From Owenia fusiformis (taxonomy: Eukaryota; Annelida; Polychaeta; Sabellida; Oweniidae), in contig CAIIXF020000007.1 of assembly GCA_903813345.2 (NCBI GenBank), positions 13,934,714 through 13,998,713 of the forward strand: a DNA stretch of 64,000 nucleotides. Reading direction: 5' to 3'. Shown here in pieces: positions 1 through 64,000 of the stretch. The stretch's first letter is position 1; each line of letters begins with the position of its first letter. A model generated the notes under the pieces. The model did no database searches. It was not told the DNA's origin and was given only the letters and a program-made list of their open reading frames with translations. The translations under genes were made by a program, and so were the position numbers.

Positions 1-603
1 ACTCTTCAATCACTTGGTCCTCATTTCATGGGACTTTATCGTCGCTTAGTTTGTGCATGTGTTAAGCTCTTATGATGTATCATATGAAATCCCAATTTCG
101 AGTCGTGAATCGCCACAATATAGCGTCTTCGATATCGTCAATGACAACAGAATCTGAATTTGAAATAATTTACAAAGACAACGGCATATGGTAATACAGT
201 GTCCGTTGTCCCGTGTCTCATTTTGATCGGTTAAATTAAACACTTTATTTCGATGGTAGAACATTATTGACTGTAGTGAGTATAAAAGACACTTTGATTG
301 ATTGTTGTTCCAAGGGAATTTAGTCTTGGTGCTCTATTAAACATACAGTTCATGAAAATCTAATTGAAACGACGGTTATGTCCACCATTTGTGACAACGG
401 TATCTGAAGTTACCTTTGTCAGGCTATTCCGGTGTGATTGGGTCATATGAATACGCCAAAAACGTTGTTGGCTCACCAGTACAATCCCACTAGGTCCCAA
501 TAGGTCATCTAAACATGTCAAAGACAAAGCCAATGGATTGTCCCATTAGGTCATCTAAACATGTCCAAAACAATAACACATTCAATTCGACCAATATGCT
601 GAA
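1..603. other. Intergenic spacer, no gene seen
   Basis: AT-rich spacer with no coding signal that I trust. The only structure is a short direct repeat around 500-560, where 'taggtcatctaaacatgtc' occurs twice about 50 bp apart. It abuts the left end of the foldback element that starts near 604. Confidence 0.5.
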
Positions 604-1456
604 TTAGGCCATCAGCTTCACCCCAAAATTTAGGTTATCGGTACCAAGTTAGGGGAATAAGCCTCATTGTGATTTTTGGCAAGGTAAATACCTGTAGAGT
701 AAGAAATTATATGATAGCATTGCAGAAGTGGCAGCTAAATGGGTGTTATCACCCATTTTTCAAAATGGCCACCGGTGCGCTTGCTACCAAATAAAAGAAG
801 TTCTATCTAAGCATAGTGAGAGACAAAAACAGTCATTTTGAGGTCTATTTCGGGGTTTTAGGGGTCACGGATTTCATTTAAGTTAAAATCTAAGTCATCA
901 AAGAATTGGAAATCCAAGATGGCCGCCAAAATGGATGTGAAAACAAATATGTCACTATTGATATATGCTCAAAAAGCTCAAAGAACGGTTAAAAGTGATT
1001 TTGCACACCATGAAAGGGTTCTAGAGGCTAGGGATTTTATTTGTGTCTAAATCTAAGTGATCAAAGAACTACTTTTCAAAGAAATCCAAAATGGCCACCA
1101 AAATTGGTGTCAGAATGAATATGTAACTATTTATGTAAACTCAAAAAACAGTTAAAATGTGCTTTTGCAGACCATGGTAAGGTTTTAGAGGTTAAGGATT
1201 CCATTCATGTGTAAATTGAAGTGATTAAAGAAAACCTTTATATAGAAATCTAAAATGGCTGCCAAAATGGCTGCAAAAATGAATTCATATGCACATAGAA
1301 AAATTAGAATAGTTATGTTGTAGATATCTGAGACTGGGTTTCAGGAGAAAATGGTTTCAATTTACTAACCTTTACCTAAGTTATCTTAACCTTTCATCAT
1401 ATTAAAATCCAAAATTGTCAACAAACTGGCTGCCAAAATAAATGAATAAATATATA

Positions 1457-2552
1457 CAGGGTGGTCCAAAAAAAATTGGAACATTTGTTAATTGAATGCA
1501 AAACCTTTATTTTTCTTCTAAAATGTACCAAACTTTTACTGAGCATAGTCCAGTCACTTATTTATCTGATGTAAAGTTTATAGGTGAAAACCACAAAGTT
1601 AATGCATTAAACTAGTCAATGTTTGAAAGGACCCCCTTTTCTTAAATATACACTTGTCAATTCCGGCTACTTTTTCAAGTATTATTGATTTCAAAGCTTT
1701 GATGCACATGTTAATTGCTATAAATATGTTATAAAATCATATTCAGTTGACAAAGGGTATTTACATCTGGGGTTTGCCAGAAAAATATTGTGTTAACTTA
1801 AACTTAAACAATACCCAAAATGATCATTTTCATTTAAGAATAGGCAAGAAGGAACATGTCAGAGGTGAGCGATCGCATAACCCTCACAGCTACTCAAGTG
1901 ACAAAAAAATTGTTCCCACTTATCAGTAAAGGCAAAACTGACCAGTTATTCACAAAAAAAACCAACGCTAAGCACATATACTATGGTATATGTATATATA
2001 ATATACCATTTGTGTTCTCTCTATGATATTGATAGACATATTGATATTTCCAATGAATATTATTCATATCAGAACAATAAAGGGGAGGGGGCTTCATTTA
2101 CCAGTCAAATCAGACTGCCCTGGCCTCTTTCTGGAGAATATTCAATCAGTAATACACCCAACAATAGCCATCAAAATATGCTTGATACTCATGAATTTGG
2201 GTAAAAAAATGTTGAATATGTTACCAGATTTGATCTTCCAAGGCAAACAAATAGGAAGTTTGATCAAGTTGAAATTTTTAATAAAGATGGCTTGAACAAA
2301 ACAAACGAACAGCAAACTAATTGAATATTTACAAATCTGAGCCCAAGGCTTCAACTTGTAAGTCAGAAGAAGAGGGGTCATATCAAATGTCGACTAGTTT
2401 AATGCATTAACTTTGTGGTTTTCACCTATAAACTTTACATCAGATGAATAAGTGACTGAACTATGCTCAGTAAAAGTTTGGTACATTTTAGAAGAAAAAT
2501 AAAGGTTTTGCGCTCAATTAACAAATGTTCCAATTTTTTTTGGACCACCCTG
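1457..2552. mobile_element. Mariner-like MITE with ~170-bp inverted ends
   Basis: The element begins CAGGGTGGTCCAAAAAAAA and ends with the reverse complement. It is flanked by TA on both sides, as expected for Tc1/mariner insertions. The inverted ends extend about 170 bp (1457-1627 against 2385-2552). The interior shows no recognisable transposase. It is nested at the inner edge of the left arm of the 0.6-4.8 kb element, so it inserted later. Confidence 0.85.
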
Positions 2553-2788
2553 TATATATCATGTACCCATATCTTTAAGCATTAATGAAGGATGTTGGCT
2601 GGTGATTATGGTATCTTCCAAGGACAAGTGGTCGAGGTTTGTTCCAGGATCCGTTTGTCCATCATCAGTAACTCACCCTCATAAGGTTTCTGGGTGTTAA
2701 GAATAATACCTGATTTCATTGGCCATTGCCATTGTTAAGAATAACATGTGGTTTGATTGGTCATTACCACATTCACGTGGAGAATGAT

Positions 2789-3124
2789 TCAACCGTCTAA
2801 CCTATTTCCTTTATTGCCATCTTCAAGTTCACAGGCTGCAGACCTAGTTCTCTCAACAGGATGTTCCGAGAAGAACATTGGAAGCTGTCTAAAGCCTACA
2901 TGCACTGGAAAGTGTCTCACCTTCCACCCTTTACACCTTACTTTGTCAATGAGGTCTTCATACTCGGCACTCTTCTGTCCATCCAAGATTTTATCTTCTG
3001 TGTAATTGTAGACTAGGATTGAGTTTGATCTTTCTTTACAGAAACTTGATAAAAACTGGTTGTAAGGAATCTCTTTACATCTCTCTTGCCATTTGGTGTC
3101 AACCCATTTCATGGCCCGCATCAC
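2789..3124 (-). pseudogene. Degenerate mobile-element ORF
   Basis: An open stretch of 111 codons in the interior of the 0.6-4.8 kb foldback element. The part reading YEDLIDKVRCKGWKV followed by HFPVHVGF resembles the C-terminal 'Y-x-x-L-x-x-x-C-x-x-x-G-W...P-V-E-V-G-C' pattern that I associate with ORFs of invertebrate retroelements. The match is from memory and weak. No promoter, splice sites or other conserved blocks are visible, so it is best read as a remnant rather than a working gene. Confidence 0.35.
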
Positions 3125-3381
3125 TTTATTATATCACCAGGCCATTGCAAAGTGCTTAAGATATGATCCAGGGAGCAATTACAGTTCGAAGCATGCATCA
3201 GATTTTTCTCATGTCTTTATGTTTAAATGAGTTGCTTGAGGTGTTTGTTTGAGATTAATGGAACCAAAGTTGCCTACAGAGTTGGAAAAGTCATTGGAGA
3301 ATAACACTTAACTGAAAGCACAAAATATATTCAATTTTTTCATCATGGATAGTATAAAAATTGCAAATTAGCTTCCTTTGT

Positions 3382-3459
3382 TACCCTGCTCGCAGAGTCT
3401 AGTTAAACTAGAGATGAAGCTCTCTTTTCAGAAGCGAAGTCGAACAAATGCAAAGGGTA
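3382..3459. mobile_element. Internally deleted copy of TACCCT...AGGGTA element
   Basis: A 78-bp insertion starting TACCCT and ending AGGGTA, flanked by the 9-bp direct repeat TTCCTTTGT (3373-3381 and 3460-3468). Its left ~29 bp and right ~45 bp match the two ends of the 378-bp element at 37450-37827, so it is a deletion derivative of the same family. TIRs of 6 bp and a 9-bp target duplication are compatible with Mutator-like (MULE) elements. Confidence 0.8.
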
Positions 3460-4768
3460 TTCCTTTGTATACCACTCAGCTGAAAATATTCCTTGGATTG
3501 CACTACATACATCTCATCTTCTCCAAGCAGCTTAAAATCCGTTATGCTCCAGGGAATGACTAGGTCATAACATTAATGATGTCCATAAAGGCTTGGCAAG
3601 AAGGATGTCTTGTATCATCATTCCCTTTGAGACCGCCACATTAGGACTCTTCTGCTTTCACAAGCCAGTTCATAGTTTTAATGAAGAGAGTACAATTGAG
3701 ATGGTACATCCCATCAGGGCCATCTTTGATATCCAAATGAATATGTTCCAAAGTTAATTATTCATTTTGGCAGCCATTTTTGTTGCCATCCTGAATATCC
3801 AAATAAAAGAATTATTCGATGACTTAAAGTTCTCAACCATTGAAACCTAGCCATTGGCTTTAAATGTTCCACCATTGGAACCTAGACATGGTCTCCAAAT
3901 TCACTTTGTAACTGTTCATTGAGCTTATATTAATGGTAACTTATTCATTTTGGCAGCCATCTTGGATTTCCACATTCAGTTATTCTTTGAAAACTAAGAC
4001 AATAAAATCATCGATCCTCAAACCTTTTCATGATATACAAAACTACATTTTAGCTATTCTTTGAGCTTATATTAATAGTTACATGTTCGTTTCGGCACCC
4101 ATATTGGCGGCCATTTTGGTTTTCTATGAAAAGCAATTATTTGATTACTTAGAGTAAAATTAAACATACGTGAAATCATTAACCCCTAAACCCATTCATG
4201 ATCTACAAAATTGCTTTTTATCTGTTCTTTGAGCATGTATCAATACATGTAGTTACATATTCCTTCTGGCACCTATTTTGGCGTCCATCTTGGATTTACA
4301 TATAAGGTAATCCTTCGATGACATAGATTTAGACATGAATAAATTCCTTAGACTTGAAAACCTCTTCTAAGACTCTTCAAAATCATTTCGAAACGTTTTT
4401 TAGCTTGTATCATTAGTTACATATTTGTTTTTGAACCAAAATTGGCGGCCATCTTGGATTTTCATATGATTTAATGTTTTGATGACTTGGATTTAGGCAT
4501 AAATCGAATCAGTGACCCCATAAAACCTAGAATTAGACCTTAAAATCACTGATTTTGCCTCTTGGTATGCTTAGATATAACTTCTTTTATTTGGTAGCAA
4601 GCGCACCGGCGGCCATTTTGGAAAATGGGTGATAACACCCATTTAGCTGCCATTTCTGTAATGCTATCACATATTTTCTTACTCTAGGGGTGTACACCTT
4701 CCCAAAAATCACCATGGCCATTATTCCCCTGATTTGATACCGACCAACCCCCCAGGCTGATCGCCTAA

Positions 4769-6435
4769 ATGTCATTGCTCAATAAACAACGCGAGAGACG
4801 TGACAATACATTTGAAGTAAGTCCGTAAGTAAATCAATTCATTGAATCTTGTGATTCATATTCATTGCCAACAGATCTGATCTCGAAACAATAATAAATG
4901 AATTATCTCGAAATGCCAAGCAACCACAATTAATATCTGTGTCTCAATCCATGACTTTATCCAGATGAATAATTACTGATGAAATCATAATGAAAGTATT
5001 ACCAATTAACCCGAATGACACTTCCAGATAGATTAACTTGTTTCCATTCATGGTTGTTTTCATAATAAAAACTGCGCATTGATCACGTAGAGGTATTGCT
5101 TGATTAACGTTACAATTGTTTTCTGCTTGTAAACGCTTCTTTTCTTGTATTATCACCACGCTTGATAACTTGTTCATTGCCTCAGACTCTTCTTAAAGTA
5201 CATACAGACAATAACGATTTTGCGGTCATGAGATTTATATTACAGGAAGCCTCGAGACGTACAAGGTACACAGCGACCTTTCTAAAATAAATGTCATCCG
5301 ATTTAAGAATAGTTGTCCTGTTATTCTTTGTCATATTGGCTAGTCTTCATTTAAAAAAATGAATAGCCTTATCGTTTTTCAAAAATACTGTGATTTCATA
5401 TTCATCTTTTATGTTACCATCAAAAGTGGTGATTTATTGTTATGTTCTTGTTATGGCGGTTGGTGGTTGGCGTCCGGCGTCTGTAACAAATTATAAAAAC
5501 TTTCAATAACTTAACAAATACTGTTTACACCGATTTCATTTTTTGTAAAATCATCTACAAGTTCTTAGATTTTCAAATCTGACTCAGGTCTGAGATTTGA
5601 CATTCAATGACCTTCTCAAGGTAAAAAAAGGTCTGTTTTCAACTCACTTCAAATTTGTTTCAGAATCATCTGAATTAAGTATATGTTTTGACTATGAAAG
5701 TATGTGATAGTCGTTTTAATGTTTTTAGCATGACGTGTTCTACTTATTTGTTATGATTTATCTTGAAACAGATTTTCTTATTTAGAAATTACTTCGTGGA
5801 AACGATCAATAATTCCACTGGTGTTATGCAGATGGTTCCACTTAAAATCAATCTTTGAGATCGACCAATGAAATATTTCAATTCAATTTATTAGACACTA
5901 GAATGAATTACATGATCGTCAATTTTCATATCAGTGCATATTCCCTAATCCATGAAAAGTCGTCCAATTCGAATTCTGCTCTTTATTTTAGATTAGACAG
6001 AGTGACACTCTAAATACTCTATTCAGCAGCCAATTCAAACCTTTTGAAATGAATGTTACATCAAAAGTATAATTTCGAATTCGAAAGGTGCCATTCCAGA
6101 CAAGCATTTATATGTTAAAAGTACTAGTAACTCGAATGCCATTTCATACGATTTTTGGGTCACTTACTTTTGCAAAAATACAGGCACAAGATGCTTAACA
6201 GCCTACATACATGAATGAACATAAAAAGTAGGAGCGTGATAGCCCCGGGGGTGATGATAGCATTTACTTGGATTATTAGATAGTTTTTAAATCATAAGCT
6301 TAATTTTCTGTAAAAAGAGCACCAGCGGATTTTACCGTGAAACAAACATAAAATAGCATCCACGTATAATCCGGATGGTTCGTTTATTGAACATTGGCAT
6401 GCAACTTCATTCATAAAATATTGATGTACTAGTAT
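4769..6435. other. Intergenic spacer, no gene seen
   Basis: AT-rich DNA between two foldback elements. Open frames are short and show no domain pattern. I see no RNA gene, splice-site pair or repeat structure that I can support. Confidence 0.5.
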
Positions 6436-7460
6436 CACACCCGGTGATCGTGAAAATGGGACGGAGGGGGGGGAGCAGGCAATTTCCGCTAGAAAATTCA
6501 ACAAATCTGGTAAAATTATTTTTTCAAGACAGAGTTTACGATTGAATTGCAAATTGAATAAGCGCACGGTATGATAAAATATGTTAGGTATTCTAGGATT
6601 ATTTTTCAACCGATACTCTTTTAAGATATAAGATCTATTAAAAAAGGCGCAACGCAACCAACGTGCAAAAGTCAAAGTTTTTGCTATAAATCAAGCAACA
6701 ATGGACTATACGACCTGTAATAAATACTTGTAAGTGATGTTATCATAACTAAATTAATGTCATTGCTGAATTTATAAAATAAGTTTCCATACGTAAAATA
6801 AAAAATAATCGAAAATAATTAAAATGGGACGGAGGGGGGGGAGGGGACGGAGGGGGGGAGTAATAATTCTATAAAGTGAAACAACTTCACACGAATTCTT
6901 GTATTTGAAAAATGAACTCATTAACTTAGTAAGAAACTGGATGATATACCCCTGGAGACTGAAAAATGGGGACATTTGGAGTAAAAGGACTTAAAGTCGC
7001 GAAACATTTCTAATCATGTCTTATATACATATTGCTCCCCCCCCCTCCGTCCCCTCCCCCCCCTCCGTCCCAAATTCATTATTTTCGATTATTTTTTATT
7101 TCACATATGGAAACTTATTTTATAAATTCAGCAATGACATTAATTTTGTTATGATAACATCACTTACAAGTATTTATTACAGGTCGTCCAGACCATTGTT
7201 GCTTGATTTATAGCAAAAACGTTGATTTGTGCCTGTTGATGGCCTTGCGCCTTTTTTAATAGATCTCATACCTTAGATGCGTATCGTTTCAGAAAAAATC
7301 CCAGAAAACCTAACATATTCTACCATACCGTGTGCCTATCCATTTAGCAATTCAATAGTAAACTTTTTCTTGAAAAAATAAATCTTCCAGATTTGTTGAA
7401 TTTCCTAGCAGAAATTGCCTGCTCCCCCCCTCCGTCCCATATTCACGATCACCGGGTGTG
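6436..7460. mobile_element. Foldback element, CAC...GTG ends, 5-bp TSD
   Basis: A 1025-bp element beginning CACACCCGGTGATCGTGAA and ending with its reverse complement, flanked by the direct repeat AGTAT (6431-6435 and 7461-7465). The arms are about 430 bp each (6436-6865 and 7034-7460). G-rich repeats 'gggacggaggggggg' sit at the outer and inner edges of both arms (near 6457, 6825, 7035 and 7422). No transposase is recognisable. The 5-bp duplication and CAC terminus are the combination used by Transib/RAG-like transposons, but the CACWRTG heptamer itself is not present. Its right end lies 182 bp from the GPCR stop codon. Confidence 0.85.
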
Positions 7461-7642
7461 AGTATTATACGATACTGTACCGTAGATTGGTTTCTCTTGA
7501 AAAATATAACAAAATTGCTGCGAGTTCATTGAACTCTTTATGTACATGTACTTTGTATCATAATCATATATCATTAAGCTTATTAACGTATTGTAATTTG
7601 TGTCAGACTGTAGTAAAACCAGACGAATACACGTGAATGTTA

Positions 7643-8848
7643 CTACAAGAATGTAGTATCTCCCACAGTTCGGGCTGCTCTAGAGCCCAATCGAGATGGC
7701 GTTACCCTCCTGTCATCACTACTGGCATTATCCACCTTCTTAGCAGCGAAAAGCTCAGATAACGCTAACCTAAATGCACTGATCTTATGAGCGTAAATGA
7801 AGGGATTAATAGCAGAATTGCTGAGTAATAAAATAGCCAGCCCTCGTATGATCCAAGGTTCAGTAATATCTGTATACAGGAATATGATATTGTGAATGAA
7901 ATCAGGTAGCCAGCATATACAAAACACTGTAAATATCATTGCCATCCTTTTACTAGCCCGTATGAACTCTTGTCGGGACCGTTCTGTCCTCAGTAGATTC
8001 AACCTCTCACGGATGACACAGAAGATTTTATAGTAGCAAATACACGTGGCTATGAACGGTATGATGAAGCCGATGGCGTAGGAATACACATAGTAGATTA
8101 TAGTGTTTTTGTACGGAGACGCTGGTGTGCAGTAACCATACTCAGGAATGAAGCTGATGATGATAAACCCAGTGATCTGAGGCATCACTAAAAGCGAGAA
8201 TACCGAGAGCCATATGAAAAGAATGATAACCAGCGTGCCAACTTTGCTGCAAACTATTTTCCTGCTCTTTGACAGTACACTTGAGCTGCAATACCTATTT
8301 ACGGCGATAGCCGTATTGCTAAGAAGGGATACACCCAATACCATGGACAAGATAGCCCTTGCAAAGTCACACCACATTTGACCAAGTCTCCATTCATGGT
8401 TAACTATACCGTAAACGTGGAAGGGACACGCGATAGCGCATGTCAGAAAGTCCACAAAAGCCATGTTCAATATCAGCAGATGTAGAGGCTTCCGCAGTTT
8501 TTCTGACACGAGAGCTGCTATGAGTATCATTATATTTCCAAATACTCCAAAAACCATCACTATGAACAACAATATTGCCTCTATGTAAACTTCCCATCTC
8601 GGAATCACTTTACCAGCTGAAGTTATGTTGTTATCATAGTACATCTCTGCATATGTGGCTACGTTGATATCATCCGTCACATTTATGACAGTTATCTCAA
8701 TATCAAGCCCGATGTGATTGTCCATTATTGGGGACAGATTAGAAAGTTGTCTCACATCATGAAATTCCGACGTGTTCTCAGTGTAAGTTGCTTTGAGACT
8801 TGGGACTCCTGTTGGATGTGTGAACGTTTCACAACATCCTGCGAGCAT
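7643..8848 (-). CDS. Class A (rhodopsin-like) GPCR, NRY-type, intronless CDS
   Basis: A complete 401-residue seven-helix receptor. The extracellular N-terminus is about 85 residues with N-glycosylation sites at N25, N37, N56 and N74. TM1 has GN (104-105) and TM2 has D133 of the LxxxD motif. C160 and C240 form the expected TM3-ECL2 disulfide. TM3 ends NRY (184-186) instead of DRY, TM6 carries CWLP (312-315), and TM7 carries NPFIY (348-352). The NRY motif and the SNTAIAVNRY context are typical of the melatonin-receptor-like and Tre1/moody/GPR84-like groups. The ligand cannot be told from sequence. The last residues TTFL fit a class I PDZ ligand. The ATG is in frame with no earlier start. A splice-acceptor-like 'tttttatacag' just upstream suggests a 5'UTR intron. 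Confidence 0.9.
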   Translation of the reverse strand: MLAGCCETFTHPTGVPSLKATYTENTSEFHDVRQLSNLSPIMDNHIGLDIEITVINVTDDINVATYAEMYYDNNITSAGKVIPRWEVYIEAILLFIVMVFGVFGNIMILIAALVSEKLRKPLHLLILNMAFVDFLTCAIACPFHVYGIVNHEWRLGQMWCDFARAILSMVLGVSLLSNTAIAVNRYCSSSVLSKSRKIVCSKVGTLVIILFIWLSVFSLLVMPQITGFIIISFIPEYGYCTPASPYKNTIIYYVYSYAIGFIIPFIATCICYYKIFCVIRERLNLLRTERSRQEFIRASKRMAMIFTVFCICWLPDFIHNIIFLYTDITEPWIIRGLAILLLSNSAINPFIYAHKISAFRLALSELFAAKKVDNASSDDRRVTPSRLGSRAARTVGDTTFL

Positions 8849-8880
8849 CCTGTCACAAAATTTGTTTGTCCTTTCTGTAT
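8849..8880 (-). other. Probable 5'UTR splice acceptor of the GPCR
   Basis: On the minus strand, a T-rich tract ending in ATACAG precedes AAAGG with the junction at 8875/8874, 26 bp before the GPCR ATG. This fits a non-coding upstream exon joined to the single coding exon. The upstream exon itself was not located. Confidence 0.4.
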
Positions 8881-10354
8881 AAAAAATTGTTCATTTAATT
8901 AATTTAATCTGATGTGGTATATCTGCACTGCATATAATCCACATATGATCCTTTATCTTAATACATAATTATAATCTAACCAGATTCGTAGTCGTCCTGT
9001 TTGACAATCAATCAAGTACTAGTATTTATTACTATTTCGTTATTCTTTCTATGCTTGGCGTTTCCCTGTAATGCATTAGAAATATCATATCCAGTTCCTC
9101 CGATTCTGTAGGCTTCCTATCTAATTAAAAATATTCCAGCGTCCCTCATATTAGCAAAAGGCTTGGTGGTTATGGTATAATTACGACAATCACATATTTA
9201 AAGAAATACATCCACCAACATACTTTTGTTCAAGTTGATTCGAATTATATTTATTCCTTGACCGTGAGCGTTTGATATGATTTCACGAGAACTGTTGATT
9301 AACTGGTTTATTGACTGATGGAACAATCCACCTGGATTACAGAAAAAGTCTTTGAAGTTTGATAAGTTATCTGCAAGTCTCCTCGTATCATTGAACTCGC
9401 TCCTTTTGCCTGATATACTGCCCTGCTATGTTCGGATCCAACAACTGTGATGGTCTATTTGGGCTATTCGGAATAGTTTACTGCAACGCTGCATCACTTG
9501 TAATGACTTTTCACTGATTTATAGTATCATAGATCACGCAACAAAGATGCACTTTTGCTGAATAAACACTAGATTTGGATTTGTATGTTCGTCTTATCAC
9601 ATTCGTTTTCACGGTCTATGTCAAACATTAACAGTATAGTTGCAATTTTTATGGTCTATTTTTTATCGTTACTTTATTGCCCATACGCTCCAATGTATCA
9701 CAATACTGCTTCTATTATCATTCCCCTTGCTAAGTGACACAGAAGAAAATCCTCAACTTATAAATCTCAATAGATTTACTGAAGTCAAACAACGTATTCA
9801 AATATCGAAACACCGATTCAAATAGTCTAAACCTTTTTAAGTCATGATCAAATTAGAGCTTTGATCTCGTTTATTGTTTATTTTATCGAATTTCTGCTAT
9901 TTTTAAAGTCTCCCCGTTGATCCTATATATCACTTCACAATTTAGCTGACGTGCTGTGTAACGAATCACCGTGCATATCTGAAACAAGAACATTAAGCAT
10001 ACAGGATTAAAATAATGATTAATAATAGTTCTGATGATTTACACGTTGTGAATATTGCTCTTTTTCCGCAATGTATCAATCTAATGCATCTAATCAATCT
10101 ATGCTACACAAATTAATCCAAATCAGTTTGTTAATTGAGTAATTCAAAACAGTATGTGTTGGTAGAACGCCAAGGCCACACATGTATTGGTATCGACCAT
10201 ATATTTTTCTCTAATCATCACGTTGACGCAGAAGCAAGATCAATTATTCATGTACGAGGGTGGTCCGTTAAGTAAGTTGCGCTTTCATTCGATGTCAAAA
10301 GAAAATGTTTAATTAATGACATATTTGCAGACATTACGTACACGCATGAACCTA
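8881..10354. other. Intergenic spacer upstream of the GPCR
   Basis: Contains presumably the GPCR promoter and first exon, but I can point to no convincing core promoter. 'gagggtggtccgttaagtaag' near 10257 resembles a mariner terminal repeat but no partner end is visible nearby. Confidence 0.4.
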
Positions 10355-11227
10355 CACTTCCCTCCATAAGTTTGGCAACCTTTTTTCTCCATTGAACTAC
10401 GTGTTAAAGCCTCTTTACGTTTGAATTTTTATTTACTTAACCGGCGATGAAATAACTTATAATATTGATGGAAACGTAACTTGACTTTATTTCCAATACC
10501 TCCAAATTTTCTATTTTTTTCCTCAATTACAATAGGTCGAAAATTGATGATAAATTTGATGAATTTTTGAAAATCGTCATTCCCATGTAATCCAGTGAAA
10601 TGGAGGGCTCGGGGCAAATCAGAAATCAGGATATCTATTCAGTAAAAGATTCAGCAAAAATATTTTTATATAGAAAATTGAATTGTCTAACTTTTTTGAA
10701 CACAGAGTGTTTAGTTTATTTGATGAATATTAAAGTTACAGCGCTTCAAAGTCATTTTTGAAAAGAATTTTTCGCCTCCTGTGTTATTTCAATGGGAGAG
10801 GTTTTTTGAAAAACAATTTTGATTTTAAAGCCCTATAACTTTGTTGAACCTGAAGAAACATATCAATTTTTTGTTAAATAAAGTTAGCAAATTCAATTAC
10901 CTGCCTAACTCTTATTTTTTGCAAGGACTCGGATGGATGGATATTCTGCCATATGACTTGCGGCAAACCTACCATTTCCCATTGGTTAACATGGGAATGT
11001 CGATTTTCAAAAATTCATCAAATTCATCATCAATTTTCGACCTACTGTAATTGAGGAAAAAATTGAGAAAATTTGGAGATTTTAATTAAAGTCAAATTAC
11101 GTGTCCATCAATAGTATAAGTATTTTCATCACAGGTTAAGTAAATAAAAATTCGAAGGTAAAGAGGCTTTAACACGTAGTTCAATGGGGGAAAAAAGGTT
11201 GCCAAACTTATGGAAGGGAGTCGAGTG
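10355..11227. mobile_element. TA-flanked foldback MITE, copy 1
   Basis: The ends are inverted repeats: 'ccataagtttggcaacc' near 10384 on the left and its complement near 11200 on the right. Termini are CACT...AGTG with TA on both sides. Arms are roughly 170-250 bp and include 'cgtgttaaagcctcttta'. A second copy of the same family lies at 23925-24667. No coding capacity is visible. Confidence 0.8.
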
Positions 11228-14200
11228 TACGTATATACCTGGTACGTGTATACCTAGAATGCTCTCTTCCTGTGCAACAATTGATAAATCTCTTGTATTT
11301 TTAGAAAGTACTTATTCAGGTATACTCAAAGAGGATTGGCTCCCAGAGTGCAACATCGATATTCTGACCCATACATGGGCATGCTGTCGTGATACAAAAT
11401 TCAAACAGCCGCCATTTTGTTCACTTCAACATTTGAATTGTTGAAAAGAAATGATCGAGATATTGGTTCGAATCTTTACTGTGCATTTTGAATTTATAGT
11501 CGATTTTAATTGCAGAAAATAATGACATTTCGACGCTTTCATTTTTGGAAAAGTATCGAGTTTCAATACTGGGAGCCAATTCTCCTTGATGTATACCATA
11601 GCAACCCCTGATTGACTTCTGCCTCATCTCAGGTGAATGCGCGCGCTAGGCGAAATTACCGATCCTCGCATGGCTACGCTCAAGCCACAAAAGACTACAT
11701 CATCTATCAGATGCCATAATTGACCCTAATTATTCCTGGAATGATTCAATTTAGACAGTTTATTCCCCGACGACCACGAGTACCCGGAATTATTTCCAAC
11801 CTAGATGCTTTTTTGACAGGATGTTAGTCCCAAAGGACTCATCGACATTTTAAGGGCAAAAATGAAATTAACCCTAAGCGTGAAATACCCTGTATATCGA
11901 TGTATTTGTTGTTTAAGGATTTAAGCCTTAGACTCAGTCTATTGTGTGCTGAACCATTCCACGAAGATGTTGTTTCCAAATCTTTGCATGACCCCGCAGG
12001 GGGAATGCAAAGTTTAGGAAACAACATCTGAGTGGAATGAAGCAGCCACAATGGATTGAGTCTTGGGGTTAAATTCTTTTCACACATTGCAAAATATTCT
12101 CTATAAAATCACCTAAAAGATACAAAATCACCAAAAGAACATATTTTCAATTAAACTTTTTGGAAACTCAATTTCAATCTCAATCGCTTAGCAACTGTGC
12201 ACAACAAATGCGTTACTGATATTTCACACACTGTTCATTATGTGAATACTCTGTTCGGATTGGCTGGAATCGGACACACCTTGCCTAGCTATGTGTGAAT
12301 GATGGATTACATGCGGAAAAACCTATTGGTGGTTATAATTGCTTTTGGGATCTCCGATTGTCTTGATATAACTACGATTAATTAGCTCACATTTTACAGA
12401 CTCCTAGTCTATAGATAGGACATCGTTCGAATTCATCAGAAATTATTATATTCATTTGTCAATTGCAATAGATAGTGACCATGCATATGTTACAATTATT
12501 TTGACGACGATATCGTCATTAGTAATGTCAAATCAACGGTGCGGTGTAAAGTGAACATTACCTTTCGAGACTGGATCAAATGTTAAAAAGTAAAGCAAGA
12601 AATGTGAAATTCGAGTTCAAGAAACACAGATATTTAAGATTTGAACATGGACTAAACTACGTACCTTCGTTAAAATTGTTATGTTTTCAATCTATTTTCA
12701 TGGAATGTCAGTAAATCAGACCCGACACAATACTTGCAAAAATGAAATACATGAAGTACCCTACAGTATGTGTCTGGTTTAATTGCATAGTTTAGTTAAT
12801 TTTTGAAAATACCTTGGAAATCCCAAACTCACTCAATATATACTGATAGCAAGGATGACCACACGTGAAAATAAATAACATAATCATAAACAATGGATTT
12901 TCACGAGTCCTTATGCAAGGCAGAGCAGTGTGAAGTGTAGGCTGTATAGACCCAGTACTTGAAAGATATTCCACTTGGTTTCAATCACTTTAACTATCAA
13001 CAGGTGATACCCATGATGCCAAGGTCGAGATTTTTTAGGCTTGATAAGGAAACTATTAGACAAAACAAAATATGAAAATATATCTATAAAACTTGATGTG
13101 CTGTTTCTATTGTTACCAGTATTGGTTCCTAGCTGCACAATTTATCTCCATTTTCGATGAAAATGGTTCATGCCTTAATAACATATTTTACTAATTACTC
13201 AGCAATACGTATAGTATCTCCAATAACAGAGAAATTAGTCATTTTTGGCAGAATATCTGGATAACAACGTGCTTTCACTGATCATTGGATATAATTCTAG
13301 AATATCAGTACGAATGCACTCACCTTCGGCCTGTGCTTTGTACAACATTCTGTCCAACTCGTGCTGAATTTCACCATATTGAATCTGCCTATTATTGTTT
13401 AATCCTCAACAAAAAGACCAAGAGTCTTACTCGTACTGAGATTTCGATGCAAAATACTAATTGAAAAACAAATTTTTTCTCCTTGAATCCATATAACCAA
13501 CAACAACATTTATCCTAGGTTATAATCACTGACAGATCAGATCAAAATTTATCTCGGAAGTTCAGATGAGGTGAACATGGTAAACATAAAAAACATTTAT
13601 AAAAATATAAACGTATTTGAATGGCTCAATACGTATATGGATTTATAGCATTCCGATCAACCAGACTCTCATTTAACGATGCAGAGAGTAACCTCACTTT
13701 ATTGAAAAAGTTTTACATGTAGTTGTGGACGCAGCAATGGATGAAGGCTATAATACTCACCCCATGCAGACAGATCGCCTAAAATTACATTCGTATGATG
13801 AAAGACTCGACATTCTACGAGTATGACAATAGCATGACATTCTGATATTTCAAGGTAACTCATTTAAAAAAATGATGACAGTGATTGAAATTGTATGATG
13901 TAGAGATAAAACGGCAACGAAATATTATTTGATTTCTTTGAAAACGGCAACGAAATATTCTTCGACTTCTTTGAAAATTTAAGAAATATACATCTCATAT
14001 CGAATTTTTCAATACAGAAAAATATGTATAAATCGTAACGCATGCAGGTCCAATTTCCCCTGGTAGCATTAACATTGGTCTCGCATTATAAATACAACTA
14101 TAAATTTTCAACAAAATTGGACACACGTACATGTAAATGGCGGCCATTTTTCAAAATGGCCGCGTACTAACGAAAGTGTCAGAAAGAGATAATGAGTATT

Positions 14201-14806
14201 CACATATCAAATATGAACAAAATCACTCTCTTACTCTTTGAATAAAAAAAGTAAAAAAAGTAAAAGAAGTCATTTTGAAAATCTGACGAATGGAGGCGTC
14301 TCTATATTCCTCCGAACTTCGTTCGATGGAATATCATTAATTTTCCTTACTTTTCACGATCGAAGTAGCCCGGTCTGATTGTAAATTTATTTTCCAATAT
14401 AAATCGCCTCGGAGAGATGTTGAACCAATGAGAATCATGAGAAATCATGGCATACTATTAGCTTCTTTCTAGAAGGCAAATTTCTAGTTGAAGGAAGAAA
14501 TATAAGATGAGCATATCAGAATGACCCTATGGCCCTTTTATGGATTTTGGAATTGTATCAGTTTCGTCTGTTCCACATCATTCACGAGTGGATACACTAT
14601 CTTAGTATAAATACTACAGCACTATCTACTCTACAACTATTTTCAGAATTAAAAATCTGCTCAAATGAATGAAATATAAAATCGTATAATGATTAGACTG
14701 TTGAGAGAAGAACCCAGAGAAAAGTCACCTTGACCGAGCTTTAATCCATCATTCGGAATAGTTCTGTGTTGTTTTGTTTGTGATAATTATTACTATTTGG
14801 CATGGT
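11228..14806. other. Intergenic spacer with small repeats, no gene seen
   Basis: No coding exon can be supported. Three small structures stand out: an imperfect hairpin at about 11920-12070, a two-copy 33-bp tandem repeat near 13911-13980 ('aaaacggcaacgaaatatt' twice), and a perfect short hairpin GCGGCCATTTT/AAAATGGCCGC near 14141-14164. At 14295-14340 a segment reading 'ccgaacttcgttcgatgg' recurs near 40710 and 44500 and looks like the end of a dispersed repeat. Confidence 0.45.
11920..12070. repeat. Imperfect ~150-bp hairpin
   Basis: The two halves are inverted copies centred near 11996. The left half contains 'gatgttgtttccaaatcttt' and the right half contains the complement of that segment ('gcaaagtttaggaaacaaca'). 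Stem length is about 65 bp with scattered mismatches. It could be a miniature transposon or the template of a long hairpin RNA. No target duplication was identified. Confidence 0.65.
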
Positions 14807-15156
14807 AAGATGGAGAAACCTCCAGGGTTCAGAGATGACATACGTCTATAATGTAAATTGTGTATTGAGATGACATCGAAGCTGAATGTTCAAATCGACA
14901 GACAAATGACGTCATTAGATGGCAGCTTCACATTTTTTCTAAAAACATAATGTTTAATATTCGGTGTGTTAACCGACTTCATAGCTTGTTATTTCACATC
15001 AAAATAAATGTGTAAGGAATATGCTAACATTAAACCATCACAACGACATGTAGTGTACGGAAACTAGCCGGTGAAAATTCGGACAAACGAAGATGGTAAC
15101 CAAGAGACGATTTTATGTCTGCCATCTCCTAAGCTCTTGGGGTTCCCTCCTCTTTT
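14807..15156. mobile_element. MITE, ~350 bp, copy 1
   Basis: Shares its full length with the element at 48167-48533. Common blocks include 'gatgacatac' near the left end, 'caaatgacgtcat' inside, and the ending 'ttccctcctc'. The two ends are imperfect inverted repeats of about 30 bp. Non-coding; a dispersed miniature element. Confidence 0.7.
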
Positions 15157-16046
15157 GATGTTTTAGAAATTAATATAATTCGATTGTCATTGCTAGAAAT
15201 AAATCTTGATTGCAACTAACTGTATTTTCTGGCAATAACATTATACAACGTAATTTTCCTTCCTAAAACCTATTAAAGAAGCTCAAGTACATTGCAAATG
15301 AAATCAATTGGAATTGATTCTTAGAAATCATGATATATTGCCGTTCTGTAGTCAGTTTAAATCGGGTTATGTTGTCTTCTACGAGTTTTAGACGTGTAAA
15401 TTATGAAGCCTGACAAATGTACGTGTAACCATGTAAGATCCTCAAGAAGTTTAGTCTACATGATACATGTATTATTACGATGTTTTGTTATAATTAATGT
15501 AAATTCGAAAATCGAAATCCTTTTAATTCAGCGAAACATGACATTTAGTTGAACATGTTAAACTTGTAGAATTTGAGAATAAGTTCTTCTGCCCTGAGCT
15601 GACCATGTCTGCTATCAAGAACAGATCATCCTTCTTATAATCGACAGAAATGATCGACGCCTCTCATTTATCAAGACTACACTGTCAAGGATAATAGATC
15701 AACTTCTGAACAGCACTTTGGCATTCAAGGAATACAGTTAACGAAGTTTTGATTATAGCTTTAGTATTAAATGATATTCAATTGATAGTATCAATGGAAA
15801 TTCAAATGTCCGTTTTTAGATGCATTTAAGTTCCAAGTTCTAAAGAGTTTGCAAACAAATATATCTCTTTCCCTTTGGGTAATTCCCCCCGGCAAGAAAT
15901 TTCTTCAAAATCATGCAGTTTTTTACCATTTTGAGCACTTTGCTTCCGCATGACTTTTTGACAAAACTGAATAAAAGCCACCCCCTTGGCAAAAGCCCCC
16001 GCCCTTGGTAAAACCGTTCCCCGTGGTAAAAGCTAGCTACGAGCCT
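15157..16046. other. Intergenic spacer, no gene seen
   Basis: No exon or RNA gene that I can support. Near 15960-16035 there is a short C-rich run with three degenerate units around 'cttggtaaaa'. Confidence 0.4.
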
Positions 16047-16185
16047 CAGGGGCGGATCCAAGAATCAACATGGGGGGGGGGGCATATCTGAAGTCTTGAA
16101 AAAATAAGGCCCATTAAACGGGCCTTTGAAAAACTCTTGGGCCCAAATAATTTGGGCCCCTGTCCCCCTCCCAGATCCGCCAATG
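16047..16185. mobile_element. Small CAGGGGCGGATC-ended MITE
   Basis: Begins CAGGGGCGGATCC and ends GATCCGCCAATG, an imperfect inverted terminal pair. A longer relative follows immediately at 16239-16490. The purine/C-rich interior has poly-G runs. Flanking duplication is unclear. Confidence 0.6.
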
Positions 16186-16238
16186 GGCCTGAATTCCAAA
16201 TGAGACTCAAACTTCTCAGTAAAACTGTACTGGGGTTT

Positions 16239-16490
16239 CAGGGGCGGATCTGGAAACCAACAAGGGGGGACCCAAATTTCAGGTCAGAGAAATTTTGAGG
16301 CCCATTTTCTTCAAAATTTGGCCTAAAATTAAAAAAATAAGGACCTGAAAGACCCAGTAATGACCAAAGATGCCCACTTGGCCATTTTATGGGGCTTTAA
16401 GGGCTTTTTTGGCCAAAAATCTTTTAAAGCCCAATTTTTTTCTGGGCCCACCCAAGGGGGGGGGGGGCAGGCCCCCCAGATCCGCTAGTG
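16239..16490. mobile_element. CAGGGGCGGATC-ended MITE, second copy
   Basis: Begins CAGGGGCGGATCTGG and ends CAGATCCGCTAGTG, with the short direct repeat GGTTT on both sides. The interior carries a 12-G run near 16455. Same family as 16047-16185; open frames across it are incidental. Confidence 0.65.
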
Positions 16491-16693
16491 GGTTTAGTTA
16501 CATTAATCGAAGTCATAAGCTTCTGGACAGCACTCTGGCAATCAAAGAAGACACCACACAAAACACTGCTATGCTTTGGCATACGGGACAGATGGGGCTG
16601 GTCAGGTCCCTTGACTGAACTCCCCAGTGTGCACGACTCAATGTGCTCCAATACTTCAAGAGGCGGTGGGTCATATTTATAAGTATACATATA

Positions 16694-19600
16694 ATTAGAC
16701 TACGGCCCACTCTGATAATTGTAACTCCTTCCTTACATGAAAGGTTACACATTCCAACCTATTTCAAACCATCTGTATGATGATACTAGACACTTTCTGG
16801 GTAGTTGGACTTTCCATAGGGGTGGCAGACGGCCCTCAGACCAATTTATACCCCTACCGTCAAAAAACCATCGGGGTACTTTAATACCACCCAATAAAAA
16901 GAATACTAATGCATGTCAGATATCCATTGTTTTATATTGGGTAGGGCATGTTATGGTTAGTAAGTGCCAGAAATTTCCAATCTCTAACTGATATGGTAAC
17001 CATAGAAACAGTATTTATATCTTGAAATATTCTCAATTTGACCCCCTCCCAAATGTGTCCTTTTGATCTCAAAGTAAAATATTTGCAAATCTGTTTAGAT
17101 TTTATGGCTGCTACTTTGTCAAAAATTGTATCAATATGTTAATTTTAACATTAAAACACCCAAAAGTGTTCATAAAGATCCTATAAATCAATAATATTTA
17201 TCAAATATAGTCACACATAGCTGCTTTCAGGGAAAAGTGGGCGTGGCACTTTTTAGTACGTGTGTACTTGTTGCAGCATTAAATGAAAAATACATATTAT
17301 ACTAACAACAATTGACATTTAATTAGCATCTACTTATGTTGTGTAACATTGTAATATGTTCATTATCATTATTAGACACTTTAAATATTTTATATAAGAC
17401 AGTGTTATCCTGACCCTTCCCTTTATCCCTACACCCTTCAAGGTGGGCATTACCAATCGTGTCAAGTTAACAATTCTGTTTGATTTATTTTTACCATAGA
17501 CAAGGTACAAAAGCTTTACCATGAGTACTGACCTTATTAGGTGCTAAACTGATGAATGGATAGGTAGATGGCAGCACTTGTGCTGGTTGGACTACACGCT
17601 AGCATCTACCATAGACACATATTGATTTACCATATTTGTTATTTTGGATTAAAGTAAAACTGCTTTCGCATCAAACCTAATGAGATTCAGATTGTGTTTG
17701 AAACTAGATAATTTCAGATTTTGTGTGAACCTTAAATTCATGACAATCAAAAGAATTCAACATTTAGGAAGTCAACATTAAGATTTTTAACATCGTCTCA
17801 ATGAGAATTTAGCCCGACCTTGTTCAGAAAGTTAAAGATCATAGAAAATTGGACATAATCAAAGTTCCTCAGTAGAACATTTAATCTCCTAAAATCACAT
17901 TAAAACTATATCAGCAATATTTCCAAGCTAAATAGTAAAAAAACTTCTATCACATCATTTGCAACGTTTTCATTATTCAATAGTTCAACCCTATATGAAT
18001 TATTGATGATTTTAAAAGTGCAAGGAATCTAAATGAATCAGAAGCCAGTGATATGTATTTGCCTTATTAATTGTTGACTTACACAATGAAATAGACTTAG
18101 ATGCAAGTAGAAATAATCTTGCTTACATCATTAAAAATTAAAAATTCAGTCAAATAAGTGATATCATATTTGAAATCTTCATGTAGAATTACATTTCTTC
18201 ATGCAATAAGTTAACCTTTTAGTGAGTAGTTGTGACTAATGTAATCATGTACTTATACAATTTGTCAGTAAAAGTTATTTATCCTATACTTAGTGTTTTA
18301 GGTAAATAAAATGCATGAATATAATTGATACCTTAGGTGAGTGGGGATATACATGTACTGCATATCCCCCTTTATCCCATACTTGGTCGTGTTTCAGGTA
18401 CATAAAGCAGGTTTGTAAAACCTTATATTTTCATCAGCGGGCAGATATAGCTTTACGCCCCGTTGCGAGCGGGCAGATATAGTATATCCGCCCACTCCGT
18501 CATAATCGCCCTCGGGCAGATATATTATATTTGCCTCGGGATAGTCCCAATATCCTGAACCTCATATAGGATAATCTCTATGTATCGCCAGGTTTATCAC
18601 CCGCTCAGTAATCCCCTGCAGGAATTTCATTCTGTGCAATTTCTCATATTTTTGTATTTTAGTATATGATAAATAATTTTGGGTACAAGTTATTATCCTT
18701 GGGAAATACAATATTCTACCCTCAACCCCTCGGGGAGGTATATTGTATTTCCCTCATATATATTGTATTTCCCTGTATTAAAAACTTCCCATTAATTAAA
18801 CCTCATATATAATGCACACCATTTTGAATATGAATCAAAACTATGAATTAGTGATATCCATGTTTCTAACGAAAGCATGAATTTGAAAGAAACAAACATT
18901 CTACTCATGTGGTATAAAGATATTACCAGTTGTGTACATTTAGATTTGATTGAAGAACTTGAATTAGAGGCAATTTTGAAATTACAATATATTAAAACGG
19001 GCTCTGTTGCTTAGATGGGAGAATCAATTAGCTGCATTGTTCAGTTTATGACAAAATTGATGTTTAGTGTTACTTTCATGAACACCCATCCTGTAAAATA
19101 GCATTTGGAATCTAGTAGTTTGTATATAGATGAATTAGATAAGGCATTGTCGAGGAAAAATATCCAACAAGATTACTAGTTTGCTCATGCAATTAGGCAT
19201 ACTTTAACTTGAAACAATTTGTAACACTCAATTTTTGGGGTTTGGAGATCGTAGTAATAATGATGAAAAACAAGCAATTTTAAAATATTTATGTTTTACC
19301 AAAATTTTTAAAGATTTTTGTTAGCCTTTGTTTTGTCTGTTTTATTCTCAAATAAATCATGGTCATCAATTCTATTGTGACATAATCATCATTTACCAAT
19401 TTTAAAATTAAATATTACTGGTTAGAGAATGTGACTTCTTACTTTAGATTATATTTATATCCCGATTTATATGTATAATAATAATTGATGAAGACGAATA
19501 GAGATTATCCTCTATGAGGTTCAGGGTATTGGAATTATCCGGAGGCCAATATAATATATCTGGCCGAGGGTCGGAGGTCCCGAGGGAAGATATTTTCTAT

Positions 19601-21674
19601 TGGCCAAAGGCCTTAGGTCCTGAGGGAAGATATATTATATTCGCCAAGGGATAATCCTAATAGCATGAACTGACTATAGGATGATCTGTTTATCCCATAT
19701 CAATCTTTCTTATCTGGTTCACATTGTTCAATTGGCCAGAGTTAGAAAGAATTCAACCATATGAATGTATTCATGTCTAATTTTGTTTTCTTGGCCTTGG
19801 GAGGATTCTCCTGTTTTTTAAGTATTCATCCACATATTCTCGAATCATTGATTATTAACATATGTATTAAGTATGCTACTTCCCTCATTGCTAATCATAC
19901 ACAAATGATGATTATGACTTAGTGGGCAGGTGTAATATATCTGCCCTCTCAGGCAGGGACATTAGCTATATCTGCCCACTGATGAAAATATAAGTATTTA
20001 TAAACCTGCTATATGTATCTGAAACATGTCCGAGTATGGGACAAATGTATCTACTTTTTTTGATTTCATACACTAAACAGATTTGTTTAGGAACTATTTA
20101 AGTATTTCAAAAACATATACCGAACCACTATTGAAGAAATCATTGAAAATACAGTATATCAGAAACATGTGTAAATTGTTTATCTTGCAATTATTTTTGC
20201 TAAATACTAATAGAAATTATACTGTACCTTCCAGAGAATAGCTTTTTTGTTAACTATGAGCCAATAAATGTATTATAACTGCAAAATGATGCTCTATGCA
20301 ATTCATGCGAGAAATTAATTTTGCCATATTAGAATCAAGTATAATCTTTAATCCATTGGATAGATCATGCATTGCCTGATGTTGAGGTATTGATAAAAGA
20401 ATCAGCAAGTGTCTGACAAAATAGATTTTAGTGTTATGTATTAGGCAAAATATTAGGAAGGGTATAAATGGTCTCCAATCTTTCTAGTTTTGAGTATTAC
20501 GTCTTCTTGATTTGATTCAAATTATCCTCGGTCACTATTTGTAACCCCTCCCTCCTTCCCCATTTAGGCCATGGATATGAAGATGATTTAGAGGTTATGT
20601 GAAGGATACTAGGGAAGGGTTAGTAGCCAGAGTTATATTAGTTCATTTAAGTTTAATCATAAATGTTATGCAATTCACACTAGCATCAAATATCATACCA
20701 AAAGGATTGAACTGTTCATTACTTTTTAATTGCAGTAAACATGGTAAAATGGTTCTAAATACTGTTGAACAAGCATATTAATTAATTGTAACTCATAGCT
20801 CTAGATGACTTGAACTTATCCATTCATATTCTATGAACAAGTCAATGAATAAGTAAGACTTGACTCTTGACAGACTTAAAAGACCGAGGACCCTATAAGA
20901 CTTACACTAAAAGTTCATTTCACCATTGATGACCTATGATAGGGAAGGGTCAGGATAACACTTATATAAAATATTTAAAGTGTCTAATAATGATAATGAG
21001 CATATTACAATGTTACACAACATTAGTAGATGCTAATTAAATGTCAATTATTGTTAGTGTAATCTGCATTTTTCATTTAATGCTGCAACAAGCGCACAAG
21101 TACCAAAAAGTGCCACGCCCACTTTTCCCTGAAAACAGCTATGTGTGACTATATTTGATAAATGTAATTGATTTATAGGATCATTATATCAAGTTTTAAG
21201 TGTTTTAGTGTTAATATAGACATAATATTACAAATTTTGACAAAGTAGCAGCCATAAAATCCAAACAGATTTTGAAATATTTCACTTTGAGAACAAAGGG
21301 ACACATTTGGGAGGGGGTCAAATTGAGAATATCTGGAGATATAAATACTGTTTCTATGGTAACCATATAAGTTAGAGATTGGAAATTTCTGGCACTTATC
21401 AATCATAGCATGCCCTACCCAATATAAAACAATGAATATCTGACATGCATTAGTATTCTTTTTATTGGATGGTATTAAAGTACCCCCATGTTTTTTTGGG
21501 GGTAGGGGTATAAATTGGTCTGAGGGCCGTCTGCCACCCCTATAGAAAGTCCAACTACCCAGAAAGTGTCCAGTATAATCATACAGATGGTTTGAAATAG
21601 GTTGGAATGTGTAACCTTTCATGTAAGGAAGGTTGCATTTCTAGAGCACCTCTACAGAATGGGTTACAGTCTAA
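16694..21674. mobile_element. Large foldback element, ~5 kb, with nested element
   Basis: Outer ends TTAGACT...AGTCTAA. The left arm (about 16694-17430) is matched by the reverse complement at about 20940-21674. Clear landmarks are 'catgaaaggttacacattcc' near 16738 with its complement near 21602, and the block around 'gtgtctaataatgataat'. The arms contain open frames that are mirror images of each other and are not host genes. The interior is AT-rich and itself holds a second foldback element at about 18355-20052. No transposase motif was recognised. Confidence 0.75.
18355..20052. mobile_element. Nested foldback element with GGGCAGATATA modules
   Basis: Left arm at about 18366-18600 and inverted right arm at about 19490-20045. 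Both contain several copies of gggcagatata and its complement tatatctgccc, and 'caatatcctgaacctcatat'-type sequence. A solo fragment of the same family lies at 53101-53178. No coding signal. Confidence 0.7.
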
Positions 21675-21874
21675 ATAGAGAGCATATTGTCTTGCTAATA
21701 AATACAACTCCATCAACAGACATATGACATATTGACACGACTCAGATTCTTATAAATCTCCTAGAAATGGTTGGATTCCATAGAGACTCTTGAGATTAGC
21801 AGCTCCCAACAAGCTATTCTCTGATTAGGTATCATGACGAAGTATACACTTTGATTAATTAAAGCTTCAAAATA
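21675..21874. other. Short spacer between two foldback elements
   Basis: AT-rich with no feature. It ends with AAATA, the target duplication of the following element. Confidence 0.4.
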
Positions 21875-23539
21875 CACGGGGGATAAGCAAAACGAGGGCG
21901 AAGCCACGGACTGCGACTCGCGTAACTTTACACCGCAGCCCAGCGCCAAAATGGAGGGACATCCGGCAGTGCCTTCTGCTTCTTCCGACAAAATAGAGAA
22001 ATCCAGGTATTTTAAATGCTATCGTAGTGTCTAATCGGTGACCAAAATATTACTCTGTATCTACTGTTGGTCTGTAGATAAGAAAATAAGCAGTTGTCCA
22101 GATCAAGCTAAAACAGTAGCAAAGTTCTGATTTTACCTGTAAAATATGTGCATATTATTTAATTTACTACACATTTGAAATGAGTTTTAACACGTTTTTG
22201 ATATCTAAAGGTTAGTTGATCGCGGCTCCGAGTATAATTCGTGAAAATGATTTGATTTGTGTTCATGAGGAGAAAATTAGATTCAAACTGCGCATTCATA
22301 GTGGACGCAGTCCAGTAAACAAAGCTATTTCAACAACGCAACACAGCCTCCATTGATATTCTAAGTAACGCAGTCCAGCCGCGAACACGAAATAAATAAG
22401 ATAGTGTAAACTATATTCCTACGCTATTATTGTTTCAGGAAAAGAAAAGTCAGCATCCAGATTATCATTCAAAGTTACGTTGATTAACATATATATATTA
22501 CCTGAATCAATGTCCCAAATTGCTATATTGTATCGTTTAAGACCTAGAAATATGGCAATTCAATAGCGTATTTGGCAGAACAGTCGAGCGCAAGATGACA
22601 ACGTAATATGTTTATTACAAACCAATTTGTGGATAGGGTTAAATATATAGATAATTGGATAGTGGTGAGACTTTTTATAAGAAGTAGAAATGCGAAACAA
22701 TTAACTTTTTGATGATGCAATAAAAGCTGTTGGGAAAGGGTACATTAACTAGTATTTAAGATATCAGGAAAATATCAAATAATTGGAGAGTTGGTGAGTT
22801 AATGTAATTTTGGATGATCTTTCCAACAGTCCATCAATATTGCTAGCTACCATAAATTCATGATTTCAGCTGTATTTGACAGCTTGTATATATTTGCAGA
22901 ATGGATTGAGACACGATGTAGGTCTATTAAAATAGCCCTTTATATTCAATTTTGTCCAAAGTTGCTCCATTTCGGCCACACCTGTACTTACATTGTGCTA
23001 TCTACCTTTGGCTGTGATTGCGTTCAGCTTCAGATATAAAGCAACACTGAGTCGCGGACTGCGTTGGGCAGATGGATGGACTGCGACTATTATAAATTCC
23101 ATTTTTCTATGTAATTGTACGTTTTCCGCTTACCAAATATCACACGAAGATGTAATTGTAACAACAGAACATGAATAATTATATTAATTCGATGTCATTT
23201 CTGATTCCTTTGTTTAAATCGGTATATTAGGGACAAATATTGACAAAAGTTACATTTTTTGTGGCAGATTTCGAATTCATTTGTGTTCATGCTAAACTAT
23301 TGGACAGCCGAGCACCAAGAATGCCATTGCAGATGGAGTATAAATATGTTGATCACCGACTGGAACATACTAGCTATTCTTTAGAATATCCAAACCAATA
23401 ATCTTCCCCAAATCCTAACATGCCTTCCAAATTAAGTTTGGACTTACTGCCATTGTTCAGCTATAATGCGTTGTAACCTCGTTTTGAATTACGCGAGTCG
23501 CAGTCCGTGGCTTCGCCCTCGTTTTGCTTATCCCCCGTG
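21875..23539 (+). mobile_element. CAC...GTG-ended transposon, 5-bp TSD, start-exon relic
   Basis: A 1665-bp element whose ends CACGGGGGATAAGCAAAACG and complement form ~50-65-bp terminal inverted repeats. It is flanked by AAATA on both sides (21870-21874 and 23540-23544). The octamer CGCAGTCC or its complement recurs at about six places (near 21910, 22308, 22370, 23056, 23082 and 23500), the pattern expected of subterminal transposase-binding sites. Just inside the left end, an ATG at 21951 in the context ccaaaATGG opens a short frame that meets a splice-donor-like AG/GTATTT at 22006/22007. This looks like a retained first coding exon of a lost transposase. The 5-bp duplication and CAC ends recall Transib/RAG-like elements, but the heptamer differs. 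Confidence 0.8.
21951..22006 (+). pseudogene. Candidate first exon of the lost transposase
   Basis: The ATG has a good context and encodes MEGHPAVPSASSDKIEKS before the AG/GTATTT boundary. Read through, the frame stops nine codons later. No similarity is known to me. The case rests on position just inside the terminal repeat and on the start-plus-donor arrangement. Confidence 0.35.
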
Positions 23540-23924
23540 AAATAGAACACTACTAAGTTATACAATGGGATAACCGGAAAGTTTTCAATGGTGTCTGGTT
23601 TCCTATTTGAAGTGTACAAATGATGACGATACAACGATACACCTTATTTTCTGATGAGAACGCTCGATCATATATTTTCAGTATGAATATGAATATAAGC
23701 AATGATAAGGCCAAATATTAATGACTATATGATTGTCGATGTCATATGATGTTAATGGTCAAGGGAACCTTATATTGTTATACAATGGTATGTTGAGCTA
23801 TTGCATTTAATAATTTAATTTTGTACTTTCGTTCAAGGATAGTGTAATACATGATGTATATGTCGTCACTACTTAAAGATGGACCTTTCCCAGAATGGGA
23901 TACTATGTAATCTGTGTTAAGCTA
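23540..23924. other. Spacer between two foldback elements
   Basis: About 380 bp of AT-rich sequence starting with the AAATA duplication of the preceding element. Nothing coding or structured seen. Confidence 0.4.
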
Positions 23925-24667
23925 CACCCTCCCCCAATAAGATTGGCAACCTTAGTTCCCTCATTGAACTACGTAAGCCTCTTTATGTTTGAATTTTTAT
24001 TTACATAACCTGCGAGGAAAATGTTTATAATATTGATGGAAATGTAACTTGACTTCATTTCCAATGCCTGCAAATCTTCCCAATATTTTTCCTCAATTAT
24101 AATAGGTCGAAATTTGATGAATCTTTAAAAATCGACATTCCCATGTAAACCAATGGGAAATGGTAGGTTTGCCGAAAGTCATATGACAGAATATACATCC
24201 ATCCGAGTTCTTGCAAAAATGCAAGTTAGGTAGTCAATTGAATTTGCTAACTTTATTTAATAAAAAATGACTTTGAAGCTCTGTAACTTGAGTATTCATA
24301 AAGTAAACTGAGCATTTAGCATACAAAATAGTTAGACAATTCAATTTTCTATATAAAACATATTTTTTTGGTGAATCTTTTACTGGATCCTGAAATAAGA
24401 TTTGCCCCGAACTTACCACTTCCCATTGGTTTACAAGGGAATGACGATTTTCAAAAATTCATCTAACTTATCATCAATTTTCGACCTATTGTAATTGAGG
24501 AGAAAATTTGGAAAATTTAGAGGCATTGAAAATATAGTCAATTTCCATTTACATTAATATTATAAGTATTTCCCTCGCAGGTTTTGTAAATAAAAATTAA
24601 ACATAAAGAGGCTTCAACACGAAGTTAAATGAGGGAGCTAAGGTTGCCAAACTTATGAAGGGGAGTG
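23925..24667. mobile_element. TA-flanked foldback MITE, copy 2
   Basis: Same family as 10355-11227. Termini CAC...GTG lie between TA dinucleotides. Arms include 'aagcctctttatgtttg' and its complement. The copy is about 130 bp shorter than copy 1 and has many substitutions, so neither insertion is very recent. Confidence 0.8.
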
Positions 24668-25320
24668 TAACCTACTGAAATTGGAAACGTCAGAATATGA
24701 TCAATTTATAATATTTGACATGGGATCTTTTCAGAATGTCCAATATGACTGATATCTGTTCATCTCTTCTTGCCTCTCTATCGGACTGGGAGATAATTTC
24801 GAGCTTATGATGTATTCGCCGCCATCGACTTCCTTTTATAAAAGTAGGACTAGATTTACATCATATCCTGTATTTGAACGATTCTTTGGTCTAAGATTTG
24901 GTCCTGATTGCAAGGACAGTCATTATATGGCCAAGTAGGAAATAAGAAAATTGTTTAATGGAATTAAGCACAAAGTAGTGTCGCTGTCAAATATTAAAAT
25001 TTCGATAAAAAGGGTATTCACCAGCTTGACTCGATCCAGGAATCAACGTAATAACGTATTATGAATTATCCTAATGCTGCAGAACAAAAGAATTTTTTTC
25101 GATCTCCTCGAATAAACCAAGATCAATGTTTTTTCACTCCAATTGTGATCTCAACTTACATTGATTAGTAGATGTGATACTGCTACTATTACTATTTGAT
25201 GACAAAGTAAATACGAAGTCATTAAATGCCTCACAACTCTCCCTCAAGTTCTGTTACATAAGATGCTAATACGTGCATTTGGAGGAGACACTTTTTGAGC
25301 TGAGTAAAACCTTTACCCCC
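24668..25320. other. Intergenic spacer, no gene seen
   Basis: No supported exon, RNA gene or repeat. AT-rich throughout. Confidence 0.4.
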
Positions 25321-25890
25321 CTATCACACCAAACTAGTTCTTACCCGTTCTTGCCAGTCTTACGAAAATGTCGTAAAACGGGCTCGATCTGGCTGCGGTC
25401 GGGATATATGTCTTAAATAATTAGCTACTTCGTTCATAAACAGTCTTCAATACGTCCATCACGTTCGAAGTTCGTTCAGGTCGCACCACGTCGGTGTGCA
25501 ACGTAGTATAAACCGTCCCTTAGTCTAGAAGGTCATCATGACCTGATTACAGAACGGTATGGTCGCCATCGAATTTTGAATCAATTCAAAATTCTAAATC
25601 ACATACCCCGTCCGGGAAAGTCCATGAAGTTCGTAAACAGACCGTAGAACGTTGTAGCTACGTTCATTCAGTTCGCACACAGTTTAAAACCGATTCGGCA
25701 ACGTTTTGATGATCACCAGAAAATGTTGAGCATGCTATAAGTGCTGGAGGACCTACTCGTTCTAGTAGTTTCATGAAGTTTGTAAACAGATCCCAAACGG
25801 TTGTTAGTGGGTTCTAAGTACGTCAAATCCGTTCGTGCACAGTTTAAGCCCGTTTTCGAGAACGTAGTGAGAACTAGTTTGGTGTGATAG
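25321..25890. mobile_element. CTATCACACCAAACTAGTT-ended MITE
   Basis: A 570-bp element with near-perfect ~22-bp terminal inverted repeats starting CTATCACACCAAACTAGTTC. The interior is locally richer in CpG than its flanks and carries repeated 'cgttc' motifs. A partial second copy lies at 28629-28835. A target duplication could not be decided. Confidence 0.75.
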
Positions 25891-28628
25891 TAGGGTAAAA
25901 CCTTTAGTGAAACATTTACTCAGAATATCATAGAGTGGGTTAACTTCAAAAACAGTTTTTGAAGCAGTTACCCCTCCAAACATCCAATTGCAATGGTCGG
26001 TTCTCAATTACTTAGATGCGAATAGGTAGTTTCCAGTTTCGTCACCAGGTGGCTAATTCGGGGAAATAACATGGTAGAATATTACAAAGTTCCCTTAAAG
26101 GGACTTACTAAAATTAGCTACGTTGACCAAAGTGTTTACATTTTAGAAGAGTTTATTCATTTTGAAGGGGTGTATGTATTGAACATAATTTCGTGCAATC
26201 AACTAGGTGGTTTGTTGGCAGAATTATTGTCTCAGGTAGGCTCGTATCAGAGTACTATGATGTCAGTTTTATAAAGAATGTAAAATTAATGTGTATCTAC
26301 ACATTCCGTTATCGATGTGTGGCACATTTTGGTTATCTTGAGACTTAATATTTTATATGTATTGGTCTGATAAAATGCAACTTTTCAACATTTATCCAAA
26401 ATATATATTCTCAAAACTAAATCAATACATGAAAATATACCTTACGAATAACTTCATGAATACGTATTTGCAATATGATATGCTATAAGCTAGACTTGCA
26501 AAACATATGGACACTATGCAACCTCTTACCCATCGGCATTATTGTAAAATGACTAAACTTTAATATGAATTGAAATGTACTGCTTGAACTGAAACAAAAA
26601 TCCATTAAAAAACAAAACAATAATATGGATTATTGTTTAGCATGTGTTTCGGCCGTCCTCTCACACCTATTGGAGCTAAACTTTGGTTGAGCCTATTTAT
26701 AGTCCCCGAGTAGGGACACATGCGCACTCTATATAGTTACGCACACACGTTAAACGTTAAACTTGAATGATCATCAGTTTTAGTGGTTCACTTTTAATAT
26801 TCCCCTTATTTATCTGATAGTTATACAAATTGAAACATGTCTAGTTAAAGAAAATATTATCTTCCGAACAGCGAAAAATTCCTCCGAAAAAATATTTCAC
26901 TTTTTGTGATTTTACAATATGGGGAATCTCACTAACCTAGAAGCCACATTTTTCAGAAAAAAGAATTTTTAAGTCGATAAACTCTTTTCAAAACCACATT
27001 TCTAGATGTAATTTTACATGTAGATTCCAAATATGACATCAGTTTGACAAAAGTTTTAATTTTTAATGACGTAAATCAAGGTTATTTCTACTCGCTTCTG
27101 GTCTATTAGAACCAGTCTTATAGATCCTCATGGAGCGGATATGCAAATCATGTTCGCTTTAACAGCTACTGACAGCTACTATGGGTTGACAAATACAAGA
27201 AATAGCAAATGTAAATAGCGGGCCTTGTATTTTTCATTTCCTTTTATTTAATAATAAATAAAATTACGCATAGGGCTTTGCTAAAATATTATCATTACAG
27301 ATTGCTGAACATTTTTCAGAATTTCATATTGTTATAGTGTAGAAAAATGGCCTATATTCTCACAATTTACACTTTATGTTATAAAAACAATATACGTACC
27401 ACATTGACAATAATCATCTGGAATCTTAAAGTTTCAATAGTTAAATTGGTCGACAGCTTGGATCATAGTAGGTAGTGATCAAGGTAACATAATTCAATCA
27501 TTCCCTCTGCACAATGTTCCTATATTTCGTATATTGCGCCAGTACATCTATATTATGTTAAGTGAAATATTCGATAATAATATCAGGTTAAATATTTGTT
27601 CTTGATATACTGCAATGGTTGAGTCGATTTTAATTAATTTCTCATAATTGACTCCGGACCAACAGCTGTCCAACGAGAGCATTCTTTATTCAAATAATCC
27701 CTCACGTCGTATTGCATTGGTACCTTAAGTTCTATTTGTCTAAGATCAGATTACAAGACACTTTTATCAATGCAACCTATTGTTTCTTATCTAGTTTGCA
27801 ATAAATACTGCTCTTTCATTCTTATTATCTAATCTTGCAATTAGTAGTAACACTTGTAATAACGTTATGGTACTTGCGTCGTGGTCACTCTCTCGTACCT
27901 ACAGATGACAGGCACAGTATCATAACATTCGGCAAGCAATATTATTAGTAATAGGTTGTGTCCGAGTTACGGATACAAGATACATAGATCTGCATATTCG
28001 TGATATTAATAACGTAGATCTTCAATTCTCATAAAGTCTACTGAATTCAGCACATTTCAAATGTCAATCATTCAAATAATCTGTCAATGCCAGTACTTAA
28101 TCATTAACTAACGCTTGTTTTTCTCTCGTGTGCCTCTGTCATGTCCCGAGAATCTGTTCTTTCATTACCAGGTTATACACTTCTCTAGATAGCCCCCTCA
28201 AAAGTTTATTGGAAACCTTGGATTTTGTGCTTATATTATATTAAGCCATTTTATGTTTGGCATTTAATTTTCTCCTCGATGGGAAGGTAGGTTTGTGACT
28301 TTAACATTAAATCGCGCTAACAGAGGTTTCAACACTTGATTCACACGGGAGATGTTATTCTTTTTAAAGGGGGTGTTCGCTGCAGTTGAAATGTTATCCT
28401 ATCAGCCTATTTATGTCTTAATTCAATTTCCGAGAAAAAGATAAACAGGTCGAGATTGTTCAGTACAATTTGACGGATAATCGAAAGTTTTCCTATGTCT
28501 CGTCTCCAGGTCAAGGTATCGGTGGATTTGATTAATACACGTGTAATAAACACTGTCGAGAGCCATTTAGGAATAAAGTTCTAACGTTAAAGCTCAAGTT
28601 CTGTCATTTAACCCTACTGGTAACCCTA
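25891..28628. other. Long intergenic stretch, no gene seen
   Basis: About 2.7 kb of AT-rich DNA with only short open frames. I find no splice-site-bounded exon, RNA gene or inverted repeat that I would defend. Confidence 0.4.
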
Positions 28629-28835
28629 CTATCACACCAAACTAGTTCTCGCTACGTTCTCGAAAACGGGCTTAAACTATACGAACGGATTGGACGCACT
28701 TAGAACCGCTTGAGGTCTAGATTTACAAACTTAATGGACGTACTCGAACGGGAAGGTCCTCCAGAACTTAGAGCAGACTCAACATTTTCTTGTGGTCGTC
28801 ATGTTCAAAAGTATCGCTATCACACCAAACGAGTT
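28629..28835. mobile_element. Partial copy of the CTATCACACC MITE
   Basis: Starts with the same terminal repeat as 25321-25890 and tracks the reverse complement of that element's right half ('acgttctcgaaaacgggctt'). After about 190 bp a second terminal-like 'ctatcacaccaaacgagtt' begins at 28817 in the same orientation, so two truncated copies may be joined head to tail. Confidence 0.6.
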
Positions 28836-30285
28836 GCCACTGCGCATGTGTTCTTAAAAACGTTGCCAAACTGGTTATATTAACCTGCGTGGGAACGGAA
28901 TAAACGTAGCTGCAACTTTCTACGGTCTAATTACGACTTAAACTTCATGGACGTTCTCGGGTGGGAAGGTGATTTAGAGTCGTGGATCATTTCAAAATTC
29001 GACGACGACCATACCGGTCGTATTTCGGGCGAGACGATCTATTAGACTCATATTTGTCATACTTCGACCCTACTAAGGACGCGTAACTGACGACTTTGTA
29101 GAATCGGATATCAATTACAGTACGCGTGCACACCGAAGTGGTACGACCTGAACGATCTTGAAAACATACAGAAAACCACGTTTTTAGGTAGAAAACTAAA
29201 TGTTAGCCTGTTATGTTAAAAAGTAGTTACCTCAATAACACAGTCCCGAGGGGTGGGCTATAGAGTAAAATATTTCCATTGGACATAAACGGACAAGTTT
29301 GGACATTTCCATTGGACATAAGCGGACGTTGTCTTTTTTGTTCGATGTTGAAAGCCGGACAAGTGACAAAGCAATCATTCATAAGGGCTATATTATTTTC
29401 CTTTACCATACCAAAACTAAAAAAGTTACCCCATCTGAGCCGAGGAGAGAACAGTGTCCTTCAGACTAAAAATGAAGCTAACCCCCGACTTTGGGACTTT
29501 TATTTCATACCTAAGAAAATAGTGGGATCTTCAGCCTGAACTATATTTTCCGTGGAGTACAGTTGACATACTCTCAAGCATTAAACAAACCAGTCTGGCC
29601 CAGTTATCTTCTCCCTGAATTTGAAATGTCGGATATCCGCTCTACGACGGGAGTAGATAACGGGTTTGGTTACTCAAGCATTAGATAAAGACGGACTCTG
29701 GTAAATCAGTATGAGCGAAGGGGAGAATAAACATTCCAAGACAACACAATTATCTCTCGGTACACTGATTACTTGACTGTACTGGCCATAAACCTATGTT
29801 AACGTATTGAATTAATAAACCTATAAATGGAGTAAAAATCTACAAATGTCAGATTTGTTAGATGTTGTAGGCTATATTATATTCAAGTGCAAGTATTAAA
29901 AAAAATATTCAAGTGCAAACCCTTATTTCATTTATCTTTAAAACAAGAGCAAATGCCAAATAGAAGAGCTACTTAAACTTGTCATCATAACTTGTATTTG
30001 TCAAAACATTCGCCCTGGTTATATTAAACATGGTTCCTTAATCCTGTCCAAGAATTTATACTTCTTTCTTATCAATAAATGCATACGGGTTGATAACATT
30101 AGATTTTGTTTCTAAATCATGACACTGTTGTAACTTTAGTGAACCTTGCCATGCTTGGCTAGTTGCTACATCATTAGTTTTCTGCAAAAAGCATCACATC
30201 GGCCTCCCCATGATAAAATATTTTGTATATCTTATCTTATCGCAACTCAAATTTTTGAAAGGCTTCTAAGTTTTGCAGCATACTA
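28836..30285. other. Intergenic spacer, no gene seen
   Basis: Contains a two-copy direct repeat near 29270-29325 ('tttccattggacata' twice). Open frames here have no recognisable domain. Confidence 0.4.
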
Positions 30286-31581
30286 CAGGATGACACAGGA
30301 AATGCCCCCACTCATTTTTAGATAACTTTCTAAATGATTAAGTAATCTTTGTGATTTTTCTTGTAGATAGAGTGTTCAATGAATAAAAGATTGTCGTACT
30401 TGGATAGTATCAACGACTTTGAGATTCAGAGATACACCAATTTCCGTCCAGGCATGCTCTCAGTGAAATCGTCAAAAAATGTTCAAAAATACAATTTTCT
30501 GAAATCTGGAAATTCTGTCTAAGCCATTATTTGAGTCATTTCTGGATAGCTTTCACTAGCTTACACATTTACTATCAATGGTCATTCAATCAATCACTAT
30601 TATGTCCTATCTACCCATTTCTCCTAAATAACTTTTATTGTCAAAGGTCCACGTGCAGTATGGCAAGTGATTTTAGACAGTCATATCTTTCACCATGAGT
30701 ACTTTCTGGATATAAATAAAGTGGTTTTTATTAAAACAATATGTTTTATTTCAAGTGAAGTCTCCATGATAGTAAAATATCAATCCAACTCTTTGAAAAA
30801 TTAACGATTGTCACTTTTTTAAAAATGTAAGGCTTATTTTCTAAAAATAGGATCTTGTTTTTCTCAATTTAAATATATCAAAGGTTTCTTCTACACTATA
30901 TTAATAACTTCTGAAAAGGGGATGGGTATTGAAATGTGATAAAGTTGAAAACCACATTTCCCATGTTATTTTCCTATAAGGAAAACTCATGCTATCCATT
31001 GTTTTCAGCATGATTTTGGTCATTGAAAATTGACATCTTCAAAACTAGACTTTCAATACCATTCTACTTTTGAAGATGTTTTAGATAATCTTTTCATGCA
31101 ATAAAAATCAGAAAGAGAAGATCCTCTTTTGAGAAAATAAGTTCAACATTTTGACAAAATTGTTGACGTGGCGTCCCTATTTATAATTTTTCGAATTGTT
31201 TGATTGATATATTTATCATCATGGGGACTTCACTTGAAAGAAAACATATTGTTTTAATAAAAACTTCTGTATTTATGCCTAGAAAGTACTCATGGTGAAA
31301 GATACGACCGTCTAAAATCACTTGCCATACTGCACTTGACCTTTGATGAACTGACTCGCTTATTGGGCAACTCTTAAAAAAAACAGATTTAATAATTTAT
31401 ATTTTTGAGTGAATTTGTGTCAGAGCATGCCTTTACGGAGAGTGAGATATTTTTTCATTTCCAAGTCATTGATGCTATGCAAGTATACCAATCTTTTTTT
31501 CTATTGAAAAAACATGAAGATTCCTTTATCGAGAAAGTAATTCCAAAATTAATGGGTGGCATTTTTTGTGTCACACTGAAC
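30286..31581. mobile_element. Foldback MITE of ~1.3 kb, mariner-like ends
   Basis: The left end CAGGATGACACAGGAAATGC follows TA. The right end is its diverged complement ('gcattttttgtgtcacac'). Arms pair over about 500 bp each: 30636-30770 is mirrored at 31215-31345, and 'aggcatgctct' near 30450 is mirrored near 31428. No transposase is visible. The open frame at 31405-31605 is the arm itself. Confidence 0.75.
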
Positions 31582-33653
31582 CTTTTTCATACATCAGAGA
31601 GATGAGAATGTTTTGAGGATAAATGAATTCTTCATCTTATGTATTTCGATGAGATTTATCTATAGATCGTTAGTAAATGTTTGATTCTTGTTGGCAATGC
31701 TGTTTATCTTTCAATAAGAGAGAGCAGCGTGTATTTCTGAAAGATCCGACACCTGCGATATCTCAACGAACGACCAACACACAGAATGATTACTATGTTA
31801 TGGTAATTTTGATCGAGTGGTACAACAGAAACTATGCAAGCTGGATATAATAATTATTTTTATACTAAGATATTGAGAAAGAGTCGAAGGCATGCGAGGC
31901 GAATCCTGGAAACCCGGGTTCAGGAAAGCAGGGTTCACTGTTTGTTTCCGTTGGCAACTGTGCGAAACTACACTGATAATTCATACGACAGTGAACAGGA
32001 GGTTTACAGTCAGACCCGGGTGCGCCAATCCCTTATTTGAATGTGTGTTTCGTGGACCAGGGTTTAGGGCCATTCCAAACGAAATTAGTGTTCAATGAAG
32101 CCACGACATATAAAAGTTCGTTTTATTAGAATTTTATACGTGTTATTTTTTATCTACCAAGACGTTAAACATATTAGAAAAAGTTATGTATTATGATTGA
32201 TTGGTCTAAAATGTGCAAAGCTAGAAGACCCCTTATATTCGTTCGTTCTCTATTTTGACTAAGATAATGTATCAGGACAACGGCTTCTAAAGCAAGGAAA
32301 ATTGACCAGTAGAGATGAGGAACTTGACATACTATTTTTATTCATAAATATGGATAATATTTGATTTAAATACAATTACGAGCTATTACCATCCTCCAGT
32401 GTTGACAATTTCTGTTGTGTCAGTCTGGGTCAAAATCTTACAATATTACAATTGATAACGAGGAACTCTTCTAATAAAAGCAATTAAATCCAGGTTTGAA
32501 AACTCCCGAAAATAACACAAATGACTCTAATTATGAACCGTTCACATTTTTGCAAAGGCGGATTTGGATGACGGCAAACACGGGTTTTGAGGGCGCATCA
32601 TACAAGGCACTTTATAACCCTATGCGCAAAACATCTCGTTGAAAGTCTGTTGTAGTTAAGTCAACATATCCATAGTTAAGAGTTAATTACGAGGAACCCT
32701 TCTAATAAAAACAATGAAAATTCTGGTTTGATTAAAAGCATCGAAAATAACACGAACGAGTCAAATAATGCACCTTTCGTTTTTTTGCAAAGGCGGGTTT
32801 GGATGACGGCAAACCCGGGTTTTGAGGACGCAACTTATGGCAACGAGTGCTTCTGGAAACAAAACAGATCATTACAAGTATGCCATTTTTACTTTTTTAG
32901 AAATATAGAACATATAGCAAAGACTGGCTATTCTCTGTTACAATGACCATCCCATTAGAATAAATAAGTAGATTGAGTAGAAAGAGTAATCTGGTACGCA
33001 CCCTCAGATAAAAAGATTACAATGTCCGAGGATATTTGTCTAGTTGAGAAGGACTATGGAAATATATGCATTATGATACACTCTATAAAAGTACACTCCC
33101 TGCCCTTGCATTGCAACAAGAAGACCCCGTTTGGATCACCAACTCGTTTTTTGGAAATATAGATCTTAGAGGATTGGCTCAGAGTACGGTCATTATGATA
33201 CTATAGATCTTTACATTTTCTTCCATAGGTTTGACAATCTGAAGTTTCCATGGCCATCGGTTGCTTTTTTAATGACAAATACCTAGACCTCTGACCTTCG
33301 TAGAGTACCCATTGACACACTTAGTTTGTTGACGACCCAAGGTTTAACGGTCTAGAAATCTTCTGAAGCTTACCCTCACAATCAATGTCATTTAATCAAC
33401 GACTAACTAAAATAACGAGAGGTTACACGGTTCCACAGGTACAAGAGAAATTAAATCATAATCGATTGAGGGAATAAACACTATTTCACAACGAGGAAGT
33501 GTTAATCATTGCCTTATCAGGTTATTTATTTCCGGGTTCTTATACATTTATAAATATAGTGGATTGTTTTAGTCATATGCATACATTTACCGGACTATCT
33601 GGATTCTAATACGAACAAAAACAAACAATAATTTCTAAGACTACTCGTACCAA
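31582..33653. repeat. Spacer with dispersed repeat copies
   Basis: Two related segments (32390-32600 and 32680-32830) share 'cggcaaac' preceded by 'gatttggatga'-type sequence and 'gaggaa(c)c(t)cttctaataaaa'. A third copy lies in the intron at 49638-49848 of the large gene. The repeat begins with 'cctccagtgttga' where complete. Apart from this I see no gene. Confidence 0.55.
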
Positions 33654-36137
33654 TTACTCGGGGTGGAAGGTGTGAGAATTGTGCAAAAAATGACTTTGTG
33701 AGCTGGATGGAGTTTCTCTGTATTTTTCACTCTATTAGGGTTTCCTGCATAAGCATATAACTCTTGCGAACATATCCAAATATTGGTCCGAAGAAGACAT
33801 ACCTTGAATTTTTTAGAAAAAATTGGCTAAAAATGGAAACTACAAAAAGTCAAAATGTTCAACTCAAACAAAACTCTAGCTATTTAATATTAACACTATG
33901 TATTATTTAATGTTTTTCAGATGTTTAAGGACCTTCATTAGTGTACTAGTGTCTAGAAATAAGATAATTAAAGACCAAATTTGGCATTTTTGATCATTTT
34001 CGCTTTCAGCAGTAACATATAGTTCCTTATATCTTGAGTTTAATGTTGACTGGTTGTTGCAATTTTGATCAAATCTGTTCTTGTACATGTCTTCTTCCAT
34101 TTAAGATACAAAAAATGTATATTGGACCACCAATGGTCATATTAGAGCTTTCAGATCTCCCCTACCCCATTTATTATGAAAAATTACTGAAACATATGAC
34201 AATGTAAAATTACTTGAATTTATAAACTTTAACAATGTTGTAGCTATTTTATATCAATATTATGTATTAATTTATGTTTTTCAGATATTTCAGAACCTTT
34301 ATTGGTATACAAGTGCCTAGAAATGAGACATTTAAGGACAAAACTTGGCATTTTTTAAAATCATTTTAGCTTTCAGCAGTAATATATAGTTCCTCATATA
34401 TTGAGTTTTATGTTTACTGGTTGTTGCAATTTTAATCAAATCTATTTTTGTACATGTCTTCTTCCATTTAAGGTATAGAAAATGTAAAGTGGACCACCGA
34501 TGGTCATATTAGAGCTTTCAGATCTCCCCTACCCCATTTATAATGAAAAATTATAAGAAAAATATGAAAATATAAAATAACTTGAAACTATAAACTTTAA
34601 TAAAGTTGTAGCTATTCTATATCAATATTATGTGTTGTTTAATGTTTTTAAGATATTTCAGAACCTTTATTGGTAAACTAGTGCCCAGAAATGAGACATT
34701 TAAGGACAAAACATGGCTTTTTTACCATTTTCGCTTTCAGCAATAACATATAGGTCCATATATCTTGAGTTTAATGCTGACTGGTTGGTGCATTCTTAGT
34801 CAAATTTGTTCTTGTAGATGTCTTCTTTCATTTAAGATATAAAAAAATGTATAGTGGATGACCAATGTTCATATTAGAGCTTTCAGATCTCCCCTACCCC
34901 ATTTATTAGGAAAAATGACCGGAGAATATTAATAAAAAGTAAAATAACTTCAAATTATGAACTTTTACAAAGTTGTACCTATTCTATGTCAATACTATGT
35001 ATCATTTAATCTTTTTCTGATGTTTCAGGACCCTCATTAATATTCTAATACCTAGAAATGAGATATTTAAGGACAAAACTTGGCTTTTTTTCATTTTCGC
35101 TTTCAGCAATAACGTATAGGTCCCTATATCCTCAGTGTTATGCTGACTGGTTGGTGAATTCTTGGTCAGATCTGTTCTTGTACATGTCTTCTTCCATTTA
35201 GGATATAAAAAATGTATATTGGACAACCAATGTTGATATTAGAGCTTTCATGTCTCCCCTGCCCCATTTATAATGTAAATGAAAAAGTAATTTCAAATCA
35301 TAAACTTTAACAAAATTGTAGCTATTCTGTATCAATACTATGTATTATTTAATGTAACATTCATTTGATTACATGTGTCTAAAATTTGGCATTTGTAGCA
35401 TTCTGCATTTAGCAGTAGCATATAATTTTCCACAATTATAATTCTTTGATGATAGATTCATATATGTTTTTTATTGAATCTGTCTTCTTTGATTTAAGTT
35501 AAAGAAAATCTATGTAAGACAGCGAATGTTTTTATTAGAGGTCTAAGATCTGCCCTCCAACATTTAATAAGAAAACCAACACAAATGTTGTTATTGCAAG
35601 TTAATATTCTTAAACTTTTCAAAAGTTTAGCACATTTATTGGCACACTGAAACAAAAAATGACACATAAATGGGCAAAATGACCTATTTTTCACTTTCAG
35701 CACTAGTTGTTTATATTTTTAGTTGAATGGTGATTAGTTGACATATTTTAGATCATATATATATTCAATTATGTGTCTTGTTATCTTCAAAGCATGGAAA
35801 ATGTGTTTTAAACACAAATATACATACATGTATTAGAGATAAAATTACTACACTACCATTTTTTTAAAAGATTACTCAAAAATAGAATAGTGCAAAATAA
35901 TTTTGTAATTTCACAGTTTACTCTCATATGAATCAAAGGATATGTCTATATATAAACATGATTGTTCACAACTCTCGAACTTAATCCAGCAACAGCCTGA
36001 TTTTTCAAATCTCCCTGGTTCTATGTTAGAGCTGCATTTAAGTCATTTTAAAGGTCATTGATGCTCATGACACCACAAGCTATATATTCAGATATGTAAG
36101 ATCTCTAAATAATTTTTATAGTTCTGAGAAACTCATC

Positions 36138-36949
36138 CTAAAATATTGTCCAACAATGTACACTATGTTGTTTATTGCCACATGGACAAGTAGCAACACA
36201 CCCTTGACTAGAAACTTTGTATTTGCAATTTTCGCTGCCTTTTGTCATTTTACATTTGCCAATTGCCAAGGACTGGGTTTCTTGTGTTGCTACGAAGGTT
36301 TGTTTGTGAGTACTGGTACAAGACACCCATCTTTGATATATTTTCAAATAGGTATTGCACTTTGAGATTCATATAGTAATTTAGAATGCTACCTTGAAGG
36401 ACATAAGAAACTTTAAAAGCTCTTTTTAACTCTCATCCTTCTTTGCAAGCAACATTCTGTATCAGCAGACTGAATACAAATTCTCTCAACATTGAGCTCC
36501 TTTGTCTTGTCTGCAGCACTGTAATAGACATGGGTCATAAGGAGAGTGTCAACTTCTTCATGATCAGTATTTGATAGATTGTCTATAAGTTGCAACTATC
36601 AGTTTTGCAAAGTTCAATAGCAGCTCAGCCATAAGTGAAATTCATCCCATTTTAGAGATATAACATTGCTTCACAAACCAAAGACAGCTTACCATTTTGT
36701 AATTCTTTCCCAAATCATCTTGTTGGCTGTTTTCCATTTCACAATGTTTGCATTTACCAAAATATCCCCAAGCCCAATATCCATCATGAACTTCCCACCC
36801 TTAGGCGTTATATGGAAATCACCAAGCCTTTGACAACATTGCAATTGATAATGAGGGAATTCAACCAATATGGCTTGATCACTGGTTATAATTATCACAG
36901 TTATATACCCCATTACTTTTAAATATATTCCAAGTGTTGTACTATACAT
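36138..36949 (-). pseudogene. Broken ORF inside the 5.6-kb foldback element
   Basis: Three neighbouring minus-strand open stretches (36949-36689, 36595-36413, 36347-36138) in different frames. The middle one contains DHEEVDTLLMTH followed by IQSADTE. This resembles a 'HEEADT...H...T-D-T-D' block that I recall from poorly characterised invertebrate transposon proteins. The last stretch is cysteine-rich (GCVATCPCGN). Frames are interrupted, so the protein is not made. The assignment to a transposon protein is inference from context and a remembered motif. Confidence 0.4.
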
Positions 36950-37449
36950 TGCATAGATTCATGGGCAGTTTGCAACGTATTATTACCAGAAAGCCCAATG
37001 GACAAAGATAAAGAATACCCGCCCCATTGATACAGCTCAACTTTAAATGTCTAATTTTTAGACTTGTACACTCATGAAGTTCCTGACACATCTGAAAAAT
37101 ATCAAATAATACATAGTATTGATCTAGAATATCGACAACTTTGTTAAAGTCTATACTTTGAAATTATTTGGTTTTTATATTTCTGGTTATTTTTTCAAAA
37201 TAAATGGGAGTAGTAGGGGAGATATGTAAGCTCTAATATAATGACAGGCTTTCCAATATACATTTTTAAATACCTTAAATCAAAGTAGGCAGGCAAAAGA
37301 ACAGATTTGATGAAGAATCCATCAACCAATCAGCATAAAACTCAAGATATAAGGAACTATATGTTATTGCTAAAAGTGGAAATGATGAAAAATTGATGAA
37401 AAATGACAAATTTTGTTCTGAAATGTCTAATTTCTTGACACTAGTATAC

Positions 37450-37827
37450 TACCCTACGTGCAGAGTCTAGTTAAACTGCACTCTGCCTAGTAGATACCAT
37501 ATTACAGTTTAGTAACCCCGCCCCCGCGACAGGTACCAGTGACAGTTTGGGTAATAAATCACTTTTGACCTACGCGCTGACCTTTCTTCCACCAATCAGC
37601 GAGCTTGAAGAAACATACGCCAAATGCATTCTAATTAAATATGCAAATGTCATTGGTCAATTCCAGGCTCAACGATGACGTCAGAAGGAATGACCATATA
37701 TAGAACGTCGGTCAAATTTGGCCGACGAACACTGATTGGCGCGGTGAGTTCACAGGTTTATTTTAGTTTGAAAGAGTGAAGACGAAGCTCTCTTTTAAGA
37801 AGTGAAGTCAAACGAATGCAAAGGGTA
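37450..37827 (+). mobile_element. TACCCT...AGGGTA element with 9-bp TSD and promoter-like core
   Basis: A 378-bp insertion flanked by CTAGTATAC on both sides (37441-37449 and 37828-37836), interrupting one 366-bp unit of the surrounding foldback arm. The 6-bp terminal repeats and 9-bp duplication fit Mutator-like elements. It is richer in G+C than its surroundings. On the plus strand it lines up CCGCCCCCGC, CCAAT-type boxes, ATGCAAAT, TGACGTCA and a TATA-like 'catatatag'. No ORF is present. A 78-bp internally deleted copy lies at 3382-3459. Confidence 0.85.
37507..37706 (+). promoter_or_regulatory. Promoter-like cluster inside the 9-bp-TSD element
   Basis: In order: a GC box (CCGCCCCCGC, near 37507), CCAATCAGCG (near 37592), the octamer ATGCAAAT (near 37641), ATTGGTCA (an inverted CCAAT box, near 37651), a CRE palindrome TGACGTCA (near 37676) and TATA-like ATATATAG (near 37697). 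This order and spacing resemble RNA polymerase II promoters such as those of replication-dependent histone genes. Whether it fires is unknown. Confidence 0.5.
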
Positions 37828-39247
37828 CTAGTATACTAATGAAGGTCCTGAAACATTAATTATAGCAATCAATAACACATAAAGAATAGCTACATCTTTG
37901 TTAAAGTTTATACTGGTAGTTTGAAGTTATTTTTTATATTTTCCAGTCATCTTCCCTAATAAATGGGGTAGGGGAGATTTGAAAGCTCTAATATGAACAT
38001 TGTTTGTCCACTATACATTTTCAGTACCTTAAATGGAATAAGACATGTACAAGAACAGATTTAATCAAAAATGCATCAACCAGTCAGCATAAAACTCAAG
38101 ATATGAGGATCTATATGTTACTGCTGAAAGCAGCATTGATTAAAAAATGCCAAGTTTTGTCCTTAAATGTCTCATTTCTAGCCACTTGAATACCAATAAA
38201 AGTTCTGAAAAATCTTAAAAACATTAAATAACACATAATATTGATATAGAATAGCTACAACTTTATGAAAGTCTATAATTTTAAGTTATTCTATTTTTTC
38301 ATATTTCTCGTTTATTTTTCATAATTGATGGGGTAGGGGAGATTTGAAAGCTCTAATATGAACATTGGTTGTCCACTATACATTTTCTATACCTTAAATG
38401 GAAGAAGACATGCACAAGAACAGATTTGATTGAAAATGCAACAATCAGACAGCATAAAACTCAAGATATGAGGAACTATATGTTACTGCTGAAAGCGAAA
38501 ATGATAAAAAAAATGCCAAGTTTTGTCCTTAAATGTCTCATTTTTAGCCACTTGAATACCAATAAAAGTTCTGAAAAATCTTAAAAACATTAAATAACAC
38601 ATAATATTGACATAGAATAGCTACAACTTTGTTAAAATTTATAATTTCAAGTTATTTTATTTTTTCATATTTTTCGGTAACTTTCCATAATAAATGGGGT
38701 AGGGGAGATCTGAAAGCTCTCATACGAACATTGGTTGTCCACTATACATTTTCTATACCTTAAATGGAAGAACACATGTACAAGCACAGATTTAATCAAA
38801 AATGCAACAACCAGTCAGCATTAAACTCGAGATATAAGGAACTATGTATTAATCCTGAAAGCGAAAATGATTAAAAATGCCAAATTTTGTCCTTAAATGT
38901 CACATTTCTAGACACAAGTATGCTAATGAAGGTCTTGAAACATCTGAGAAACCTAACATAGCACAAAATATTGATATAGAATAGCTACAACTTTGTTTGA
39001 GTTGAACATTTTGACTTCTTGTAGTTTCCATTTTTAGCCAATTTTTTCTAAAAAATTCAAGGTATGTCTTCTTCGGACCAGTATTTAGATATGTTCGCAA
39101 GAGTTATATGCTTCGCAGGCGAAATTCTTTATGCAGAACACCCTAATAGAATACAAAATACACAGAAATTCCATCCAGCTCATAAAGTCATTTTTTCCTT
39201 AACGGAGCCTCTTAGAAAATTTTCCACCCCGAGTAAATGTGCTCACC

Positions 39248-40171
39248 CTATAATTCAATCTCAAGCATGTAGAATGATTTCAATTTTGAAATTTCATTTT
39301 CAATAGATGCATAATTAGAAATACGCTTTGACAAGGGTAGCGTTCCTTGTTTCTTGAACTCCACTTTAAATTGTTTTGAGTCATATTGTTCGAATCCTAA
39401 AAAATCATACACTTTCTGAACCTCCTTGAATGGATCTGACGACAAATCCACGTATTTTAAAACGTATGTATCGTTATAACCTTTCAATGTTTTCAAAGCG
39501 TCGCTCCATCTTTTCTTTGTCTCTAGGACAAATGCTTTAAATTGCTCAATATCGAAAACAAGCCTTGAACTGTTGGGTTTTAGTTTCATTTTTGAATTCC
39601 AAGCTTGGTTTTGCATTGCCACTTTGAAGCTGACGAATTGTTCTAGAATGTTCTGTCGATATAGAATTATGATCGCCGGCCTGTCCAGGAGATCTATAAA
39701 CTCAGCTAGAGAAGTGTTCCATGTTTTTACATCAACGCAAAATAGTTTGAATCCAGTTGTGATGTTTTGAGAGTTTTTACTCAATTTAGCTTTGACGTAT
39801 TTGAACGCTTCATTTGAAGAATGTATTGTTACATGTTCACGTTTTAAGTTATGACTCTGTAAGAGTTCGAAATGGTCTCTTACACTTGGGTGTTGCTTTA
39901 ACAAACTGACAAACAACGTGGATCCACTACGAGGTTCTGTCAAAGTAATATAATGTTTGTATCTCAAAGAATCAACAGTGATGTATTTTTCCTTTTTTTC
40001 ACCAGGATTGATCGAACGCCGTGTAGAGCAAAACGTTTGATTGTACGGGTCTTCATATTTTCCAAAAGTATTGTATCCTTGAGTAATTTTAAAATATAGT
40101 ACTAAATATAAAACTATTCCAGAAACTCCGAATAATGTTAGATAAATAATGTTTTTGTTATAACCAGCCAT
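39248..40171 (-). CDS. Golgi-type membrane sulfotransferase, intronless
   Basis: A complete 307-residue type II membrane protein: short basic N-terminus, transmembrane anchor at about residues 8-27, then a luminal catalytic domain. The 5'-phosphosulfate-binding loop reads EPRSGSTLFVSLL (79-91). The 3'-phosphate-binding segment follows IIILYRQNILEQFVS, with R172 and S181 in the expected places. N-glycosylation sequons occur at N44, N136, N152 and N200. Enzymes of this fold transfer sulfate from PAPS to carbohydrate or other acceptors; the acceptor cannot be predicted. A single exon and about 300 residues fit carbohydrate or Stf0-like sulfotransferases. The stop codon lies 11 bp from a foldback transposon end, so the 3'UTR probably runs into that element. 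Confidence 0.85.
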   Translation of the reverse strand: MAGYNKNIIYLTLFGVSGIVLYLVLYFKITQGYNTFGKYEDPYNQTFCSTRRSINPGEKKEKYITVDSLRYKHYITLTEPRSGSTLFVSLLKQHPSVRDHFELLQSHNLKREHVTIHSSNEAFKYVKAKLSKNSQNITTGFKLFCVDVKTWNTSLAEFIDLLDRPAIIILYRQNILEQFVSFKVAMQNQAWNSKMKLKPNSSRLVFDIEQFKAFVLETKKRWSDALKTLKGYNDTYVLKYVDLSSDPFKEVQKVYDFLGFEQYDSKQFKVEFKKQGTLPLSKRISNYASIENEISKLKSFYMLEIEL

Positions 40172-42177
40172 TGTTCCATGTAGTAGTTTTGTGGACTATT
40201 TCGACTAGGTGTAGTATAATTGTGAAGTGTATCATTGACCGTAGGTGAACTTATGCAGTAAGGGGTTCGTTGTGCAAACCAATTAAATTAAACTATGAAT
40301 TTTAATGTCATTGTACAAGCCTCTTAACTTTGTTTCTCCGCTTGATGACTTTTTTTATTGGATTTTATTTGAGTTATTTGCATATTGACAGGACGTACCA
40401 GTAGTATTTCAATAAAGGTGAGTCAATGTTAACCTTTTGGCAAAAATAACATAACAGACGTGTTTACAATGTTTCTACATACAGGTTAGTGAATAATTAC
40501 ATATAAACATAAATAACTATGATCTTGCAGTCAAAACGAAAAAATCCTACATTTCTACGGCGTTCATTTTGATTTTTTGCATAAAACTGTCAACCAATAA
40601 ACATCTTTTGAAATTTGCTAGCATTCGAGTTATCTTCCGGATAGACGCATGGGATGGAGGAACTAACGGACTGCCTGACGGAGGGATCGCTTCACTATAT
40701 CCCTACCGAACTTCGTTCGTTGGGATAATGACATATCATTACGTATACTGTGGAAGGTATACGTGGCTGACACATTAGCCTTTGGGCTCGCCGTTCCACG
40801 TCACTATTGAGCATTCTTCAAAACTCTATACTAGGTCGGCATGCACAAAAGAGGAATGGAAAAGTTGATTCTTATTTAGACATCACATTACAGCAGATCC
40901 CATAATAATTGAATACGTTCAAAATTTTGTATTCTTTTCATTAGTTATTACCAAAATCGATATCCGTGTGAATTTCAAATACTGTAATAATATTGAGAAA
41001 TCCTCTGGGTCTCCCAGTCGGTCGGAATCAAGACATCCGATCGGAAATTATTTTTTATGCTTTCCAGTAATGAACTGCCAGAACGAATGATCATTCAAAT
41101 TTTGGAAATTTGCCGTCTATTCAACCTCTTAATAGCCAACCCAACAACTAAATAACTCAACTGCTGGAAACCAAGCACCTGGACAACTCAACCTTTAGAC
41201 AACTCGACCCCTTAAATATCCATCCCCTGGACAACTTAGACTTTTAAAGTGTATCAACATCATTGGATTTAATTTCTTTGCGAGTAAGTCTAAGTTACTA
41301 AGTTTCTTGCTGTTTCTAACACACTTTAACTCATTCCCTTTGGATCATGCGCTAATAATATTCAATTAAATTGAAGTGTTTACAGCGAACACTCAATAAA
41401 TCATTTTTTGCCAACTTTTAAGTTTTTGAATTGCTTATTCCCGAACAGTAAGTACTGAGGAAGCAAACTTTTAATTCAATCCTAGGTTTGTTGTATATTC
41501 TCCGGGTCTATCTATCACAAAACACATGGGACGTCATATTTTTCCTCGATGCACTTGTTTCAGGACAGTCTTGAAGTCATTAATATAGTGCCATCCTAGA
41601 TAATATTCCGATGTATTATTCATCCAATATCTATTCTAATCAACTGTAAAAAGTAGTTCAGTTATCTTTCATCTTGCAGAACCTAAGACTAACATAATAT
41701 ATGATGGTCCCAGGCAGAACTAAAACTGATTCATGTAAATATGACAAAAAGCCGAGATAATAAACAATAACTCGATCAGAGCATTCAATTTATAAGTGTG
41801 AAATTATCACAAATAACCTAAATAACATCAAGGTCTCATGTTCTTATAATTGAGGATCACTTCTCACTTGACTGGAGCGATAGACAGCTTTTTTTACATA
41901 TATTCTAACAAATGGACTGTTTGAGGATTATTTGCACTACTTTTGAAAAGCGGGCACTCCCATTTGTTTTGACATTTCTGTATCTAAATCTTTAAGATCT
42001 TTAATGAATGTACACATATATACGTTTAAAATAAGATTTTAAGGGACGCATTTTTTGTTATCTATTCTTTGAAAAGGCAATGTGACTTTTGCCCATTGAT
42101 GTAGAAGTCAACCTTAATTGAAATTCTTTTGAAACATTTCTCAATTATTTGTCTCTTAACGTTTACATTTGTCAACG
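40172..42177. other. Intergenic spacer between sulfotransferase and large gene
   Basis: Holds the 5' side of the sulfotransferase and the 3' flank of the large gene. Near 41150-41240 there is a degenerate ~22-bp repeat around 'ggacaactcaacc' and 'agacaactcgacc'. At 40640-40745 a dispersed-repeat end ('ccgaacttcgttcgttggg') recurs from 14310 and 44500. No other gene seen. Confidence 0.45.
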
Positions 42178-42183
42178 TTTATT
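42178..42183 (-). terminator. Candidate poly(A) signal of the large gene
   Basis: AATAAA on the minus strand, about 85 bp downstream of the stop codon of the transmembrane exon. Position and sequence fit a polyadenylation signal; not verified by transcript data. Confidence 0.4.
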
Positions 42184-42267
42184 GCTTGATCAATCAAGTC
42201 TAGAATGGACGTCAATACCCGAGAAATGTTATATATTAATACATATACCAGGTGACAAGATTATCCT

Positions 42268-42536
42268 TTATATCATCATCTTAACATCCCGATTAGGTCC
42301 TTGACGCCCAGATTGGGATCCTCCCCTGAGTGCAGTCTCACTATAGGCAAGAGGGACTCCAGAAGGCATTCTATGTGATTTAACAATATTAATGTAATCG
42401 CCAAAATGTTCTGCCTCCAATTTGATAACTTCATTTTGCTTTCGTCGTTTCTTGGCAATGCAGATTGGAAAAGCGATGGTGCCGATGATCATAACCAACA
42501 CGATGATACACACTGCTACGATGATGCCTTCGTTGC
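42268..42536 (-). CDS. Last coding exon: transmembrane helix and cytoplasmic tail
   Basis: The acceptor 'aatattgtag' joins in phase 1 to the EGF exon, completing an Arg codon. The first residues NEG lead into a hydrophobic stretch of about 25 residues (GIIVAVCIIVLVMIIG onward), followed by the stop-transfer cluster AKKRRKQ. The tail contains GDYINI. YINI fits both a YxxΦ sorting signal and the pYxN pattern bound by Grb2-type SH2 domains (inference). The exon ends with TAA. Confidence 0.85.
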
Positions 42537-45500
42537 CTACAATATTGAAATGTATAATAGTGTAACATCACGAGCATAAAATATAAGTATTGTCGTTTGA
42601 AGAACTATAATATAGGTAAGACTATGTTGACTAACTAGCTGAACAAAACCTATGCCAAAGAAATGCTTTTAAATCCTGAATTTTTTCAGAGAAGCACAAT
42701 GATTGCTCACTAAAAATCAAACATCGTTCGAAGAAATATCGGAAAATGAAGTTTTCGGGAACTTTCGGAACTCTATGGATAGTCTATATCCATATAAATA
42801 AGACAACAACAATAGCGAATCTCATCGGATACCTCTGGCTGAATGGCCGCCTACATGTATCAGTTAAATTGTCATTAAACATTGTAATAATATGCTTCCA
42901 AGTAGTTACATGCAAAGTATTAACAATGATTTTCAGTTGTAGCAAAACGTAGAATAAAACATATGCAAATGGCCGCCGTGTCTTGAAATAGCTGCGCCTA
43001 TTTTTTGAAGGAAAAAGAACAAAATATCATCTGAGACATGTCACTCACACAGTCAACCAAATATGATAAAAACTTTAATTTGGGTCAATACTGAAGTGAA
43101 AATATTACTCGCATAGAAAACAGCATTTGAAGTTCAGAGATCAAAATAAGTAAATTACCACTTTTCACAAAGTGTATGTTTTTAAATAACTCTTGGATTA
43201 AAAGATAGCGCATGGTTGAAAATCCTATCAAAAATGAATGGATAATTAATGCAAACAACAATGCCATCTTTCTATGGCAATTGCTAAAAACATGACATAC
43301 TTAAGTATATATATTGGTAGATTAAAAATGTTTTTTCATGATCTAGTGTCAACTTCGATGTGGTCAGTTTGAGCTATTTTTTGTGTCAAATGAAAGATCA
43401 GGTACTTATTAAATTATTAATCCATTGGAAATACTATGAAGATCAAAAGTGAGACTTCATTTACGCACTTTGTCCCTTTAATTAGCCAAATTGTCAATCA
43501 AAATTTCAACACAATCTCTCTACTCCTTTTTCAATTAAAGCAAAAAACATCGAATAATACACAGAAAATGGCTGCCAATTCTAAAAATGGCTACTCACTA
43601 GCCAAATTGTCGTTATAAATTTCACCAAAATCGCTCCACTGCTTTTCCAGTTACAACAAAACACGTAAGATAACACACCTGAAACGACCGCAATGGTCAT
43701 TCATGATCACTCATTTTCTTATAAAATGTGTTGCTTTGTAACGTATCTTGGTTACCACCATATTTGGCGAGCAATACCTCATTGGTATATAACATATTTT
43801 ACATTCAAAGACAGAGCCATTGCTCCTCTTTGGAGGAAGCCTGTGTTCTTTTGTGTGCACCCGAACACAGATAAACAAGTACATGCCCAAGCCTTTTACA
43901 CCAGTCGTGGACCACTCAATCAAACACCCAGAATTACATAACGCACAAACAAACTTGTCTGAACCGGGAATCGATCCCGGGGCCAAGCGATAGCGGTAAC
44001 TTTGGTTCTTCCACTGAGCCATAGCGGGTGGGCATGCTTCTAGGTAGTGACATATAACATATCAACAAAATCGCTCTACTACTTTTCGAGTTATAGTAAA
44101 AATGTAACACACATAAAAAGTGTCATAAGACAGTGTATCAGCTTTAGGAATATTCGCATATCAAATATACGGCCACCATTTTTCGAGACGGCCACCATTT
44201 TTTTTAAATAATTTCAATTTATCTTAATTTCAACTTTTCAACCTAATCGATATCCTATATATTTTTTGCATTCTAAACATTAATGTTACAGTTTCAGATG
44301 TTGTACCTAATATACTATAAACCTTACCTGACCTTAAAATAGCGACCATGTAGAAACCGGCGGCCATTTTGAAAATCGGCTTTCGATCGGCTGATCCTGT
44401 ACTTTCATGGGGCAACAGCATTTGAGTTATTGTCCGTACGGAAGGATATACTGAACGAGCGGACGTGCGAATGGTCAGAGCCTATCTCTATCACTCCGAA
44501 CTTTGTTCGATGAAATAATGATTTTCAGAAGCTTGAATGGATCCTTCCTAAACGAATCACTTACGTTTTACACATTTTCTACCCGGGTACTGCGGATCAG
44601 GGCTTATATCAAGCATATCATCCGGACATACACATTCAAAAGATCCCATTGTGTTAATACACGAAGCATCTTCATCACATCTCAGTACATCCTCTATCAC
44701 ATCATTGGCGCATTCGTTATAATCTAAGTGAAGAAATGATTAACCTTCATTGCTTGAAATGACACTATTTAAACAAATTCCAGATTTTGTACGTTATTAT
44801 CGATATTCGACCAACCGTTCATCAAAGGAATTACGTAACGTATTGCAGTCATGTACAATACGACATGATATCATGTGCGATACGTACCATTGCATCACAT
44901 GCTTAGAAAAGTTTCAGGGTATATATGGCGAAGTTGTTTTTACAACTCCGCTTGTGTCAGTTAGTACCTCTCGATAATTTAAGTATACTTTTTTGCACAT
45001 CACTCCAGCTGACAAAATTGGAAATCTCAAACTATTTATCAAACCCTATTAATAAGTATGAAACATACAAACATGTATATGCGTGTGTGGATGATAAAAG
45101 GTGAGAGAAGTGAATTTGTAACATACAAACGATGCACTCAAAAGCAATCGCTTACCATCCGCATATTTGATACACCCTGGAGTGAAGGGGAGATTCTCAA
45201 TACCACTACGTGCGGCTTTTACATCAAATCCATGAACCAAATCATTTACAATTACGTTAAAGTCTCTCATGCCAAGTGTTATGTTCGCAGGGAACACCTG
45301 TACTGTCATATTAACGACAATGGATCCTGGTAGGAAATTGCTCAATATCAGTCCAAATTTTAACGTGTTTGCAACACTACTTCCTTTGTCGAAACCTCGC
45401 TGTATCTGAAAAGAAAACGTATACACATCATATACATGAATTCATTTTGGAGAAATATATTCAGTTTTTGATAATAATTTAAAAACTCACCGAGCAGAGT

Positions 45501-48500
45501 GAATCTCGTGCCATTTTCTTATATCTGTCAGAATCGATATTGTTAAGTTGATCATTCCATATTAGGCCAAATAATGTAAACTGCAGTTGGAACAGTCTGT
45601 TCACTAAAAAGCAAGACCAGATGATTGATAATAAAAAGAAATTATTGTGAAAGAGATAAAAAATCGAGAAAATAGCAGATCAACTGAAAATGCACAATGT
45701 GTGCAAAACATTTAATAGATAGCATATCATACTTCTAATTCTTATTGCGAGAGCACTTACCACCAGTGCATCTAAGTTGGCCATTGATACAACCGTTGGA
45801 GCAGCTCTTTGATGTATTCGCACTAGAACTAGTGGTAGTTTTAATACTAGTTGTAGTGTCAAGCTCAGTTGTAGCTGTGGTGTCAAGTTCAGTGGTTACT
45901 AAGCCTTTTGTATTGTCAGATTCAGTGTTTGTTGAAATTTCTGTTGTGTCAAGTTCCGTGGTAGCTAAACCTTCAGTTGTGTCAAGTTCATGATCAGTTG
46001 CAGCTAAGATTTCTAACGATTCTGTGGTATCAAGATCATTGGTTACTAAGCCTTCAAATTCTGTAGTGTCAAGTTCAGTGGTTACTAAGCCTTCTGTAGT
46101 GTCAGGTTTAGAGGTTGAACCTTCTGTTGTATCAGGTTCAATGGTGGCTAAGCCTTCTGTAGTGTCAAGTTCAGTGGTTACTAAGCCTTCTGTGGTGTCA
46201 GGTTTAGTGGTTGAACCTTCTGTTGTATCAGGTTCAGTGGTGGCTGAGCCTTCTGTAGTGTCAAATTCAGTGGTAACTAAGCCTTCTGTAGTGTCAGGTT
46301 CAGTGGTTACTAAGCCTTCTGTAGTGTCAAGTCCGGTGGTTGCTAAGCCTTTTGTAGTGTCAAGTTCAGTTGTTACAAAGTCTTCTGAAGTGTCAGGTTC
46401 AGTGGTTACTAAGCCTTTTGTAGTGTCAGGTTTAGTGGTTGAACCTTCTGTTGTATCAGGTTCAGTGGTTACTAAGCCTCCTGTGGTGTCAGGTTTAGTG
46501 GTTGAACCTTCTTATGTATCAGGTTCAGTGGTGGCTGAGCCTTCTCTAGTGTCAAGTTCAGTGGTTTCTAAGCCTCCTGTGGTGTCAGGTTTAGTGGTTG
46601 AACCTTCTGTTGTATCAGGTTCAGTGGTGGCTAAGCCTTCTGTAGTGTCAAGTTCAGTGGTTACTAAGCCTCCCGTGGTGTCAGTTTTAGTGGTTGAACC
46701 TTCTGTTGTATCAGGTTCAATGGTGGCTAAGCCTTCTGTAGTGTCAAATTCAGTGGTTACTAAGCCTCCTGTGGTGTCAGGTTTAGTGGTTGAACCTTCT
46801 GTTGTATCAGGTTCAATGGTGGCTAAACCTTCTGTAGTGTCAAGTTCAGTGGTTACTAAGCCTCCTGTGGTGTCAGTTTTAGTGGTTGAACCTTCTGTTG
46901 TATCAGGTTCAGTGGTGGCTAAACCAACTGCAATTGGCGTAGTTGGCCTTGATGGTCTTGATGTTGTAGTTGATGCACAGGTAGTAGTAGCTTTAGTAGG
47001 TCTAGAAGATGTTGCCTCTGGTCTGGTAGTGGGGAAGATAGTCCTCGGTTTCATCACTATGGTGGTCGGTGGAGAACTTGACGGAAGAGACCTTGTAGGA
47101 TCTGCAAACATAAACTGTGTTGGACGAAAATGGAATTGATTATATAACATTGAGCTATGCCAGACTTAGCGCGATATTTTTCATAAATGTAAGATATTGC
47201 ATTGGAAAGTGTTTATCAATGGCATTAATTTCACTTACATAGTGAGCACCTCAATCGAATATTCGGTTCTACCACCCACTGCCCATTAAGGGATATGGTC
47301 CATGCAGTTGTCTTCTCTGCGTCAACGACAACATTTCCTGATGTTGCAATAGCTCTGTCACTATTTAGTTGAGGACCAATGATCCATATTTGATAGCGAA
47401 TATAATAGTAAATGTAATAATTATTCGATGTATGCTGATATGATGCCCTGTGGTTCAACAGACCTCCACGGATCACGTATCGACCGTTTGCGAGGGAACG
47501 GACCCCGTTGAAACCGGTCACTTGCAGCTCCCTACAGGAGTTAGCTATAATGATAAAATAGGCACATTTTAAGTATTGAGTGTAGATTTCATGCATAGCT
47601 GGGTAGAGTATGTTTTGACATGTTTAAAACTCTTGACATCCACATCCCTTACGTCTTAACTAATCTATTCCATTTACCAGATGTTAGCGTTAGCATTAAG
47701 AATTGCTGACCCAGTATCCCTACTAATTCCATACACCTAGCTAGATCAGAGACTGAATGCTTGGGCACCTTTTTCTCCATATTTTAATACCACTTCAAGT
47801 TTTTTTGTCACTCGAATTCCTCTAAGACATTTCTGCTTCATTCAAATCTGTATAAGGTCATTTCTGCTTCATTCAAATCTGTATAAGGTCATTTCTGCTT
47901 CATTCAAATCTGTTTAAGGTCATTCAACCTATTGCTAGCTGTGACACTATCGATTTAGGCCTGTATATTGGACTATTGGCATTGCACAACTTCATTTCTA
48001 CAGAATGAACAATGAAGTAAACATTTGGAGGTTAAAATGTTGCAAGTTGTGGTTGGAAGTTGCCAGCTACAGATTAATAGTACAGCTTTAATCTTATGGA
48101 AGCTCTTATTAGGGCATTTTTGGAAATATTAGAAGAGTGGGTTTTAATAACTGAATCAATTGATGACAGAGGGGGAGAAACACCAGGGTTCAAAGATGAC
48201 ATACGCTTATAATGTAAATCTGTATTGAGATGACATCGTTGCTGATTGGTCAAAAGTCGACAAACAAATGACGTCATCAATGGCGGTTTCAAAATTTTCG
48301 AAATACGCTTCGAATAATATTATGTTCATTTCTGGCGTGTTAATCAATATCATAGCTTCTCATTTCACATCAAGATAAAGAAAGGTGTACGGAATATGCC
48401 TATACCAATTAAAACATCCCATCGAAGTGTAGTATTTGATAACTAGCCGATGAAAATTCGAACGAACGAAGGTGGTAAGCAAGAGAGGTAATTATGTCTG

Positions 48501-51500
48501 TCATCTTTAAACTCTGGGGCTTTCCCTCCTCTTAATTGATGATTTGCGATCACCGAATGGATTCTATCTTTAAGTGACGTCACAATTAGGCCATCCAGCT
48601 TTAGATGCTTGATTTTGAGAGATTATTTTCTATATTTCGTGCTTTATTGATTTATTTTAAACAAAACAAAATTCCTGAATTCTGATCGCAAAAGGTCAAT
48701 TGAATAAGCAAAAATGAAGAAAAGTTCCAAAAAGTCGCAGCAGCGATTTGTGGGGTCACTATGATTATCGATCCATGATTTTTCAAATATTACATTTATT
48801 TTATCCAGATTTTACACACATCTTTGATACATATAAAGCATCAAACCCTGAAAGTATGAACTTGTATGGTTTCAATTATCAAACATTATGAGCATTTCAT
48901 GACGACGCACAGATTCTTTTGGACCAGAGGGTGAGCATTAAGCACTGGACTCAATGTTTTTGTGCTATATAACACAATGGACGTATGTGGAAGCCCAACT
49001 CTTCTGGGCTACCCAAGTGGTCTGACTCTTGCCCAACTGTTCTGACAACCCAAGTGTTCCGAGATCGCTTAGTTTATCATATCTTATAATTTACAAGAGA
49101 GGGTTCAAAAAATAAAATCTTGCTGATCAAAAAAGCTAGGATGAAAAAAGAGAGACCTAAAATGTTGGCTTGTTGAAAGTTCTGACCCAATTTTTAAAAA
49201 TATGAACCCATTTTTTTTTAAATCGAGGCCCATTTTTTCAAAAGGCCCATTTTCCAATGATGAGGTATAGTCCTAAAATTGAAACCCAGCTTAAATATAT
49301 TGATATGTTCTGTCTAAATATTCTATTGCCCAGGAGCTGCCCATGGTGCAAATGTCGAACAACCGGGGATTTTACATTCCCAATGGGTACCCTTTAGTTA
49401 GCCTTGCCCAAGTCGGTATTTTTTACTTATCTGATCTTGAATTATTACCGGCGGTCATAATAGAAATCAAGATAGTAAAAGAGACCGACTTGGGCAAGGC
49501 TACCCTTTAGTTTATATGAATAAATGGAAAGCCTTTTGTGCACGAGGCAGCCACATTATAAGTGGTTTCATTAGTGGAAACGCTGCGGAGCGAAATAAAA
49601 TGGCGGATAATGAAGATCCAACTATGACCGTAAGTATTGTCCTCCAGTGTTGAAAATTTCTGTTGTGTCAGTCTTGGTAAAAATCTTTCAATATAGTATT
49701 AATAACGATGAACCCGTCTAATAAAAGCAATAAAATCGAGGTTTGAAAACTTCCAAAAATAACACGAACGACTCTAATTATGAACCATTCCTAATTTTGC
49801 AAATAGGCGGATTTGGATAACGGCAAACTCGGGTTTCGAGGGCGCAGATTATGTCAACGCGATTGCACGGTGTCCAACCCAAACGCTCTTAAATGCACGA
49901 CGGAGCGTTTCATTCACGTGGAAACGCTGCGGAGCGAAATAAAATGGCGGCTAATGATGATCCAACTATGACCGTAAGTATTGTTTCACTCGTTTCTCTT
50001 ACATATTGTACGATATGGAGACATATTATGTACCATTTGATGAACAATACCCTGAGCAAAGATCTTATTTATTCAACGTCTGGTGGTAAACTGTTATTTG
50101 TTTGATGAAAGCTCCGTGGTGTAGCTCAAACGGATCTGAAGTAGATCAACAACTCGTATATCCTCATTTGCCAAAATCCCAGTCCAAATCCATAACTTGT
50201 TCTCGAGAAATCGCTTGTTTTCCCCAAAACGCTCTATCGATTTTTGACACAATTTTAGAAAAACTCTTACCATTTTGTATTGATATTATTTTCAGATTAT
50301 TAGAGAAGAGTTCGGAATCGAATCTATCTCTCAAAAACGTGTTGTACTTGTTAGGCAAATTGAAACTTTCCAACTTGCTGTTGGTGCTACACGTGCAACA
50401 GGCCGACTTAAAGACCCACTATACTTAATTTAGAAAAAAATCATTGAAACATTTGACTCACAGTTTGATTTGCTTTAATATTGAACCAAGAAAAAAATCA
50501 CACGGAAAAAAACATTTGAAGTTTAGAGATCATTAGACATGCATGCACATGTTAAACAAAGTGCATGTTTTAAATTACTGTTGATTTAAAAGATGGCGAC
50601 ACTTCTATAAAAAGAATGTATCACGTTATACTTTTGCCATCTATAACTTTGACATCTTTCAATGACATTGATAAAAACTTGATATATAAAACTTGACAGA
50701 TCGAAAATATGTTTTTGATAATTTATTGTAAGCATTGATGTGGTCCGTTTGAGCTGCTGTTGGTGTCAAATGAAAGATAAGGTTCTTATCAATACATTGA
50801 ACATACTATGAAATTCAAATGTAGGTCTTTATTTTGCCCAAAAAGTTTAAAATGGGCCTTAAGCCTACATTACATGATGTTATACCTACATGTGTGCTAA
50901 AACATAAAATGATTGACAAAAAAAAAAGTTTTTATGTGAATTAATCTTTCTTCTTTTGATGCCAAGGATATTATTTATTCAACTTCTGATAAATCGTTTT
51001 TCCTCTTCCTGAAAAGGAAAGCCAAGATAATCCTAAACATATCTAGATTAGTACGGCCGCGTTTCCAGTTCACTGTGTTAACCAGCAGATCGCAGCGTTT
51101 CTTGAATATGAGAATGTCATTATTTTTAAGACTGGATTTTCGATCATCAAATCACAATTACGATAATGTATGGTGTATTGAAGCTTTAAAATTTGACCAA
51201 AATATACTCTGATGCTCTAATCTTGACTCAACTAACCAATTGTTTCGACAAAAGGGGTTTTGACCGGTAGAATGACAAATACGTGAATGAATATATATAA
51301 AAATATATACAAATGAATTTTGATAACTATACTGCTTCGTACAGCTCTTCCTATTTGCTTCAAAGCCAGCCAAGAACAACATGGATATCAAACCCATCGA
51401 ATACTCGAAATAAGTAACACATACCTCTTATTGCCATTATTGGGTAAAACGTCAGATGGCTCATTTTTCCCGCCCGCCATTTTTCCTACTCCAGAGCGTT

Positions 51501-54500
51501 TCTTTGTTTAATTTCAGTAATGGACCGCTCCGTCGTGCATGTAAGAGCGTTTGGGTTGGATACCGTGGACCCGGGGGTTTCACTCCAATATACCTCATAA
51601 TACTTATGCATCCTCTGGAGTCTGCTGGGACTAAATTTCCTTAAATATTGTTAAATTGACTAAAAAAAACTTTTTCAGTGATTTGTCAAAGGCCTTGGCA
51701 ACTGATTAAACCAAAGTAATACCATTTTATAGAAAAATTTTTGACCTAAAAAGGTACTTTCTTCGACAAATTTTCCATGTTTTTCCTCTCAAATTTGCAA
51801 GTTTCCATCGTTAATGCCCATACCTTCTGCACATACCTACCCAAATAATTTGGAGTGAACCCCTCCGGGACCGTTGAGTGCTTCTGCTGTCTACGTCAGT
51901 CTCCAGCCAGAGCCTCGTTTTCAACTCTATATACCACGGAGTATATTCCACGGTAGAAAGTGCCGGATGTTCAGCACTATCCCCGATATTACCGGGAGTT
52001 TATTCCCCGACTACGTGTTTCATTTCAAAGGGCATGATGATTGTATCTGATTAAAATGGACGAATACATTTTACGATTTGTGGGCTGGCCTTGATTGGGT
52101 CATAAAAAGAGGTTATTTAATGCGAGGTTTTTGAAAAAGGATATACCCGAGAGAAATACAGTATGTCTACCCGAGCACCGTAGGGACCGAGTGTTGATAT
52201 AGTGTATTTACCGTCAAAATTGAGCATTTAATAACTGATTTATCCTATATTTAGTAGATTAATAGGATTAGGTAATCATTGAATGTTATGGAACCCTCAT
52301 GTAATAATTACAAATGATAATCACGATCAAAATAAATGTATTTTATTTCAATTAAAAGTTCTTAACATCCATTGCTTTTAAACTTTGATTTTAACTTTGG
52401 TTAAACTTTGTTTGTTGATCGTCTGTCATCTTGTTTGTAAGCACAAAAAGCACCGAACGAAATTCCCGGGGATTATTTAAAAGGTTTCAGAAAAGTGGTT
52501 TGCAGACAGATTATGGAATCTGTCTGAATAGGGTGATTCAAGTAAAGCCTGGAACCGAAAAAATAAAAATAATTGTGTACCTGTCAAGCAAACTCCCGTT
52601 ATTAACGACATTGGGACAAATTGATCTCCAGAAAGGATTCGCCATTGTGTATTAATGTTGATATCACGCGGCGTCAATGCTGCGTCATTCACAATAATTC
52701 CCGCTGCTCTGGATGTTATGTCTGGTCCTACAATCCACGCTCCCCAATATGTACTATAAAAGAGATACCCTGTTCCTGACTCATGGGTATAAACGGGTCT
52801 ATTCATCATAGTCTGCGCACTCAGAGTGAAAACGCCCCGTCGATATAGTTGTATACTTGTAATCCCATTGATGTAGAACCGCTCGCAATGGTTTATCTTA
52901 TCAACTATAAATAAATGACAATTCACTATGATATACGCTAACGTATATTATGAATTATAATCATGTTCTAAAACTTTTTTGGATCACCCTCGTATGCTCT
53001 ACAATTTTCCGACTTAAGGGCATCTTCCACAAATCTTTGTTCTCCCTCTGCCTCTTAAGTCGACATCACATAGAGGTCATTAAGTTCGATACAATAGGCA
53101 CATGGCAGATATATATATTATATATTTGCCTCGGGAAAATCCCAATATCCTGAACCTCATATAGGATAATCTCTATTTATGCACTAACCAAGTTAATCTA
53201 CAGGGCGTCCACAAAAAAGTATACCCAACTTTGAAATCAAATTACTAGAATGCTGAACAATATCTAAAATATACAAAGGTAGCAATAAAAGCCTAATTTG
53301 TCCTACATCAAATGGTACCTGGATCATTATGTAGCTGTCATGTACGACTGAGCAATCATGACTTTATGGAAGGTGGTAAAACAAAATCAGCACTGTTATC
53401 TTCCTGTGTGGCAATCGATTGTAATTTGGCTATTCTTTTTCTGTTACATTAAGAGGACACGCCTTTCATACTGAACTGGGCTGGGGAGTGAGTAACTCTT
53501 ATGAAAAAAGGTTTGGCAAAAAGCTTAACTTACTTAAGCTTAGAATAGGCCTGCAAAATGGTTGAGCTGACACCTGAGCAGTTGAGCCAACAAAAGTTTC
53601 TAAAAAGTAAGTCCAATATTCTGTTTAAGAACCCATTATATTACTTTTGAAAATAGATTGTAGCAATACTGTCCCACATGAATCTACTTGTTGAGACTCA
53701 ATCAACTTGAGTTCTTTTGAGAAAATAAGGATTTAGCAAGGGTGTATTGACTTTGCACGGGGGATACAATTGACTTCACCTATTGATCAGCAAAGAAACT
53801 TCTACATGATGATATGCAGTCTTTGGATCCAATTTCCCGAGAGAATGGTACCAACAGAAAGCTATGGAAAAAGCAAAAAGTGAAAAGAACATGGAACAAG
53901 TTTGAATTTGAACATTAATATTGTTTTGAACACACAAAAAAACATTTACTGTATCAATCTTACTTGAATGCTAACTTGGCACAGAGCTGATTTTATTACC
54001 TTTCATAAAAACCATGATTGCTCAGTCATCCATGACATAATGATCTAGGTATCGTTTGATGGAGGAAAAACTAGGCCATTTACTGCTACCTTTGTATTTA
54101 AAAAAACTGCTCAGAATTCTAGTATCCTGGCTTTGAAGTTGGGTATACTTTTTTGTATTTAACCGACAAGCTCATGTAACACACACACGTATCCATGCGA
54201 TTTCAATCACGTAATTGTATATGTATATTTGAGGTTGAAATATGGAGGTCGTATGAAGTGAAATCAATGAAATGTCCTGCAAACAACAATTCATTATATC
54301 GTCCATACCTGTCAGGCAAACTCCCTTTAATGAGAAAGTGACAAGCCGACCTCCAGACACGATACGCCATTGTGCATCACTGTCGATATCCCGTGGCGAC
54401 AGTGCTGCGTCGGACACAAAAATTCCTCCTACTACTGAGCCTACGTTTGGTCCAACAATCCACGCCCCGAGATCTACACTATAGTATAGAAACTCTCTTC

Positions 54501-57500
54501 CCGACTCATGGATATAAACAGGTCTATTCATCCAAGTCTGCACACTCAAAGAGAAAATACCTTGTCGATTTCTTTGGTAACTTGTAACCCCGTTGATAAA
54601 AAACCGCTCGCAATGGTTTATCTCATCAACTAAAACAATAAATAACATGTAATACATGTGCAAATAAAGTTTGTCAGTACCTCAGCTGAAATACTTAGTT
54701 CTGATTGGTAAATCAATAGTGAAGATGTATCAGTATACAATTGTTGACCTCTCCAGAGGTCAACCGGCAAAATTGTATACCGAGACTGTAAACCGAGAAA
54801 CTACTGTTGAGAGAGACCGAAGGTCGAGGTCAACAGTAGTTTCAAGGTTTACAGTCGAGGTATATGATTTTGACGGTTGGTCGAATGGAGAGGTCTACAA
54901 TTGTTTTGTTAGTCCGAAGAAACTAATAATACACATAAAGACGACAATCATCAATCGGCATGGCTTCATTTCACAACCTTTTCTCCGAACCACGTTAGCA
55001 ATATTTTTTTAGAAAATCTGAAGACAGTGCAAATAGCTAAACTCTCTGTATTCGGCACATCACGGCGTACTTATTAGAAAATTAATGTTAATTTTACGTT
55101 TCTATTTGTATTTTTGCTATATTTGTTGTCTAGTAAAGTCAAAATATAATTTTCATCAACGTTTATACATGTTACAAAATATCCGTCTTTCATGTTTTTT
55201 GTGACGCCATGGAACTTTTTTTCAAAAGTTGCGGTCAACAGTACCTAGTAGCGGTCAACAGTATACAATTGTTGACCTCTCCAGAGGTCAACCGTCAAAA
55301 TTGTATACCAAGATTGTAAACCGAGAAACTACTGTTGACAGAGACCGAAGGTCGAGATCAACAGTAGTTCCAAGGTTTACAGTCGAGGTTTATGATTTTG
55401 ACGGTTGATCGAATGGAGAGGTCTACAATTGTTTTATTAGTCCGAAGAAACTAATGATACACATATAGACGACAATCATCAATCGGCATGGCTTCATTTC
55501 ACAACCTTTTCTCCGAACCACGTTAGCAATATTTTTTTTAGAAAATCTGAAGACACTGCAAGTAGCTAAACTCTCTGTATTCGGCACATCACGGCACACT
55601 CATTAGTAAAATAATGTTAATTTTACGTTTCTATTTGTATTTTTGCTATACTTGTCATCTAGTAAAGTCAAAATATCATTTTCATCAACGTTTGCAAAAT
55701 GTCCGTCTTCCGTGTTTTTTCTGTAAACATTATGACGTCATGAAACTTTTTTTTAAAAGTAGCGGTCAACAGTACCTAGTAGCGGTCAACAGTATACAAT
55801 TGTTGACCTCTCCACAGGTCAACCGGCAATATTGTATACCGAGACTGTAAACCGAGAAACTACTGTTGACAGAAACCGATACGTAAATATTTTTATTTCT
55901 TACGACGGGTCGTTAGTTACGACGGTCGTAAGTTACGATTGTCCCAAGAACGGCCCCCTGTTGACCCGTCTTCGTAAAAGACCTGGCCAATGCAATTGAC
56001 GCAATGTCACGTGGCGTACCTGTGACACACGTGTGGGAATATTATTATACGCCGACGATATTGATTGTGCTAATCGTATGCAACGTATGCTGGACACTAT
56101 GAACTGTTGGTGCAGTAAATGGCGTATGGCCGTTAATGGTCTTAAGACCAACGTGATTCACCATCGCGCACGTACAACATTACGTTCACATTTCCAATTT
56201 CACTGTGGTGACATCGATTTGGACTATACATCGAGTTACAAATACCTGGGAATTACACTCAACGAGCACATGGATATGGTGGCAACCGCCACAGTGCTGG
56301 CCAAGTCCGGTGTAAAAGGGTAGGAGGTCCTATCAAATTATGGTCCTACTCTCCATTGATCTATATGCATGGTCACCTGAATACAACTCTTTCCCTCATT
56401 ATCTTATACGCAATCAGGGCCAGTAAGGGCCGTTAAGAAAGGGGGTCTTAATCCCTGGGGGACCATCATTTCTTTCACACCGGTTAACGTGCGCTTGGTG
56501 CCATAGTGGCCAAGTCAAGAGCAACAGGAGGATTATCATACGACGTATTCACTCATATCTATGACTCACTCGTAGGACCGGTGCTAAATCTCTCAATGAC
56601 CAGCAGGTTTTGGAGTGCTGCTGGTCATTGTGACCAGCTGATTTTATAGTTGACCACCTCGAATTTTAATACTGCTGGACATGATGACCAGCAGGGAAAT
56701 TTGGCTTAAGGCGTGCCCTGGTGCTCACGTATGACTCTGGAATTCGGGGCATTAATAAAGCAACAACTGCACCCGCGATCGACCGTCGTACCAAACAAAG
56801 CACAACGATTCTTTCTTGGTGTAGGCCAACATGCCCCCAGCTCGGCAGTACAAGGAGACATGTGCTGAACAAGCATTGATACACGACACAGTATTGAATC
56901 AGCACGGATGTGGTGCCGCTTTAAAAACATGTCACCTCAACGAACAATTAAGAAAATACACGTTTGGTCACTTAGCCCGCGCGGTTCCTGGGAATCAAAA
57001 GTAAAAACTCTGCTATCGGACAACGGAGCTGAAATGCTAATAACGCAGGATGAAATTTCTAATTGTGAAACAGTATTTGAAACAACTTGGACATCGTTTG
57101 AGCTCTACTGCACATGAAATCAATCACTGTGGAACGACCGCAGAAACCAAGAACATGGCACTAAACTAAGAACATATAGACTACATAAATCTCATGCGAC
57201 AACCTGAGCCGAAAGTCCAAATGCCCATGCACAATTATGAGCGCAGTAGCTTAGCACGAATTCGATCAGGAACCCTCCCTATAAGAATCGAAACCGGACG
57301 ATTTACAGGTGTCGAATTACACGACAGAGTATGCTCATGCAACCAGAGTGTTGAAGACGAAATCCATATCCTAATTGACTGCCCCTTGCACGTTGACAAT
57401 AGGCAAGCATGTGCTTTACAAATACCGGACTTTAACAACTTATCGAGCATGGGCAAATATTGCTCAATGATGAACACTATCAGTACAAATACTCAGATTC

Positions 57501-60500
57501 TATGATAATGGTAAAATGGCTACCTTAGTAGAGGTATGTAGCAAGTTGTAAACTGTTAGGCTTAAAAAAGCTTTCGCATGATATAAAGAGCACATTGGGG
57601 TATGCTATTAAGGTTTGGTGGTTGACGGGGGACGGTCATTAATGAAACACCGACCCTAGTAGAAGTTCGACACAATACTTAAAACTTGAGCTGAGCTGTG
57701 AGTGATCCTTCAATGCATTCTCAGAGTCAGAATCTGAGAATGATTTTTTCATAAATTCTAAAATTGCTAGCAGATACATTGTTTGTGAAAAATGGAGGCA
57801 TATTTTACATTCACGGGTTAACAGATATACCTGTACGAGACTTACAATACATAATTTTCCCATTGCCTTTAATGGATATGATAATAAACGGAAGGATTTG
57901 GACATCTATGCGGTTACCTGTATAACAGTTTACAGAAACTGTATCTGCATACTCAAATTGCTCAGATTCACCAGAATATACCTCCCAAGTGGCATTTATT
58001 TCACCCGGCACCATCGCTACGTCAAGGACTTTCATATAGACGTCATCCGGCTTATTCCAGAGTGTAACATACCAATATCTTATTTTCTCTGTAAGCACTA
58101 CATGAAACAAGGACATGTTTCTGGATTCGTGAACATAGACTGGTCGTCCATTGGAAAGAGTTCCATTTAGAAAATAAATACCTCCTAGTCCCCTTTGATG
58201 ACGAGGCAACCCAGTGAGCAGGAACCTTTCACAAGGTATAGGACCTGTAAATATGAATCGTCATCATTTCATCGTTTTAACGACAAATCCCACATTACTC
58301 TTTATTATCAAAACTTATCTTGAAGATATTTTAATGACATTTTTAAATGCGATAGCCCTATGTACAGATAACTAAAAATGTTTTCGCTGCTATAATATAA
58401 GGATTTGTCTTAAACGTTCATATTTCTTTTTGTATATCAAAATGTATTTGTTTATTGGATGCATAGATGCAAATACACATTTGCGTTTTAGGTAATTTAC
58501 AGGGGTTTCAAAACAAATTTTCAGTGACGGGATATTTGTCGAAAAAAATCTTCAATAATTTATCAGTCATCTTTATAATCAAGACAAAAAATATTTATTA
58601 CTTAGTATACGTGGTATATTAAAAACATAAAATATCATGTCACAGGAAACCACGATGGATACATACCAAAGTAACATTCGATCTTAATTTCGCCTCCACC
58701 GGTTACCTGCCACTTATGAACAATTTTTGCAGGGTTAGTTTCGTTTGTCATAAACGGTGATTCAAGAATAGAAGATGCTGAACTCAGTTGCCATTTTTTG
58801 CCATTGATCATACGGAGGGTGACTACACTATCGCTGTCAGAGTTTGCTTTTCTGTAAATCGGCACTCCATTGTCGTCAGATCCAGCAATACGATACGCAC
58901 CAATGAGATGAGCGTTAGAAGCATCCCTTGAAATCCAGCTTACCCAAAGGCCATCACAGACACTACTGCACGATAGGGACAATTCATTCTCAGGAAGCCA
59001 GAGACCCGAGTTCAGAGACATCCACTGGCCAGTTATGGCAGATGGTGTCGTTGTTGTAATTTTCACCTTCAATCCAGCTTCTAATTCTCCAATAGTAGAA
59101 CCAACCAACCAGTGACCACAGTGAAAGTAAAGGAATTCGGCTTCTATTAAATGCTTATAAACTGGTTTAAAATTCCATTCCATCGCTTGTAGGACAAATA
59201 CTCCTTCTCTCCACCTTTGCTGTCGATTCTTTATGTTTGTTAATTTAAGTGATTGACAAGGTAGCTCACTGGTTCCTAAAAACATTAAGACATAGATTAT
59301 AGACAATAATAAAATAATAGTACAAGTTGTTCGCTAAGTAATGCCACTGGGTCTCCCATTTTTACGGTTTTAACCAATCTTTCTAGAGTACATGATATGT
59401 AACAAGATTCATGTCATTGGAATGAAAATAGTTACTAGTAATTATCTGCATATAACATTTTGATTTTGTAACAATGTTCTTGACAGAGCACCTATTAAAT
59501 CCCATTTAACATAATCCTGAGTTTATCACTTCTGCAAGCGTTTCAATATTTTACATCCAGCAGTCTAGGTCCATCGCCATTTGATATAATATTCATTTTA
59601 TCTGCTTCAGTGCATTTTTGGTGTTACTAGTAATCGATCCATTCTTGAAAAATATTGCATGATTCCTTGACAAAATGGGACACCTGGTGTCATACCACAT
59701 TGAACATCTTGTATAAACAGTCCAGAAATGCGATAATTGCATCACAGAATACACAGTAGTAGTTATACAGAGTGGGGCATTTACGTTTGTAGTAGCTTAA
59801 CAATTTGTCAATTAAAATGTCAACCAGTCAAATAAAGATACTCTTATGAAAGATCACAAATTAAAAAAATGTATTCCCTCAATATGTACAACCTATCATA
59901 ACCTTTGGTTTTCAATTATAAAGGAAAATGTAATTTTTATTTGTAAAGGACGATTCTCGGTTTGGAGAACGAAGTTCATCAATCTAAATGAGCATTATCC
60001 CTGCTTCGGACAAATTTGATTTTTTTACATAATAGAGATTTGAACGTCTTCTTTTGAATAGTCATAATTTATTTTGGGTTATATTTCTAGATTTTTCGCA
60101 AAAAAATATTAGCGCAGTACACTGATGAACTTCTTTCCCCAAATCGAGACTTGTATTTTATTGAATCGGTCTAATTGAGCGTTATCCCTGCTTCAGACCA
60201 ATTTGTTATTTTTACATCTTGTAGATTTAAATGTCCTCTTTTGAATATTCATAGTCTAATTTGGGTAATATTTCTATATTTTTCATTAAAAAAATTATTA
60301 GCCCAGGAGACTGTTCTACAAACCGAGAATCGTCCTTTAAAGTTGTAAAGTAAAATAGGAATTGTACTTGTTGTGGCAATATTCAAGTTTGAATCCTCTC
60401 CGTAGACCAATACCATCAACGTAATCGATGTCATGGGATCTCAACAGTATTATGATCTCATTATCTCTTGAGACAAATGTAACATCTGGCAACACAGAGC

Positions 60501-61064
60501 CGCAGAATCTAGTACATAGAGGGAATCAATGGCTCATAAACAGTTATACACATGTGCATTCATCATATTCATTTACAAGAGTTACGTTGTCACTTGTATT
60601 TATATATTCTTACGTTTTTATCCATATTCTATGAACTTGTGCATAACTCATTTTGAAATACGAATGCGATTTTTTGTTCATACACCGAACAAAGACACTT
60701 CATCCTATCAAAAAAGGTTTGTTAGTCTTGCTTCAATACCCTGGATCCCTGGCCTGTTGAAAAGTAGATAAGGGGAAGGGGTGTGCAGGGTCTTGGAGCA
60801 AGACTAGAAATTCGTTGATACATTCGCACAGAATGCAACAAACTCTAGTCGACAATCGCTCGGAATGCAACGAAATCTAGTCGACAAAAAGAACAGTACA
60901 GAGTTGAAATGAAAATTAAAGAGAAAAAACCTTGGTCCTGTTTGTCCCATGTCGGAGAATCGAACTTCTATCCAATCTAGATATGAACAGCTCGAGCTCC
61001 CATTGGTTAAATCTATGCCAAAGTCATCTATAAAGTATGCATTCACATGTTGCCCAACTGGCGC
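42268..61064 (-). CDS. Transmembrane mucin-like CUB/SEA/EGF receptor (gene-level span, 5' incomplete)
   Basis: Protein order: CUB domain, six ~100-residue cysteine-bounded modules, 447-codon Thr-rich mucin region, SEA domain, calcium-binding EGF, one transmembrane helix and a ~65-residue tail. Coding exons from the 5' side: 61064-60931, 60508-60368, 59275-58667, 58244-57918, 54629-54309, 52904-52581, 47544-47239, 47101-45761, 45603-45491, 45405-45156, 44723-44565, 42536-42268. From 59275 on every junction has GT/AG and compatible phase, mostly 1-1, the mark of shuffled extracellular modules. The CUB exons end in phase 2, so one small exon before 59275 is unseen or the CUB belongs elsewhere. 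The signal peptide is not in view. One in-frame TAA (46514-46512) breaks the mucin exon. The layout resembles membrane mucins and adhesion receptors; ligand unknown. Confidence 0.8.
42537..44564. repeat. Intron with dispersed repeat and tRNA-derived element
   Basis: The intron between the EGF and transmembrane exons. Segments at about 43060-43450 match 50500-50830 in another intron ('gtgtcaaatgaaagat' in both). Copies of 'ggccgccattttg'-type sequence and an end reading 'ccgaactttgttcg' near 44495 suggest that one long dispersed element fills much of it. Confidence 0.5.
43960..44030 (-). repeat. tRNA-derived (SINE-like) sequence
   Basis: Read on the minus strand, TGGCTCAGTGG (44021-44011) matches the A box and GATCGATTC (43976-43968) matches the B box consensus GWTCRANNC exactly. 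They are spaced about as in a tRNA gene and followed by CCGGTTC. The stems do not close into a full cloverleaf and there is no clear CCA-adjacent end, so it is a tRNA pseudogene or SINE head. The open frame through it (MAQWKNQ...) is incidental. Confidence 0.6.
44565..44723 (-). CDS. Exon: calcium-binding EGF domain
   Basis: A 159-bp exon, phase 1-1, acceptor 'ttcacttag' and donor C/GTAAGT. It encodes DYNEC...RC...SC-INTMGSF-EC-VC...RKC. This is six cysteines, with the D-x-N-E-C start and the N-x-x-G-S-F segment of calcium-binding EGF domains. It sits between the SEA domain and the membrane, as in several membrane mucins. Confidence 0.9.
45156..45405 (-). CDS. Exon: SEA domain, C-terminal part with GSIVV motif
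   Basis: A 250-bp exon (phase 0 to 1) after the acceptor 'ttcttttcag', ending G/GTAAGC. It begins IQRGFDKG and contains NFLPGSIVVNMTVQVF. GSIVV corresponds to the G-S-V-V-V site at which SEA domains of membrane mucins and adhesion receptors cleave themselves, between G (45327-45325) and S (45324-45322). The remainder, to PGCIKYAD, completes the fold. Confidence 0.9.
45491..45603 (-). CDS. Exon: SEA domain, N-terminal part
   Basis: A 113-bp exon: acceptor 'gctttttag', phase 1 in and phase 0 out, donor TCG/GTGAGT. It encodes NRLFQLQFTLFGLIWNDQL leading to SDRYKKMARDSLCS, the first strand and helix of a SEA domain. It joins directly to the IQRGF exon. Confidence 0.85.
45761..47101 (-). CDS. Exon: Thr-rich mucin-like repeat, one in-frame stop
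   Basis: 1341 bp (447 codons), acceptor 'atgtttgcag' and donor G/GTAAGT, phase 1-1. It starts DPTRSLPSSSPPTT, then runs as repeats of 10 and 11 residues such as DTTEGSTTKP, DTTGGLVTTEL and DTTEGLATTEP. In the 5' half these form a 32-residue (96-bp) higher-order unit. It ends SCSNGCINGQLRCTG, a small Cys motif before the SEA domain. Thr density implies heavy O-glycosylation. All codons are open except one TAA at 46514-46512, where the repeat has ACA. The change is two adjacent substitutions. The opposite strand is also open over 371 codons, which reflects the repeat and not a gene. Confidence 0.85.
47239..47544 (-). CDS. Exon: extracellular module 6
   Basis: 306 bp, phase 1-1, acceptor 'atcattatag', donor T/GTAAGT. 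It encodes NSCRELQVTGFNGVRSLANG, a GRYVIRGG block, Y-Q-H, WIIGPQL and a final RLRC. The pattern is the same as in the other modules but it is the most diverged: RPVY is replaced by ASYQH. Confidence 0.85.
47830..47935. repeat. 31-bp tandem repeat, about 3 copies
   Basis: Units start with 'tttctgcttcattcaaatct' at 47830, 47861 and 47892, a period of 31 bp. The third copy differs by a base or two and breaks down after 'ggtca'. Confidence 0.85.
48167..48533. mobile_element. MITE, ~365 bp, copy 2
   Basis: Second copy of the element at 14807-15156. Imperfect terminal inverted repeats: 'caccagggttcaaagatgac' on the left against 'gtcatctttaaactctgggg' on the right. Confidence 0.7.
49400..49501. mobile_element. 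102-bp TIR element with 11-bp TSD
   Basis: The ends AGCCTTGCCCAAGTCGGT and complement are perfect 18-bp inverted repeats. It is flanked by the 11-bp direct repeat ACCCTTTAGTT (49389-49399 and 49502-49512). A 9-11-bp duplication with long TIRs is the Mutator-like signature. Confidence 0.85.
49600..49629 (+). pseudogene. Start-exon-like sequence, outer duplicate
   Basis: ATG GCG GAT ... ATG ACC followed by GTAAGT. Near-identical to 49944-49973 together with about 35 bp of upstream sequence ('gtggaaacgctgcggagcga'). It lies outside the foldback element and is probably a local duplicate of its left terminal exon. Confidence 0.4.
49944..49973 (+). CDS. Candidate first exon, left end of foldback element
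   Basis: Encodes MAANDDPTMT and ends at ACC/GTAAGT in phase 0. The context aataaaATGG is favourable. No downstream exon was identified. Confidence 0.35.
51425..51480 (-). CDS. Candidate first exon, right end of foldback element
   Basis: Minus strand: ATG GCG GGC ... encodes MAGGKNEPSDVLPNNGNK and ends AG/GTATGT in phase 2. It mirrors the plus-strand candidate at the other end of the element. No downstream exon identified. Confidence 0.35.
52581..52904 (-). CDS. Exon: extracellular module 5
   Basis: 324 bp, phase 1-1, acceptor 'ttatttatag', donor G/GTACAC. Key positions: INHCERFYING, RRGVFTLSAQ, MNRPVYTHESG, YLFYS, GAWIVGPD, AAGIIVNDAAL, QWR and a final GVCLT. The most similar relative is module 4, suggesting a recent exon duplication. 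Confidence 0.9.
53101..53178. repeat. Solo fragment of the GGGCAGATATA element family
   Basis: Shares 'caatatcctgaacctcatat' and the following 'aggataatctctat' with 18549-18590. It lies in the intron between modules 4 and 5. Confidence 0.7.
53201..54160. mobile_element. Mariner-like element with transposase start relic
   Basis: The left end CAGGGCGTCCACAAAAAAGT follows TA. Inverted ends of about 170 bp share 'aaaagtatacccaactttga'. The extreme right terminus is eroded. Near 53560 an ATG opens MVELTPEQLSQQKF, which looks like the N-terminus of a Tc1/mariner-type transposase, but the frame soon ends. It is an old, internally deleted copy in the intron between modules 4 and 5. Confidence 0.75.
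54309..54629 (-). CDS. Exon: extracellular module 4
   Basis: 321 bp, phase 1-1, acceptor 'attgttttag', donor G/GTATGG. Key positions: INHCERFFING, RQGIFSLSVQ, MNRPVYIHESG, FLYYS, GAWIVGPN, GGIFVSDAAL, QWRIVSGG and a final GVCLT. Confidence 0.9.
54731..55890. repeat. 530-bp tandem repeat containing a 167-bp near-perfect hairpin
   Basis: The marker 'gttgacctct' occurs at 54743, 55271 and 55802, periods of 528 and 531 bp. Each complete unit contains a near-palindrome (54738-54904; 55266-55432). Its arms start 'acaattgttgacctctcc' and end 'ggagaggtctacaattgt', closing through 'ctactgttga' / 'tcaacagtag' onto a loop that itself holds GACCGAAGGTC. The third unit stops near the hairpin apex. The remaining ~360 bp of each unit is AT-rich spacer. 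No ORF of note. Confidence 0.85.
55975..57505 (+). pseudogene. Decayed LINE (non-LTR retrotransposon), RT to C-terminal part
   Basis: Reading frames shift several times. The reverse transcriptase core is visible at 56033-56323: LLYADDIDCANRMQRML with the YADD catalytic pair, then CSKWRMAVN and SYKYLGITLNEHMD. After a gap, blocks typical of the following region appear (FTHIYDSLVGPVLN near 56550; a frame at 56908-57114). The C-terminal block at 57194-57505 has RSGTLPIRIETGRF and a C-x-C...H...C cluster. The 5' half is missing. It inserted in the opposite orientation in an intron of the large gene. Neutral decay is expected there. Confidence 0.85.
57918..58244 (-). CDS. Exon: extracellular module 3
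   Basis: 327 bp, phase 1-1, acceptor 'tcatatttacag', donor G/GTAACC. It encodes PIPCERFLLTG, GGIYFLNG, NGRPVYVHES, YWYVTLW, MKVLDVAMVPGEI, TWEVYSGES and a final VNCYT. Confidence 0.9.
58667..59275 (-). CDS. Exon: extracellular modules 1 and 2
   Basis: 609 bp, phase 1-1, acceptor 'gtttttag', donor G/GTATGT. Two modules are fused in one exon. The first has PCQSLKLTN, REGVFVLQ, FKPVYKH, FLYFHCGHWLVGS and LSLSC. The second has CDGLWVSW, GAYRIAG, GVPIYRK, KWQLSS, KWQVTGGG and IECYF. Each module is bounded by a Cys near either end and keeps the P-V/I-Y and W-x-V/L-G/S positions. Confidence 0.85.
59276..60367. other. Intron or gap upstream of module 1
   Basis: Holds the MITE at 59946-60338. Because the CUB exon ends in phase 2 and module 1 begins in phase 1, a short linking exon is expected somewhere here. 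I could not recognise it. Confidence 0.4.
59946..60338. mobile_element. MITE with AAAGGACGATTCTCGGTTTG ends
   Basis: Perfect 20-bp terminal inverted repeats (59946-59965 and 60319-60338). The interior is two diverged copies of one ~180-bp segment ('ttatccctgcttc' near 59996 and 60183). It lies about 30 bp from the end of CUB exon 2. Confidence 0.8.
60368..60508 (-). CDS. Exon: CUB domain, C-terminal half
   Basis: 141 bp after acceptor 'ctatgtactag', phase 2 in. It encodes FCGSVLPDVTFVSRDNEIII, then LLRSHD and GFKLEYC. The F-C-G, S-x-x-N-x-x-x-x-L and G-F-K-L-x-Y-C positions are those of CUB domains. The only available donor is AACAA/GTACAA, phase 2. Confidence 0.75.
60931..61064 (-). CDS. 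Exon: CUB domain, central part
   Basis: 134 bp, phase 0 in and phase 2 out, acceptor 'ctttgctttgtag', donor CCAAG/GTTTTT. It encodes APVGQHVNAYFIDDFGIDLT, then SCSYLDWIEVRFSD and QTGPR. It joins FCG in the next exon as GPR-FCG, a classic CUB sequence. The first strand of the domain must lie in an upstream exon. Confidence 0.75.
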
Positions 61065-61882
61065 CTACAAAGCAAAGACTTTTTTGATTCTTAATCTCGG
61101 TATCTGCAGTTGTAATTACAATCCACAGTAATAATATATATTGTAATTTAAATGTAAGATGTACAAACACGAGAAATCGAGGAGAACCAAACAACATACT
61201 GTAGCGACCCGGGTTGGCTTGTCATATTTTACCCTTGAATAAAATGCCAACCTTCCAACCGGTCTCGCTACTTCCCTTCCGCTCGGAGCGCGAAAAGTAC
61301 CACCGCAGAGACAGGGTGATACACGAAATTGGTAGAGCTCTATATAGCTTCTGTATTCAGTACAACTATTTTGTAAGGGTTTGAAGCTTATAACCATACT
61401 ATGTCCCGATCTCATGTACATTTAGAGAAATACCAGCTTGAAATGGTACATCTGTTTTTCGGGAGACTCTTCAACAATGCTTTTCACATAATACATACCG
61501 TGTTATATATCAAAACACACGTAATTGGTATGAAAAATATATGTTACAATAATATTCAATTTCTATTTTTCCTTTTTATGTAAGAGACGCTCAAAAGAAC
61601 TCCATAGCATCTTAAAGTGCTCATTTTTACCATGTAAAACGTGGCATTTGGTGATTTCAAAATATGGTAATTTGGTCATAATTTTTTTATTCCTCATCCA
61701 ATTTACCTCAAATTTGGTATGGGGCTATGGTGTTAAAACTGTATCAAAATTGGACATCTTATATTTATGTGATATCTCTAACACATAGAATAGCGTTTAT
61801 CAGAATACATACACAATCCGTGTGATTTCATACATGGTTTGTTCGAGTTTGTACACTTTATGTTTGTAAAATCACACTTGTA
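61065..61882. other. Probable intron, no gene seen
   Basis: A locally CpG-rich patch at about 61200-61320 carries an open minus-strand frame including CLCGGTFRAPSGRE. The CGG might recall a CUB start, but spacing and later residues do not fit, so I do not call an exon. Confidence 0.4.
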
Positions 61883-62936
61883 CCAGGTCGTTCAATAAGT
61901 TAACGGAAAAATGCTCTCATTTTAAAGATTTTTGATATTTTCTCATGAAATTTTCACACAATGTATAAAAAATACTTTCTGATTGATTCATAAAATATCA
62001 GCATCTCTTATTTGATTGGTCAAAAATAAGGGTTACTATGGTAACTTGACTTTTGGGTGGGCGGGGCACTTTTTGCGTCACATTATTCATTAGAAAAACA
62101 ACAGAATTGTAGGCAATTTTTGAGTTTATCACATGATTTTTTCTCCACTGTCTACTTGTACATGATATTACTTAATGTAATAGTTACAACTATTGTCCCA
62201 TAAGGTTTTAGAAATTATCTCCATCATGTTTAATGCACAGTCACTTGAATTCAACTCTTTGACGATACAGTGCTCTGAAGCCATCTAGAAACTTGTTTGA
62301 AAGGCAATCTGGACTGCAGTCGAAAGTTGTTTCATTGTTCCATAAAGTGCACCTAATAGCTGATCCTTCATCCTAGTGAAAACAGCAAAATCATCTGGAG
62401 AGTATGTACATGTAACTTGGGGCAGCTTTATCATCTATCATGCCAGTTATTTGTGATGGTTTCCTGCACAATATGAGCAGTGTGATCGGCTGCATTATCC
62501 CGATGGAAAAATTTAGAGATTTGCTGAATGGTTAAGTTTTAATCAACTTTTCATAGCATTACTCTTTTTTGATTTTTGGCCCACTGGTAAAGCATTGACT
62601 AGCAGGATTTCAGAAATGTTCATGAAAACAATGAACATCAACTTTACCTCAGAATATTTGTAATTTAAAAAAGAACAAATAAAAAATAGAAATCCTTCAT
62701 TTGCACACATTTATAGATTTCTGTAATGGTAAATTCTGTGACGTAAAAAGTGCCCCGCCTACCCAAAAGTCAAGTTACAATAGTAACCCTTATTTTTGAC
62801 CAATCAAATTAGAGATGCTGATGTTTTAAGAATCAATCAGAAAGTATTTTTTATACATTGTGTGAAAATTTTATTGGAAAATATCAAAAATCTTTTAAAT
62901 GAGAGCATTTTTCCGGGAACTTATTGAACGACCTGG
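61883..62936 (-). mobile_element. Mariner-type transposon, decayed transposase
   Basis: The ends CCAGGTCGTTCAATAAGTTA and complement lie between TA dinucleotides. Inverted ends are about 200 bp (61883-62080 against 62735-62936). On the minus strand between about 62540 and 62215 a transposase relic is readable across frames: FFHRDNAADHTAHIV (the second catalytic block, with D and N), then TYSPDDFAVF, then a C-terminal LDGFRALYRQRVEF. Several stops and frame changes make it dead. Confidence 0.85.
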
Positions 62937-63676
62937 TACATGCGTATTTGTGTATGCATTGTTTAAAAATGACATCGAACAAAGTACACAAGTCGAACAA
63001 ATGCTTATGCGGCTCGCACAAACGTTTTTCCCTTCACAAACCATGATGTGCCGATCAAACACCTTGATGTACCGATCACACACATTGATGTAACATAAAT
63101 TGCTTTCTAGAGATGTTCGAGATTTTGTTCTAAATCTCGCGTTACTTTTGCACTGAACGAAATAACACATCAGCGCGGCAAAAAGATAAAAATATCTCGT
63201 TTGTAGTTTCTCAATAAATGGCCACTGTACGTCTCCCTAGCCTATGGCCTAGGGTATCCTATTATATATTTTTTATTTAAAATTTACATTTTATTACATT
63301 TCAACGGAGGGCGCCATATTGTATAAACCAGGATGTAAATATCACGTGACTTCAAATCTCGCACCCTATGTGAAGTGCAACTTGTTTGTGACAGCCTATG
63401 CGAGCGGGAACCAACCTGTGCGATTTTGAACTCAATGCGTGTGTAAAATTGACACGTTCGTTCGAAATTTACTTTGATCCATGTGTAATTCTTTCAGTAT
63501 TCTATGCAACTTATAACACAATCCGTGTGACATTTCAACATTGCTTTTGGATTTCTGGAAAGTGATTGGAGTTAGTGCTAACTCTTTGTGTGACACTTGA
63601 TACAACCAGTGCGTGTGTGAATGAAAATAAGTTATGTAAGAAAATTAACTGTTGGTATAACATGGATTGAAAATGG

Positions 63677-63781
63677 CATACGATGATGCGACTTTCGCAT
63701 ATAATGATGCGTATTTCGCATAGTATGATGCGAGTTTCGAATCATATAGTTCGAGTATCGCATCATATAGTTCGATTTTTC
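63677..63781. repeat. 21-bp tandem repeat, five units
   Basis: Five consecutive 21-bp units; the first three share 'atgatgcg' and 'ttcg'. Because 21 is a multiple of three, the minus strand reads as heptads such as RNSHHTM, RNTHHYM and RKSHHRM inside a 64-codon frame. No start context or splice sites support a gene. Confidence 0.75.
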
Positions 63782-63973
63782 CCATTCATCATGTAATGTC
63801 CAATTTTGATACAAAATAAATTCCATAGACTACAATGATTACAAATGACTAAGTAAGATAGTGGCTACATGAGCGCTTACAATCAAAACAACATTAATTT
63901 TAAAAAAGCGAATTGAATGTCTAAAAGGTGGCGCTTTAAATGAAATACCTGGGAGTCACATATAAAGACTCAC

Positions 63974-64000
63974 CTGCGCTCTGAGCATATTAAAAATCAG
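63974..64000 (-). CDS. Possible exon 3' edge (strong splice donor)
   Basis: On the minus strand GCGCAG/GTGAGT is a perfect donor consensus at 63974/63973. Upstream to the window edge the phase-0 frame is open (LIFNMLRAQ). Phase 0 matches the acceptor of CUB exon 61064-60931, and a CUB strand is missing there. Only 27 bp are in view, so this is tentative. Confidence 0.3.

Follow-up and report, generated by a model that had tools for sequence, protein, structure and literature searches.

Vertebrate SEA-type membrane mucins such as MUC3, MUC13 and MUC17 are described in the cited passages as combining P/T/S-rich repeats, usually held in one large exon, with SEA and EGF domains, one transmembrane domain and a tail (PMC9578598, PMC1552070, PMC9080433). 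As outlined there, SEA, EGF, transmembrane segment and tail make up the C-terminus of the transmembrane mucins except MUC4 (PMC9080433). A GSVVV or GSIVA motif occupies the loop between strands 2 and 3 of the SEA domain, whose fragments likely stay associated, according to the section cited (PMC6954182). One published membership criterion, as worded in the passages cited, is that a candidate's SEA domain groups in a tree with the SEA domains of known mucins (PMC1552070). The locus described here, found in a 64,000-nt stretch of DNA (the window), shares the general layout of these proteins: from 5' to 3', its exons encode a repeated module, a Thr-rich stretch, a SEA-like domain, a calcium-binding EGF domain, one transmembrane helix and a tail.

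We consider it fairly likely that the locus covers most of an animal gene, lacking its 5' end, and that this gene encodes a type I membrane protein of mucin-like build in which tandem all-beta modules precede a Thr-rich stalk, a SEA-like domain, an EGF domain, a membrane helix and a tail. The product is best read as a mucin-like membrane protein of the cell surface that is probably cleaved at SEA and displays domains without a name. The mucin, SEA-like, EGF and membrane architecture is of a known kind, and the unnamed module is the larger point.

A mucin-like exon chain with an in-frame stop

A splice check placed all ten exons of a minus-strand chain running from 59275 to 42268 exactly where the initial annotation had put them (Table 1). 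That annotation's GT/AG sites and compatible phases were also confirmed: all nine internal introns of E1-E10 are GT-AG with matching phases, eight of them in phase 1 and the E7/E8 intron in phase 0. Random segments outside the exons were rarely open in a given frame by chance, at 16 of 3000 for the length of E1 and 29-39 of 3000 for the lengths of E2-E5. The chain has 1339 codons (final stop included), and an AATAAA signal starts at 42183, 85 nt past the end of the final stop. GC content is 33-37%, which together with the exon-intron structure and the kinds of genes present suggests an invertebrate animal genome. The window contains no Rfam match and no tRNA by ARAGORN.

Table 1. Coordinates of the exons and other features of the locus
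Feature	Position	Strand	Basis or detail
CUB-like exon C1 (middle of CUB-like domain)	60931..61064	-	phase 2 join to C2
CUB-like exon C2	60368..60508	-	end donor 60368, phase 2
E1: M1 (59273-58962) and divergent M2 (58961-58668)	58667..59275	-	splice check
E2: module M3	57918..58244	-	splice check; leave-one-out 45.1 bits
E3: module M4	54309..54629	-	splice check; leave-one-out 92.3 bits; AlphaFold2 model
E4: module M5	52581..52904	-	splice check; leave-one-out 100.7 bits
E5: module M6	47239..47544	-	splice check; leave-one-out 43.8 bits
E6: Thr-rich mucin-type exon	45761..47101	-	splice check, composition, repeat array
In-frame TAA stop within E6	46512..46514	-	codon 196 of 446 of E6
E7: SEA-like domain, first part	45491..45603	-	splice check; Pfam SEA on joined E7-E10
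E8: SEA-like domain, remainder, with LPGSIVV	45156..45405	-	splice check; Pfam; motif comparison
E9: calcium-binding EGF domain	44565..44723	-	Pfam EGF_CA
E10: transmembrane helix, ~60-residue tail, stop	42268..42536	-	splice check; hydropathy
AATAAA poly(A)-type signal	42178..42183	-	sequence

The exons had been read as one continuous frame, and here the initial annotation is contradicted: E6 carries an in-frame TAA, the only internal stop of the chain, and therefore no single open frame exists in this assembly, nor do stalk and membrane anchor share one open reading frame in it. For this reason we describe a gene copy that is built like a membrane mucin, yet do not class it as one. Past the stop, the repeats and the SEA-like, EGF and transmembrane exons are all in frame. 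The stop may be an error, an allele or a truncation; its likeliest cause lies in the repeat array, as an assembly error or an allele, and a fixed loss of the gene is less likely. Owing to the stop, the full protein may not be produced from this gene copy, and if the stop is real, the allele would yield only the modules and part of the stalk, without the membrane anchor.

It is also conceivable, though unlikely, that the stop is real and that the gene or allele functions through a secreted or truncated product consisting of the modules and about 195 stalk residues, without SEA, EGF or membrane anchor. The TAA does sit in the frame that joins the modules to the SEA-EGF-transmembrane part, but the downstream array and the SEA-like, EGF and transmembrane exons are open and their splice sites intact, which would be unexpected had they long gone untranslated. 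Moreover, repeat arrays are prone to errors in assemblies, and the stop could be such an error. We regard as very unlikely a division of the locus into two genes or transcripts, one made of E1-E4 or E1-E5 and encoding the modules, the other encoding a separate mucin-SEA-EGF-transmembrane protein. The 5-kb gap between E4 and E5 and an in-frame ATG near the start of E6 speak for such a division, but the E5-E6 intron is just 137 nt long with compatible phases, E5 lacks an ATG in frame, and the one in E6 leads into a Pro/Thr-rich stretch with no signal-like hydrophobic run by eye.

In the membrane mucin-like protein that we favour, E6 provides the long P/T/S-rich repeat stretch (33% Thr; 46% P+T+S), with an array of 96-nt units at 46059-46922 and a short Cys-containing stretch at the end of the exon. 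The layout of mucin, SEA, EGF, transmembrane helix and tail proposed earlier was recovered, with a reservation about SEA: joined E7-E10 scored E 0.0032 and 18.0 bits, below the Pfam PF01390 cut-off of 26.4, and we therefore label this part SEA-like, although E8 contains a GSVVV-type self-cleavage motif in the form LPGSIVV. The SEA-like part matched no PDB sequence at E<=10, and all 29 PDB matches to E7-E9 fell on the EGF part. EGF_CA (PF07645) scored above its cut-off of 27 bits, both on E9 alone (E 1.4e-7, 32.1 bits) and in joined E7-E10 (29.1 bits). E10 encodes a hydrophobic 19-mer (Kyte-Doolittle mean 3.25), consistent with a single transmembrane helix, and the tail.

Upstream of E1, the initial annotation had assigned a CUB domain, of which a tentative CUB-like label survives. 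Joined C1 and C2 gave one weak PDB match, to cubilin (E 0.0035 for the sequence overall, no individual stretch reaching significance), but nothing in Pfam at E<=1, and a whole CUB domain was not recovered. The phase-2 donor of C2 does not fit E1, which requires phase 1, so C2 cannot be spliced directly to E1; two alternative phase-1 donors in C2 (60414, 60408) were rejected, as they cut the CUB-like domain ahead of its last Cys. A bridging exon between C2 and E1 is possible; by eye, none was recognisable among frames of at least 22 residues from 60400 to 59250, nor was the first half of a CUB domain up to 64000. No start codon or signal exon was recognised by eye in the window, and the 5' end may lie outside it. 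A hydrophobic frame before E1 was considered as a signal peptide; its sole in-frame ATG between stop and acceptor lies three codons before E1.

An unnamed all-beta module

Leave-one-out profiles recovered five modules at 43.8-100.7 bits (48.6 bits for M1), against a shuffle maximum of 12.6 (1000 shuffles each). By contrast, M2 scored 4.7 bits against a shuffle maximum of 9.3; as its sequence score lies within the shuffles, it was assigned because of its position, cysteines and model. Of the six copies counted in the initial annotation, five are thus secure and clearly homologous, and M2 is a probable sixth; all six have a conserved Cys near each end. M4 and M5 are 62.6% identical and form the only pair far from saturation among the ten module pairs without M2 (five saturated, four nearly so at dN/dS 0.27-0.55). 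Their dN/dS of 0.47 is an average for the whole period after the duplication and gives no date for any recent loss. We regard it as highly improbable that the locus is a pseudogene in decay, derived from a receptor of this kind: the in-frame stop, the divergent M2 and the missing 5' end point that way, but a single internal stop in the whole chain, intact GT-AG at every intron and the M4/M5 dN/dS argue against it.

The initial annotation could give no domain name for the module, and none of the libraries searched names it. Pfam gave sub-threshold matches only (best E 0.037, Img2), NCBIfam no family and PHROGs nothing significant (best E 0.23), the latter two with all six modules scanned, and no PDB sequence matched significantly. 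The structure prediction suggested for one module returned a confident all-beta fold for M4 (AlphaFold2; pLDDT 89.4, pTM 0.83). The model of M2 reached pLDDT 77.2, and its likeness to the other modules is partly built in because those modules formed its alignment. In a Foldseek comparison of M4 with the PDB (50 of 519 rows viewed), none of the 519 reached E<=0.001, and the best had E 0.23, probability 0.16 and query TM 0.31. In this comparison, M4 had no structural match to solved members of the lipocalin, beta-trefoil or MORN folds.

The sequence collections searched were non-eukaryotic, and the following negatives therefore say little about animals. Genome contigs gave 29 stretches with M4 and 14 with the module alignment, and viral contigs 15 and 19, respectively, none of them confirmed. 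By tblastn, plasmids had no match to M4 at E<=1, and five phage records matched M5 at E<=10 (best E 0.7), which we take as chance. Four DNA-pattern scans of viral contigs, using NG-x-P-V-Y ... W-x-[VI]-G as the spacing or relaxed versions of it, returned 9, at least 80, 9 (7 of them repeats of earlier ones) and 1 stretches; across the stored stretches of 92 viral loci, no frame of at least 30 residues matched the five-module profile (best E 1.3). In the open literature, nothing among the matches listed was tied to the module; NRPVY in apidaecin peptide papers, judged from the titles among those matches, was set aside as a chance sharing of five residues. The module is a compact, confidently predicted fold without a library name or clear solved relative, which recommends it for the definition of a new domain family and for work on structure and ligand.

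The predicted M4 fold is moderately similar to the predicted fold of part or all of three giant-virus proteins, each matched with probability 1.00 and none at E<=0.001: A0A076FI00, a putative calpain of Aureococcus anophagefferens virus (E 0.0046, query TM 0.61, 13% identity); A0A5B8IHW8, a RING-type protein of ChoanoV1 (E 0.016, query TM 0.47, 15% identity), which is also the best viral match to M2; and A0A8F8PN15 of Clandestinovirus (E 0.038, query TM 0.61, 8% identity). The contexts of these proteins are unlike that of the module, and the likeness is one of predicted fold. On a bolder reading, which we consider rather unlikely, the module would be a disulfide-stapled recognition domain of all-beta fold, uncatalogued and without a solved structure, that occurs both in an animal surface protein and in algal and choanoflagellate giant viruses; shuffling of phase-1 exons would here have placed it on a mucin stalk that cleaves itself, giving a sheddable multivalent receptor.

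Possible mechanism and comparison with known surface proteins

In the type I membrane protein favoured above, the stalk would be O-glycosylated and would hold the clustered modules at a distance from the membrane. The SEA-like domain may self-cleave at its GSIVV loop during folding and remain a heterodimer, from which the outer part could then be released by force or ligand engagement. Many weak contacts could let the module cluster bind ligand, and the tail might couple that binding to trafficking or signalling. Any ligand is hypothetical, and so is the immune or epithelial role that the initial annotation suggested.

The locus differs from vertebrate SEA-type mucins in having five or six unnamed all-beta modules outside the mucin stretch and a SEA match that is sub-threshold. 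Its protein ends in M-M-I, which we take to be a misfit to the class I PDZ motif; such a motif is carried by the MUC3-cluster mucins. These are so described in the cited passage (PMC9578598). Outside vertebrates, the mucin1-like protein of Actinia tenebrosa is described as a membrane mucin with SEA and a transmembrane domain, as at our locus, and some of the mucin4-like proteins of this species have an N-terminal CUB while others have a C-terminal SEA (PMC9080433). The cited passages describe no such repeated module in these mucins, and the mucin4-like proteins carry NIDO, AMOP and VWD (PMC9080433), for which no Pfam match is listed at the locus. GPR126/ADGRG6, as presented in the cited sections, is unlike the locus in that it is a receptor spanning the membrane seven times, carries pentraxin, HormR and GAIN domains and has a SEA cut by furin in human, and no mucin stretch is named for it there; it nonetheless has both CUB and SEA at the cell surface, with SEA as the proposed shedding point (PMC6954182).

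The exon chain and its in-frame stop

When we rebuilt the minus-strand gene for the mucin-like membrane protein, all ten exons proposed by the initial annotation (E1 to E10) were present, with the same outer ends at 59275 and 42268. Its internal introns are bounded by GT..AG in 9/9 cases and are of phase 1 in 8/9, the exception being the phase-0 E7/E8 intron within the SEA-like domain; the E1 acceptor is likewise phase 1, and 85 nt past the end of the final stop comes an AATAAA, beginning at 42183. As a control for openness, we drew 3000 random segments per exon length from outside the exons and scored them in the given frame. At the length of the Thr-rich mucin exon E6 none of the 3000 was open, compared with 16 at E1 length, 39, 29, 30, and 36 at the lengths of E2, E3, E4, and E5, and 45 and 38 at those of E8 and E10. 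The short exons E7 and E9 are unconvincing from openness alone because 311 and 153 of 3000 segments were open at their lengths; E9 is backed by its EGF_CA match and E7 by joining into the SEA-like match.

The joined frame spans 1339 codons, final stop included, and had been described as unbroken. E6 is in fact not open: a single internal TAA that the initial annotation lacked lies at 46512-46514 (codon 196 of 446 of this exon). Past the TAA the frame is kept through the rest of the repeat array, and the exons for the SEA-like, EGF, and transmembrane parts remain open, which makes an assembly error in the array or a recent allele the likelier reading. The TAA may instead be a real truncation, which would yield a product without a membrane anchor, but the frame kept through the array and later exons argues against this. 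The stop aside, domain order and reading are shown at the sequence level.

The SEA assignment was upheld in part. The second SEA-like exon (E8) carries LPGSIVV, but the match, at 18.0 bits (E 0.0032), falls short of the Pfam cut-off of 26.4, and we therefore call the domain SEA-like. Against PDB sequences it gave no match at E<=10, and 29/29 PDB matches to E7-E9 fell on the EGF part. Parts of PMC6954182 describe GSVVV (or GSIVA), located in the strand 2-3 loop, as a self-cleavage motif, and the halves of a cut SEA as remaining together until force or ligand likely parts them. The EGF domain (EGF_CA, 32.1 bits; Pfam cut-off 27) and the transmembrane helix in E10 (mean hydropathy 3.25 across 19 residues) were both borne out. 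E10 also encodes a cytoplasmic tail with YINI, which could be a sorting or SH2-type site, and a C-terminal MMI; we take the two motifs to be possible sorting, SH2, or PDZ sites.

A repeated module

Modules M3 to M6 are each encoded by a separate exon, and both M1 and M2 lie in E1; phase-1 introns border every one of these exons, a pattern typical of exon shuffling. In leave-one-out tests (a profile from five copies scored on the sixth, each in turn, with 1000 shuffles each), M4, M5, M3, M6, and M1 scored 92.3, 100.7, 45.1, 43.8, and 48.6 bits against shuffle maxima of 6.2 to 12.6, whereas M2, the second half of E1, reached 4.7 bits against a maximum of 9.3. Five of the six claimed copies are thus secure; M2 may be counted as a copy on its position, two terminal Cys, shared columns, and model. 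In the alignment that took in M2, the C, G, Y, and W columns are invariant. The window holds no further copy by the all-six profile (next frame of at least 20 residues, E 0.11). M4 and M5 are 62.6% identical, and their dN/dS of 0.47 (Nei-Gojobori) indicates constraint at the protein level since duplication.

The module had been left without a domain name, and Pfam returned only sub-threshold matches: Img2 (E 0.037, on M2) was best for exons covering all six modules, and DUF599 (E 0.076) for M1, M4, M5, and M6 alone. All six modules scanned against NCBIfam hit no family and against PHROGs gave no significant match (best E 0.23); neither M4 (E 1.1) nor the module profile (E 0.28) matched PDB sequences significantly. 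No sequence relatives were found in prokaryote genomes, viral contigs, plasmids, or phages.

AlphaFold2, given only the six window sequences as alignment, folded M4 into nine strands with no helix of at least 4 residues (mean pLDDT 89.4, pTM 0.83). From the same six rows, M2 is predicted to form eight strands, in an order similar to that of M4, plus one short helix (pLDDT 77.2, pTM 0.68), a model dependent on the other rows. Foldseek with M4 gave 519 PDB matches at E<=10 and not one at E<=0.001; the best had E 0.23, with probability 0.16 and TM 0.31. Among predicted viral structures there were 579 at E<=10 and none at E<=0.001, but the top four all had a probability of 1.00. The first, from Aureococcus anophagefferens virus, is a putative calpain (13% identity, E 0.0046, TM by query 0.61); next come a ChoanoV1 RING-type protein (E 0.016, TM by query 0.47), a protein from a phage (E 0.030, TM by query 0.60), and, from Clandestinovirus, one of 106 residues (E 0.038, with TM 0.61 both ways). 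A separate viral-structure search with the M2 model ranked this ChoanoV1 protein at the top (probability 0.99, E 0.066, TM 0.52). The models thus suggest a moderate fold match, short of proving homology.

Upstream exons and neighbouring features

Of the CUB domain claimed upstream, a likeness to the second half survives. Exons C1 and C2, joined in phase 2, resemble that half by eye, and phmmer matched them to cubilin at a whole-sequence E of 0.0035 that sums weak stretches, none significant singly; Pfam gave no match at E<=1, and no first half was recognised by eye as far as the window end. The full-length C2 donor is phase 2 and E1 starts in phase 1, so the two cannot be mRNA neighbours unless an exon intervenes or the CUB is shortened.

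Features of the window and exons discussed in the text
Feature	Position	Strand	Basis or detail
Class A GPCR, single frame	7643-8890	minus	7tm_1 E 5.1e-38
Tandem array	33877-35279		period 367
Tandem array	37879-38997		period 366
Sulfotransferase-like protein, single frame	39248-40195	minus	Sulfotransfer_3 E 5.6e-9
E10, helix and tail	42268-42536	minus	
tRNA-derived SINE-like stretch	43711-44061	minus	by eye; intron E9-E10
Three repeats	54671-55879		spacing 528 and 531 nt; intron E2-E3
Reverse transcriptase fragment	56000-56323	plus	RVT_1 E 4.5e-5, below cut-off
C2, CUB-like	60508-60368	minus	
C1, CUB-like	61064-60931	minus	
MITE-like inverted arms, two x 214 nt	61874-62945		93% complementary, 644 nt apart

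The best PDB sequence match of the GPCR is the D(2) dopamine receptor (E 4.5e-28). The sulfotransferase-like frame lies directly downstream of the mucin-like gene and could in principle sulfate glycans, a link by proximity only. The reverse transcriptase fragment sits in intron E2-E3, antisense to the gene, and two of the three repeats in that intron contain a near-palindromic pair with arms of ~50 nt. The consensus-unit starts of the two tandem arrays are, by eye, mutual reverse complements. The MITE-like arms lie beyond the CUB-like exons, towards the end of the window. The SINE-like reading rests on what we take to be box-like motifs; ARAGORN found no tRNA, this stretch included.

Proposed working and relation to membrane mucins

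Parts of PMC9578598, PMC1552070, and PMC9080433 are our basis for the membrane-mucin roles of the Thr-rich stretch, SEA, and helix: by analogy, the first would be O-glycosylated, the second would act as a cleavable joint, and the third would hold the short subunit in the membrane. We infer that the modules, clustered at the tip, engage a ligand through numerous weak contacts, that shedding would free this cluster, and that the tail would serve in transmitting or sorting. The ligand may be a microbe, a gamete, or another cell; the immune reading offered initially found no direct support. The E1-E10 protein has the same build as SEA-type membrane mucins, but the window copy departs from them in two tests, a single open frame and the Pfam SEA cut-off, and we therefore do not class it as one. 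The overall build is already known; what is new is the repeated module.
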